Assembly: GCA_963921825.1 (NCBI GenBank)
Contig: OY997596.1
Coordinates: 8,003,001 to 8,067,000 of the forward strand
DNA from: Erodium maritimum
Lineage: Eukaryota > Streptophyta > Magnoliopsida > Geraniales > Geraniaceae
Reading direction: 5' to 3'
DNA length: 64,000 nt
This document shows, piece by piece, positions 1 to 64,000 of the stretch (position 1 is the stretch's first letter; each line of letters begins with the position of its first letter). A program made the translations under genes and the position numbers. The notes beneath the pieces are model-generated. The model ran no database searches. It saw nothing but the letters and a program-made list of their open reading frames with translations, and was not told where the DNA came from.

Positions 1-1198
1 CGTTATGAGGTCCAAAAGTCTCCTCCTCCGTCAAGCTCGGGTCCAAGGTATTGGATTACACAAAACAATTCCTGAATCAATACCATTTCGGTTGCACTTT
101 TAACAAGAAAACAACTAAATCTAGGCCCGAAGTCAAAACATGGGCTGAAAGGGAAATGGGCCGAAACGAGGCCCAATCCGGATGGCCCACAGTCCCGGTA
201 CCCGACCTGGCCCGAACAGCACACCGGCCCAGAACCAAGCGCGGCCCGTGCGGCATACCGGCCCGGGACCATGCACGGTCTGTGCGGCGTTCCGTGCCGG
301 TCGGGGCAGAAGCCTTCTTCCTCCTTCCACTTCGTTTTCCACGAAAAACACCTCAAAACCTCCATTGATGAACTCCCAAACCTCCAAATCAGACCCACTA
401 ACCTCCAATACTTCAATACCCTCAATGGGTTCCATCAAAACTACTTAAAACCAAGCTAAATCAATCATCTTACTCATTTTCCTCTCCAAAAATCATCATC
501 CACCATCAAAGCTTCAACACACCCAACCAAGTTCATCATTTCTCCTCAAAACCCATGAACTAAAATCAACAAAACGAAAAAGGGTTGGGGATTTACCTTC
601 AGAATGGAGAATAGGTGAAGAAACAAGTGAAAATGGGAGGATTTGGGTAGGAAATGGGTTCAAGACACCCTTTTTCCTCCTTTCTTCTTCTTCAAGTTTC
701 CAAAACTCCCTTTCTTCTTCCTCTCTCTCTCAAATTCATCCACAAGCACAAATGAGCTGAATTGGTCTTGTTTTTTGTGCCTTAAACCTACTTTTGAAAT
801 CCCCAAAGCGCCCCATTACCCTTATCTCTTCAAGGCCACACAAATAAGGGACATACGAGTCTTTTTAACCTTCTTTCTTCCCCTCCAAGCTTCTAAGGAC
901 AAGTGTCCAAGTGGAGACCACCTCTACTCAAATTAAATCCAGCACTTCTAATTTAATCGATTTTGTCCTTAATTCGGCGTAGTTTGATCCGAGTTTGACT
1001 TACAATTGATTTTTTCTCAATTACAGTCATTTGAAAGGAAACGGCCCAATTAAGCTAACTGTAACGACGACTAAGCTTTTTGGTCCCCGGAAAGGTCCCG
1101 AATGACTCCCGGAGTCATCGATTGACTTTTCCGGCAAAAAGTCAACTTTCGCCAGAATTCGCCTGTTCGACCGGGATCGACCGGAGGCGGTTCTTAAA
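1..1198 (-). mobile_element. Partial Ty3/Gypsy LTR (left end outside window)
   Basis: Read on the minus strand the element begins at 1198 as TTTAAGAACCGCCTCCGG, a decayed form of the TGTAAGAACC start shared by the LTRs at 4884-7600, 39998-42270 and 54907-58288. Further blocks match the 4884-7600 LTR in order: the AAGCTTTTTGG segment near 1073, the GACTTTTCCGGC segment near 1124, and a GC-rich CCGTGC/GCACGG block near 190-300 that corresponds to 6480-6720. The other end lies beyond base 1, so no target duplication can be checked and it is unknown whether this is a solo LTR. It abuts LINE coding sequence at 1199, which suggests insertion into that LINE. Open frames inside it are chance frames of a GC-rich LTR. 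Confidence 0.75.
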
Positions 1199-1999
1199 AT
1201 CTTGTTTTGAAATGATATTTGGTGGGGAGATTTACCTTTCAAAGAACTATTCCCCATGATGTATCTTCTAGCAAACTCAAAAGGGAAGACAATATGCAAT
1301 TTGAAGGATGATGATAATTGGGATCTAATGATGAGAAGATCTCCAATTGGCTGGGAAATTCATAAATGGATGGTACTTTGTACTATATTAACACAAGTCA
1401 ATGTGAGGGATAATGTAGAAGATTTTCTTATATGGGATGGAGATCATGGAGGCTTCACTGCCAGCAAACTATATTCCTTACTTGCAGTACAAGGCAACTC
1501 CAAACAAGGATGGGCAACACATTTATGGGCTCCAGGAACTCCTCCAAAGATAACTGCCTTCTGTTCGCTGGCTTGTCTGGAAGCAATACCCTCAAAATGC
1601 TTCCTAGAATCAAGAGGTATGCCACTTACATTTCAGGAACTGATATGTCCTATTTGTAATTGGGATTTTGAAGATGGGTCTCATCTCTTTCTACACTATC
1701 AAAAGGCATGGGAGATTTGGGGGATGATTTTATCTTGATGGCAGATCTCAATGGTCATACCAATCAATATCAAAAGCATATTCTACTCTTGGCATACCCT
1801 AGTACCATCCAAACACAGGAAAATATGGGGAATTATTCTTAAAACCTCTCTATGGTGCCTTTGGCTTGCCAGAAACAACTTTATCTTTCAAGGAAAAGAA
1901 GTCAATCTAGTGGCAATTTTTACCTCTATTCTAAACAAGGTTTATTCTGGGGAATGGTCACAATTCAAAAAAGGTTATTACTTCAATTTCATCTCTTGA
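1199..1999 (+). pseudogene. LINE ORF2 C-terminal fragment (zf-RVT region)
   Basis: One frame runs from 1199 to 1999 with a single TGA at 1736-1738. It encodes the end of an L1-type ORF2: a GGEIYLSKNY stretch equivalent to the region after the reverse transcriptase, then the zinc-finger zf-RVT segment (APGTPPKITAF, LEAIPSKCFLESRGMP, CPICNWDFEDGSHLFLHY), then LWCLWLARNNFIFQGKE. The order and spacing match the end of the larger ORF2 at 13202-16861 (KPSIPPKISAFVWLACWGAI, CPFCTGLFEDIQHLF, LARNKMVFQG). The endonuclease and reverse transcriptase parts are missing, cut off by the LTR ending at 1198. It is not a working gene. Confidence 0.85.
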
Positions 2000-2912
2000 A
2001 AGGACGATCCCAGGTCTTGTTTCTGATTCATCATAATTCTGAACCTTGGATTTGTACTGACTGTTGTTTTTTGTGTTTTATTGCTTTGCAAGTAATTGTG
2101 TTGTAGCTCCTGTTCTTGGGTGCTCATCGGTTTAGGGCTTGGAAGGGGTTTGGTTTTGAGTGCTGGTGAGGCTTGTGAGGTCTTGGGAGGTTCTTCTGGT
2201 CCTTCTCTTTGGACCTTCTCTTGGGGAGTGTGGGTTTTCTTCTTCTTCTCCTTCTGTGTGAGGGTAGATCATTTTTAGGTTTGAGTGGCTCCTTCCCTTT
2301 TTGACTCCTTGTCCTCTTGGGTTGGAGTTCTTTCTTCTGTTGTTTATCTATTTTATAGCTTCTCTTGGATGCATTTTATCTTAATGTTTGCTCTCTGAAG
2401 CCTCTTTTAAAGCATCCACATACCTTTTTGGAATCCATTACATATCAGATTCTGATTGGAGGGGGCTTCTTATCAACAAGGAATGATCTTCATTCCATCT
2501 TGGTCATCTTGGCTGAATTCACACAAGCTACAAGCTCAGTCATTCTTCTTGATCTGTTTCTCTGCTCCATTGACCCAGCATTTACATATTTCAACATCAT
2601 CTGTTGTAGAATCATAACTACCTCAAGTTCATCAGTCACTCCTCATCTCCTGCTGATCTTTGTTGATTGTTCTCATAGAATTCATCCACTCTACAGAGAT
2701 CATCCTCAGTTCATTATCACTACTAGATGATTCACCTTACTTAGTTACTTGTCTAGTGTTCAGATTTCATTTGTATCCTACATGTTTTTTGTGGATCATT
2801 CTTGTTAGATCCTGGTTCAACTTCTGTACTTGAAACTTGATGCTCTCTTTCCCCTTTTTCAATCTCTGAAAAAGGAGGTTAATATAATTTCTTGCCTCAT
2901 TAAAATAAATAG
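1199..2912 (+). mobile_element. LINE fragment: ORF2 end plus 3' UTR
   Basis: After the ORF2 remnant comes about 900 bases of T-rich sequence without a credible gene. It ends near 2912 with a segment (TCAATCTCTGAAAAAGG to CTTGCCTCATTAAAAT) that closely parallels the 3' end of the full LINE at 17558-17607 (TTCATTCTCTGAAAC to CATTTGCCTCTTC). I take this as the same LINE family's 3' terminus. The open frame at 2365-2730 lies inside this 3' UTR, resembles nothing I know, and is left out. Confidence 0.65.
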
Positions 2913-3429
2913 TTTGTTCAGGGGACGGAGGGGGAAAAGTTCTAAAAATGATCTAGTGTTTGTAAAGCATTACCATACAAAATCTCGATCCTGTAGCAAA
3001 TCTAGGGAGGCAAGACAAAGAGCTTAGGGTTTGATCAAACAAGAGGGACTGAAGGCTTTGATGTCAGGTGAACAGTCCAGCAACAAGGTCGGCCAGATCG
3101 ACTATAAGAGTGATGGTCATCTGGATTATGAGGACACTTGTGACGAGGAGGATTTCTCACTGCCATGTACTTTAGATCCTTCTTAATGGCGGAGTTTTTG
3201 GGTCGGCCTCAAGGTTGTGTTTTTTTCTTGTTTTCTTTGGTTGTCTTGTTTTTAGGTTGTTCTGAGTTAGTTTTAGCTCTTGCTGATCGCCTTTCTTAGT
3301 TGGTGGCTTTGAGTTGTTTTTGTTAAAGCTATTTAGGACAATCCCTATTTTTTTTTGGTTGCATCTCCTCACTTTGGGTTTTGTATTGAAAACCCAAGTT
3401 ATTTAATAAAATCATCACTTATAAAAAAA
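2913..3429 (+). pseudogene. LINE ORF1-type C-terminal fragment with 3' tail
   Basis: A frame containing HTKSRSCSKSREARQRA continues past one TAG near 3025 into LIKQEGLKALMSGEQ and an acidic end (DEEDFSLPCTLDPS), stopping near 3186. A T-rich 3' UTR follows, then the tail TTAATAAAATCATCACTTAT and an A run at 3422-3428. The basic-then-acidic C-terminus and the tail resemble the ORF1-only elements at 8541-10325 and 31340-33419. No clear target duplication was found. Assignment as the 5'-truncated end of such an element is an inference. Confidence 0.5.
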
Positions 3430-4878
3430 TACAATTAAATACCTATATTAAATAGACAATCAATCTCAATATAGATGATGATAAATATATAATATCTTCC
3501 GACTATTTTATTTTTTTGACAGATAAATGAGTGGTATTATATATTGAAAAAGATGAAAAGTAAATATACCAAACACCTCAAAAATAAAAGTAATGGAAAG
3601 TAAAAGCTGATAAAAGTGAAGTGCGATAAAAGTAAATATGACTCGTTGACCGAACCGCTTCGCTGGTACGATCAGAAAGGGGTACTGCGGTAATTTGACT
3701 TGGAAGCTAGGGTTGAGCAGACTCATTTCCGGATTGGTAATACAGTGGGCTGAATACTCCTCCAAGATGTCAACTTGCATCGTCCTCCCTGAAATGATAA
3801 AAGTAGGACTCCTTAACGCGGAATTGTTGGCCCCAAAAAAGGTAGAGAGGTATTGGGCCAGGTCTTGGTGGAACCTCTGCCACCTTACGTCCAGTGGGGC
3901 GGTGATGCCGACCAACCCCTATTGGACCACGAGGTCTTCATTGATTGAGGCGAGGGTGCTTGTCGCCCCTCGCCGGAAAGTCTGATACCTCCTCGGACTT
4001 CGTAACACTATTTGCTTCCGTGATTGGACCATCGTTCATCGAGTCCCCTTCTCCTCTCGGAGAGGATCCCCCGACCTTGTTCCTTCCTGAACCGAGCTCG
4101 CCAAGGGTTTCGAGAAGAAGTCTCGATCATTTGAATCAACATCAGCCGCCGTGTCGCTATCCTCCTTGGCCAAATCCAACCGCCATCCAAGATGGTCATT
4201 GACTAATTGCCGCACTGGAGACTAAATTACACGGTGGACACAAAAACCTACCTGCCCGTATTAATCGTTCACTGGGTAGAGGTTACACAGAGCGGTGGAC
4301 CTTGATCCGACCAACTCCAACATCGATCGGTCTAGACGACCAGATCGCAGATCATCGATACTAAAAATCCATAAAAATGGAGGTTAACATGATAATACCT
4401 TCCTTAAACCAATGCAGGAGACTTCGTGCGAGGAGGCACGCCCTAGCAGCCCCGTCTACAGATACCCAACAAAAACCTCCGCCCAAAGCAAGTCTATTGT
4501 GGACAAACCTCTACGAGGCCTTCTTTCGCTCTCCTCCACCGCCCCTACCGTCCTCCATCTGTAAAGCCAAGCTTGTACTCTAACTATGTCTGTATCTCTT
4601 CACCTAGTTCCTGGCCCCGTATCAGAATCGATACTAAGAGAGGCAAGGACATGACCCATTAATCAAGCCCCACAAACAATGCCATAGCCATGGTTGTGAT
4701 CATACTGAAAACAGAACAAATCATCGGTGACACAAAATCTAGCCGCCGTTGTTCTCTAAAAGTATAATTATATTCTCGTTCTGGCTATTTTTTTATGATT
4801 TATCGTATTCTTTAGTTAAAATTAGATATCGATTACACAATACACTTATTTCTTAAGATATGGATGACCATTAAAATT
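3430..4878. other. Unassigned stretch between retroelements
   Basis: AT-rich at both ends, with a GC-richer middle (3650-4340). The middle has overlapping open frames on both strands (for example minus 3508-3915 and plus 3945-4202) that I cannot match to a family. The GC-rich part resembles decayed retroelement coding sequence, but no domain is legible. No tRNA, rRNA or promoter was seen. Confidence 0.4.
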
Positions 4879-4883
4879 CCAGA

Positions 4884-7600
4884 TGTCACGCCCCAAATCC
4901 GGTTAACGCCCGGACCCAAGGCATGACGAGTAATAGAAGACAATAAATTAATAACTCCACATTTAGTTCCTGAAAATCTCGAATAAGAAATCCCAATCCA
5001 CAAATCTAGTTTAAACACGAATAACCCTCCGGGGGTGTAATAATAAATCTTCACAAAATCTGGTTCAACAGAAATAAAGATAAACTCGAAGTCTCTATGG
5101 ACACCCACACCGAGAAGCTCCCGAGCCTCTACTCCTCTATCAGGCCTGTAAACACAACAATAAACTCATAGGGTGAGCTTGCGCTCAGTAGGGAAAACAC
5201 AAACAAGGTGGACCTTCAACTCAACAAGATCAACAACAAAGTCAACAAAATACATCGTAACAAACACAGATAATAGATCAACCAGCCAATGTCGTGGCAC
5301 ATGAAGTCACCACCCTCCGATCCACCTGATGTGTCCTCTCGGATTTTCCCTCAAATCTAGAGGAGACGCATAACATTGAGGCGACCGGAAACAACCCGTC
5401 GGGGCGCTTATCATCGAGATTCTCAGAAACGTCTCCAAGGGATTTTATGTCCTCGGGAACCAAGGTATTACTCTCATAGGAAGCATACACTTGGACAATT
5501 CAATAATAAACAGATAATAATTGAATAACGCACTCAACCGAAACACGAAATAATCCAATCCCAACAACCACCAAGTCATTGTCACACATAGCTCACACAT
5601 CACCAATTCACCACAACACACAGCACACGAATCACGTAATCATAGCACACCAAACACACAATCCCAACTTACCGTTCACTTACCAGCTTCGAACCACCGG
5701 GGCATCGATCACCTGATTGCACCGCTCGGTAAAACCAGTCATACTCGATGCTCCAAACAACCATCCAAGTAAATCAAGTAATCATTCGAATACAATCAAC
5801 GAGCAAACACGAGTATAATCAACTAATCATAAAAACCTTCAAACGAGCATACACACATGCAATTCAACTAGTTCCATTAGACTCTTTAGCCTATTCACTA
5901 AGCAACCAACAAACAAGCATGTGATCCTAACACGCAGCTAATCCGAGGGCTTTGCCAAGGCTCCTCTACCAGACAATCAATTCCCAAGTATTGAAAGCGA
6001 GTTACACTAGTGATTGGCATCCTAATCGGTCACCACTAGACACTTCCGGTTATTAGTAATTTGAAAGACGATTATGCTAATTATTCGCATCCTATAGGCA
6101 TTTCTAGGACCTTTCCAATTTTATTAACCTAGCATGCATACTATGCATCGTAAACGAGAGGTTAAGGCTTTCCCTACCTCGAGGTCTTCCTCTCAACACT
6201 CTGACGACAAGCTCGGTGGTCACCTCTCCGTTTTTCACTCGGGTCCCGGCGTGATAAAAGCTCCTCTAACTCGTGTCCACGTTCTTCCTCCTTTCCTAGC
6301 TTGGTTCCAAGGTTTTGAACCACCAAAAGAACACAAGTTAGATTCCTCAACCAAGTGTTCTTCTCCTCAAAACACACAACAATGTTCAAAAATGTAGCAA
6401 GGGTTGAAGAGAAAAAATGGGAATCAAATTGGGGTAAAAGGAAGGGTTTTGGGCTCTGGGAATCTGATCCGGAATGCCAAACGGACCGTGTGGTTTGCCG
6501 TGCCGGAAAATGGCACGGACCCTGTCACAGGCCGGCCCGGAATCCAGAACGGAACACGACACAGACCGGCCCGGTGAGCAACACGGACCGTATCAGGTCC
6601 CGTGCCGGGTGCCGTGCCGGTACCAGGCCCGTTCCGTGCCGGGTGCCGTGCCGGTACCAGGCACGTTCCGTGCGGCCTACCGTGCCGGTACCTGGCCCGG
6701 TCCTGGTCAGATTCCGTATCAGACCTGACCAGCTCCTTCCCCTTTCTTCCCCAACTCAAATTTCACGAAAAACCCAACACAAACTCCATTTCTAAACTCT
6801 CCTAGCTCCAAAATAATCCACCAAAGATACCCAGCAACTACACCCTCAATGGGTTCATCAAACTTCAACCAAAACTCAATCCAACAACCTACTTCACTAC
6901 TTCTTCTCCAAGTAATCAATCAAAAAGCAAGTTCTTCAACTTTCAAGCCAAAACCCACAAAACCCATAGATTGGAAGTGGAAGAAATGGAGAGTTGAGAG
7001 TCTCCTTACCTCTAGATAGTTGAGATGGAGAAGATGGAGTGAAAATGAAGGCAAAAGGACCAAGAACAAGCTTCAAAATCCAAGCTTTCTTCTCTATCTT
7101 CTTCCTCAAGAAAGTGAGCTCCTCCTCTCCTCTCTCTTGTGATTTTCGGCTGAAACAACAACAAATGGGCTGAATTGTTGCTCTCTTTCCTTTAAATGAC
7201 CTAAAATGTCAATTTACTCAAAAGCCCTTAAGGTCTTATCCCTTTAAAGGTAACTTAGGAGGGTATGAGGGTCATTTGGAGCCCCAAATATCATCCTCCA
7301 AGCCAAGCATGACAAGTGTCATGTGAGGTCACTCCTATTTAATAATTTTCCAACTTTCCAAGATTTATCGATAAATAACCGATATTAAGCCCGAGTTTGA
7401 CCGATAGTAGAGTTTAACAAAATTACAGTCAAACTGAAGGAAACGACCCAACTAAGCTAACCGTGCTAATGGCTAAGCTTTTTGGGCCCCGGAAAGGTCC
7501 CGACTAACTTTCCGAGTCATCGGTTGACTTTTCCGGCCGAAAGTCAAACTTAGCTAGGATTCACCGGTTCCACCGGGATCGACCGGGGGCGGGTCTTACA
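4884..7600 (-). mobile_element. Complete Ty3/Gypsy solo LTR, 2717 bp, TSD CCAGA
   Basis: On the minus strand it starts at 7600 with TGTAAGACCCGCCCCCGG and ends at 4884 with GGATTTGGGGCGTGACA. The five bases on each side are identical: CCAGA at 4879-4883 and again at 7601-7605. No internal gag-pol sequence or second LTR is present, so this is a solo LTR left by LTR-LTR recombination. The same start and end signatures occur at 54907-58288 and, in minus orientation, at 54047-60816, so one family accounts for all. A GC-rich stretch near 6480-6720 contains short direct repeats. Confidence 0.93.
6595..6690. repeat. Short GC-rich tandem repeat inside solo LTR
   Basis: A unit of about 41 bp containing GTGCCGGGTGCCGTGCCGGT, followed by ACCAGG and CGTTCC, is repeated twice with few differences, and a third partial copy follows. 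Related but shorter motifs occur at 240-300 in the partial LTR, so this is a variable spot of the LTR family. Confidence 0.6.
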
Positions 7601-7666
7601 CCAGATATGTTCTTAACATATGAGAGTATGAAATTCCAACGTTTTAATCTAACATCTGTAAGAAAT

Positions 7667-8226
7667 TTATTTGTTTTGGCCCTTGCTTGCTGCTGGGTGT
7701 GGTAGGTTGTCGTTCCTCAGTTTGATTGCCTCTCTTCTTCTTCTGGTTTCTCTGCTTATCTTTTCTGCAGAATTTGTTCTTCAGTTTCTTCAGGCTACAC
7801 TCAGAAGCTTGATGGAGCATTTTCATTTCACTATCTATTCGAAAGTTGTTGGAATGGCAACCCTTTTGGTAGAAAAGCTCATTCATCTTCTCGATAGGTT
7901 TAGTCCTAATTTGGACAGAACCATTTTGCTTTGGTTTGGTGGTAGAGAAGCCGACTCTTTGTCACTTACTTGGGATGCAAGTCATCTCTTCTTCAGTATC
8001 GTTGGGAGACTTGGGACGCAAGAAAGCACTTTTCTCCCTCATCGTTTGGTTTTTCTGGGGTGTTTTTTGTCTGATAGCTAGAACTACTTGTTCTCTCTAG
8101 TTCCCCTTTTGTTTAGTGCTCCTATTTGTCAACATGTGATTGACAGGGGTTGTATGTATTTACTTTGTTCTCTTTTAACTCAAAAAAGAGCTATAAAATT
8201 TCATTTGCATTGCTGATAAAAAAAAT
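7667..8226 (+). mobile_element. 5'-truncated LINE 3'-UTR fragment
   Basis: T-rich sequence ends with GCTATAAAATTTCATTTGC, then CATTGCTGAT and an A run at 8219-8225. This is the same tail layout as the full LINE (AATAAAATTCATTTGC before its A run near 17600). The flanks ATCTGTAAGAAAT (7654-7666) and ATCTGTTGGAAAT (8227-8239) agree at 11 of 13 bases and could be a decayed target duplication. The open frame at 7671-8081 is a chance frame of the 3' UTR. Confidence 0.55.
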
Positions 8227-8540
8227 ATCTGTTGGAAATATAATTACAATCGAGCCTTCAATTATCAACTTGAGTCCTTAGTTGACTTAGTTCTCTAATA
8301 TGGTATTCGAGCTTGATTCCTCATGGACTCGGGTTCAAACCACACTTTTTACGAAAAATGCCAATTTTTCCCAATTCCTCAAATTTTCCCTAAACAGACC
8401 AACCGTTATATCTCTTCTCAATGAGCTCATCTTCTCTTCTAAATACTCCACCTCCAAACACGTAAATAAGCTTTTCCGTAAAGACGCAAGTTAAAATGTA
8501 ACTATAATTGAACTTCAACTATCAACTTCAGCTTTTAGTT

Positions 8541-10325
8541 ACAGTAAACGACTCCTCTCTCTTCTCTTTCCACGCATCGACTTCACCGGAGATCCAAATC
8601 TGTTAATGGGTTATTGGCGGAGGTGACCGTGGCTTTGGGATCCGTCATGATGGCGTTGAATCACGTGTTAACAATTTCGGAAGGTTTTGCTGCTTCCAGG
8701 ACATCAAAATCAAAGCGTAAGATCCGAAAGGGGGTGAAAGAGGATATGAAGCGTGAAGCCGAGACAGTTCCCGTTTCGGATCGTGTCCCTGCTCTTCGTA
8801 TCAAACGGAAGAGGAGGCGAGCTTCGGTTCCGGCACCTTCCGGTTCTATTGTTGCAGCAGGTTCTCATGTTGCAGTACCCATAGTTGCAGGTTCTACTGC
8901 AGGAGGTTCACATGTTGCTGCACCCATTGTTGCAGCTGATATTGGTGCGGTAGGGCCTGTTACAATGTCGTTGAGGGGCTCAGATGTGCATCCGGTAGCA
9001 TCAAAGTTTGGCCGTCGGCATCGGACAGTGAAGACCGACAGGTTTGTTGAACAAGAAGACGAGGTTTTTGTGAATGGCTTGTCGTTCGAATCATCGGAAG
9101 ACTGGACTCGAAATGTGTTCAGTCCTTTTGGTACGATTGTATCCGTTAGCGTTCCTAACGACCGAGCCGAAGCAATCGTTATTTCGATTTTGTTCGTTTC
9201 GATTCAAAGGATGCATCAATGAAGACGATTGAGGTCTTGATCGGGTTTAAGATCGACGATTACATTTTTTTTGTAGCCACAACTTGGCATCGCTGGAACG
9301 ACCCTGATACTCGCTGGCCGGTTTTGAACCAGTTTTGTGCCTCTATTTTTGGGTTGCAGAAATAGAGTACTCGAGGTTTAGTTACACTTGTCTCAGAGAA
9401 GGACGATGTAGAGGATGAAGGGGGAGATCGGTCCGGCGACTCGTCGGAGCAGGTTGCCATCGCCGATGCTGAGACGGTTGCCGTCGTCGGTGCTGAGACG
9501 GTTTCTCCCATGGTTGCCGATGGTGAGATTCAAACGGATGATCTTGCCAGCAACCTTGTTGCGATTTGGTCTCCTGAAATCTCGTTGTTTGAATCATGCG
9601 ATGGCGGTGTGAACCTGGATAGGGATCGTGTTGAAGTTTGTAACGTCGGTGGTGCTGATCAAGTTGTTGGGCCTGAACAAGTTTCAGGCGGGTCTGGGTT
9701 AGCAGTGTTGGGATTTGGTGGGCTTGTTGCTCAAGCCTATCCTACGAATCAGATACTAGCGGCTGGAGGCCCACCTCCTCAGCAGGTGGTGAATTCGTTT
9801 GTTTCTCCTGTTTCGATTGAACCTGTTGTTGTTGGAGCGGGTCAGCCATTACAACAGGTGGCATCTCCGTGGAAGGATGCCCTCGTCACATCGAAGCGGG
9901 TGAGCCGCCCCCTAAGCATTTATCGAAGTTTTATACTTTGACGTGTAAATCAAAGATTTCGGATAGGGAAACGTATATCCGTCCCGTCGACATTGGAAAA
10001 CAGATTGATCAAGGCCGTAATGGAAATACTCAAGTTGCAGCTTTGCCGCAGGTAACCGACGCATGGACTACAATTCGTGAGTTGGCTGCCAAGAAGAAGA
10101 ACACGACGACTAGTCGTTGACTTCGGGAGGCGAGGCTTTGCGGGTTTTTTTTTTTTTGGTCTTGCTTCTTGTTTTCTTTTTGAAAAGGCTAGACCTTTTG
10201 GTTTCACTTGGTGGAGCCCCTCTGTTATTGTTGGTTTTCACCTTGTTTCTTCTTGAATCAGGGCATTCTGTTTTCTTTTCGGAAATCGGTCTTATTAATA
10301 AATATTCGAGCTTATAAAAAAAACA
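8541..10325 (+). mobile_element. ORF1-only LINE-like retroelement A, 13 bp TSD
   Basis: The element is bounded by identical 13-base flanks TCAGCTTTTAGTT at 8528-8540 and 10326-10338 and ends with TTATTAATAAATATTCGAGC and a short A run. That is the signature of target-primed reverse transcription. At 1.8 kb it is complete at both ends yet has no endonuclease or reverse transcriptase. Its only coding content is a decayed ORF1 with an RRM. It sits inside the right LTR of the TRIM-like element. It shares its N-terminal protein motif with element C (31340-33419) and its C-terminal motif and tail with element B (43653-44730). Confidence 0.85.
8605..10120 (+). pseudogene. Decayed RRM-type ORF1 of retroelement A
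   Basis: The frame opens with LLAEVTVALGSVMMALNHVL, closely matching LLVEVLVALGAVVTALNHVL of the intact ORF1 at 31780-33225, then a Lys/Arg-rich region and an RRM beginning DEVFVNGLSFESSEDWTRNV (near 9058). A frameshift near 9175 breaks the RRM; its second half continues in another frame (KTIEVLIGFKIDDYIFFVA). Further on are low-complexity Val/Gly/Ala-rich sequence, the motif SPWKDALVTSKRV (near 9867) and a final DAWTTIRELAAKKKNTTTSR ending at 10120. No in-frame ATG precedes the conserved N-terminal motif. At least two frameshifts and several stops mean it cannot make the full protein. RRM-type ORF1s are known from the plant BNR class of L1 LINEs. Confidence 0.75.
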
Positions 10326-10358
10326 TCAGCTTTTAGTTGAGTTGATCCTCTAGTAACA

Positions 10359-11150
10359 TCATCGATTTCAAGGAAAGAAGCACATTAATTTCTCATTGGA
10401 CTTTGGTCCTAAATTATTCGTTTTGTAAAGTAACTTGCAACTTGAATTTCAACTTATAAAAAGTCGAAAAAAACTAGAAAGGTAGTACAAATAAAAGCTT
10501 GTATCCCACTCCATCAACAAGTTTAGTATTTTATTTAAAACTATTTTTTTATCATACGAAATAATTTTATTGGTAATAAAAAGGAAGGATCACGAGGATC
10601 GTACAGAACATGGAAATAAAAATACGAATAAATACAGTTTCGGTGACGGCCGAAATATTGATCCTAAGACAATATGTCCGGTATTACTAAGGAGAAAACT
10701 AAGGGGTGGGTCCCTATTCATATATCCATTAAACTATCACTGTCTCGACTTGATTTGGCTTGTTGTGTCGTAACAGTCATCCAATGAGTATGTTAGTGAA
10801 CGGAGGAGGCTGAGGAACAGAGGATGTTTGTTCCTTTGGGGTCGGGGTGTTTCTCCCCTACTGCACCACGTACTGCCACATGGTCCTCATGATGACCAGT
10901 GAGGCTAGTGATCGAGCCTTGTTGTCGCCTCACTCAGTCCATCATCCATGTCTAGACTAATCGGTTCATCAATCACCCTTGCTCGCCATAAGATCGGGGG
11001 GGGGGGGGGGAGGTTCTCTGTGGCGTGGCACCCTGTCATTTTCGAGGGGTCGCGTTATACGGAATCCCCTAGCCAATTCCAAACGCGCCGCATTGGGTCC
11101 CTATGTTGGACGGTGAAACTAGGATGCTTGAGTCTCCTATGAGGAGATGG
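10359..11150. other. Unassigned stretch, GC-rich in its right half
   Basis: 10359-10780 is AT-rich with nothing recognisable. 10780-11150 is GC-rich and contains a run of 15 G at 10996-11010. Its minus strand has short proline-rich and arginine-rich open stretches like the decayed ORF1 of zinc-knuckle LINE elements at 42340-45510, but no domain is legible. No RNA gene was seen. Confidence 0.4.
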
Positions 11151-11166
11151 CGCAGGTGGAGGGGGC

Positions 11167-13195
11167 ATGATCAGGGTACACCCAATATTCCAGACCCAAG
11201 CGTGTATTATAGATCTCTTAAATTTACTTGGGCAATTTCAAATCTACACTAGAGAGAGAGAGAAAGCCTCCTCTTCTTCCACAGTTCAACAGAAACACAA
11301 GATCATCATTCATAATCTTCCACCCAAACCTGAACCGAGCTGGTTAGAGGGTCTTTTCTGGCATTGTGAAGGGATCATAAAGGTTGAAACTCCTATCAAA
11401 CCTAATGCCAGAGGCATTTGGTTCGCCTTCATCCAATTTGAAAATGATTCTGCTGTGAAAAAAGCCATACAAGAGTTCAATGGCAATTATTGTTCGGGGT
11501 ACAAAGTGTTTGTGGCAAAGGCTTGGGAGAGAGTTGGGGGAATTGGACACAAACCAAGAATCAACAAGGTTTGGAGACAAATTACAGACATTGATTTGGA
11601 AAAGGAGAAAGTATTGTCCAAGGGTTTGATCTGCAACAACTTACTGAAGCTTGGAAATTCTTCTCATCTAGTCATCATTCACAGGAACCTCTAATGTGAA
11701 GCTGTTATGAGAGAGTTTGCAATAGAGGGTGTTTATGATTTGAAGTTGTACCCCATTTCCACTAGGGTGGCTCTCATGCATTGCAAAGACCCTAGCTTTC
11801 AGACTAAAATCCTTAGGGATTCAGAGAACTGGCTGAAGCAATGGCTCACAGTCCTTCCAGATTACAATCAGTTGACTCTACAAGGAGGGTGCTTTCATTG
11901 GATTTCAATTAAAGGCTTTCCAATACAAGGATGGAATGAAGAAACCTTTAAGGCCTGTGTGAATGATTTGGGGCAAATTGTTTATATTCATCCCAAAACC
12001 AAAGATAATTTCCAGGAGGCTTTGCTTCTTATACATTCCAAGCAACTGAAACACTTGGACTTGGAAACAAAAATCATGCTTGAGGAGGAGACTGTCACAG
12101 TTTGGATCACTGAAGTTAACAATACTTCTATTCCAATGATCATTCACCCAAATCTCAGAGAACCCTCTACTGAAGAGGACACTCCACAATTAAACCATCA
12201 AAGGCAAGGCCAGGAAGAGGATATGTCTAGTGAGTTTAGTCTATCTTCAGATGCTTCCCCAATCCTTCAACATTCAGAAGCTCTTGACAGTTTAGGAAGG
12301 GTGGACACAACTCAACATTTGTGCTTATTAGAACAATCAGGAACAGTAACTGAAGGAAATGAAGTTATGGCAGGACAACAAGGAATTAAGGTGGCAGTTA
12401 TTAGGGTGGATGATGCACTGAACTCAAACAAGTCAGACAGAGGATTGTGCATTGAAGATCCTTGGATTCCATTTGCATCTCAGGATCCCATGATTTTGGA
12501 GCAGATTCAAACATTGGTGCCAATCATTGAAGAAACTACTGTACCAACTACCAACATTAAAGTTTCCTTGGCTCAGTTACAATCTCAGTTACACACATAA
12601 GTGATAGGGGAAGTTGGGTCAGATGTGAGATTGGAGGCTACTCAGTCCCAAGAAGCTTTGGCATTGCAAAACATTAATGATAATGTGATTGCTGCAGACA
12701 CCTTTTTCTCTGCCAGCTCTTCTTAGTCACAAGGAACTACAGCCAAGCATTTTTTGGAGGGGACTTTAAAAGAACCTGGTGTCGGCCAAAACACTCCAAA
12801 TAATTTCCAAAGCCCACCACTGTTGCTTAGAAGTGGGAAAGATAGAAGGAAAGTGAACAAAAATCCCTCCACTTACATTTATGCCACAAGATCAAAGGAA
12901 ACTTAAGGCCTCTTCTCCAGTGATTTCTCCTTCCTCAACTGGTTTACAATCAACAGAGAAGAGGATCAGAATTTTTGAAGCTACAGGAAAGGGAACTTGG
13001 GACTATTGTAAAGCCATAGGCTTAAAAGCATTTGGTACTGATGCTGAAGTTGCAGACCAGTTTGAAAATTTAAATGAAGAGCTTCATGGGAGAGCTGTAA
13101 GAGAGGAAACTTCAGACATTGAATTAAATTCAGAGGCTGATGATCAGGAAGAGGGATTGGAGGAACTAGTCTCCAATCACAGTCTACTACAGTGA
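11167..13195 (+). pseudogene. LINE ORF1 (RRM type), broken by stops and a frameshift
   Basis: ORF1 proteins of L1 elements bind the element RNA and accompany it in the ribonucleoprotein. An RRM starts near 11302: RNP2-like IIIHNLP, RNP1-like IWFAFIQFEND, closing with GYKVFVAKAWERV. The frame is interrupted by TAA at 11692-11694, then continues unbroken from 11695 to 12600 (a region containing WISIKGFPIQGWNEETF, like the DUF4283-type segment of plant ORF1s). It meets more stops near 12598, 12724 and 12904 and finishes in another frame up to 13195, seven bases before the ORF2 start. Most lesions are single stops, so decay is recent to moderate. The true start codon is uncertain; 11167 is the first ATG of the frame. 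Confidence 0.8.
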
Positions 13196-13201
13196 TCAGA
13201 G

Positions 13202-16200
13202 ATGAGACTCCTCTCATGGAATGTGAGAGGAGCATCCTCTAACCAAAAGAAGAGGATGATCAAAAATGTTGTAGTAAAGGAGAGGCTAAATATGTTACTT
13301 CTCCAGGAAACAAAGCTAGCACTAATGCCTTTTACATTTATGAAAGCTTGTGGAGGTACTTCTAGTTGGGAATCAGATTTCATAGCTTCTAATGGTTTAT
13401 CTGGGGGTTTATTCTTGGCTTGGGACACAAAAGAATTACAGATGGATAGGGTGTTGAAGAAGGAGAATGTAATTTACTGGTTTGGAAGGATCCTCTCTAT
13501 TGATTTGCAAGTCTGCATCATCAACATTTATGCATTCAACAAGGCTGCTGATAGGAGAAGGCTTTGATCACAAATAAGACAGGAGTGTCTCAATATACAT
13601 GATCCACTAATATGTGCTGGAGATTTTAATGCAACTCTTTTACAGTCAGACAGATCTCAGAACAGCTCTTCTAAGAGAATAAATGATGATTTCAGCTCCT
13701 TTGTTCAGCAAATGCAGTTAATTGATTTACCTCTGGAGGGAGGAAACTTCACCTGGTTTGGCTCCTCAACTACTGCTTCTAGGATTGATAGGATCCTAGT
13801 AAGTCCTATGATACTATTAAAAATGCCAAATGTCTCTCAGAAATGCCTGCATAGGAGTTTATCTGATCACAGGCCACTCTTGCTTGCCACTTCATCAATT
13901 AACTGGGGTCCCAAGCCCTTCAAATTTTGTAATTCTTGGATGGATCATAAGACCTTTTGGAAGGATGTCTCACAATTTTGGGGTTCCATCACTATTTCTG
14001 CGGATCCTCATCACAAGCTTTGGTACAAGTTAAAGGCTTTAAAGGGCTTTCTTATAAATTGGAGGAAGAACACTTTTGGAAGCATTGAAAATGAAATTAT
14101 TGAACTCACTGATACCATCCATTCCCTGGATCAACTACTAGAAGCCAGACCTTTGACAACATTGGAATACAGCCACAGATCTCTCACAACTGCTTTGCTC
14201 ATCCAAAAACTCAAAGCTCAGCTAAAGTTTTTGAGGCAGAAGACAAAACTAAAAATATCTTTTGAGGGGGATAGATGTTCTAAATATTTCCATGTACTGG
14301 CAAACTTAAGACAGAAGAGGAATAAAATTTCCTGCATCATTGAGGAGGATGTTATTTATGAAACTCCATCTGAAATCAAAGCTTGTGCCACAAGGCACTT
14401 CAAAAAGAGATTCCAAAAGGGGGCTGATTCACTACTGGATTTGTCTGTGTTACCCTTTAATAAGATCAGCTCATTTCAAGCTTCTGAATTGGAGAAAGCC
14501 TTTACTGAAGAGGAAGTCAAAGCAGCAGTAATGGATTGTGAGGGCCATAAATCCCCTGGCCCTGATGGTTATTCTATGGCTTTTTTTCAAAAGGGCTGGG
14601 AACTTCTCAAAACAGACATCATGGCATTCTGTGAGCATTTTTATCTATTTGGCTCCTTGGGGAAAGGCATAAATTCCTCCTTCATCACACTCATCCCAAA
14701 AAAGCCATCTCCTCTAGAATTCAATGAATTTAGGCCCATCAGTGTTGTAGGTGCAGCATACAAAATCATCTCAAAAACCTTGGCAGCCAGATTAAAACCT
14801 TTGATGTCTGGTTTGGTTAGTGATGTACAATCTGGCTTTATAGCAGGGAGACAAATTTTAGATGGCACTCTTATAGCAACAGAATTGTTGGATTCCATCA
14901 AAAGATCCAAGGTTGAGGCCACATTAATAAAGGTGGATTTTGATAATGCTTATGACCATGTACATTGGGGTTTCTTGATAAAGTGTTTAACAATTATGGG
15001 ATTTGGTTCAAGGTGGTTGCTCTGGATCAATTGTTGTATCAGAGCTTGGGTGTCTGTTCTCATCAATGGCTCACCATCACAAGATTTCTTAATTACCAGA
15101 GGGCTCACACAAGGGTGTTCTCTTTCTCCACTTCTCTTTACTTTAGTAGCTGAAGGACTACATCAATTACTCAATCAAGGCCAGTCTCTAGGGATGTTCA
15201 AAGGCATTGCAGCAGGTTTAAAAGGTCCATTCATAAGCCACCTACAATTTACAGATGACCTACTTTGCATCCAAGCAGGAACAAATGATTTGATTAACCT
15301 CAAGCATTCTCTCCTTGCATTTCAAAGTGCCTCTGGGTTGAAGATAAATTTTACCAAATCAAAAGCTGTATTACTAAATGCTTGCACAATGGATGAAGGC
15401 ACTGTGGCACAAATCATGAGGTGTGAGATCACTAATCTTCCTATGGATTATTTGGGTTTCCAACTAGGTGCTAACCCCAAGAGGATCAAAACTTGGAGGC
15501 CTATTATTAACAAGTTCAAAAGTAAACTCACTCTTTGGCAATCAAGCATGCTGTCATTTGGTGGGAGGATCACTCTCATCAAGTCAACTTTAAGTGCCAT
15601 ACCTTTGTATCATTTATCTCTATTCAAAGCTCCTGTTGGTGTCATCAAAGAAATGGAGAAATGGATGAGGAGGTTTATGTGGAATGGCAAGGTTACTAGA
15701 AAAGCTCTGCATAAAATTAATTGGGATTTGATTTGTAATCCCAAAGAACAAGGAGGGTTGGGCATTAGGAGAATTAAACTGATGAATGCTTCTCTTCTGG
15801 CAAAGTGGTGGTGGAGGTTTGCATTTGAAGTGGATTCATTATGGAAGAGGGTGGTGTGTGATAAACTTGGTTGGGAGGTGGCAGATTGGGACCTCTCAAC
15901 TATTAATATCACTGATGATCACAGCTTTTTCACACAGTTTAGTGGTTTATTAGAAGAAGAAAGGTTCTGCTCTTCCTTTGGCAACACTGGACTGGAATGG
16001 ACATTAGGAAATGGGGCAAGGATAGACTTTTGGAAGGACCTTTGGCTTGCAGAGGTGCCATTGAAACAAAAATTCCCCAGACTTCATCTACTCAGCACAC
16101 AACACTCAGTCAAGGTGCAAGATTTATGGTTTGAGAATTATTGGTACTTACATTTTAGAAGAGATATCAGAGGTTGGGAATGGGATGAGCTAGCCGAATT

Positions 16201-16861
16201 GGGTGATCTTCTAAATAATCAAGCTGTTTCTAATTTGATACCTGACAAACTGACTTGGAAGGTGTCTCAAAAAGGTTTTAGTGTTCAAGACATGTACAAT
16301 CATATTTCTCCGAGGAGAGAGGAACAACTCTGGAGTAAATTTCTTTGGAAACCCTCTATTCCACCAAAAATCTCAGCTTTTGTTTGGTTAGCTTGTTGGG
16401 GAGCTATCCCAACAAAACTGTACCTTGAGGCTAGGGGAGTCCCAATATCACTAGCAGAATCATTCTGCCCATTTTGCACAGGACTGTTTGAAGACATTCA
16501 ACATCTCTTCACTGATTGTTAGAGATCTTGGAGGATTTGGGGGGCTGTCTTGAATTGGTGGAAGGTACACGGGTGTGTTCAAAGAAGGATTACTGATAAT
16601 ATTACTTCTTGGAATTTTTTACATAGAAGAAATAAGGCTTGGAAGAACATCTACTACATTTTCCTGTGGGAAACTTGGCTGGCAAGGAACAAAATGGTTT
16701 TCCAAGGCAGTTATATCACTACTTCAGAGGTATTACTTGCAGTTCAACACTCCTCTTATACAATTGAGTGGTCACATTTCAACAAGAATTTATCCTTCTC
16801 CTTTAATCAGTGGCAATTGGCACCTTATCAGTGTTTGAGAGTTAGAAGAAAGGTTACTTGA
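13202..16861 (+). pseudogene. LINE ORF2: endonuclease / reverse transcriptase / zf-RVT, two in-frame stops
   Basis: One frame of about 1,220 codons spans the whole protein with stops only at 13565 (TGA) and 16520 (TAG). Visible parts in order: an apurinic-type endonuclease (LLSWNVRGASS, LLLQETKLA, CAGDFNATL, SLSDHRPLL); the reverse transcriptase (FRPISVVGAAYKIISKTLA, IKVDFDNAYDHVHWGFL, GLTQGCSLSPLLFTLVAEGL); the zf-RVT domain near the end (KPSIPPKISAFVWLACWGAI) and LARNKMVFQG. The catalytic box reads LQFTDDLLC, where plant L1s usually have F/YADD; the two aspartates remain but the alanine is threonine. ORF2 nicks the target and copies the RNA at the nick. The TGA lies at a former CGA-like site and may be a simple C-to-T change. 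Confidence 0.92.
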
Positions 16862-17607
16862 CACTTGTTTTGTTTTGGGGGTGAGTTGGGAGGGGAGGTT
16901 GGAGGGAGGGTTTGGGGACTGAGTGGGTGAGAGGTGAGGACATCCTTGGGGTTTTTATTGTTGTTTGAGCTTTATGCTCCTCTTGCACTTCCTTGAGAGT
17001 GGATAGTTTAGGCCTTTCTATTTGTTTTTCTGAGTTCCTGAGAGTGGGTAGACCTATTTAGGTGGAGGGTTTTTTGTTTTTCTTTGTTCTTTTTTGCAGG
17101 CTGGCTTTGGGGCTACTATACTCCTTTTGCAGTCCACATTTTGGCTGGATCTTGCCCTTAGTCTGGTCTTGATGCAGAGCATCATTCTGTTTGCATTTTG
17201 GTTTGAAGAATATGTGGCTGGTACTGGCAGCAATCTTGAAGCAGAAGCAAAGCAAAGCAAAGCAAACCTTAATTTCCATCTTCTGCACAAGTTGGGGAGA
17301 TGTTTAGTTATCATCTTTTGCACATTCTGGGGAGATGATTTTTAAACAATTACATGGGGTTTGAGTTTTAGGTTGACACATAGAAACTAATGTTTGTTGA
17401 AATTCATTCAAAGCTTTAGAACTATAGTGTTTGGGGGCTCTGGTAACTGGTTTTGGGGAACCGGGTATTAGAAACTCAACTTTAGTGTTAGGGTCTCTCT
17501 TGGTTGATTAAGGATTGGTTTGTATTGTGGGGGATTTAACTCCTCCTTTCTCTTGTTTCATTCTCTGAAACATTAGAACACTAATAAAATTCATTTGCCT
17601 CTTCAAA

Positions 17608-17921
17608 AAAAGATAGGATGTTCAATATTGGGACATGGGCTCTCTCAGCGGAAGAGGGGCGGTGTTGCACGGCAAGGACAGAGACGGCCAATCTAGATTG
17701 GGTCCGTTCCCCCGTGATAGATATGGATGTTCGTGGTATGATTGGACGGTGCATGACTAGACGAGTGACAAAGAATATGTTTGGTGATGATGGTGGGTGG
17801 GTAGTCATGGTGGCCGGAGGCTGACTGCAATAATTCGATAATATGGAGAGAGCAGGAGATTTAAAAAAAAAACTAACGGTAGAATTGATTATGAATTGAA
17901 TTCTCATAATATTATGCAAAT
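17608..17921. other. Unassigned stretch between LINE and inverted repeat
   Basis: Starts directly after the LINE A run. Short open frames exist on both strands (plus 17618-17824, minus 17581-17919), without recognisable domains. The right part is AT-rich. Nothing further can be supported. Confidence 0.4.
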
Positions 17922-18332
17922 GACGTGTGGTTGATTATAAGGAAGGACCGTCTGAAATGAATAATTGGCAAAGACACCTGATCAGTAGAGTCTCGAAAGA
18001 GGACAATTAATCAATCGAAACAACACATGGACTGAGGGATGGAACACCACATCACTAGGCTATGTCTGGATTTCATTTAGCATGATTAAGTAAATGAATT
18101 ATACAAGGGCCCATATTCTGTAACAGTACAATTTTGTCCCTCCATTATTATGAGAAAATAAGGCCACGTGGAAATCTTGTATTCTACTTTTATACATATA
18201 TTACAATAATAATATATTATATTTTAAATGATTAAATAAAGAACACGTGGCACCTGATCCTACCCAGCCTCTTTGATTTGTCCTCAACCTTTCAATCTCT
18301 CACGATAAGAAACTATAGAGGAGAAGTCTGGT

Positions 18333-19868
18333 GAGAACCATGTTTTAATGTAAGAATCGCGAGAACCAATCTAAGTCATCCATTTTAAGAATGAATGGAT
18401 GAGATGCAATTGAGCAGTTGACTTATTGACTGCAAAAAGCAGAACTTTTTAGTAATTGGTAAGAGCTTTTTAGTAAAACTATCATATTACTTTTTTTTAA
18501 CCAATTCACTATTTAATTTTTCCCACTTCGTTTGAACTCCGATTGGCTTCAAACTTGCGCCATTAGTTTTGTCTTTTTAAGGGCTTTATATCAAGATCAG
18601 TCATGAATATATTTTGAAGCACGAAAAAAAAATTATTTCGGGGTTGATTTTTTTAAAAAAAAAATATGGGTAATTTTTATCAACATTTGCTCTGAATTTA
18701 TCAACACTTTTACACTGGTTTTATCAACACTTTACACTGGTTTTATCACCTCATTTTCCAAAACTGGTCATGATTTTATCACCTCATCGCGTGCTTTTTA
18801 TGAACACTAGTTTTATCAACACTAAACACTAGGTTTATCATTCAATTTACGTGTGTTTTATCACCCCCATCACATGTTTTTTTTAAGCACGAAAAAAATA
18901 TTTCGAGGCTGGTTTTTAAAGAAATTATATCTGGGTAATTTTTATCAACACTTTGCTCTGGGTTTATCAACACTTTACACTGGTTTTATCAACACTTTAC
19001 ACTGGTTTTATCACCTCATTTTCCAAAACTGGTCATGATTTTATCACCTCATCACGTGCTTTTTTATGAACACTAGTTTTATCAACAATAAATAATAGGT
19101 TTATCATTCAAAATACGTGTGTTTTATCACCCCCATCACATGTTTTTTTTAAGCACTAAAAAAAATATTTCGGGGCTGGTTTTTAAAGAAATTATATCTG
19201 GGTAGTTTTTATCAACACTTTGCTCTGGGTTTATCAACACTTTACACTGGTTTTATCACCATATTCTCCAAAACTGATCATGATTTTTATCATCTCATCA
19301 CATGCTTTTTATGAACACCACTTTTATCAACACTAAACACTAGATTTATCATTGAATTACGTGTGTTTTATCACCCCATCACAAGTTTTTTTTATCAACG
19401 TTAAACTCTAGTGTATCACACTTATTATCAAAATTAAACATGGTTTTTATCACCTCATTACTTTTTTATCAACATTTAGCATTAGTTTGGTACTTCAAAA
19501 TATTATCAATGCTCAACATTATTTTTATCACCTTGATATAAATTTTTATTTTTGTGCTTCAAAATATTTTCATGACTGATTGTGATTTAAAGCCCTTGAA
19601 AAAAGAAAAATATTGGCGCAAGTTTGAAGTTAATCAGAGTTCAAACGGATCGGGAAATATTAAATTAGTGAATTGGTTAAAAAAATGGACACTTGTCCAC
19701 ATGACACCATGCTATTACAAGTATACCCTTGCTTGTGTGAGAATGGATGAAAGTGACGTGAATTTGGGTAGAATTAGGGTGATGATGTGGAATCATGGTG
19801 AATGTTACAATTATGCCCTTGCTTGTGTGAGATTGGTTCTCACGGTTCCTATGTTAAGAGTGGTTCTC
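18333..19868. mobile_element. Fold-back DNA element 1 with TATCAACACT core
   Basis: The terminal sequences GAGAACCATGTTTTAATG (18333) and, on the minus strand from 19868, GAGAACCACTCTTAACATAG are imperfect inverted repeats. Further in, the left arm (AACTCCGATTGGCTTCAAAC, TTGCGCCATTAG, AATATATTTTGAAGCACGAA) is mirrored in the right arm (GTGCTTCAAAATATTTTC, TTGGCGCAAGTTTGAAGTTA). The arms are about 300 bases. The core (about 18664-19550) is an array of TTTATCAACACT-type units. There is no transposase. The open frame at 19554-19961 is just the right arm read through; a similar frame recurs in element 2. Confidence 0.75.
18664..19550. repeat. Array of TTTATCAACACT / TTTATCACC motifs (element 1)
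   Basis: Dozens of short units of the form TTTTATCAACACTTTACAC, alternating with TTTTATCACCTCA and CATGATTTTATCACC, fill the core. A higher-order unit of about 220-250 bases, starting with a homopolymer-rich AAAAAATATTTCGGGGCTG segment, recurs about three times. It has no coding sense. All units have the same direction, unlike the arms. Confidence 0.8.
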
Positions 19869-19941
19869 AATAGATTATCCCTCAGAAAATATAATATTAA
19901 ATATTCTTTTCTTGTATTACTGCACGAGGAAAAATCAAATA

Positions 19942-21593
19942 GAAACCACTCCTTAACGTAAAAACCGTGTGAACCAATCCAAACCATTCATTTTAAGAAT
20001 GGATGAATGAGATGCAATTGAGCTGTTTGACTTGTTGACTGCAAAAAAACAGCACTTTTTAGTAAGTGGTAAGGGTTTTTAGTAAAACCATCATATTTTT
20101 TTTAACAATTCACTAATTTAATTTTTTCCGCTTCGTTTGAACTCCGATTGGCTTCAAACTTGCGCCATTAGTTTTGTTTTTTAAGGGCTTTCTATCAAGA
20201 TCAGTCATGAATATATTTTGAAGCACGAAAAAAAAATTATTTCGGGGCTGAATATTTTAAAAAAAGTTAAGTCTGGGTATTTTTTATCAACACTATACAC
20301 TGGGTTTATCAACACAATACACTGGGTTTATCAACACTGAACACTAGTTTTATCACCTCATTTTCTAAAATCGAACATGATTTTTATCACATCATCACAT
20401 GTTTTTTTATGAACACTAAGCACTAGTTTTATCAACACTAAACACTATGTTTATCATTAAATTGCATGTGTTTTTATCATCCCATCACATGTTTTTTTTA
20501 TCAACACTAAACTTTGGTTTATCACCCTTATTTCGGGGCTGATTTAAAAAAAAAGTTGAGTCTGGGTAATTTTTATCAACACTATACACTGGGTTTATCA
20601 ACACTATACACTGGGTTTATCAACACTGAACATTAGTTTTATCACATCATTTTCCAAAATCGAACATGATTTTTATCACATCATCACATGTTTTTTATGA
20701 ACACTAAGCACTATGTTTTATCAACACTAAACACTATGTTTATCATTAAATTGCATGTGTTTTTATCATCCCATCACATTTTTTTTATCAACACTAAAAT
20801 CTAGTTTATCACCCTTATTTTGCGGCTGATTTTTAAAACTGTTTAGTCTGCGTAATTTTTATCAACACTATACACTGGGCTTATCAACACTATACATTGA
20901 GTTTATCAACAATGAACATTAGTTTTATCACCTCATTTTCCAAAATCGAACATGATTTTTATCACATCATCACATGTTGTTTTATGAACACTAAGCACTA
21001 GTTTTATCAACACTAAACACTATGTTTATCATTAAATTACATGTGTTTTTATCATCTCATCACATGTTTCTTTTATCAACACTAAACTCTAGTTTATCAC
21101 CCTTATTTTTAATTGAACATGATTTTTATCACCTCATTATCTGTTTTTTATCACCGCAGTACATGTTTTTTATCAACATTTAACACTAGTTTGATACCCC
21201 GATATAAAAAAATTATTAGTGAAGATTTATCAACACTCAACATTGTTTTTATCACCCCAATATAACTTTTTTATTTTCGTGCTTCAAAATATATTCATGA
21301 CGATCTTGATTTAAACCCCTTGGAAAAAGAAAAATATTGGCGCAAGTTTGAAGTTAATCGGAGTTCAAATGAATCGGGAAATATTAAATTAGTGAATTGG
21401 GGAAGAAAAAAATGGACACTTGTCCACATGGCACCATGCTATTACAATTATGTCATTGCTTGTGTGAGAATGGATGAAAGTGGCGTGAATTTAGGTAGAA
21501 TTGGGATGATGATGTGGCATCATGGTGAATGTTGGATCTTAGGTGTGTGTGACTTGGATTGGTTCACACAGTTTTTAGGATAAGAGGAGTTTC
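19942..21593. mobile_element. Fold-back DNA element 2 with TATCAACACT core
   Basis: The ends are GAAACCACTCCTTAACGTAA (19942) and, on the minus strand from 21593, GAAACTCCTCTTATCCTAAA; both continue into GTGTGAACCAATCC. The left arm runs to about 20235 and the right arm begins near 21277, mirroring the same blocks as element 1, so the two elements belong to one family placed head to tail about 70 bases apart. No target duplication is evident. The open frame at 21320-21583 is the right arm. A Mutator-like origin is possible from the long arms, but no transposase supports it. Confidence 0.78.
20275..21285. repeat. Array of TTTATCAACACT motifs (element 2)
   Basis: Core array as in element 1 but with the common unit TTTATCAACACTATACACTG. 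About three higher-order units of roughly 270-290 bases begin with TTTCGGGGCTGA or a variant (20244, 20532, 20818). The higher-order periodicity shows local amplification within the element. Confidence 0.8.
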
Positions 21594-22063
21594 TAACAGA
21601 TTTCTCCTCTTATTGCACACTATTCAATAAAATTGTGCTATCCCTTGTGTTTTTTTTAAATTTCTGGACAAATATATGGGTTTAATTCATAATTAAAGAA
21701 TTTTTCTTTTGAGAGTAAGAAGTAGTTTTCATTTAATATGAGAGAGAATTATTACAACGATCAATCTGTAGACGAGGCTCTTATCAGGGACTCCTCCCGA
21801 AGTAAGTCTCTAGAGTCATGGATTCCTTTCATTCTTTCTGGTGGGGTTGTTTCTCAGCCCGCGTCTGATCTTCTCGTGACATCCACGCCATGCTCCTCTT
21901 CTCCCCCAGGGCTCTGCAACATCCCAGATGCGACACACCCAGAGAGTCCATATCTTATTTCGATTGATTAATTGTCTTCTTTCGAGGACCTACTGATCAG
22001 GTGGGTCCCTCTTTGCCAATCATTCATATCAGGCGGTCCTTCCTTGCCAATCAACCACACGTG

Positions 22064-22520
22064 ATTTGTATATAATATAAATTCGACAGAAAAAGGTTTT
22101 AGACGTTAGACGTAAATTAATCAAGTATTATTCAAATTATTATTTTATTAATTATTATTATATATATATATATATATATTATCAAATTTTATAGTATATT
22201 ATATGTGTTTTTTTTAATAATATCAAACATTAAATATACAAAAAAAACATAAATTAAAAGTATCATATAATTCTTAAAATCAAATCAATATGTATAACTA
22301 TATCAATTCAATTACCACATGTTTGTGCATTTTTTATGTTTTGAAAATATTAAACTAAAACCAATAATATCGTGAATCAACTCAGGATGTAACACTTGAA
22401 CAAAGTGTGTTCTACCAACTCAATTACTATAGTTTTATAGTCTCACTTAGTTTGTAAAAGATTAAAAGTTGATACAGGAAGCTGCTACCTGAACTTTTGA
22501 GATCCCTCCAATAGGTTACA
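22064..22520. other. AT-rich spacer with TA microsatellite
   Basis: Strongly AT-rich, with a TA dinucleotide run at 22159-22179. No gene, RNA or element end is recognisable. Confidence 0.6.
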
Positions 22521-23243
22521 TCAAGTTGAAGAGCCAAGAATTTGTTGATAATCTTGGGATGTTATGAATGAAGGCCACATAATTTTCCCCAATGATTTGG
22601 TCCTCGAGGTAGAGGCTATGTGCTGCTTCTTTATTTTGAGACCCCTAAGATTTGGTCTTCCTTGTCGAGGAACCTGAGCTGCTACATATTCAAACCCAGG
22701 TGGAGGAGAACCCAACGAGAGGGAGAGATGGTGTTGTTGCCCTTGAGATTTTCCAGAGACTATAACCGATCTGATTTGTCTAAGTTGTTTCCATTCTCCA
22801 TCCTTCTTCTTATTGAAGTACAAGTCCTCCCCATTGTAATGTGGTGATTCTCCATATTGTTCTCTGATCTCCTCCTTGATTTGAGAAGAAGTTTGAGAAA
22901 AGTCTGCAGAATTTTCTGATGCTTTTATTCTCGGTGTAGCTGGCAAAGAGCTTCCAAACTTTGTTGAAGGTATTGAACTTCCTTCCCTACCTTTAGTTCT
23001 TACTTGAGCTGAACTTCTTCTCTGAGTTAGAGTTCCTTCTAGAGGCGGTAGAGATCTTTCTTTCGAACTCTTTTCTGGGGATCTATCATGAGATTTTACA
23101 TGTGGTTTCCATTGATTGACCGGACCCCAATCCTTCTTCCGTTGATAAGCTTGGTGATGCCAACGGGAGAGACTAGCCAAGTCTGGATGGAGAAGAAGAC
23201 GAGCTCGTGGCCGACATATGTGTAGGAGGAATTGGACGCTCAC
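22521..23243 (-). CDS. Unrecognised open reading frame, 240 codons
   Basis: I do not recognise this protein. It is rich in Ser, Lys, Arg and Gln (17 percent basic by eye) and mostly looks disordered. It has an Arg/His-rich start (PDLASLSRWHHQAYQRKKDW), a Ser-rich middle, the segment GDLYFNKKK-like EDLYFNKKKDGEWKQLRQIR, and PPPGFEYVAAQVPRQGRP near the end. The PPGFE-type motif occurs in some plant retroelement ORF1 C-termini, so a decayed ORF1 is one possibility, as is the last exon of a host gene. It has no clear promoter or tail. The start codon is simply the first ATG. Upstream on the same strand (23244-23480) other frames stay partly open, so it may be a fragment. Confidence 0.35.
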   Translation of the reverse strand: MSVQFLLHICRPRARLLLHPDLASLSRWHHQAYQRKKDWGPVNQWKPHVKSHDRSPEKSSKERSLPPLEGTLTQRRSSAQVRTKGREGSSIPSTKFGSSLPATPRIKASENSADFSQTSSQIKEEIREQYGESPHYNGEDLYFNKKKDGEWKQLRQIRSVIVSGKSQGQQHHLSLSLGSPPPGFEYVAAQVPRQGRPNLRGLKIKKQHIASTSRTKSLGKIMWPSFITSQDYQQILGSST

Positions 23244-23486
23244 CTCTCCCTCTCATGTCCGCAGGCTCTCTCACAGCTCGAGCTATGTTTCATTGTCCAA
23301 ACGTTGCCAACGTAATTTGAGAGGCGCTATGTTTTTCAGCCTCATGGTAGAGACAACCAAAGACACACTTACCATGTAGTGTGTCCCAAACTGAACCACT
23401 AAGAGAAATGTTACATTTAAGAACAGGTCCACTGAAATGGGTTTCTATGGTAGTGTTATAGCCCTATAACACTATAAACTCTACTC
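23244..23486. other. Flank left of the Harbinger element
   Basis: No complete gene. The minus strand has a short open stretch containing KCVFGCLYHEAEKHSA that could extend the neighbouring unrecognised frame, but stops interrupt it. The segment ends at the TTA target site at 23487-23489. Confidence 0.35.
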
Positions 23487-23489
23487 TTA

Positions 23490-25194
23490 GAGCATCCGCA
23501 GTGGTGGGCTGGGAGCTGGCGGGGAGTAGTCGGCGGCGGGGAGGTAGCGGGGTACTGGAAAGGAGGCCGCTAGCGGGGAGCAGCGCCTGGGAGTTCCACG
23601 CCAGCACTCAGCGTCGGTGTCAACGACTAGAAATCCAATTGCCCTATGACTAGTTTTGACAAACTTAAAAACGATTTTGAAAATAACACAAGAAATAAAT
23701 GCTATTATCTCTAATACATTATAAATACATGTATGACTCAAATCAAAATCACAAATCATCTTCTTCTCACAAACCATCTTCCCTTATCGCATTTTTGTTC
23801 TCACAAATTTGTTCGTCGAAATGGCCAATTACCTACCCAACGATTTGGATTTGAATGTCATTTTGGACGAAGTACTCGAAGAATGCATGTCCACCGACTT
23901 CGGTGACGGGTTGTTAGATGACACATTGGTCGATTCTCCACCACGTAAGCGAAAATACATTGCACGTGACCAGGAAGCTGCAAACGAACGTTTAATGATC
24001 GACTACTTCAACACAAACCCTGTGTACACGGAGGTGCAGTTCCGTCGTCGCTTCAGAATGTCGAAGGTTGTGTTCCTCCGAATTGTTCATGCATTGGAGA
24101 ATCACGATGCGTATTTCAAGACAAGGTTTGATGTCGTGGGTAAAGTTTCCTTATCTCCGTATAAAAAATGTACTGCGGCCATTAGGCAGTTATGTTATGG
24201 AATTGCAGCTGATGGATTGGACGAGTACTTGAAGATATGCGAAACAACGTCATTGGAATGTTTGAGAAACTTTTGCAGTGCAATCAATAAATTCGTTGGT
24301 CCTACATACTGGCGTATACCCACACGGGCTGATATGGACCACATTTTGGCGGTTAATGAAGCGCGAGGGTTCCCGGGCATGCTTGGCAGTCTTGACTGCA
24401 TGCATTGAGAGTGAAAGAATTTCCCAACGGCACTGCGAGGCTCCCATTCATGGAGGGACCACGGGAATCAACCAACCGTTGTTCTTGAGGCGGTTGTTAC
24501 TCGTGACTTATGGATTTGACACTCGTTCTTTGGCATGGCGGGATCAAACAACGATTTAAAAGTGTTGAACCATTCCAAATTGTTAGCGGACGTTATCAAT
24601 GGTTGGCAACCACCGGTTGAATATACGATAAATGGTAACCAATACACACTCCCGTATTATCTTGCTGATGCCATATACCCTTCGTGACCAGTTGTTGTGA
24701 AAACAATTCCATTAGCTCAACGACCGAAACAGAAGAAGTTTGCTGAAGTCCAAGAAGCGTGCATGAAGGATGTGGAACGAGCATTCGGTGCACTCTAAGC
24801 TCGGTTTCATATGATCACTTGACCGAGCCGCTTGTGGATTCCCCGGGACCTTGGCTTGGTGATGAACGCATGTGTTATCATGCACAATATGATAGTCGAG
24901 GCTAGCTTAGTCTATCGCTTCGTAGTTTAAATTTCGATCGATCATCTTGTACTGGTCCTTTTATTTTGTTTTAATTTAATGTAATTTTGTTTTAAATTAA
25001 TCCATTTTTGTTTAATTTAAAGTAGTATTTTTAAAGAATATTTTGGTGGCTCCCCGCCGACAAAAACATCAATCATCACAGGTTGCTTGCGTTTACCGTA
25101 AGCGGTGAGCTGGCGGGGAGACAAAAAACTAATATTTTAATGCTCTTAGCCAACCACTCCCCGTTAGCAGCCGGCGGTAGCATCGTGGATGCTC
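23490..25194 (+). mobile_element. PIF/Harbinger DNA transposon, 1705 bp, TSD TTA
   Basis: Inverted ends GAGCATCCGCAGTGG (23490) and, on the minus strand from 25194, GAGCATCCACGATGC, each flanked by TTA (23487-23489 and 25195-25197). Three-base TTA/TAA duplications and GAGCATCC-type ends are typical of PIF/Harbinger elements. The GC-rich subterminal segments (GCTGGCGGGGAG near 23515 and GAGCTGGCGGGGAG near 25105) are repeats of each other. Inside is a single decayed transposase. The usual second Myb-like gene of the family is absent, so at best it was mobilised in trans. Confidence 0.9.
23821..24929 (+). pseudogene. Harbinger (DDE_Tnp_4-type) transposase, broken
   Basis: Opens with MANYLPNDLDLNVILDEVLE and continues intact for 195 codons: RRRFRMSKVVFLRIVHAL, TAAIRQLCYGIAADGLDEYL, YWRIPTRADM and MLGSLDCMH, where the D of SLDC is the first catalytic acid. 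A TGA at 24406-24408 replaces the next tryptophan-type codon and further stops and shifts follow. Later fragments still read as the family: TINGNQYTLPYYLADAIYPS, KKFAEVQEACMKDVERAFG and LGLVMNACVIMHNMIVE. Transposases of this family cut at the inverted ends and insert at TTA/TAA. This one cannot be produced whole. Confidence 0.88.
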
Positions 25195-25197
25195 TTA

Positions 25198-25437
25198 CCA
25201 TCCTATCCCTAACACTAACTCTCTACGCTAAACCTTTATAATCCTACCGTTAACAACTGTACCCTTGAACCCTTGACACTATCCTTATAACCGTTTAACA
25301 CAACTCCTACCCTACTACTCTTATCCTTATTCGGAAAGATTTGCTTTTGAGTAATTATCATCTTTCATACGTATTATTCTGTCTGTAAACACATGTTTCA
25401 CAAGTGATATATATGAGTAATGATATGAGTAACCGAT
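25198..25437. other. Short spacer upstream of lectin gene 1
   Basis: No lectin exon encoding the missing first 60 residues is visible here. The sequence shows no convincing TATA box or splice acceptor. The first ATGs (near 25415-25436) are out of frame with the lectin. Confidence 0.5.
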
Positions 25438-26673
25438 GTGGTGCACCTCCTTTCCTGCTATAGCAACAGGTACTTGGCGGCGTCTTCCCTAGCCATCAGA
25501 TGGATCGTGTCTGTAGCAGAGGAGCCGGAGACAGACCGATCAAAGTGGCCCTGCACATTTTTCCAGCCCATCCGCCTAACCGAAGACGGAGATGAGTACC
25601 GGTTCAGGCAAGTGTACACAGGGAACTTCGTCGTGCTGATGAACTTACCGGGTCAGCCCCAGCACAATTGCCTACTTCCAGGATGGGGGACTCCGGAATC
25701 GGATCAAGACGTGATCACTGTCATCGACTGGAGCTCCCTGGTGGTCCTTCCCCAATTCGTCTCGTTCAAAGGGGACAATGACAATTACCTCAGCGCGGAG
25801 GTGATCTCCCGGCGCAATCACCTGCAGTTTGCAACGCCTGACAGCGCGCACCAAACAGCGGGGCACGAGGTGTTCCGCAACCGGGATGGAAGCATCCGGC
25901 TCAAGTCCACCCATTTCGGTCTGTTCTGGAAGGGTAGTCCCAACTGGATTTTGGCCGACTCAAACGACACCACTACCAACGACAGAGCCACCCTCTTTTG
26001 GCCCATCAAGATCGACCACAACACCATCGCCCTCCGCATGTTGGGGAACGACCATTTCTGCAAGAGGTTCACCGATGCGGGGATGACCAGCTGTCTCAGC
26101 GCTGTTTCCCCCACTATTGACCTACATGCCCGACTCCAAGTCACGGAGCTTGTTATTGGGAGAGACATCTACAATGTCGAGTTTCATCTAGACCGTGCTA
26201 GGAAATACAACGAGCAAGTAGTCACTATGGGAACCGGGGGCGCCGCCAATTCCACCGACCACGACGGCACTCTGGACGTCAGAGTGGAGCGCAGTGAGAC
26301 CAGGAGCACCAGCTGGAGTACTAGTGTTTCTTTGACGATCGGTGTCAAGACTACATTTGTGACTCGAGTTCCTTTCCTTTTTGAAGGCAAGATTGACGTT
26401 TCAACCGAAGTTTCAACGACGCAGGAATGGGGTCAAACCGAAGAGATCACAAATAAAATCCAGGTAGTCTACACCGCTTTCGTGCCGCCGATGAACAAAG
26501 TCACGGTTTCAGCCATAGGGACAACGGCCACGTGTGATGTTCCTTTCTCCTACACTCAAACTAATACCTATGTGGATGGGACGAAACGTACTTTCGGGAT
26601 GGACGATGGCCTCTACACCGGAATCAATTCTTACAATGTGTCTTATCAAATCAACAACGAAGACTTGAAGTGA
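25438..26673 (+). pseudogene. Amaranthin-like lectin with aerolysin-type domain, N-terminus missing
   Basis: The open frame covers 411 codons, collinear with residues about 62-472 of the complete lectin at 29589-31007. Present: most of the first agglutinin domain (from VHLLSCYSNRYLAAS), the second agglutinin domain (GSIRLKSTHFGLFWKGSPNW, TLFWPIKIDHNTIALRML), and the whole aerolysin/ETX-MTX2-type domain (DIYNVEFHLDRARKYNEQVV to GMDDGLYTGINSYNVSY). The frame has no internal stop and ends properly, but it has no ATG at its start; the first codon is GTG after an in-frame TGA, and the next in-frame ATG is about 65 codons in. Either a first exon was lost, perhaps with the Harbinger insertion nearby, or a distant 5' exon exists. 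Agglutinin domains bind carbohydrate; aerolysin-type domains can form pores. It converges on the second lectin, 2.9 kb away. Confidence 0.8.
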
Positions 26674-26807
26674 TTGTAAGACAGGTTGTAGGTCAACCTC
26701 TAAAACCTTCACAAGACTTTCCTCGTCCACTTTAGTGGTTGAAAAGGCTTGTTGCATACGCTAAATGCAATCGTTCTCCGTGCGAAAACGGCTTCTTGTT
26801 TATGAAG

Positions 26808-26813
26808 AATAAA
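26808..26813 (+). terminator. Possible polyadenylation signal of lectin 1
   Basis: AATAAA lies 135 bases after the lectin stop codon, within a 3' UTR whose sequence (TTGTTGCATACGCTAAATGC) is also present downstream of lectin 2 on the other strand (29491-29510). Shared 3' UTR sequence supports common descent of the two genes. Confidence 0.5.
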
Positions 26814-27104
26814 TTTGGGTTCTCCCTTGCTTATCAATTACATCACTTTTACAGAGGATTCAAATTATAATAAGCTCTTTGATGCACAATAACTGTCTTT
26901 CTAGCTAAACCTGTATGCTAGCTTGGTGTCAGATTATAAAAGAGAGAGAACACAAGCAAAGTAATAGATAAAAACAATTTATGGTGCAAGCTTTACACCT
27001 CCGAATTTGGGAAGATTTGGAAGTTCTTCTGCAAATTCATCTCCCTAATCCACGGAAAAAAAGGGGTGGACTTTATTTTTTCTCCTAAGTGCATGTCTTC
27101 TTTT

Positions 27105-27245
27105 CTTTTCTTTTTTCTGATAAGAGAGAGTTAGAAGAAAATCTTATTTTAGCCTAATCTAACCCACCATTCAATACTCACACTTACTCCAAAATAATTA
27201 TACCCACCGAGATTCGAACATGTGACTTCAAAGAGTCTTCTTTAC
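27105..27245 (-). mobile_element. SINE-like repeat
   Basis: On the minus strand: CACATGTTCGAATCTCGGTG (a B-box-like GTTCGAATC), then TGGGTTAGATTAGGCTAAAA, and an end CTCTCTTATCAGAAAAAAG with A-rich tail. A second copy with the same order lies at about 34005-34115 inside the CACTA element (minus strand, TATGCTGGATTCTCGATAGG to CTGATAAAAAATG). A tRNA-type promoter remnant and A-rich tail suggest a SINE, but both copies are worn and the boundaries are approximate. Confidence 0.45.
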
Positions 27246-27431
27246 TTATTAGATGTGGTTTAGTTTTCTTGTGAACAAAGCTTCCTATGGTTCTTGCCAA
27301 CCCCGATAATGGTCCTGGTTTTATTCAAATCTCCGCAGAATTTCCCAAGCAGGTTCTTGTTTTTGGGTAGACATCTTGCAGTTTCTACAACGATCTGATT
27401 TCTCCTCTCCACAAACTTCATTTTGTTGTAG

Positions 27432-27522
27432 TGTACGAGGTGCGTACCCATTCATTTCGGGGTCTGCGTACCCCTCCACTTCAGAGTCTGCGTACCCATC
27501 CACTTAAGGGTCTACGTACCCA
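27432..27522. repeat. Four copies of a 23-24 bp tandem repeat
   Basis: The unit contains GTCTGCGTACCCATCCACTT, with variants. Read on the minus strand it encodes a repeated GYADPE/GYADSE-type peptide in an open frame that continues to 27321. The frame is not otherwise recognisable. Confidence 0.6.
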
Positions 27523-28050
27523 TCCTTGTTTTCTGCTGATTTCAGGACTTCCTCACTTCAATATGTAGACAGAATGTTTTTTGTAACTTTTTTCTTCTTC
27601 AGGAGAGGATAATCTATCTTATGCTTTCGTTGATAAAAAAAAAAGGTGCAGTGAGTTGTATGGATGTAGGTTTCTCCAAACCTCTGACGGCACCACGCAA
27701 TGGAGATGGTGTCCAACACCACACAAACATCTCTAAACAAACTGGACGAAACAATACTTAGACCAACAAAACGGGGCCACGGAGGAGGAGAAAGAGATTT
27801 CTAAACATTTTTAAAACCATATCAATGGTGCAATTTGTATGTAAACATAAGATGGAAAAATTTGCATCTCCTCGTATTTAGGAGGATAATTTAAAGAGTT
27901 AACTGCATCTAGTAACATTTTATTATATTCGGTTTCACCAAGTTGTGTTTCATTATGGATACGGATTCAACTTCACTAGCTCAGCCGTGGCCCATAATCT
28001 TGTGGATTTAGAGGCTTTCACACCTCCTCCTTAAAAGGTCCAAAATTTCT

Positions 28051-29345
28051 CTTCAAATAAATCCTACGTTTGCGTTCTAGAAGTGAAATTGGAGAGACTA
28101 AGAAAGATATCCGGGCATATATGAAGACCGTGGGGCACAAGGCTCTTGTTTTGGTGAAGGGCACCAGAGAACAATTCGAGAACATTGGAGCTGGAAACTC
28201 TGGCAGGCTTCAATTGGAGGACAAGCAATTGTCTGAACCTGCTTTAGATATTCGAAAGGGGACCTTGTTCATCCCCTTCTTGTCTTATCCTTCTTCTTGT
28301 GCATTCTCCTCAAAAGACGAGAGGAAGGGGTGTTGTTGGACGAGCGTTTAGAGTTTATGCTTCTTGAAGTTTTATGCGGTTCTGGGCTTTTGCATCATGG
28401 GCTCAGACATTTTAGCTCGATTCAGTCGTGCTCGATTTATCTTGGTGAAGTGTTGTATCAGTAGTAACGAGGGAGGTTAATGGTGGTTACGGTAAGTCAT
28501 TTTTAATGGGGGTAACTCTGGTTCCTAACCTTCTTGAACGTTTCATTATCACGTCCTACCCCAAGCCAACGTTTCGTTCCAGTTCCATACACGAAAGGTT
28601 GGAACTTTTACAAAACCTGATATGAACCGTTTAAATTAACGATTTCGTTAACAGGGGAAGTGAAAAGTCGAAACTACCGTTCTATTTACGTTAACCTTTC
28701 AACTCCTCTTTCCCAAAATAATGCATTATTTTGAAATTCAGTGTTGAAAAATTGTTGGATATGTATACTAAGTGTTCTAATTGCATGTTTAACAGGTATG
28801 GGGAGGTGAAAGGTTAACTTGAATGGAGGGGTAATTTCGACTGTTCACTTCCCTTGTTAACAAAATCGCTAATTTAAACGGTTCATATCAGGTTTTGTAA
28901 AAGTTCCAACCTTTTGTGTATGGAACTGGAACGAAACGTTGGTTTGACGTGATAATGAAACGTTCAAGAAGGTTAGGAACCAGAGTTTCCCCTTTTTAAT
29001 GCGTGGTTTGTTTCTTGCGTTATTATTGGTCTGTAGATGGGGATTTTCATTTTTAGCCGTGTATGGCTTTTTATTGAGGACTGCTGGTCACAAGGTGCCA
29101 AAGCGGATTTGTGTTTCAAGTATGGGTTTAGTTTGTCTTTGTCAGTTTTTGTTCTTGGGGGCTTGATTTTGTCTTTTTTTTTTTGAGGGACTCCTTATTT
29201 TTCTTTTGTTAGTTAGATAGCTTCTACGGCCTTTTTAGTGTCATACTTTTTCATTTATTAGTTTTTTTCTTGGAGGTATTTTGGGTGATCTCCGGCTCTA
29301 GGGTTTATCTCCTTGCTCTGTACTTTTACTCTTAGTAGAATATTA
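28051..29345 (+). mobile_element. Probable LINE/ORF1-type fragment with 3' UTR (interrupted by a MITE)
   Basis: A frame from 28070 begins RSRSEIGETKKDIRAYMKTV and GHKALVLVKGTREQFE, resembling the basic C-terminus of the ORF1 fragment at 2913-3186 (KSRSCSKSREARQ, GLKALM). After its stop comes T-rich sequence like the 3' UTRs of other LINE copies here, split by the MITE at 28510-28992, and a weak tail ATATTAACAATAAAACC near 29340 without a long A run. Family assignment is inference from composition and one short similarity. Confidence 0.4.
28510..28992. mobile_element. Mutator-like MITE, 483 bp, 9 bp TSD
   Basis: Identical nine-base flanks TTTTTAATG at 28501-28509 and 28993-29001. The ends are GGGGTAACTCTGGTTCCTAA and its near-perfect inverted copy ending TTCCCC. 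The arms stay complementary for roughly 190 bases each (for example CGTTTCGTTCCAGTTCCATA on both arms), so the single strand folds into one long hairpin with a short AT-rich loop. A nine-base duplication and long arms fit Mutator-like non-autonomous elements. There is no coding capacity. Confidence 0.9.
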
Positions 29346-29588
29346 ACAATAAAACCATCATTCCTCATGACAAAAGTTAATGAAACAAATACAAGCCCAA
29401 TATTATTCCACACTGAGAAAAACAACAGCAACTTAGGGGCAGCAGCACACAGAGGAAAAAGAAGCCATTTTCGCAGGGAACGCGGTTGCATTTAGCGTAT
29501 GCAACAAGCCTATTATTAAAGCATGCTACGAGAAGGTTTTGAGAGGAACAACCTTGTAAACGAAACACCAACTCGAGAAGGTTTATGC

Positions 29589-31007
29589 TTATATCTTTTC
29601 TTGCTTGATTTCGTATATGACCTTGAAAGTGTTGATTCCGGTGTACACGCCGTCGTCCATGTTGTAAGTACGTTTTGTTCCATCCATGAGGGTGTCGGTT
29701 TGAGTGTAAGAGTAGGGAACATCACAGGTGGCGGTAGTTCCTGTAGCAGAAACGGTTACCTTGGTCATGGGCGGCACTAAAGCCTTATACACGGTCTCAA
29801 TAGTATTGGTCTTTATATCAGCTTCACCCCATTGGTAGCCGGTGGTAAGCTCAGCTGAAATTTCAATCTTCCCCTCGGCAACAAAAGGAACTTTGGACAC
29901 CAATGTAGTCTTGACCCCCAACTTGAAAGAAACACTAGCGTTCCAAGTGCTGCTCTTGGTCTTGGTGTGCGCCACTTTGACGTCCATGGAGTTTTCCTTG
30001 TCGGTGGTATTGGAGGCTTGTCCTGTGCCCATCACGGTCACATGCTTGTTGTACCTCCTTGCGCGCGCCAGATGAAATTGGACATTGTAGATGTCTTTTG
30101 AAAGAGTAAGGTCTGAAACTTGGAATCGGGCTTGTTTGGAAATAGACGAGGCAGAGGCATTAAGACCGATCTTTCCGTCTGCGTCGAGCATTTGGCAGTA
30201 TTTGTCGTTGGCCAGACAACGGAGGGCGACGGTGTTGTCGTCAACCTTGACGGGCCAGAAGTTGGTGTCTTTGGAGTCGGTGCCAGTGTAATCTGAGTCG
30301 CACCAAATCCAATTGGGACTACGCCTCCAGAATTTGCCGTAATGGGTTGACTTGAGTCGAATGCTTCCGTCTGGGTTGGGGAACACCTCATGCGCTACCT
30401 TTGCGTCTCCGAGGTCAGATGTTTTGAAAACCAGGTAAGGATCAAATAAGTTGGTTGGCAACACCGGAATGTGTAGCCCGCCGAGATAATTGCCACCGTC
30501 CCCTTTGAACGCCACGCGCGGGGGCAATAGGACGAGGGACGTCCAGTCGATGGCATTGAACGTCTCGTGTAGAAATGAATCAGAATGGCCAGAACTTACG
30601 AGTATGCAATTGTTTTTGGGATTATCATCTCCCGCATTCATCAACCTGGGCCAAAACCCGGTGTTCATGTGCGTGAACATGTATTCACCTTGTTCACCCA
30701 TGGGAGAGGGCCAGAGCAATGTGCAGGACCATTTGGAATGGTCTTCGTCAGGCTTGTCGGCTTCCGACACAAGCCAACGTTGTGTTTGGTTAGATGCCAC
30801 CAAGTACTTGTTATTGTAGCAGCATCGGAGGTGCACCCGGTTGGGGTTACTCTCTGCCACTTGCACTTGAAACTTGGACAGTGGGCTGTGAACATCCTCA
30901 CCCGTGAACCGGACATGCCCCTGGAGATGCCCTTCCTTCACGTACTCCAAGTACTTGCTGTTGTATTTGGATTTCAGCACCACATACATCGGCAATGATG
31001 ATGCCAT
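29589..31007 (-). CDS. Amaranthin-like lectin fused to an aerolysin-type domain
   Basis: An uninterrupted 472-codon frame. I chose the ATG at 31007 (MASSLPMYVVLKSKYNSKYL) rather than the in-frame ATG at 31031, because the lectin homology starts there. Domain order: agglutinin (amaranthin) domain about residues 5-150, second agglutinin domain about 155-300 (VAFKGDGGNYLG, GSIRLKSTHYGKFWRRSPNW), aerolysin/ETX-MTX2-type domain about 305-472 (DIYNVQFHLARARRYNKHV, a Ser/Thr-rich amphipathic stretch, GTTATCDVPYSYTQTDTLMD, DDGVYTGINTFKVIYEI). No signal peptide or membrane helix is evident, so a cytosolic or nucleocytoplasmic protein is likely. Related two-domain plant proteins, such as Hfr-2 of wheat, respond to insect feeding; that is family knowledge, not shown here. 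The coding region is intronless. Its promoter is truncated by the CACTA element 170 bases upstream. Confidence 0.9.
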   Translation of the reverse strand: MASSLPMYVVLKSKYNSKYLEYVKEGHLQGHVRFTGEDVHSPLSKFQVQVAESNPNRVHLRCCYNNKYLVASNQTQRWLVSEADKPDEDHSKWSCTLLWPSPMGEQGEYMFTHMNTGFWPRLMNAGDDNPKNNCILVSSGHSDSFLHETFNAIDWTSLVLLPPRVAFKGDGGNYLGGLHIPVLPTNLFDPYLVFKTSDLGDAKVAHEVFPNPDGSIRLKSTHYGKFWRRSPNWIWCDSDYTGTDSKDTNFWPVKVDDNTVALRCLANDKYCQMLDADGKIGLNASASSISKQARFQVSDLTLSKDIYNVQFHLARARRYNKHVTVMGTGQASNTTDKENSMDVKVAHTKTKSSTWNASVSFKLGVKTTLVSKVPFVAEGKIEISAELTTGYQWGEADIKTNTIETVYKALVPPMTKVTVSATGTTATCDVPYSYTQTDTLMDGTKRTYNMDDGVYTGINTFKVIYEIKQEKI

Positions 31008-31084
31008 TCTTATAATATATTCTCTTACCAATGCAATTGATTTTACTACAATTGCTCGTCTTTTCCTTAACCTTGTCTCTTATG

Positions 31085-31093
31085 CTATTTATA
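31085..31093 (-). promoter_or_regulatory. TATA box of lectin 2
   Basis: TATAAATAG on the minus strand, 78 bases upstream of the chosen ATG, a usual distance in plants. The same box and neighbouring sequence occur in the duplicate at 42295-42303, which has no lectin downstream. The promoter beyond 31179 is replaced by the CACTA element. Confidence 0.75.
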
Positions 31094-31339
31094 CATATCC
31101 ACCACCCTTCCACTCCATTCACTATATGTTGATTATATCCACAAAAACATAATATTATATATTTCTTTTATCAATTCGACACTACACCAAACTGCTACAA
31201 AAGCGACTGAGCTTAAGTTTCTCAGTCCCTATTGAGGACAAAAGCGACTGACCAAAAATCTCAGTCGCTATGGACGGGAAAAGCGACTAGGCTTAATAAG
31301 CTAAGTCGTCATTCATCTCGGCGACTAAGAATTGAACTT

Positions 31340-33419
31340 ATAAGTTTAAGTTTCTACCAGAGGCACCCCTGTGTGTTGCCAGCCCTAGGGAACGCGCATC
31401 CCCACGCGCCCCCTTGCGATTCGTTCTCGGCACATCGTCGTTCGCCGGAGTCGAAGACAGAGCCGCTGAAGCAGAGTCGGCACACCGTCTCCTTTGTTGA
31501 TCATAGCCGGAGTTGAAAACGGAGCCGCTGAGATTCGTTTCGCCTGAGATAGTTGTTCCTCGTCGGCGAACTTTGGGTCTGGAAGCAGAGTCGTCGTCGA
31601 CTCTCAGGGGTGGAACCGTGCGAGACAGGGCATCAAGACCAGCCAGGTTTCCTCTTCTCCGTTCAGATCAGGAACTTCATCTTCTGTGTCGTCCCGGATT
31701 GTTCTGTGATTGTGTGTCCCAGTTGCTGATGTGATTGTGTGTCCCAGTTGCTGAATTTGGGTTCAATTATAAGGACTGTATGGCTCCTTCACTCTCGACA
31801 CCGCGTCTTCTCCGGAGAGCTCAACCAGTCACTGATTTATTGGTGGAGGTGCTTGTGGCGCTAGGTGCTGTAGTGACGGCGCTAAACCACGTCTTGACGA
31901 TTTCGGAGTCGATTGATCGATCAAGGCATCATGGCAAGCATCCGGCCAAAGCGAAGGCGAGTAGTGATGCTCGAAAGAAGAAGGTTCAAGCCAAGGTCCG
32001 TCGATCGGCCAAACCAAAGTCGGGGGCGGCTGAGCCTGTGAAGAAGCCCGGCCATGCTCCAGTAGATGACGTCGAGCGGAAAGGGATCAAAGGGAAGGCT
32101 GTTGCTCCAGTGAAGACGAAAGGGAAGGTTCAGACCATGAAGAAGGCTGCCATGGACGTGCCTCGGAGCTCTGTTTTGGAACATGGGTTTCGTTTGCAAG
32201 AAGATGAAGTTTTCATCTGTCACCTACCTTCAGATGCCAAACCTGATTGGGTTCTTAACGTTTTCGGCGAATTTGGGAAGATATTGACTTCCCCTGTTCT
32301 GATTCGGAAAAATCGAAAACGTAGTCTCTTCTATTTTGTGCGGTTCAGCTCTCCAGTTGAAGCAAAACAGGCCATCGCCAGCTTAAATGGGATAAAAATC
32401 AATGGTTCTACCCTCCTGGTAGCAGTCGCTCGACGTCGGAAGCTTGTGCCGGCAAAACAGAGCAACCGGGTTCCTGTTACAGCTCCGGCGGCCGAAGACG
32501 AACCTGCAGTTTGCGGGTCCGATTCTCTCTCTTCGAATCCCTTGAATCACGGTCTGGTGACCTCTGATTTGAATTCTGATTTGAATTCAATCTCGGATGC
32601 GCGATTGGGGGAAGATGGAGCTGTTACGCGAGGTTTGGGGGCTTTAGTCGCGAGGTCAGATTCGCGTGACGGCTCGCGCGAAGAAGATGACTCCTCTGGG
32701 TCTGTTCTTAGGCCAGTTAGCTCTGACGTTGGGTCTGAGCTTAAGGGAAAGAGCCCAAGCCCGTCTGTTCTTCAACCAGGTGCAGATTCAGAGGTAGTTA
32801 GTTCTGCTCTTGGGCCTGTGGTCCAACCTGTTCAGCCACAGTCTGGGCCCGCAGGTGGGCCTGCGTCTGGCCCACTTGTGCGCTTGGGGATCACTTTTGC
32901 ACGCCCCCTTGCTTCTTGTTCTGATTTGGTGAAGAATGTTCTCCCAAAGTCGAACTCTCGGGATTCACCGACTCTCTCCCTTAATCCGTTGTCATGTTTC
33001 GATCAAGACTTTCCAGCGTGGTCTCCTGAAACGATACAGAAGGATAAAGGGAAAAGAAGAAAGAAACCCTGCCAACCTTTTCGAGTGACGACTCGTTCAC
33101 TTTGCATGAGTGAAAAGAAGAAGCTTGAAGCTCAGCGTAAAAACGAGGCTTGGAGACATTTTGTCGATACAGGGACTATGCTGCAGATAGAGTTCAAGGA
33201 CGAAGTTCCTCCTTCTATTGATTAGCATTTTCTTTGTAATTGACTGTTGTTCCCCATGCTTCGTCTGTTTTTCTTTTTCGTTTTTTAGGAAGATTCTCTT
33301 ACTGGTGTAGTAGAGTATCTTTTGCAGGTATTTGGGATAGCTTTTTGCGGTCCCCAGGCTTTGTAATTCTCTTTATTTCAAAGCCTTTTAATAAAACATC
33401 ATTTATCAACAAAAAAAAA
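31340..33419 (+). mobile_element. ORF1-only LINE-like retroelement C, 2080 bp, 13 bp TSD
   Basis: Flanked by AAGAATTGAACTT at 31327-31339 and 33420-33432 and ending with TTTTAATAAAACATCATTTA and an A run at 33410-33420. It inserted into the left subterminal array of the CACTA element, whose repeats resume directly after it. Between a 440-base GC-rich 5' leader and a 190-base 3' UTR there is one intact ORF1 (31780-33225) and no endonuclease or reverse transcriptase. The complete duplication and intact frame show a fairly recent full-length insertion rather than a 5'-truncated LINE. Confidence 0.9.
31780..33225 (+). CDS. Intact RRM-type ORF1 protein of retroelement C
   Basis: 481 codons from the first ATG (MAPSLSTPRLLRRAQPVTD). 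Parts in order: a conserved N-terminal helix-like motif LLVEVLVALGAVVTALNHVL (residues about 22-41); a Lys/Arg/Ala-rich linker (about 45-130) able to bind nucleic acid; an RRM at about 145-220 with RNP2 VFICHLP and RNP1-like RSLFYFVRF; a Ser/Gly/Pro-rich middle; a basic C-terminus (KDKGKRRKKPCQPFRVTTRS, EKKKLEAQRKNEAWRHFVD). ORF1 proteins with an RRM are known from the BNR type of plant L1; the role is RNA binding in the retrotransposition complex. Here no ORF2 follows, so reverse transcription must come from another element. The N-terminal motif is shared with the decayed copy at 8605-9222; I do not know it from characterised proteins. Confidence 0.82.
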   Translation: MAPSLSTPRLLRRAQPVTDLLVEVLVALGAVVTALNHVLTISESIDRSRHHGKHPAKAKASSDARKKKVQAKVRRSAKPKSGAAEPVKKPGHAPVDDVERKGIKGKAVAPVKTKGKVQTMKKAAMDVPRSSVLEHGFRLQEDEVFICHLPSDAKPDWVLNVFGEFGKILTSPVLIRKNRKRSLFYFVRFSSPVEAKQAIASLNGIKINGSTLLVAVARRRKLVPAKQSNRVPVTAPAAEDEPAVCGSDSLSSNPLNHGLVTSDLNSDLNSISDARLGEDGAVTRGLGALVARSDSRDGSREEDDSSGSVLRPVSSDVGSELKGKSPSPSVLQPGADSEVVSSALGPVVQPVQPQSGPAGGPASGPLVRLGITFARPLASCSDLVKNVLPKSNSRDSPTLSLNPLSCFDQDFPAWSPETIQKDKGKRRKKPCQPFRVTTRSLCMSEKKKLEAQRKNEAWRHFVDTGTMLQIEFKDEVPPSID

Positions 33420-33432
33420 AAGAATTGAACTT

Positions 33433-33728
33433 GGTCGCCTGACATAAGCGACTAGGCTTAATAAGATTAGTCGCTATTCCTTTTTGCGACTAAAAATTAT
33501 ACTTAGTCGCTTGACATAAGCGACTGAGCATAATAATTTTAGTCGCTATTCATTTTTGCGATTAAGAATTGTACTTAGTCGCTTGACATACGCGCGACTA
33601 AGCTTACTAAGCTTAGTCGTTATTCATCTTGGCGACTAAGAATAGTACTTAGTCGCATGACATAAGCGACTAAGCTTAGTAAACTCAGTCGTCATCCTTC
33701 TTAGCGACTAAGAATTGCAGTTAGTCGG
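33433..33728. repeat. CACTA subterminal repeat array
   Basis: Five to six units of about 50 bases built on GCGACTAAG and its inverse CTTAGTCGC (for example TTAGTCGCTTGACATAAGCG). They continue the array at 31200-31339 across the nested retroelement. In CACTA elements such arrays bind the transposase partner protein. Confidence 0.8.
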
Positions 33729-34073
33729 TAGGATTAAACAGGATAATCACTTATTGTCTTCATAGTTGGAGTCAATGTTGGTGATGGAATTAGTCCAAGC
33801 AAGGTAGATGAAGCATTTACACCTTATAAAATGATGCAAATTAATAAAAGTTGCATACCAAGAATAATCTGGAAGTGAATTTACGACAATATCTTGAAGT
33901 GCAAGAAACACACAGATTCTAAAGACGGCATTGGCGTGTTTATTTTAAAAAATTATCATTCGCGTCTTCATTTTTTGAAAAAAACATTAAGGATATTGTT
34001 ACATTTTTTATCAGAGATAATATAGGAAAATCTTATTTCAGCCTAATCTATTCCACCACCTGCACTTGCTCCC

Positions 34074-34279
34074 AAGTAAGTGTACCTATCGAGAATCCAG
34101 CATATGACCTCAAGGAGAGATAAGACGTGAAGAGATATTCACCACCGAAATAACCTAAATGTACAACTAAAGATATAAGTAAGTGTACCTATCGAGAATC
34201 CAGCATATGACCTCAAGGAGAAATAAGACGTGAAGAGATATTCACCACCGAAATAACCTAAATGTACAACTAAAGATAT
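34074..34279. repeat. 103 bp tandem duplication
   Basis: 34074-34176 and 34177-34279 are directly repeated with a single visible mismatch (GGAGAGATAAG versus GGAGAAATAAG). The near identity marks a recent local duplication inside an otherwise eroded element. The first copy starts within the SINE-like segment. Confidence 0.88.
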
Positions 34280-34624
34280 TATTATGATTTTTACGTTATG
34301 ATATTCTTATTGTTGTTCTACTGTTCTAGCATGTATAAAACCCAAAATTGTAATATTTTGTGAACGTATATATAATATTATAGTGTGATAGGGTGGGAGG
34401 GAGAGGAGACACATGTAAGTTGTCCAAATAATGTTTATTTGTTTCTTTTTTGGCTTGAATATATATTATCTACTATATATACATTGTAATTTGAATGGTA
34501 AGTTGATAGGTTTGAAATCATATCCTAATGGGTTTCTTGAAATAATTTGATATGTCGCGTATATATGAGAAGTTGAATTAGTTAAGCATTGCATCTATTT
34601 TATGATAGATATAATGAATCGTAG

Positions 34625-34867
34625 TTGGATGAGGCTTCTAAGGCGTTTGAACGAGTATCTTTCTGGGTAATGGGATGCATACAAGTTGTTTCGGAGAATT
34701 GTGAAAGTGAGAATGGTTTGTACAAATGTCCATGCATTGACTGTGACAATGTGAACATGAATTATTTATTCGATATTCATATTCATTTAATACGAAGAGG
34801 GATAATGCAAGCATACACAGTCTGGGATTTTCATGGTGAAGATATGATGTTCCCATCATATGCGGAG
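34625..34867 (+). pseudogene. CACTA transposase N-terminal fragment (transposase-associated domain)
   Basis: The short frame contains KCPCIDCDNVNMNYLFDIHI followed by HLIRRGIMQAYTVWDFHGED, the conserved CPC..C / HL..RG...Y..W..HGE pattern of the transposase-associated domain that begins CACTA transposases. The catalytic part (transposase family tnp2) is not visible downstream; 34870-35750 is open only in short frames. The element therefore cannot move on its own. Confidence 0.8.
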
Positions 34868-34869
34868 TA

Positions 34870-36846
34870 GGGAGAGCCATCGAGAAGTCATGATTAGGAG
34901 TGTTCCGATAGCAACGTCGACCAGGCATCACAAAAATAGGGTCGCCTTGATGACCTAATCTTTGACAGAGAAATAATTAGGCCAAAACTAAAAAAACAGT
35001 TACTGTCATGAGTAAAACGCTTAACAGGTAGTAATGATTTATGGAGAGAAATGACATGAAGGATATTCCACAACTTAAACTAAGAGTCGAGTAAGTGAGG
35101 AGAAGCATGAACCATTAGCAAAGTGATGAATCAGAGCTCTATGGCCATTACATATTATTTCTTGATCTGGATCATGGTATGCGAGGAGTTGATGAGCTGA
35201 GAGGCATCAACTATCATATGGAGCAACAACATGATTATTGTATCAAGGAAGATGAGCTTGCATGAGAGTAGGGGGATGAGCAAGAGACATGTGGGCTTGA
35301 GGAGTCGATAAGGAGGATTGTTGCTGTTGTTGGTAACATTGGCATCATTTATTAGCCGTATGATTATGATAACCACATATTTTGTGTCAGAGGGGGGACG
35401 ACGTCTACTGATTCCTCGGAGGATGCAAATTCCAACTGAGCCATTTCAGTTCCTGGTTACATAACTGTCTGGGACGTCGCTCCAGGGCTTCAGTATTACA
35501 CTGGAGCATACCTCAGAGTCGATTTATGTCAAATCGGAAATTCCAACACTGGGCTTGCTCGGTCCATGCCAATCAGTCTAGAACCATTGTATCGGTGATC
35601 AGAAGACGCTGTCCCAATATTCTCCTCCAGACTACCCTAGATTTCTATAGAGCGATTTTACTTTCAGTTCTATCGTTATTTCAGTTTTTAGCATTTCAGT
35701 ACTTCATTTTTGTAAGCGAATTTCAATTTTAAATATAATGATCGTATTTCCTCAAAAAAAAAAATTGCATTTCTAAGTAAAAAAAAAACTCGGATATAAT
35801 TTTTCTGTTGAAAAATTGGTTACAAAAATTATAAATTCAATTAAGTAATATGGATGTATTTTGGAGGGAGAAGCGAAATTTTGGCCCCAAGTGTTGGAAA
35901 TTTTGGGTGGGAATAACAAATTTTGGCGAAGGGATTACCAAATAAGAAATAAACTCTCACTTTGTTTCGGCACTTCACTTCAAACCCTACCGATAGAGAA
36001 CCCAACCCCAGCTCTCGCTTCTTCTTGCAGCACCTCTGAAGGACAGAGCTCTTTCTTCCCGCAGAACATCCTCTCGCAACCAATCTCACCTTCATATGGG
36101 TAGCAAGGTACTGTCTATTGAAAAATTTCACCATATTTTTAATCTGAATTTAGGGCTCCGCTGATTTTTGCTTGTTTGGTCTCACTGTCCTCTAGGGAAG
36201 ATTGGAACTCATCCCTCACTCAACCAGATTGAAGAAGGGAAGATTGTCTGTGACTTCTTTGAATCTAACCATTCTGGGTTTCGAAGGTAATCATAATTTT
36301 TTTATTTATGTTTAGGTCCATGATACTGTATTGATTAAGTATAAATCAAGATTATGGATACTGTATTGATTCTGATGGTGTTGATCCATGATAAAGTTCC
36401 ATCCTTTAGAGTGCAGGACATCCTTTAGTGGTTTTATATTATGGGTTTGATTAAATCAAAACGCATATGCTTGTTCTCTGTAAATCAGTGATGTGCTTTA
36501 ACATTAGAACATTGAAAGCAAAGAGATAAGATGCTTATTTAGTTGACTAGTAGTACATATATGAATACATTAACACTGATTGATTTGTTGATACATGGAC
36601 TGAATTCATGTGTTGATATGTGAACACTAGCAGTAACCTAAGTACATATGAATATTATATGCTTTTGGGATGGAATTTAGGTTTTGTTATATCTGATCTC
36701 AGTTAGGATTTGTTGTATGTGGCTAATTGTTTTTTGAAGGAAAATTTGGTTTTCAGCTGGGTTGTTTTTCTATGTCCAAGAGGGGTTTAGACTATTAAAA
36801 GGTTTCTATTTTTCCACATTTAAAGCGTATTGTTTGAATGTTGCAG
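34870..36846. other. CACTA interior with possible captured exons
   Basis: 34870-35750 is decayed sequence with no clear gene. From 35960 the base composition resembles a host gene start: a C-rich leader, an ATG at 36095 (MGSK) followed by GTACTG, then a possible exon at about 36197-36288 (GKIGTHPSLNQIEEGKIVCD in one frame) ending in a GTAATC donor-like site. I cannot match this exon to a family. It lies upstream of, and in the same direction as, the Derlin exon. Confidence 0.4.
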
Positions 36847-36945
36847 ATTATCTCTCCTTATAACCTGTATTTGAATCCAAGACTTGTGGTGAAGCAATAT
36901 CAGTTCTGGCGCATTGTAACCAATTTCTTCTACTCTAGAAAATGG
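36847..36945 (+). pseudogene. Captured Derlin exon
   Basis: A 99-base exon framed by a TTGCAG acceptor and a GTAATC donor encodes IISPYNLYLNPRLVVKQYQF then WRIVTNFFYSRK, the strongly conserved Derlin family segment following the first membrane helix. Derlins are ER membrane proteins of the misfolded-protein export machinery. The family usually reads RKM after this; here the last codon is W, consistent with loss of one base. No following Derlin exon (the LDFLFHMFF-type segment) was found nearby, so this is a single captured exon. Its splice sites look intact, so it could still be spliced into a transcript of the transposon. Confidence 0.82.
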
Positions 36946-38690
36946 GTAATCATTTTTATCTTGTTTTAATTTTGTTCATTTCCATAGGAGTTAAACTGTT
37001 TCAGCTTTGAATTGCCATATTAATTTTGTGAAGAACATGTCCTTGCAAAGGAATAGTTAAAGACTGATCATAAATTATGAAAAATAAATGTATGCTGTCT
37101 CTTGAACACATGTATTCAATATCCTTTTAGTGTATATTGCATCTGGAGCTCAGCTTCACAACCTGATAACTCTTCTTAAGAGCATACATCTGTTTACTCT
37201 TATTCACAAGGTTATGTTTCGAAATGGAACTGTAAATGCTAGATTAAAAGAAGCATGTGCAGCAGTTCAATGTTCTCAGTTGGGTTTGTAGGATTAGAAA
37301 GAATATGCTGATCCCTTTCAAATCATTATTGTGTTATGATGTTTCATCTGATTTAGTTGAATCTATCAAGTTGGAAACTTTCTTAAAAGATTTATGTTGA
37401 TAGTTAGTCTTAGAGATTCCAATTATGTAACCTTCCATTTTTTAATTTTCTGTACAGCAGCTTCTATAAATGAAGAGAATGTAACATACCCAAAATTTTC
37501 TTACATTATGTAATGTAGATGATTAACAACCAGTGAAGGAGAACCAGATTGTGGATGGAGGAAACTTCAAGCTTTAGGAGAACATAAAGGTACAAAGGGT
37601 TGTGACTTGTGAGGCTTGTCTATTGCATTTTCTTTTCACCATTCTATTTATGTACTTTTATCTAGACAGGCGCAAATTTTCTGATTATGTTTGATTGGAG
37701 TAATTGCAGGGTATAAAATCCAATCATCCAATGTGGTACTTTTTTACCTTCTATTTTCTCTAGCATTGTTTATTTCTTTTGTTTAATTAGGCAATGTGGT
37801 ACTATTGGAATGATGGGATATTAATCCAATTGAAATGAATAATTATTGTGAGAACATGTTTGAAGTTTTCTTTTGTTTCAATCTGTTATCTTTACCATTT
37901 TTGCATTGACTTAAGAAATTTAATTTTTAGAGTGTCTAAAATAAAACATTTCCAGTAGAAATTTTTGTTGTAAGGTTTCCATCAGAATAATTTTGTTGAA
38001 GTACTTGTTGTAAATTTTTGTTGCAACTTATGTATAAAATAATTTTTGTTGTATAAGTGTGTTGTAAGTTATTGATCTTCTACTTGTGCTGATCAGTGTT
38101 ATTGTATTTATTGCTATAGTGTTGAGCTTAATAAACTTGTGAATTATGACATCAATGAACAGATGATACATCTCCACATTTTGTGTATGATGCAGAAAAT
38201 GTTAAGGTTGAGATTACAGAATTAACGGCCACAAAGTTAAGAGGGTGAGATGATAGGATGAGTATTATGAAGATGAAGAGGACCTATTTCTTTACTCATG
38301 TGGTTTATGTAATCCTAGATAGACTAGTTTGGCTACATTAGTGTACACTTTGTATTATCAATACTTTTATTATTTCAATAATATTCCAACTTTCAATTAT
38401 GTTTAAGATAATTCTGGTTTTATATTTTTGGTATTCTGGTGATTCAGTTTATATTTAGTTGCATTTTATAATTCAGAATTGATATCCATATTTAGTCTCT
38501 TTTAGAATTGAAGACTGATATCTATATTTAGTCTTTTTTAGAACGGGTGACTGATACCTATACTTAGTCTCTTTTAGATTGAGAGACTATTATCTTTAAT
38601 TAGTCTCTTTTGTAATATAAGACTAAGATCTATGCTTGGTCGATTATAGAATTTGTGACTAATTATTATTTCAGTCGCATTTTTAATAGA
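36946..38690. other. CACTA interior, intron-like AT-rich sequence
   Basis: T-rich, intron-like sequence with no long frame. A possible exon lies at about 38195-38249 (after GATGCAG; ENVKVEITELTATKLRG then TGA). 38499-38640 holds about four units around TTAGTCTCTTTTAGA, part of the right subterminal region. Confidence 0.45.
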
Positions 38691-38878
38691 TGACTATGTT
38701 TTATTCTTAGTCGTATATTGAGACAGCGACTAAGAAAGTTAAGGTAAGTCGCTATAGAGAATTAGCGACTGGGAATAAGCGACTGAGCTTATATGACTAA
38801 AAAACAGTCGCTAATGTCATCAGCGATTATTTTATGCAGATAAGCGACTAACTTGGCTAGTCGCTTATGTGCCACTTT

Positions 38879-39894
38879 GTGGGTCGCTGCTTCATATTCG
38901 TTTTTTAAACAAATCACGCTAGGCATATATAGATATCATTCCTATTTCCTAGCACTTGTTTAACAAGCACAGGCATTGCTTTTCTTCGTATCCCATTTTT
39001 CCCAAAGTGAAATGTGAAGAATTAAAGCAAGGAATTATACAAATTAAAGGGGGCAATCGAAAGGAATTAAACCAAGGAATTGTTCGTTTCTTTTATGTGA
39101 GTACGACTAATCATCGGCTATTTAATTTGAACCGATGATACAGTTAACCACCAGAACGGTGATCCCGGCTATGTGATATTTCTCACCGACCTCGACTTTT
39201 GAATTCCGTATATTTTACTTTAAATCTATTATCCCCGCTTAAACAAATCCATTGTGTTTCAAAAAATAATATCATTCAACATATGTTTAATTCTGTTTGG
39301 GAGGACCTTGAAAAATCATTTTCCAATAACATTACATAGACCAATCAGACTAAGATTCTCTCTGGTCAGTCCCGCTCGCAGTTCCCCTCTCCAGCGCAGT
39401 CGCATCCGTGGTGCCTGGTGGTGAGTCAGTGCCCGCCTTCGTCGCTCTCGTCGTGCGCGCCTCCCTTACCGGCAATGTCCAAGCTCTGGTCCTGCTCAAG
39501 ACGTCGTCCTTTCATCGTCGTTCTAAAAAAAAGAAGAAGAGAAGGACTTCTCATCCAACTATTAAAATGAACAGGCTTGATCGGTGAGGAGTACACTAGA
39601 TATTGGTTTGGTTTAACATAGATTAAGGGTTTAAGTTGTAATAGGGTATATTGACTCAGATTATGTTGGAGATATAGAAAATCGACATCAACTACATGCT
39701 ACTATTTTACATTGGCATGGGGTTCTATATATTGGAGATTGATGTTACAGTCAATGGTTGTTTTGCCTACGATAGAGGCAGAATATATGGCAGCCACACA
39801 CGCGGTGAAAGAAGCTATTTGGCTTTGAGGATTGGATCGAGATTTGAGTGTTGCTCAGAGGGATGTCATTATCCTTTTTTATAGCCTGGGTGTC
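38879..39894 (+). repeat. Segmental duplication, copy A (right part)
   Basis: Nearly collinear with 45577-45859 joined to 52314-53062. It starts GTGGGTCGCTGCTTCATATT, runs through AATTAAAGCAAGGAATTATA, CAGTTAACCACCAGAACGGT and AGGCTTGATCGGTGAGGAG, and ends TATAGCCTGGGTGTC, where a Gypsy LTR fragment cuts it. It has no Copia element at the position equivalent to 45859/52314. No host gene is legible. The last 160 bases are a Copia remnant. Confidence 0.88.
39735..39894 (+). pseudogene. Copia RNase H fragment (copy A)
   Basis: One frame reads AEYMAATHAVKEAIWL and a following segment resembling the RNase H end of Copia polyproteins (AEYMAVTHAVKEAIWLR in the copy at 52945). It is unrelated in position to the Copia element at 45860-52313 and predates the duplication, as both copies carry it. 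Confidence 0.7.
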
Positions 39895-39897
39895 GAC

Positions 39898-39997
39898 TGT
39901 AAGAACCACGTCCGGTCAACGCCGGTCAAACCGGCAGAAAACGGAATTAAAGTCAAATTCTGTTATTTATTCAAATAAGCACAGGCTTGACCCCGAG
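39898..39997 (+). mobile_element. First 100 bp of a Gypsy LTR, cut by another LTR
   Basis: Starts TGTAAGAACCACGTCCGGTC, AACGCCGGTC, similar to 54907 onward (TGTAAGAACCACTCCCAGTC). It ends GCTTGACCCCGAG, matching TTTGACCCCGAG near 55006. At that point a second LTR start (39998) takes over, so one LTR was inserted into another. Confidence 0.7.
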
Positions 39998-42270
39998 TGT
40001 AAGAACCGCCCCCGGCCGATCCCGGTCGAACCGAAGGTTTTCGGCGAAAGTTGACTTTTTACCGGAAAAGTCAACCGATGACTCCGGGAGTCATTCGGGA
40101 CCTTTCCCGGGCCCAAAAATCTTAGCCGTCGTTACGGTTAGCTTAGTTGGGTCGTTTCCATTCGAAAAAGGGTCTTCGCGGAAAAAGTCAAATTTGGTCA
40201 AACGGGGGCTCGAATCGGGTTATTTTATCGAATAAAATAAGTGAGCTGGGAATTTTAATTGGATATGGACACTTGGCATTATTTGATTAAAAGGGGAGAA
40301 AAGATGTGTGAAAAGACCCTTGTGACCTTGCTTTTTCCCCAAAAGATGAAACAAGACAAAAGAGGCTTTATGGTTTTTCCACTTTAGGTTAAAGAGCACA
40401 TGAGTCACAAAATTCAGCTCATTCCTCACCTTGATAGCCGAACATCATAGAGAGAGAAAAGGGTTTGAACTCCATTGTTGCACAAGGAAGAAGAAGCAGA
40501 AGAAGAGTCATCCAAGCTCCATTTCTCCATCGAAATTCCATTCTTCTTCCATATTCCTTCTCCTCTCTTCATTCCCTACGGTGAGAACTCTTTTATTTTC
40601 GTTTTTGAGCAACTAAAATCCGTGGGTCTTGGAAGAAGCAACTTTTTTTGGAGTGGGTGTGGTTGGAAACAAGAAAACAAGGTTGGAATTGTAAGGAGAT
40701 GTAAAGAAAACGTGGGATTTGAAGATTGGAGTTGAAACCCTAACTTGGAGATTTGGAGAAAATGTAAAATTGGGACTATTATTAAGGGGCTTTTGATGAA
40801 ACTTGTTGGATTAAGGACCTAAAACACATTTGGAGGAATTTGGAGAAAAAGGAAAATTTTCCGACGACCGGAGGCTCGCCGGAGGAACGGCCACGGGTGC
40901 CCGAATTTGGGAACACGGGTTGGGCACCTCGGGAACAGTGCCTCGGGACCCTGCCTCGGGGGCCGTGCACCGGGAACCGTGCACTCGAGGCTCGGGTGTT
41001 CGAAGCCCGGTTGTTCGTGAATTTCGTGCTTAAAACCTTTTAATTTGAAAAAGGACGAATTGTTGGTTTAATTTCGGTTTTCGTCACTTTAAATCAATGT
41101 TGGACTCGTTATTAATTCATCGTGTTACATGTTGATTTAGAGTCCGGCTTCGTCCACGGAAGAGGTGATTAGCCAAGGTCGTGAGCGCAAGTTTGGATAG
41201 CTTTCGAGGTAGGGAAGAGTAGTAAACTCCACTCTTAATTTAAAGAATGCTAATAGTATGCCTATAGGATAATTATAACCGGAAAGGTCCTAGTATGCAT
41301 ATAGGATGTGATTCACTAGAATAATCGCTTTCAATTATGATTAATAACCGGAAGAGTCTTAGTATGCATATAGGATGTGATTCACTAGTTTAACCGCTTT
41401 CAATTATTGGGAAATTGCCGTGCTGGTAGAATGGCCATGACGAGCCTTAGGATTGATTGTGGTTGTGGTGGATTTTGTTCAATTGTCTCAAATGTTGATG
41501 CATGTTCCATTCTTCGGTTAATATAAGAGTCATACTAAACTGGATGAACTATGATGATTGTAATGTGAATGGTTGATCTGTGTTATGATTGATTGAGTGA
41601 ATGTTTGAATGTAATATGATTGTGCCTAATGATATGATCGGGTGAATGATAGACCGATGTGACGTGTTGTGGTAAGATGTGACGCTTTAAACAGACCGCC
41701 TTGGTAAGTCGTGGTCGAACTATGGCATTATGATGCGTGTTATTCTCTTGATGTGTGTTCCAAGAGGAGTTGTATTCCGGTATGGTACCTACACCGAGGG
41801 GGTACGCCGGTGTATGGTAGTACCTAGGCCGACGGTTTGTGATTTGGCACTAGGTGTCGTGTTTGTGCCCCGAGGGATTCCCGGGAAGACCTAGGCCGAG
41901 GGATATTCCGGCATGGTTTACTGTTGCCTCACTCCGATGCTACGTGTTCCGGAGAGACTTGTTTCAGCCCCGATGATATGTGTCCCTTCGGGGACATTTC
42001 CGGGAGAACATCTTGCTTCACCCCGATGATATGTGGTCCTTTGGAGACATTTCCGGGAGCCCCGATGTTATGTGTTCCTTTGGAGACATTTCCGGGAGCC
42101 CCGATGATATGTGTCCCTTCGGAACCGAGGGGCATTCCGGTATGATGTGTTGGTCTGTGTGTGGAACGGAGTCTAGTGGTTTAATTTATCTATATTTCAG
42201 TACTCGCGTGTTCTTTAGTTGTTCTATTGGTGAATAAGCTGTCTCCCCGTTGATCCTATTTGAGTTACTA
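39998..42270 (+). mobile_element. Truncated Ty3/Gypsy LTR
   Basis: Starts TGTAAGAACCGCCCCCGGCC and carries the family blocks GTTGACTTTTTACCGGAAAA and CGTTACGGTTAGCTTAGTTG. The 3' terminus GGGGCGTGACA is absent: the sequence changes at 42270 into the lectin-promoter duplicate. About 500 bases expected at the end of this family are missing, so the junction is a deletion or the duplication breakpoint. Frames inside (for example 40830-41043) are not genes. Confidence 0.75.
41968..42126. repeat. Tandem repeat of about 40 bp in LTR
   Basis: Three full copies and one partial copy of a unit with CCCCGATGATATGTGTCCCT followed by TCGGGGACATTTCCGGGAG. The sequence is unrelated to the minisatellites of the 54907-58288 LTR, although it lies at a comparable place in the LTR. 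Confidence 0.8.
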
Positions 42271-42339
42271 TTTTCCTTAACCTTGTCTCTTATGCTATTT
42301 ATACATATCCACAGCCCTTCCACTCCATTCACTGTATGC
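42271..42339 (-). promoter_or_regulatory. Orphan copy of the lectin promoter (segmental copy B, left part)
   Basis: Matches 31061-31129 at about 64 of 69 bases, including the TATAAATAG box at 42295-42303 on the minus strand. On the side where the lectin start would be, the sequence is a truncated Gypsy LTR instead. The next base begins the A-tail (as T run) of retroelement D. Confidence 0.8.
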
Positions 42340-42899
42340 TTTTTTTAGTAATTGTAATTTCATTTCATTAAAAGGGTCAGTACATGTTCGAAATTTCTGA
42401 CGGGACAAACACATAAACCCTGTAACTACTATTGTGTCCAGGACAAATTGGATGAGCCACAAAAGCTAAATAAAACGAGAACCAAAATATGTATAGCTGA
42501 ATAATTAAGACCATAAAGCTAGTAGAGTACTAGTGAGCACTACTCAAGGTAGGGTCTACAGACCGCTGGGTCACCCAAGGACGACACTCTTTATTCGATA
42601 TAAAACCGACCATATGACCACCAGTACCGGGTTGAGGACAGGGTGACCTTGGGGGGAGTACCCAACTTCCCCCGAACCCCATCGTACGACTCATGACTTC
42701 TGACGGGGCTGTTTCCCAGCCCTCGCCTGATTTTCACGAGGCTCCCCCGTCGAGCCCCTCTTCATTCCTGGAGCCGCTGAAGGTTCCTCAAGCATTCCGG
42801 TGCACAAGGCCCCCGATGATCCTCCCGATGCTGACACACCCCCGGTTCCCCAAGGTGCCTCCCCCCCCCATCTCGAGGTCTAGTCAGCGGAGGGGTTGA

Positions 42900-45452
42900 A
42901 CCACGTAATAGTGGAGACAAACCCGGCGGCACCCTAGCAGTCTGCGCCCAAGTCGTGGCATACCCTTTATCCTTCCGGTACTTGGGATAATGCTTCAATG
43001 ACTTGTCAAAAGTATGGATGCCCGACATCTCCCTGTCACAGGCTGGGGCGGATGTCCTATACACCCATAATTTCCACAGAAACCCGGCATCTTGACATAT
43101 GTAAGAGAGTAGGTGATCGGGTCCTTGAACTCAGGAAACCTGAGGCGCATATTTTGACACAGAGGTCGGTCAAGGAAGTGCCAGTAGCGGACCTTCACCG
43201 TCCCCCCTAGCACTGGCCGAATTCATCGCAAGGAACGTCCACCGTCCCACCTAACGCCTCCCCAATCCTAGTGCCCGTAGTCTTAGTGCTAACTATCTGA
43301 AGGATACCATGGGCATGGACCCAAAGTTGCATCTTGTCCATGGCCGGAAGGTCCTGGATGAACGGATCCGTCTCCGCCAGCATCAAGGGTTTACCGTCGA
43401 AACACCATGGTTCATTCAGCCGAACCCAATCCCTATCCTCCTTCCTGGCAAAATAAAACCCAAAGACTCCAGGAGAGGCGTCCTTTATGACCAACCCAAT
43501 AGCCGATTTGCCCCATTTATTGGTGAGGATCCGAATGAGGGTATCTCAACGAGGTTGAACATCCGTGAGTAGATGACCCACCATCCCATATTGTTGGCGG
43601 AAAAGTGTATTCGGATCAAGCACCCCGTTCACGAACGTAACTTCCAAGGGTTTCCCAGAAATAGAGCCATTTGTTGGCTGATTTTGTTCCTGCGAAAGTT
43701 CAACATACAACGACTGTGGAGGTGAGCTCGCCGGTGCTGTTGCAGGGGATTGAAGAGGCGGCATCAGACCTTCCCGGGGACTCCTCGGAGGCGGCTGTTC
43801 ACGTCGCTGTCGAGTCTCATGGGGTTTCAAATTCAACATCTGAGTTTGTTTGTGATTCTAAAAATATGGTAGCACCAGAATCCGGTGATTACGCTAGAGT
43901 TGGGGATTTTAATTCGGATTCAGCTAATCACGCTGTCAAGTTTTCTTCCGGAGATCGCGTTACAATGGCGGACGTTGATGACGGCGTGTGTCGCGATACT
44001 GGGCTTCCTTCAGATTGGCTTGGTTCGACCACGCCAGCCAAGGACGAGAATGTTTCTCGTTCGTGCGATTCCAGAACGCGTGCTCTTCTTGGGGAGGAGG
44101 ACAATGGCGCTAGACCGGATGGGCTGAGTGGACCGGACGGGCTGAGTGGACCAACACAGTTAGTGGTGGTTGGGCCCGAACCTTGACATGTACAAGCAGA
44201 CCAATCCAGCACAAGATCAGTTAGAGTTTTGACTGAAGCTGTTGAAACATCTGTACAGCATGTGGCATCTCCGTGGAAAGATGCGCTCGTACATTCAAAA
44301 CGTGTGATCCTTCCCCCTAAGCACCTGACGGAAATTTATAACATAAGGTGTGTAAACGGAAGGTCTCGGATCGACAAAGGTGCGTCTGTCCTATCGATAT
44401 TGGGAAACAGGTTGAGCAAGTCCGAAATGGAAAAACTCAAGTCATAGCTCCGTCTCATGGTACCGATGCATGGACTACAATTCGTGAGTTGGCTTCCAAG
44501 AAGAAGGTTGCGACGACTCGTCGTTGAATTCGGAAGGCAGGGATTGGCGGGGTTTTCTCTATTTTGACTCCTTGTTTTTTCGTTTCTTAGAAAAGGCTTG
44601 GCCTTTTGGCTCCCGTTAGTGAAGCCCTTTTGTAATCGTTGGTTCTCACCCTACTTCTTCTAGAAGCGGGGCTTTCTGATTCCTTTTTGGAATCAGTCTT
44701 ACTAATAAATTTTCGAGCTTGTTAAAAAAAACTTTGAAGGGTTCCTCGAACCCCAGGGAGCAACCCGAGAAACTGTGTTGAAGAGCCTGAAGAGGGCTAT
44801 CATGATTCATTATTGGAGGGTGGGATGAGGACGGGAAGGTTGAGGCTGGTCCGCTGCCGGCCCTGTCATCGGGGGCTTCCCCATCTGGACAGGTGGGGTG
44901 TGATCAGCCAACGGGAAAACGAGGGCCTCACCATTCGCCGACCTCAATCCTTCCGCCATCTACAACCGGTGGCCCTCCAAAACCCTAGCCGAACGCTGAG
45001 GGGATGGTACAATGCTCGCCTATTTCGAAGGACGGACTAGGCGCGCATGAGGTGGCTTCGACAACGGAGAATGATCCCCCGGTGCATAGGCTACCAGTGG
45101 TAGCATCAAAGGAGGATCTGAGGGCGAGGGCAGCAGCGAGTCCCGGGGCAGAGTCGACGGCGCGTCGACACCTTCTTCTTCCGCAGTGCCCGCTTAGGCC
45201 GCACAACGTCATGCGATAGACAAGGGGGAGGGCGTTCCTCGTTCCCGCACCCACGCCAGCGGCTAATGGGGCAAGGTCCCTCGCGATCACGCCCACGCCA
45301 GCGGCTAAAGGGACAGGACCCAAGGCGAGGACCTTCGGAGAGGCAGGCCGAGAGGGTGGGTTGGACATGGGAGGGGACAAAGAGGGAGACGTTGGTGGAG
45401 AGACAGAGCACGCGGCTTGGTCAATAAAGAACGCAAAGATCCAGGAACACAT
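42900..45452 (-). pseudogene. Decayed DUF4283/zinc-knuckle ORF1 of element D
   Basis: On the minus strand: a Pro/Ala-rich N-terminus near 45452-44985 (MCSWIFAFFIDQAACSVSPP), an interruption by element B (44730-43653), then the DUF4283-type core (KPLEVTFVNGVLDPNTLFRQ, FGFYFARKEDRDWVRLNEPW, DKMQLWVHAHGI) and a knuckle region (KVRYWHFLDRPLC, YVKMPGFCGNYGCIGH). The core spans several frames, so it is dead. Knuckle ORF1s of plant LINEs bind the element RNA. The plus-strand fragment at 53440-54046 is a homologue (DQLQLWVYARGVP, YTKIPTFCFIYGRIGH). Confidence 0.75.
43653..44730 (+). mobile_element. ORF1-only retroelement B, 5'-truncated, nested in D
   Basis: Flanked by ACTTCCAAGGGTT (43640-43652) and ACTTTGAAGGGTT (44731-44743), a 13-base duplication with two differences. 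On the minus strand these flanks join the host ORF1 before and after the insertion. The tail is CTTACTAATAAATTTTCGAG then an A run at 44724-44730. Coding remains (43671-44186, then 44229-44527) include HVASPWKDALVHSKRV and end DAWTTIRELASKKKVATTRR, the same as element A. It lacks the N-terminal motif and the RRM because of truncation. Confidence 0.82.
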
Positions 45453-45510
45453 TAAGGTTAGGGTTTAGAGGTCTCAACAGAAACGAGGAGTTTTTTTTTA
45501 TGTACTAATC

Positions 45511-45859
45511 CACTGTATGCTAATTATATGATTTTTGTCCACAATAACATAATATTATATATTCCTTTTATCAATCTGTGGGTCGCTGCTTCATATTAAA
45601 TTTTTAAGTATTGCTTTTTCTTATCAAACAAATCACGCTAGGCATATACAGATATGATTCCTATTTCCTAGCACTTGTTCAACAAGCACACGCATTGCTT
45701 TTCTTCGTATTCCATTTTTCCCAAGTGAAATGTGAAGAATTAAAGCAAGGAATTATACAAATTAAAGGGCCCAATTCAAAGGAATTAAAGCAAGGAATTG
45801 TTCATTTCTTCTATGTGACTAGGACTAATCATCGGCTAGTTAATTTGAACCGACGATAC
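45511..45859 (+). repeat. Segmental duplication, copy B (middle part)
   Basis: Continues copy B after element D: TAATTATATGATTTTTGTCC matches 31129 onward; from 45577 (TGTGGGTCGCTGCTTCATAT) it matches 38879 onward, showing the locus without the CACTA element. It ends at the Copia insertion (CGACGATAC before TGTTAGATAA). Confidence 0.85.
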
Positions 45860-46269
45860 TGTTAGATAAATTTGGCTTACAAAGCCATGCTCCTCCTTTT
45901 TTATTTCACTGAAGTCCCACATCTGAAACAAATGGACAAGCAAGTGGGTTAATAAAGGCTCCTCCCTTGGTCTTGTTCAAAATTGCTACTAGGCCTATGT
46001 TATTTGGACCGGAACGGGCCTAGCGTGCACTGCCGCTGTCCGTTCGGGCGCGGGCAGAGCCCCCATGGGACGTGCACAACTAACTTTTTGGACAAAATAC
46101 TTCTGGTTTTTCCTTTTGATGACCTATTCAAATGTTTTCAAAATACTTGAACGAGTCGTAGCGTCGTGGTCAAGGACGTTCCGAATATCGTGATTCAGTT
46201 CCACACGATTTGGTCGTTTGGTTTTCAAAACAGATGGTTTTTTATGCTTTTACCCTCGCGTTTTCCACC

Positions 46270-46276
46270 TATAAAA
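46270..46276 (+). promoter_or_regulatory. TATA box of left Copia LTR
   Basis: TATAAAA in CCTATAAAAGGAGG; the right LTR has the same box at 51924-51930. It is placed in the middle of the LTR, as expected for a U3/R boundary. Confidence 0.75.
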
Positions 46277-46672
46277 GGAGGATTTGGTTATCTTTATTCT
46301 CTACGTTTTTCATCAGTTCCAAAGACCATATTATACACATTTCGTTACTCTCTCCAAATTCTCACCACACCGAAGTTCTGTTCCTGTCCTGCTGCTTCCA
46401 CATCCGGTAGAGCGAGTGGGCGCGCTGCTGGGTAGAGCTGAGAGATCCTTGGGGAGCAACCGCTGCTGCTCGCCACCTCGGGCACGCCCGAATTTTTGCT
46501 TCAAAGTCAATGGACCTCCATGCCACGCCTCAGCTTCTCCTCTTCGTTCTGCACGTCACGCCGGTTGGTGTATCGTTTTATGTTTTCGATTGCATGCATT
46601 AACTGTTCTCTGATTTTGTTTTGAAATTCATTTCCAGTTTACGAATATTATTTCCAACAATTTTGAAGCAAT

Positions 46673-46694
46673 ATATATATATATATATATATAT
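46673..46694. repeat. AT microsatellite in Copia leader
   Basis: About eleven AT dinucleotides occupy the place after the left LTR where the primer-binding site and leader would be. Confidence 0.8.
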
Positions 46695-46728
46695 GTTTTT
46701 ACTCGTTTAATATATCGTAACCTGCTAA

Positions 46729-48213
46729 ATGACGAACATGAACTCGAACTCTGCTATGCATGCTAATCCGAATTCTAATGCTCGTAATTTAATTGGGGGC
46801 TATCCGCGTGTTGAACCACTCGACGATACCAATTATCGTCGTTGGTCTCAAAAGCTGATGAACTTCTTTGAGCAAAACGACCTTGAATATGTTCTGTTAG
46901 AAGATCCCCCTGTGCCTGATTTTGCAAGTAGTGGTAGCTTTAATCCCTTAGTCGCCTCTATTGTTAGTGACAATGAGGCGAAGCTGAACAAGTACACTAG
47001 GGACAATAAGATTGTCCGGTGCCAGATCCTGGATTCTGTCACCAACACCCTTTTCGACTTACTTGCTGTCCACAAGTCCGCCAAGTTCATTTGGGAGACT
47101 CTAGACAAGAAGTACGGGGCCGACGACACCGGGAACAAGAAGTATGTCCTAAGCCAGTGGCTTGCATTCCAGATGGTTGACAACCGGTCGATCATGGACC
47201 AAGCCCACGTTTACGAGGACCTGTCCGCCGCCATCGTCAACGAAGGGATGGACATGAACGAGGTATTCCTCGCTCATGTGCTACTGGAAAAGTTTCCACC
47301 GTCGTGGAAAGACTATCGCTGCCACCTGAAGCACATAGAGAAGGACCTGACGCTTCAAGATCTCATTCGCCACATGAAGATTGAGGAAGCCAACCGCCTG
47401 AAGGACGCTCTGAGTCTCATACCACCTTTTCCGCCTCCGTCGGTGAAGGCCAACATTGTGGAGTCTGGTGGGCCGTCTCGTCAGACAAAGTTCCAACCGA
47501 AGCAGAAGTCCAAGGAAGCTCCCAAGGAAGGACCTCCCAACAACCGCAACAAATATGTGAAGCCTTCATCTGCTATCAACAAACCGAAGCAGAACCTGCT
47601 GTGCTACGTCTGCGGTCAAGCTGGACACAAGGCCTACCAATGCATGAAGCGTCAAGACTACAAGAAGAATGGTGCAAGGGCGTACATTGCTGAAGATGAT
47701 GACATAGTAGCTGTCGTAGTCGCTGAGGCTATGTTGGTTCACAACACCGTTGATTGGGTGATGGACTCCGCATCCACTCGTCATCTCTACAACTCAAGGG
47801 AACTCTTCTATGAGTTCGTACCAACTGCACCTGGTGAAGTGGTTCATATGGGAAACGACTCTACTGCATTGATTTCTGGAAGCGGGAAGATCATGCTGAA
47901 GCTAACATCTGGGAAGACGCTCGTACTCAGTAATGCCCTTTGTGTCCCTACTCTACGGCGCAACCTTGTCTCTGGACCTCTGCTGATGAAGGCTGGCTTG
48001 AAGACCGTCATAGAGAATGATACTGTGGTTTTCACCAAGAATGAAGATTTTGTAGGGAAGGGGTATTATTGTGGGGGTCTCTTTCTGTTCAATGTCGATC
48101 ATGTTATTCTGAGTAATAATAAAATTTCCGCTTCCGCTTATATTGCTGAGTCTCTTGATCTGTGGCATGGTAGATTAGGACATGTGAATGTTGCTTCAAT
48201 TAAACAACTTTGA
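46729..48213 (+). pseudogene. Copia gag and protease region
   Basis: A 494-codon frame. Parts: gag with a UBN2-type capsid (YRRWSQKLMNFFEQNDLEYV, WETLDKKYGADDTGNKKYVL), a CCHC knuckle (CYVCGQAGHKAYQC, residues about 289-302), the aspartic protease (DWVMDSASTRHL; the catalytic triplet is DSA instead of the common DS/TG), and the pre-integrase segment (LDLWHGRLGHVN). It stops at TGA 48211-48213, while the frame continues into integrase sequence (CEVCVEAKF), so the stop is a lesion in a single polyprotein. The first ATG is a credible start 70 bases after the LTR. Confidence 0.88.
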
Positions 48214-50803
48214 AACATGTCTATAATACCATCGTTATCTACCTCTGAACTCTCGAAATGTGAAGTTTGCGTTGAGGCCAAATTCATTAAAAAAATCTTG
48301 CAAATCAATTACAACAAGAAATACGAACCTACTATCTTGCGGATTTCAAGAACTCGAGAAGCAAGGGAGGCAAACATTACTATGTTACCTTTATCGACGA
48401 TTGCTCTAGGTTCGCGAGAGTTTATCTTCTTACTACGAAGGATGAAGCTGAAGAGATGTTCATGAAGTATAAGAATGAGGTAGAAAACCAACTCGAGAGG
48501 AAGATCAAGAGAATGAGATCCGATAGAGGAGGAGAGTATGACTCAAACTTCTTAAAAGACGTTTGTGAATCAAATGGTATCATCCATGAAACCACTGCAC
48601 CATACATGCCTCAACAAAATGGAGTACCTGAACGTAAGAACCGAACGCTCAAGAACATGATGAATGCAATGCTTCTTAGTTCAGGCCTTCCTGATGAAAT
48701 GTGGGGGGAAGCCGTCTTATCTGCTTGTCACATACTTAACCGTGTGCCGCACAAGAACCTAGATTAGACTTCATACGAGTTATGGAAGGGTTATGCTCCT
48801 AACCTAAGGTTTCTCAGAGTGTGGGAGTGCTTGGCGAAAGTAGGCTTAACTGACCCCAAGGGAACCACTATCGGATCTAAGACATATGATTGTGTGTTCA
48901 TAGGCTATGCTCAGACCAGCGTGGCGTATCGCTTCATGTCTCTAGGTGATCACTCAATTTCTGAGGCTAGAGATGCTGAGTTCTTCGAACACATCTTTTC
49001 GATGAAGAGGAACGCCGTTGCTGATCCGGTTGAACCCACTACCCCCTTTCCGTCGCTTCGTGATAGGTGGGTTGCCGAAAGTTCTACTTCACGTGGTCAA
49101 GCTGAGGGACCAAGGATAAGTAAGAGACCCAGGATTGAGAAGAACTTCGGAGAAGACTACGTCACCTCCTTTCTAGCCGAAGTTGGTCCTGAAGGTGTTG
49201 TTTCAGACGAGTTTGTTTCATCCTTCCTGTTAGAAGAAGATCCAAAGACCTATGGCGAGGCTTTGAGATCTGTTGATGCTAACCTCTGGAAAGAGGCTAT
49301 CCAGGCTGAACTTGATTCTATTGTATCGAATTAGACTTGGGATCTAGTAGACTTACCTAAAGGTTCCAAAACCATTAGTAGTAAGTGGATCTTCAAGAGA
49401 AAGCTGAGCCTCGATGGTACAATTGAGCGGTTCAAGGCGAGACTCGTTGTTAGAGGTTTTACACAACGGAAAGACGTCGACTACTTCGACACGTATTCTC
49501 CTGTGACCAAGATTGCAACGATAAGGTCTCTAGTCGCTTTAGCAGCCATTCAAGGCTTGATAATTCATCAGATGGATGTCAAGACCGCCTTCCTCAATGG
49601 TGATCTAAAGGAAGAGATCTACATGTCTCAACCCGAGGGGTTTATGATCGCTGGTCAAGAGAAAAAAGTGTGTAAACTGAAGAAGTCTCTGTATGGTCTG
49701 AAACAATCACCTAAACAGTGGTATGAGAAGTTCAATCGAACTCTGGTGACTGACGGATACGAGGTGAACAACTCTGATTCTTGCATGTACTCGAAGATGA
49801 CAGAATCGGGTTGTGTGATTATCTGTCTTTATGTCGATGACATGTTGATTCTTGGTGACAATATCGATGAGTGAACGTTACCAAGAACTTCTTGTCATCA
49901 CATTTTGAGATGAAGGACTTAGGAGAAGCTGATGACATTTTAGGTGTTAAGATTATGAGACACACCAATGGCATCTCCTTGAGTCAATCTCACTACGTTG
50001 AGAAAGTGTTGAAGAAATTCAATCACTTTGACGTTATACCTGCTAAGACTCCCTATGATGCGAACATACACTTAACAAAGAACTTGGGTGATAGTGTTTC
50101 ACAAATTGAGTACGCCAAGATCATAGGAAGTGTGATGTTCCTCATGAACTATACTCGACCAGACATTGCTTACACGGTAAGCAGGTTGAGTCGGTATACT
50201 CATAACCCAAGCCATGAGCATTTGAATGTTCTAAGTCGACTGTTGAAGTACCTGAAAGGAACTATGAGTTGGTCCCTGCATTATAGTACCTTTCCTACGG
50301 CTTTGGAAGGATATTGCGATGCAAACTGGGTTTCAGGTAATGATGACATCCACTCGACGAGTGATTATGTGTTCACTTTGGGTGGAGGTGCTATATCGTG
50401 GAAGTCTTCGAAGAAGACTTGTATAGCCCGTTCCACCATGGAGTCTGAGTTCATTGCCCTTGAGTTGGCTGGATAAGAGGCAGACTGGTTGAGGAACCTG
50501 TTAGCAGAAGTTCCTGTGTGGGGAAGGCAAGCTGTGCCTGTGTCACTACACTGTGATTCACAATCGGCTATTTGCGTTGCGAAGAATGATGTGTACAATG
50601 GTAAGAAGAGACACATTCGTATCAGGCACGGTGTCGTTAGACAACTCCTGAAAGATGGAGTGATTTCTTTGGAATTTGTTAGATCTGAAAGAAATCTGGC
50701 CGATACCTTCACCAAGGGTCAACCAAGGAGAATTCTCCTAGATATGTCGTTGGGGATAAGGCTCAAGCCCATAGGTCAAGAAAGTATGGATGACTCGTGT
50801 TAG
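48214..50803 (+). pseudogene. Copia integrase, reverse transcriptase and RNase H, broken
   Basis: Integrase remains: TFIDDCSRFARVYLL, MRSDRGGEYDSNFLKDVC, APYMPQQNGVPERKNRT (catalytic D, D and E present). Reverse transcriptase: MDVKTAFLNGDLKEEIYMSQ, GLKQSPKQWYEKF, CLYVDDMLILG with the YVDD core intact. RNase [63 protein letters not shown]. Lesions: a frameshift near 48330, TAG at 48765, TAG at 49332, a frameshift near 49870 and TAA at 50474. The ordinary family product is one polyprotein with gag; this copy cannot make it. Confidence 0.9.
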
Positions 50804-50832
50804 TGGTCATATGTAGCCATACTTGTCTTGAT

Positions 50833-51107
50833 GCACTACTTCTCCCATTCCTATGACATTCGTAGTGCTTGATGATCTATAACCAGGTTTCGTGGTGCTT
50901 TGAGACGCACTTGATAGATCTTGATAATAATCTATAACCAGTGTTGGTGGTGCTTGTGAGACGCACTTGATAGATTGCAATCCATAACCAGTTTTGGTGG
51001 TGCTATTGAGAAGCACTTGATGGATTCTGCTGACAGGATGGACTTTATGTCCTTAATAGCTCCAGACCCGATTGGGACAGTGCTTGTGAGAAGCACTTGA
51101 TGAGCTA
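50833..51107 (+). repeat. Five imperfect hairpin units between Copia pol and the polypurine tract
   Basis: Unit 0: GCACTAC (50833) pairs with GTAGTGC (50862). Units 1-4 each have an outer and an inner stem: GATCTAT/ATAGATC with GTGC/GCAC (50874-50920); AATCTAT/ATAGATT with GTGC/GCAC (50929-50976); AATCCAT/ATGGATT with GTGCT/AGCAC (50979-51026); TAGCTC/GAGCTA with GTGCT/AGCAC (51057-51107). Units 1-3 share AACCAG after the first arm, and units 1-4 end GCACTTGAT. Where the outer arm changes, the partner arm changes to match. A role as RNA structure is inference. Confidence 0.75.
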
Positions 51108-51470
51108 CCTACGTGTGTGTGATGGTGGGCCACCATCTATCAAAGACTTGGGGCAAAGTCTTCCTAGAGCACTCATTAGAACTAAGGTATACGCAGGGCC
51201 TTTAATAGCGTTGTTGATAGTTTTGCGGATTCAGTGGGATCTGAAGTATGTTATGTGTTGTGTGATGTATCAACCCAAGTTAAGTAAGTTCAAGATTTTA
51301 TTCACTTACTCTAAGTAAGTTGTTATCCACCTCACTATGCATCAATTCAAATCGAAAGATATTGATGTTTAAGTACTGCACCTTCCAGTAACATAACTTT
51401 TGGTGGTGTTTTTCTTTTATTTTAAAAAAAAAATTGTTTTTTGGCGTTTATCGCCAAATTTGTGGGGGAT
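51108..51470 (+). other. Copia 3' untranslated region and polypurine tract
   Basis: No gene. Contains an A run at 51423-51432 and ends with TTTGTGGGGGAT, the polypurine tract at 51459-51470 that primes plus-strand synthesis in this class. Confidence 0.75.
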
Positions 51471-52313
51471 TGTTGGATAAATTTGGCTTACAAAGCCATG
51501 CTGCTCCTTTTTTATTTCACTGAAGTCCCACATCGGAAACAAATGGACAAGCAAGTGGGTTAATAAAGGCTCTTCCCCTAGTCCTGTTCAGAACTGCTAC
51601 TGGGCCTATTCCAGTTGTGCCGGAACGGGCCTCGCGCGCACCGCCTCCACCGTCCGTCCGGGCTGGGCCGGGCGCGGGCGCGTGCTCGAGATCGGGTTCG
51701 GGTTCGGGATGAGCCCCTGCAGGGCGGGCAAAATTAACTTGTTGGACAAAATACTTCTGGTTTTTCCTTTTGATGACTTATTCAAATGTTTTCAAAATAC
51801 TTGAACGAGTCGTAACGTCGTGGTCAAGGACGTTCCGAATATCGTGATTCAGTTCCCCACGATTTGTTCGTTTGGTTTTCAAAACAGATGGTTCTTTTAC
51901 GCTTTTACCCTCGCTTTTCCAGCTATAAAAGGAGGCTCTGGTTCTCTTTATTCTCTACGTTTTTCATCAGTTCTAGAGCCCATATTATACACATTTCGTT
52001 ACTCTCTCCAAATTCTCACTACACCGAAATTCTGTTCCTGTTCTGTTGCTTCCACATCCGGCAGAGCGAGTGGGCGCGCTGTTGGGTATAGCTGAGAGAT
52101 CCTTGGGCAGCAACCGCTGCTGCTCGCCAACTCCGGCACGCCCGAATTTTTGCTTCAAAGTCAGTGGACCTCCGTGCCACGCCTCAGCTTCTCCTCTTCG
52201 TTCTGCACGTCACGCAAGTTGGTGTATCATTTTATGTTTTCGATTGCATGCATTAATTGTTCTCTGGTTTTGTTCTGAAATTTGTTTCCAGTTTACGAAT
52301 ATTATTTTCAACA

Positions 52314-53088
52314 ATACAGTTAACCACCGGAACGGTGATCCCGGCTATGGGATACTTCTCACCGACCTCGACTTTTGAATTCCAGATTTTTTACTTAATC
52401 TATTATCCCCGCTTAAACAATTCAATTGTGTTTCAAAAATAATATCATTCAACATAGGTTTAATTATGTTTGGGAGGACCTTGAAAAATCATTTTGAACA
52501 CACAATAGACCAATCGGACAAAGATTCTCTCTGCTCACTCCTGCTCGCAGTTCCCCTCTCCAGCGCGGTCGCATCCGTGTTGCCTGGTGGTGAGTCAGTG
52601 CCTGCCTTTGTCGCTCTCATCGTGCGCGCCTCCCTTACTGGCAGTGTCCAAGCTCTGGTCCTGCTCAAGACGTCGTCCCTTCATTGTCGTTCTAAAAAAA
52701 GAAGAAGAGAAGGACTTCTAAACCAACTATTAAAAAGAACAGGCTTGATCGGTGAGGAGAACACTATATATTGGTTTGGTTTAACAGAGATTAAGGGTTT
52801 AAGTTCTAATAGGGTATGTTGACTCAGATTATGTTTAAGATATAGAAAAGCGAGATCAACTACATGGTACTGTTTTACATTGGCATGAGGTTCTATATAT
52901 TGGAGATCGATGTTACAGTCAGTGGTTGTTTTTCTTACGACACAGGCAGAATATATGGCAGTGACACATGCGGTGAAAGAAGCTATTTGGCTTCGAGTAT
53001 TGGATCGATATTTGAGTGTTGCTTAGAGGGATGTGACAATCCTTTATGATAGCCTGGGTGTCATTCATTTGGCAAATAATCAAGTATT
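52314..53088 (+). repeat. Segmental duplication, copy B (right part)
   Basis: Continues copy B after the Copia element (ATACAGTTAACCACCGGAAC) and follows 39136-39894 with scattered substitutions and small indels. It runs past the point where copy A is cut, ending near 53088 (CAAATAATCAAGTATTTCAC). The short open frame at 52466-52822 is unrecognised and is not conserved as a frame in copy A. Confidence 0.85.
52936..53088 (+). pseudogene. Copia RNase H fragment (copy B)
   Basis: Reads AEYMAVTHAVKEAIWLRVLD, then RDVTILYDSLGVIHLANNQV after a TAG, the end of the RNase H domain of a Copia element other than the one at 45860-52313. It ends abruptly where ORF1-type LINE sequence starts. Confidence 0.75.
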
Positions 53089-53099
53089 TCACTATAAGC

Positions 53100-54046
53100 A
53101 ACCCACAATTGCCTCTTCCTCGCTGCCTACGACCGTCTCCTTCTCTCATCCTCTTCCCATCGACGGGTCTGCTCCCATCCTCCCAGTACAACGGGATCAT
53201 GTAGGAGGGAAAGCTCCGGTTGACGATTCCCTGAAGTCGTCCTTGGAACTTTTGGGTGTAGGCCTAACACTTCCTAACGTGGATAGGATTCCGCTCATCC
53301 CCTCTCCTTATCGTCCCTGTTCTAATGGCCCGTGGTCACAAGGTGGTCCAACCCTCAGAGGGAACCCTATAACCCTCGGAGGGAACCCTATAACCCTCAT
53401 CGCCGGCTTCGCCGGATCTACTGTCCTCCATGGCGTGTCTTCAAGATAGTCTCTCTCCTTTGTCTCTTTAGATTGATGAGGAAGTGGAAGTTTTGTCATG
53501 TACTCTTTGGTCAACCCCTCGGTCCTCACGCGTCAACAGTTCGGGATGGTGCGCAAGTTATGGGCACCGAAACCTCCCCGGAAGGACGTACTCCTCTGTA
53601 TTAGCACCACTACGTGCAGGCGGTCCGCGGAGGGCTTGTTCATCAAAGATATCAGTCTAGGCGGTCCGCGGAGGGTAATGAACCATGATGCTTTGGACCA
53701 ACTACAGCTTTGGGTCTATGCCCGCGGTGTTCCGGCTTTGGTTCGGACAAAAGCTCCAGAGGAGAAGATTGGCGCGATATTGGGAGCTTGTATGGAATTC
53801 CCCTGCGAACAGTAGGGGATGTGTCGGGGATGAGTTGTGAGGGTGCGATTTTGGCAACTTGTGGAACACCCTCTCCGGCGTGGGATTCTGATGTGCTTCA
53901 AGAAATTCCTGGACCGCGTGAGGGTCGAGCTGACATATACAAAGATCCCAACGTTCTGCTTCATTTATGGGAGGATCGGTCATGTAGATTGGGAGTGCGA
54001 TCTGGAGCTACGGGGTACCCCGAGGTATGATACCTCTATTCTATAA
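53100..54046 (+). pseudogene. DUF4283/zinc-knuckle ORF1-type LINE fragment
   Basis: A Ser/Pro-rich leader region (53100-53440), then pieces in shifting frames: LVNPSVLTRQQFGMVRKLWA, DQLQLWVYARGVPALVRTKA, GAILGACMEFPCEQ, VRVRFWQLVEHPL and YTKIPTFCFIYGRIGH (the knuckle). These are collinear with the ORF1 of element D on the other strand (VLDPNTLFRQQYGMV, DKMQLWVHAHGI, YVKMPGFCGNYGCIGH). It is cut at 54046 by the Gypsy insertion; its 3' end is not in the window, so it is unknown whether it had an ORF2. Confidence 0.75.
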
Positions 54047-56654
54047 TGTCACGCCCCGAATTCGGTAGGACCGAACCCGGAACGCGAACGGTGAAACAAT
54101 AAAACAATTTTCAATTTTTTTTAATAAACCTCTTTAAATCAACACTTCGGTTAAACGAAAACAATATTTTACAACTGAAAAGCGTCCAAAACAAGCGGAC
54201 AAAAACCGACATGTACGTCGCTAGACTCCCCAAAACCCGGACTCCCGCTCCCAGCTCTTCAAGCTTCGAGGGCTCTCCTAGTCCGTCTCACGACCAGTAC
54301 CTGTAGGAAAAGTAGCAGGGGTGAGCATTTCGCTCACCACCATGGATACCGGGTTGACCACGGCATACCAGCAGAAATACCGGGAACCCGACCACAACAA
54401 CCCCGGGGACTACTACCCCAAAAACACGATTTAGACTAACGGTCACGCAAACACTATTAAACTTTCCCAACCAACTCAAAACCCGGACACGTAATGTAGA
54501 CCCGACACAGCGGTTACGACCTCAAGCCAAAACGCAAATAATAACCACGCAACACCCAAGATCACAAAGGATCGCACACAACAATCAAGATCGCAAAGGA
54601 TTGCACTCCAGCTACTCAGTGCCGGTTGCTAAGCTGTTGGGCTTGAGCCTGCCCCACGCAACTTTCCCCGACACGCAGTCGGGCCAGGCGGTCGACTTGT
54701 TCGCGACATATACATCAATACTTTTCCGATAGCTAGTCGGAAAAGGAGCCGTCCTTCATCGCAGAAGAAATGCACAACTTTACCGACGGTTAGTCGAAAG
54801 GCTAGCCAACCCTCACGCGCGCGAGCCCGTGGCACCCCTTTTCTGTCAGGCGGGCCCCAACCTCCATGCAATCACATTCATCACACAAGGTTCAACAAAT
54901 AGCGACTGTAAGAACCACTCCCAGTCAACGCCAGTCAAATCTGCGAAAAACAGGAAAATTTAAAAATTTTGGACGGACACTTAAATGAACCCAAATTTGA
55001 CCCCGAGGGTCATACCGGACTTAAGTTGACTCCGATATCGACCAAAGTGAGTTCCGGAGGACTCAGGGCAACTTTCTGACCAATTTGGGAAATGTTGACT
55101 TTTCGCTGGAAAAGTCAACCGAGCGACGTTTTGGTCCATTCGAGGACCGTTTTGGATCCAAAAAGCTTAGACGTCGTCCCATCGGCCTTAGTTGAGCCGT
55201 TTCCTTGTAGCCCGTGAAGTTTTGTAAATTCTTGGAAAAAGTGCCCGTTCGGGGCCCGAGATGGCCGAATTTCGCGAATCTGATTGGAAAATATCTAGAA
55301 GATATTTACAAAAAGGGTTGGGACCCACTTGCCACATGTCACCAATGTGGTGGTGTTAGGTTTATTGGACAAAACAAGACATGACTACTTGAGGGTTAGT
55401 TTGCTTTTTAAGTATTATTTTGTTACTTTTTAAAACAAAACAAAAGGGAAGACATTGGTGTGTTCAACCATGTTGTTCAAAAAGAGAGAAAATTAGACTT
55501 TTAAAGAGAGAAAAGAAGAGAGAAGAAAGGGAGAGAAAAAGAGAAGGGGTGTTGTGGTTTTGTGACTTTTCCCGATCATCAAGCCGTTGGATCGTCTCAA
55601 AGATAGAAGAATCGAGTTCACACCGTCATTCTCTACGGTGAGCACCTAACCGATTTTCGTTTTGTTAAGTTCGAATTTTAGGGTTTGAGTTTAAACGATT
55701 CAAATATGGTTGGGGTTTGGTTAGAATTGGTTTAAAGATGAATGGTTGAGGTTTGGAGTTCGTTAGGAACGTTTTGGGGCAAAAAGGGAATTTTGCCATT
55801 GTAGCCGTGTGGGGCCCACATGCTCGGGTATCGGGTTTTCGTGTTCGGGAGGTTTAGAACGTTCCCCAAGTAATTAATCCACACCCAGATCGAAATTTGG
55901 AATTAAATTGTGAAAGTTGTAATTGACGGGTTTAGAAACTTTAAACGCGAATTAAATCGCTCGGAAGTCGGAATTTGATTCCGTCGATTGCGTTGGAACC
56001 CTTGAATTATTCTAAGACCGTAGAAACGAAAATGGGAATTTTCGGAGCACCGGAAGGGCGTTTCCAAAACCCGGGCAGATTCGCCATGTCGGGCGAAACG
56101 GGCTTTTCCGAGCCCATTATTGACAATGTCGAGTAATTGAGAAGTTTGGGAGTGATCGAAATTGTCGGGGTTGCATTTAGGCGTTTAATTCTTTAAATTT
56201 GGGTTTCGCATGCTTACTTAAAAGGTGTGTTAATTGTAATGATTGTAGACCGTGTTGCCTACCGTGGAAATAGGAGGCTAAGCGGGAATTATGGAGCTTT
56301 GTCGAAGTAAGAGTATCGGGTTGACACGCTTCAAGAGGAAGGGAAAAGTAGCCGGATCTCGGCCATGACTAGGGAAAGTTAACAGTAGAAATGCATGTGA
56401 CACTTGGGTGTCGTGGGTTTAGTAAGTTTATCGAATATTAGAAAGGCGGGCGACACCGGGTGGTGTCGTGTGATTCGGGAACGTATCGAACATTAGAATT
56501 GCATGTGACACTTAGTAGTATCGTAGGAGCAGAGAACTTATCGTTATTAGAATTACTGGAGGCATATGACCATGCCCGGAGGTTGATTGTGAGTCTGTTG
56601 ATATTAGAATTGCTGGAGGCATTGGTTATGCCCGGAGGTTGATTGTGTAGTTGT

Positions 56655-57165
56655 GTCTTGGGTGGCCATTAGAGCCCGTGTTTTACTGTTGGTGTCTTGG
56701 GTGGCCATGAGAGCCCGTGTTTTACTGTTGGTGTCTTGGGTGGCCATGAGAGCCCGTGTTTTACTGTTGGTGTCTTGGGAGGCCGTGAGTGCCCGTGGGG
56801 TTGTTGAGTCCGTGAGTTACTGTAGGTGTGTCTTGGGAGGCCGTGAGTGCCCGTGGGGTTGTTGAGCCCGTGAGTTACTGTTGGTGTGTCTTGGGAGGCC
56901 GTGAGTGCCCGTGTGGTTGTTGAGCCCGTGAGTTACTGTTGGTGTGTCTTGGGTGGCGTGAGTGCCCGTGGGGTTGTTGAGCCCGTGAGTTAGTGTCGGT
57001 GTGTCTTGGGTGGCCGTGAGTGCCCGTGGGGTTGTTGAGCCCGTGAGTTACTGTTGGTGTGTCTTGGGTGGCCGTGAGTGCCCGTGGGGTTGTTGAGCCC
57101 GTGAGTTAGTGTCGGTGTGTCTTGGGTGGCCATGAGTGCCTGTGGAGTGTTGAACCTGTGTTGTT
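56655..57165. repeat. Minisatellite in nested solo LTR (40 and 57 bp units)
   Basis: Three units of about 43 bases (GTCTTGGGTGGCCATGAGAG, CCCGTGTTTTACTGTTG) pass into about seven units of about 57 bases that add GGGGTTGTTGAGCCCGTGAG. The longer unit is an extended version of the shorter one. The frames it opens (for example 56653-56865) are not genes. Confidence 0.88.
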
Positions 57166-57206
57166 GCTGTTTGTTGAACTTGCTTGTGATTGTGATTGTG
57201 GTTACC

Positions 57207-57715
57207 TGAGTGAGAGAGGTTACTGAGACAGGTCGACCGTCTGGCCTGACAAGGATCGGCAAAGCGCGTGAGTGAGAGAGGTTACTGAGACAGGTCGACC
57301 GCCTGGCCTGACATGGATCGGCAAAGCGCGTGAGTGAGAGAGGTTACTGAGACAGGTCGTCCGCCTGGCCTGACAGGGATCGACAAAGCGCGTGAGTGAG
57401 AGAGGTTACTAAGACAGGTCGACCGCCTGGCCTGACAGGGATCGGCAAAGCGCGTGAGTGAGAGAGGTTACTAAGACAGGTCGACCGCCTGGCCTGACAG
57501 GGATCGGTAAAGCGCGTGAGTGAGAGAGGTTACTGAGACAGGTCGACCGCCTGGCCTGACAGGGATCGGCAAAGCGCGTGAATGATAGAGGTTACTGAGA
57601 CAGGTCGACCGCCTGGCCTGACAGGGATCGGCAAAGCGCGTGAATGATAGAGGTTACTGAGACAGGTCGACCGCCTGGCCTGACAGGGATCGGCAAAGCG
57701 CGTGAGTGAGAGGGG
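57207..57715. repeat. Minisatellite of about 60 bp, eight copies
   Basis: The unit is GTGAGTGAGAGAGGTTACTG, AGACAGGTCGACCGCCTGGC and CTGACAGGGATCGGCAAAGC, with few differences between copies. It directly follows the previous array. The host LTR has different arrays at the corresponding place. Confidence 0.9.
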
Positions 57716-58344
57716 GCTACTGAGCAGCTGGAGTGCGATCCTTTGTGATCTTGTTTGGTGTGCGATTCTTAGTGATCTTGGGTGTTGCGTGGTTATCTGT
57801 CGTGTCTTTGGAGGAAGTCGTCAATCGTTGTGTCGGGTCTACATTACGTGCCGAGTGTTGAGTCGGTTTAGGAAAGTAACAGTTGTGTGTCAGTCGGGTT
57901 ACTTGAGTTGGGGATAGTAGTCCCCGGTGTTGGGTTGTTGTTGGTGTTACCGACATTGTCTGCTATTATGCCGTAGTCAGTCTGTTATCCGTGGTGGTGA
58001 GCGAACGCTCACCCCTAGCTGCTTTTCCTACAGGTACTGGTCGCGGGATGGACTAGGTGAGCTTCTGAAGCTTGAAGAGCTAGGAGCGGGAGTCTGGGTT
58101 TACTTTTGAGTCTAGCGACGTATACCTTGTATTTTGTCCGCTTGTTGGGACGTACTTTTGAGTTGTAAATAATTATTTTGTTTAAGTAAATGGTGGTTTT
58201 AAAGTGAATTATGCAAAGGTTTGAAAATGTTTTATTGTTCTAAACGTTGGCGTTCCGGGTTCGGTTCTACTGAATTTGGGGCGTGACAGCGACAATAATA
58301 TAACGAATAACTACCCCTCAGCAAATCAGTCAACGACCATACAG

Positions 58345-58600
58345 GTTTAACACCCCACAGGCACACATGGCAACCCACTACACACAAACAGTAACATATG
58401 GGTTCAACACCCCAAAGGCACACATGACCACCCACGACACCCAAACAGTAACATACGGGTTCAACACCCCAAAGACACACATGACCACCCACGACACCCA
58501 AACAGTAACATACGGGTTCAACACCCCAAAGGCACACATGACCACCCACGACACCCAAACAGTAACATACAGGTTCAACACCCCAAAGGCACACATGACC
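58345..58600. repeat. Minisatellite of about 58 bp in host LTR, four to five copies
   Basis: The unit contains GGGTTCAACACCCCAAAGGC, ACACATGACCACCCACGACA and CCCAAACAGTAAC. Read on the minus strand it parallels the 57 bp unit of the nested LTR (TGTCGTGGGTGGTCATGTGT versus TGTCTTGGGTGGCCATGAG), so the two arrays share an ancestor but expanded separately. Confidence 0.88.
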
Positions 58601-58654
58601 ACCCTCATAAACACAACAAGTTACTTAACCTACGGGCACCACTAAGTGCCCACA

Positions 58655-58885
58655 TGCTTTTCTATTGTTCGACAGGTTCACTCAACCTACAACACTACCA
58701 AGTGTCACATGCTATTCTATTGTTCGACAGGTTCACTCAACCTACGACACCACCAAGTGTCACATGTAGTTCTATTAATCGACAGTTTCACTCAACCTAC
58801 GACACCACCAAGTGTCACATGCAATTCTATTATTCGGCAGGTTTACTTAACCTACGACACCACCAAGTGTCACATGCATTTCTAC
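58655..58885. repeat. Minisatellite of about 55 bp in host LTR, four copies
   Basis: The unit contains TTCGACAGGTTCACTCAACC, TACGACACCACCAAGTGTCA and CATGC. On the minus strand it corresponds loosely to the region at 56396-56520 of the nested LTR (ATGTGACACTTGGGTGTCGT), where it is barely repeated. Confidence 0.85.
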
Positions 58886-59809
58886 TAATAACTTTCCCTA
58901 GTCAAGGCCGATATCCGGATACTCTTCCCTACCTCTTGATGCGTGTCAAACCCGATACTCGCACTCCGGCAATGCTCCAGATTACCCGCTTAGCCTCCTC
59001 TTTCCACGGTCGGCGACACGGTCTACAATGATCACAAATTGAAACACTTTTTAAGTTCGCAGGCAAAGCTGAATTTTAATGAATTTGACGCCCAAACGCG
59101 ACCCCGACAATGCCGATCACTCACAAACTTCCCAATTACTCGATATTGTCAACAAAGGGCCCGGAAAAGCCCGATTCGCCCGGCTCGGTGAATCTGCCCG
59201 GGATCGGAAAACGCCCTTCCTGGGCTCCGAAAATTCCCGTTTTCGTTTCTACGATCCTAAAATAATTCAAGTGTTCCAACGCTATCGACGGAATCAATTT
59301 CCGACTTCCGAGCGATTTAATTCGCGTTTAAAGTTTCTAAATCCGAAATTTCCAATTTCCACAATTTAACCCCATAATTCGTTCCGGGTGTGAATTATCG
59401 ATTCGGGGATCATCCAAAACCACCCGAACACGAAAAACCCGATGCCCAGGCAAGTGGGCCCCACACGGCCATAATGGAAAATTTTCTTTTCGCCCCAAAA
59501 CCTCAACCATTCATCTTTAAACCAATATTAAACAAAACCCAACCTTAATCAAACCGTTTAAACTCAAACCCTATAATTCAAATGTACCAAAACGAGAAAA
59601 GAACGGTTTCTCACCGTAGGGAATGACGAGGGGAGTTCGAATCCGTAGTCGTTGAGTCGATCGGTCGGTTGGATCTTCGGGAAATCACCAAAATCCCAAC
59701 TTCTCTCTTCTTTCTCTCCTTCCCTTTCTCTCTCTTCTTTCTCTCTCTTTTTTTCTCTTTTTTTTTCTGTTTTTCCGAACACTATCTCATTCTTTCCTTT
59801 TATTTTCTT

Positions 59810-60287
59810 GGGTTAAATATCGAAACTTACTATTAAGTATTGGTCACGAACATTATACTACCCACGTTTTCAAAATGAACACTACACTACCCTTAAGTAT
59901 TGGTCACACGATTTTGTTAGTAAAAATGGACGGAATTTTCCATTCCGTTAGTCATATGATCTCAAGTGTCAAATAATGGATGGTAAAATGACGATTTTTG
60001 CCCTTAAGTATTAGACCTCTATACATTTTATAAGGAACAATAACGAGGGTACAATGGTAATGTTCGTTATAAAATGTGTAGAGGTCATATAATTAAGGGG
60101 AAACGTCATTTTACCATCTATTATATGACACTTGAGGTCATATGACTAACGAAATGGAAAATTTCGTCCATTTTTACTAACAAAATCGCGTGACCAATAC
60201 CTAAGGGTAGTATAGTGTTCATTTTGAAAACGTGGGTAGTGTAGTGTTCGTGACCAATACTTAAGAGTAAGTTTCAATATTTAACCC
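59810..60287. mobile_element. Mutator-like MITE, 478 bp, 9 bp TSD
   Basis: Flanked by TATTTTCTT at 59801-59809 and 60288-60296. The ends are GGGTTAAATATCGAAACTTA and the inverted GTTTCAATATTTAACCC. The arms stay complementary over about 200 bases each (for example AAGTATTGGTCACGAACATT with GTTCGTGACCAATACTTAAG). It sits inside the Gypsy LTR, so it inserted after the LTR. It is not the same sequence as the MITE at 28510-28992. Confidence 0.9.
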
Positions 60288-60816
60288 TATTTTCTTTTAA
60301 CACAACACACCTTTTTCCAATTTACAAAACTACCACTCATCTCTTTTTCTTTATTTTAAAAACCAACCACAACCACTTGGGTGACAAGTGTCTTGTGGGT
60401 CCCACCTTTTTGAAAAATATCTTTGTAGATATTTTTCAGTCAGATTCGCGAAATTCGGCCGTCTCGGGCCCCGTGCGGGACCATTTTCCAAGAAATTACG
60501 AAATTTCACGTGCTGAGGGTAAACGGCCCAACTAAGACCACTGTAACGACGGCTAAGCTTATTGGATCCAAAACGGGCCTCGAACGGACCAAAACGTCTC
60601 TCGGTTGACTTTTACTGCAAAAAGTCAACTTCTCCCGAATTGGTCAAAAAGTTGACCTGAGTTACCCAGAATTCACTTTGGTCGATATCGGGGTCAACTT
60701 AAGTACGATATGACCCTCGGGGTCAATTTTAGGTTCATTTTGGTGTATGTCCAAAAATTTTAAATTTTTCCGTTTTTCTGCCGATTGACCGGCGTTGACC
60801 AGAAGCGGTCTTTACA

Positions 60817-60834
60817 ATCTACCCCCCTTAAAGG
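60817..60834 (-). other. Gypsy polypurine tract
   Basis: On the minus strand CCTTTAAGGGGGGTAGAT stands directly before the LTR start TGTAAAG. This is the usual primer site for plus-strand DNA synthesis and fixes the orientation of the element. Confidence 0.82.
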
Positions 60835-61200
60835 AATTTCGTCCGCGAAATTTGAATTAAACGTACTTCCGGAGTCGATCAGGTTGGTGTACTTCGCGCG
60901 AACCTCGCCCTTGCGCTCCCAAGTCGACTCGGCTCCGTGGTGCTACCACTGTACCCGTACTAGACGAACAGTCTTGCCACGCATCACCTGATCCCGTGTA
61001 TCCATTTCTCGAACCTGCGTCTCCTCACACGAGACATCACCATCCACCTCGACATCTGCCCACTCAATGATGTGAGAGGGGTCCGCATTATACTTCCGCA
61101 ACTGGGAAACATGGACTTTCCCAAGCTGCGGTGGTAGTACAGGTCGGTATGCAACTGCTCCCACTCTACTCAGACCTTGAAAGGCCTGATATCCCGCGGG
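60835..61200 (-). pseudogene. Gypsy integrase C-terminus with chromodomain
   Basis: On the minus strand: GAVAYRPVLPPQLGKVHVSQ, LRKYNADPSHIIEWADVEV, then a chromodomain-like segment VMRGKTVRLVRVQW, a TAG, and HHGAESTWEREGEVRAKY. A chromodomain after the integrase is the mark of chromoviruses (Tekay/Del type here by the LRKY.ADPSHII motif); it can steer insertion to heterochromatin. The polyprotein ends shortly before the polypurine tract with the usual FADEIPLRG-like segment. Confidence 0.82.
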
Positions 61201-61359
61201 GCTAACTTGCCTCCGTCACGGTTGAAATATAACAGTTCATTCTTCGGACTCACCTCCAGGGATGCATGGTCACCAACTGCGAACTCGAGAGGTCGGTGCC
61301 GTCTGTCAGCATAACTCTTCTTCCGACTCTGCGCGGTCTTCAACCGCTCACGTTTCGGC

Positions 61360-61948
61360 TCGACCTACTCAGTCGCCTCTTGGGCCAGTTCTAGACCCAG
61401 TAAACTCTTATTCCTCACTTCTGTCCAACACACGGGCGATCGACACGGCCTACCATACAACGCTTCTAACAGTGTCATCCCGATACTGGCCTGAAAGCTG
61501 TTGTTGTAGGCGAACTCGGCTAACCGCTCACGAAATCCATCGTGACGTGCTCCCATTTCCACTGTGCAACCGGTAGTGGCTGTAATAACCTAGCGGGACG
61601 CTGAGGTTCGGCTTTCACCTGCTGACAAGTGAGGCACCGCGATACTAACTATGCAATCGCTCTCCGCATCCCGCTCCACCAGAAATGTCGCCTGATGTCG
61701 CGATACATCTTAGTGCTACCCAAGTGCACTGTAAGACGTGAATGATGTGACCCTCGCAACATGTCGTCTCCACAGCTACGCGGCACGAACAGCCTCCTCG
61801 ACACCGTAAACCAATTAGGACAAAGATCCCATCCCTCGGCGTCAACACCGCCGGCAACTCTCTCCTGGATCTCTGTCTTCTCGACAGCCTCAGCCTGCGC
61901 CCCTAATACTCGGGCAAGCAGTGTGGTCTGAGCCATCAATGAACACAT
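61360..61948 (-). pseudogene. Gypsy integrase with most of the catalytic core deleted
   Basis: The minus strand has the zinc-binding HHCC part (SRLTVHLGSTKMYRDIRRHF, a stop at 61646, then [12 protein letters not shown]) and the beginning of the core ([13 protein letters not shown]). It then jumps, with a change of frame, to [20 protein letters not shown] and EALYGRPCRSPVCW, which normally follow the core. The bulk of the core, including the second catalytic aspartate and the glutamate, is missing at about 61525-61535. The element could not integrate by its own enzyme. Confidence 0.85.
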
Positions 61949-61969
61949 GGCTGCGCCGTCAGTAGCCTC

Positions 61970-63350
61970 CTATAGCTCAAGCCCGAACGTGCCTAGTTCC
62001 CCCATCATGTCCCACTCCCAGACTGATATGCTGGCAAGGCTCGGAACCGACTTCCTACTCAGGGCGTCGGCAACCACATTCTTCTTACCCGGATGGTAGT
62101 GTAGCTCAAAGTTGTACTCCTCAAGTAGCTCCATCCATCGCCGCTGGCGCATGTTCAGGTCTCGTTGGGAAAAGATGTACTTGAGGCTCTTGTGATCCGA
62201 GAACACCTGAAATCGCTCGCCATTCAGATTAGACCGCCAGCCCTTCAACGCGAACACGACTGCTGCTAATTCCAAGTCATGGGTAGGATAGTTGCACTCG
62301 TGTGTCTTCAACTGCCTGGAGCCATAAGCAACAACTCTACCCAACTGCATCAGTACACAGCCCAGTCCTTCCCCGGACGCGTCACAATAGGCCTCATACT
62401 CGACCCCGCGCTCTGGCACTATCAATACTGGAGCGGTAGTCAGACGAGCCTTCAGCACCGTGAACGCACGTTCACAATCCTCTGTCCACACAAACCAGAC
62501 TCCCTTGCGTGTCAAAAGAGTCATAGGCGCGGCTAGACGCGCAAAGTTCTGGACGAATCGCCGATAATATCCTGCCAGCCCCAAGAAGCTGCGGATCTCG
62601 AAGACGCTCGTGGGCCGCGCCCACTTCGAAACCGCATCGATCTTCGCTGGATCGACCAGTATACTGTCACGGGATACAATGTGACTGAGGAATTTCACCT
62701 CAGCGAGCCAAAATTCGCACTTCTCCAGGTTGGCGTATAGCTGATGTGTGCGCAGTAGGGTCAGAATAGCCCTCAGATGCTCCTCATGTTCCGCCTCGTT
62801 CTGCGAGTAGATCAAGATGTCGTCTACAAACACCACCACAAATTGATCTAAGAACGGCCGAAATATACTGTTCATCAGATCCATGAACGCTGCAGGTGCG
62901 TTCGTCAGTCCAAAGGCATCACCAAGAACTCGTAATGCCCATAGCGTGTCCTGAATGCCATCTTTGCAACGTCCTCCTCCCGGACTCGCAACTGGTAATA
63001 TCCGGATCGCAGATCGATCTTCGAGAAGCATGTTGACCCTCTCAATTGGTCGAACAAGTCGTCAATTCTCGGCATCGGGTATCGGTTCTTCACCGTAACC
63101 CGGTTCAGCTTCCGGTAGTCTATACACATCCGAAGCTCTCCACTCTTCTTCTTCACGAAGAGTGTTGGCGCTCCCCACGACGATGTACTCGGCCGGATAA
63201 ACCCCTTCTCCCGAAGCTCCTCGAGCTAACGCTTCAGCTCGGTCAACTCTACTGGCGCGAACCTATAAGGCGTCATCGATATCGGTGTCATTCCCGGCCT
63301 CATGTCTATTCCGAACTCCACCTCACGAACTGGTGGCAATCCGCTCAACT
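61970..63350 (-). pseudogene. Gypsy reverse transcriptase and RNase H
   Basis: On the minus strand: [60 protein letters not shown], then a one-base deletion near 62915 within the MPFGLTNAP motif. Beyond it the frame stays open for 353 codons from its left end at 61970: [35 protein letters not shown], the RNase H ([56 protein letters not shown]). The catalytic FVDD is present. One TAG-type stop near 63227 and the deletion break the polyprotein. Confidence 0.92.
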
Positions 63351-63399
63351 CCTCCGGAAGGACCTCGGGACACTCGCACACCACTCGCAGTAACTCGCG

Positions 63400-63989
63400 A
63401 CTCTACACGGCCGATACTTCCTCCACTGCGGACAGTGCCGACAGGAGAACTCCGCTCCTACTGCCAAGAATACACGAAACTTTCGTGTTGCTTGTTGACA
63501 CCGTCACTCATCGCCTGTAACAGTCGATATTGGCTCGGTACTTCGCCAGCCAATCCATTCCCAAGATCACGTCAAAGGCTGTCATTTCGTAAGTATCCTT
63601 CCCACGGATACACGCACAAGCTCAGTCGCTGCCGAACCTCACGGACCCTCGCAGTCTCTCTAAGACCTCGCTCCACTACCGCCGTCGTGCCCACCAACTC
63701 CGAACATACCCGAATCCTCGGGGTGAGGACTCGATCCAGCATCAGGGCTCTTGAGCCCTCTCTCGAACCTCATGTATCAATTCGCTTCTCTAACTTCGCA
63801 GGCACGACAGACCCTAGTCAACACTACATCACCCCCAACCAGCGTGTCCAGACGCAGGGGTGGACTCAACGACTCTAAACTCAGCCCCAACATCTCAGCA
63901 CAACTTGACGAAGCAAACGAGTGTGACGCCCCGGTATCTAATAAAAATGACGCCCAAATCAGAGAACGAACAACCACTTCATTAGTCAC
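63400..63989 (-). pseudogene. Gypsy protease region
   Basis: The minus strand reads SFLLDTGASHSFASSSCAEM (retropepsin DTG), then VVLTRVCRACEVREAN and, after a frame change and gaps, MTAFDVILGMDWLAKYRA, a segment typical of the end of the Gypsy protease. Several stops and shifts are visible up to 63400. Gag lies beyond the window. Confidence 0.85.
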
Positions 63990-64000
63990 ACCGATAAGGT

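Follow-up and report, generated by a model that had tools for sequence, protein, structure and literature searches.

Element C, a 2.07-kb insertion in the genome of Erodium maritimum, very probably belongs, as a complete copy, to a family of non-autonomous non-LTR retroelements, of which the sole gene encodes an ORF1-type RNA-binding protein. It lies in a 64,000-nt stretch of DNA (hereafter the window, to which all coordinates refer) and was first delimited at 31340-33419. The plan of the family comprises a 5' UTR, ORF1, a 3' UTR of about 185 nt, an A tail and target duplications, and many independent insertions repeat it, ORF2 being absent. Judged by its anatomy the family is HAL1-like: an ORF1-only family, apparently mobilised by LINEs, and a functional plant counterpart of the mammalian HAL1 elements.

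Anatomy of element C and of its relatives in the window

The features of C and of two related elements, A and B, are collected in the table. A preliminary description of this DNA, made from the sequence, had credited C with a 13-bp duplication, an A tail and a 481-codon ORF1 with an RRM, and with neither an endonuclease nor a reverse transcriptase. All these features were recovered. The duplication of C scores 13; among 342 mismatched flank pairs, which served as control, the 99th percentile is 10 and the maximum 13. The tail is part of an eleven-A run (33411-33421), 3' of the AATAAA at 33390. The longest ORF among 1000 first-order Markov sequences built from C has 247 codons, against 481 in C itself. 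A Pfam search of C reports no domain besides RRM_1 above the cut-off, endonuclease and reverse transcriptase being absent, and ORF2 has no space in the element because the distance from the ORF1 stop to the tail is 185 nt. In the AlphaFold2 model of the ORF1 protein, computed from the single sequence, an N-terminal helix (within residues 15-51) is predicted with confidence, and strands and helices follow each other as in an RRM; the remainder is mostly unordered, and confidence is low outside the N-terminal helix (mean pLDDT 41).

Table. Features of elements C, A and B in the window
Feature	Position	Strand	Remarks
C: 5' target-site duplication, AAGAATTGAACTT	31327..31339	+	Exact 13-bp repeat of 33420-33432
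C: copy-specific filler, from target duplication to shared 5' end	31340..31377	+	Upstream sequence unrelated in the four furthest-reaching leader relatives
C: GC-rich 5' UTR, common to other ORF1-only elements	31378..31779	+	Leader matches at 9 other places
C: ORF1, 481 codons	31780..33225	+	N-terminal helix, basic linker, RRM (144-212), low-complexity middle, conserved C-terminal block
C: RRM coding region, residues 144-212	32209..32415	+	Pfam RRM_1, E=1e-10
C: 3' UTR with two hairpins, AATAAA and, at its end, CATCATTTATCAAC	33226..33410	+	3'-end alignment
C: A tail	33411..33419	+	Run extends two bases into the duplication
C: 3' target-site duplication	33420..33432	+	Exact 13-bp match to 31327-31339
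A: decayed ORF1-only relative	8541..10323	+	C-like N-terminus, different C-terminus; tail TTCGAGCTTAT(A)n; 13-bp duplication TCAGCTTTTAGTT
B: 5'-truncated relative of A	43653..44731 (about)	+	Duplication with 2 mismatches; boundaries and duplication read from the flanks

The 3' limit first assigned to C stands, but the 5' limit has to be moved inwards. The leader matches of L053 and L054 (L numbers designate loci of the host assembly) begin at position 38 of C, that of L052 at 42 and that of L050 at 43; the shared 5' end of C therefore lies at about 31378, and the preceding bases are filler. The aligned 5' boundary is GCCGGCCCTAGGGAAC-like in L050, L052, L053 and L054; the boundary at 31378 is GCCGGCCC-like. 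The possibility that the whole leader of C is foreign sequence was rejected, since the leader matches other element copies.

Element A shares with C its N-terminal motif (70% over 121 bp; 34.5% in protein residues 4-173). Element B matches A at 75% over 476 bp, an alignment spanning the ORF1 stop and the 3' UTR, and both elements have about 200 nt of 3' UTR between the ORF1 stop and the A tail. The locus L053 has the C-terminus and tail of the A/B type, yet the 5' UTR start of the C type. As it mixes the leader of C with the tail of A/B, the two groups have a common 5' UTR start.

Recurrence of the ORF1-only plan across the genome

Searches of the host assembly (763 Mb) returned at least 45 matches at the DNA level (from 40 scored of 761 candidates) and at least 133 matches with the ORF1 protein (from 89 scored of 9121 candidates), and the family numbers at least tens of copies. 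We examined 38 loci (20 + 8 + 10), which were chosen by the position of ORF1. The tail motif was found 132-178 nt 3' of the ORF1 stop in 36 of them, and this layout is also kept in groups only 40-50% identical to C in protein. In the first 29 loci (C included), 26 exhibit a run of at least six A at 145-188 nt past the stop. With two ORF2 queries, none of the 38 loci gave a match between the ORF1 stop and the tail. Where ORF2 matches do occur (L017, L027, L028 and L035), they are located outside the element and, except in L028, on the opposite strand. The two exceptions to the tail motif are L019, in which the 3' UTR ends abruptly, and L038, in which similarity is lost shortly before the stop; about 4.5 kb of additional downstream sequence of L038 gave no ORF2 match. 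An ORF of at least 430 codons extending to the C-terminus was present in 15 of the 38 loci, a share that is biased upward because these loci are mostly better-scoring matches.

An ORF2 regularly placed between stop and tail in the relatives, which in the preliminary description would have made C a simple deletion derivative, is thus not what the 38 loci contain. The same description had argued that C is complete at its 5' side and that its lack of ORF2 is consequently not truncation. This conclusion holds, since the same layout in other copies excludes a one-off deletion; the reasoning itself is weak, because a 5' truncation cannot remove a downstream ORF2. Copies having both ends in common and no ORF2, the other expectation, were also found. 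L035 and L040, when extended upstream, align over 2250 bp at 98% identity, the alignment running from a 5' end common to both as far as the tail, with a GC-rich 5' UTR of 614 nt, unrelated flanks, and duplications of 13 bp (exact, L040) and 17 bp (two mismatches, L035). The 5' end of C, for its part, is common to four other copies. L029 and L030, over 389 aligned nt, have 97% identity. With such near identity, in L035/L040 at different sites, some insertion was recent.

When the leader of C served as query and each of the 10 candidates was scored, 14 matches resulted, C itself included, with 9 places besides C. Six of the nine places were examined (L050-L055); all encode ORF1 relatives, and none exhibits an ORF2 match. 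Their tails are of the C type in L050 and L051 only and of the A/B type in L053; no tail motif was seen in L052 and L055. The relatives recovered with the element, ORF1 and leader queries do not include any L1 in which a closely related ORF1 precedes an ORF2; an autonomous parent may nonetheless exist in this genome.

Target duplications were tested in 19 of 22 copies (L009-L028, C and A). By the control given above, 11 score at least 11 and 9 at least 13. Exact duplications of 14-16 bp occur in three of eight further copies, and of 12-17 bp in three of the four testable copies from nine additional ones. Outside this genome, none of 7991 scored candidates from a large public database of uncertain plant content matched the ORF1 protein at E<=0.001, and scans of viral and prokaryote contigs gave no relative. 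Among the titles returned by searches of the open-licence literature, none describes a plant ORF1-only family.

Constraint on ORF1, mosaic copies and 5' junctions

The dN/dS of C against 20 loci ranges from 0.22 to 0.65, which fits the selection on the protein proposed in the preliminary description. The ratio is 0.17-0.48 in the RRM (computable in 16 of 20 comparisons, 15 of them at or below 0.36 and L009 at 0.48), 0.27-0.66 in the C-terminus and 0.46-1.21 in the middle region (17 computable). In the N-terminus of C the constraint is weak, because its closest matches, L016 and L018, give 0.80 and 0.87. The close pair L010/L011 exhibits a dN/dS of 1.03. The dS of C is 1.7 against L027 and 2.1 against L028. 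We read this pattern as the result of purifying selection in the source lineages, which is most stringent on the RRM, with the neutral decay of single copies superimposed.

Windowed identities along C and the identities of the separate modules are sharply discordant. Compared with L016 and L018, C is 92% and 91% identical in the N-terminus, 48% in the RRM and 76% in the C-terminus; with L017 the corresponding values are 81%, 89% and 65%, and with L026 the RRM is at 54% and the C-terminus at 91%. The N-terminal, RRM and C-terminal modules are, to judge by these identities, shuffled among copies. This is the pattern expected from template switching between element RNAs, which may have taken place in the course of target-primed reverse transcription; alternatively, the mosaics may stem from gene conversion among the copies. 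The N-terminal motif quoted in the preliminary description is present in C, but the family has several N-termini that can replace one another, of which this is one; what the copies have in common is the C-terminus.

These data bear on explanations other than a mobile ORF1-only family. C and its relatives might be internal-deletion or splicing products of a two-ORF L1 that still makes them, as the alignment of the C RRM with the RRM of the window L1 ORF1 (28%, E=1e-8) and the likeness of the 3' ends to those of some L1s could suggest. We find this quite unlikely given the same stop-to-tail layout in 36 of the 38 loci, the groups with just 40-50% protein identity to C included, the ORF1-only layout also seen in the A/B group despite its distinct 3' UTR, and the full-length pair L035/L040 with both ends in common. 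Processed retrocopies of host RRM genes made by L1 (retrogenes or pseudogenes) would likewise carry A tails, duplications and an RRM like that of host genes. Such an origin is very unlikely for copies that are many, that have common 5' and 3' ends including the hairpin tail, that have exchanged N-terminal modules between groups, and that retain intact ORFs at the very high dS of L027 and L028 though each copy is an insertion.

Finally, C might belong to the family and nevertheless owe its open frame to chance survival or host domestication, not to mobility. One intact copy proves nothing, and parts of the protein are near neutral; on the other side stand the long ORFs of 15 loci, with the upward bias of that share, and the nearly identical pairs L029/L030 and L035/L040 (the latter at different sites), which speak for some recent insertion, though not necessarily that of C. 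This explanation appears unlikely.

Many copies start exactly at the ATG and not in a UTR (e.g. L010-L015, L024 and L025), with upstream sequences that differ from copy to copy. In pairs 92-97% identical from the ATG on, the upstream similarity is not above control; L035 and L040 are an exception because both carry a real UTR. Eight of the 11 copies with a MLSPAT-type N-terminus start at the ATG, and L019, L020 and L021 slightly inside it. Copy-specific filler lies between the duplication and the element in 18 of the 19 duplication-bounded copies measured, a count taken without L024 (weak duplication, 287 nt off) and to be read with the caveats that the duplication of L010 scores only 10 and that the start of L026 has no anchoring relative. 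The filler is 38 nt long in C, 18 and 48 nt in L035 and L040, about 15 nt in A, about 52, 10 and 180 nt in L039, L042 and L045, and 11-105 nt in eleven other copies; L028 has none. By eye, filler is also seen in L053 and L054.

Filler at plant T-DNA junctions arises by end joining, and the fillers described here can be read in the same way, although no template was found for them. They are of interest for the question of how a LINE insertion is closed at its second end in plants. Several other origins of the leaders were considered and rejected. Inversions or copies of the own flank are not indicated, the longest exact matches being no longer than in shuffles except for a 15-mer in L026; host exons spliced onto the ATG would be expected to leave an AG, of which no clear excess was read in the last leader bases; and an inherited 5' transduction does not agree with close copies having no common upstream sequence. 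As for a 5' ribozyme, Rfam gave one sub-threshold match on ten loci (C included), which is not a ribozyme. By eye, the elements in L020 and L029 begin 12 nt inside ORF1, and at the junction the sequence joined on their upstream side provides a new in-frame ATG.

3' ends, candidate helpers and comparison with known elements

The alignment of 28 3' ends exhibits two hairpins, AATAAA and CATCATTTATC. In 11 of the 28 sequences both sides of four hairpin pairs are altered; as these 11 are related, a single event may account for the covariation, and the consensus fold has little stability overall (-4.4 kcal/mol). Of the six non-LTR 3' ends of the window, five (not that of A) have a perfect stem, 7 bp or longer, immediately 5' of the signal, versus 13 of 111 control sites. 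At the L028 locus, the 3' end of an ORF2-bearing L1 carries TTCATCGCTTATC(A)n. The 3' end at position 3423 resembles that of C better than all but 3 of 18084 sequence windows, and it probably belongs to the same L1 as a zf-RVT frame that precedes it by 1.4 kb. For the L1 ending at 17605, similarity to the end of C is hardly above chance, 204 of 2000 shuffles being as good. Outside C-type 3' UTRs, at least 10 of the 13 bases of the tail motif occur at 4 of 648 A-runs, in three places. The L1s with similar tails, at 3423 and in L028, are suggested as the best helper candidates.

Two further elements were noted on inspection. The L1 at 11167-17612 has an RRM frame, a weak DUF4283 frame (below the cut-off) and an RT/zf-RVT frame, and its ORF1 appears split. 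The reverse strand of L022 (about 2049-4251 of the reversed locus) carries a decayed element with RRM- and DUF4283-like ORF1 fragments, read from the translation; its tail, TCATCGCTTATG(A)n, is less than 0.8 kb from the last ORF1 fragment, and it is possibly a second kind of ORF1-only element.

From the duplications, the A tail and the 3'-end similarity, we infer mobilisation in trans by L1 ORF2p. The element RNA would be transcribed from the 5' UTR, and the ORF1 protein would multimerise through its N-terminal helix and coat RNA through the RRM, with a preference for its own. The L1 ORF2 protein would then reverse transcribe this RNP at a nicked target (TPRT) by way of the 3' hairpin, CATCATTTATC and the A tail, and template switching between element RNAs would yield the mosaic ORFs. 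A fuller picture, of which we judge the chances a little short of even, would have these elements be self-sustaining plant RNA satellites: they would make their own RNP protein, borrow the L1 reverse transcriptase through the 3' hairpin tail, shuffle modules by template switching across groups with different tails, and exhibit two discrete 5' ends (the UTR start and the start codon) with templated 5' filler as in plant end joining.

HAL1, of which the original paper is reportedly that of Bao and Jurka in 2010, is the standard case of an element that kept ORF1 and gave up its own enzyme, and it uses L1 ORF2p in trans. To our knowledge HAL1 is known only from mammals. Like C, HAL1 is non-autonomous and encodes only ORF1p, and the present family encodes ORF1p without endonuclease or reverse transcriptase in multiple copies with common 5' and 3' ends. 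It differs from HAL1 in its plant host, in another ORF1 architecture, in several N-termini on one C-terminal block, and in that its descent from an L1 is putative. The half-L1 likeness advanced in the preliminary description thus holds for the ORF1-only plan; for descent from a known L1, the one line of evidence is the RRM similarity to the window L1. A plant family with this plan, intact proteins and recent copies offers a tractable system for the role of ORF1p towards its own RNA and for the payoff of losing ORF2.

SINEs are short and non-coding, with a head derived from a small RNA; C, with its 2.07 kb, its 481-codon ORF and the single sub-threshold Rfam match, is not of this class. Neither does it have the ORF2 with endonuclease and reverse transcriptase of an autonomous plant L1, as seen from the stop-to-tail layout and the absence of ORF2 matches in the 38 loci. 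C also lacks the DUF4283-like part that the window's own L1 possesses.

BNR-type plant L1s (Heitkam and Schmidt 2009, via PMC3747384) are a LINE family with an RRM in ORF1, a feature common to C, which unlike them is without ORF2. Sadhu elements of Arabidopsis (PMC2848041) are described as non-autonomous, with poly(A), duplications of 7-16 bp, presumed LINE mobilisation and divergent subfamilies, but they are about 900 bp long with no conserved open reading frame, in contrast to the ORF of C with its dN/dS below one; C is not a Sadhu element on that description. In plant L1/SINE pairs (Ohshima, PMC3747384), LINE and parasite have a 3' stem-loop in common, with CGAG 3' of the stem. The A/B group also has this CGAG, whereas the C group ends in CATCATTTATC instead, and the parasites of those pairs are non-coding SINEs whereas the C family codes for a protein. 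Modular, reticulate ORF1 evolution is described for Jockey-superfamily LINEs (PMC4120745), which as a rule have two ORFs; the C family is from a plant and ORF1-only. The Boea OAR1 retroelement was rejected as a relative, being a cluster of LTR elements and unrelated.

The window contains other features. Two agglutinin genes with aerolysin-like parts lie on the 5' side of C, at 25438-26673 (+) and 29589-31031 (-), the aerolysin match of the first being below the cut-off. At 54000-60900, large imperfect inverted repeats surround tandem repeats of about 55-62 bp.
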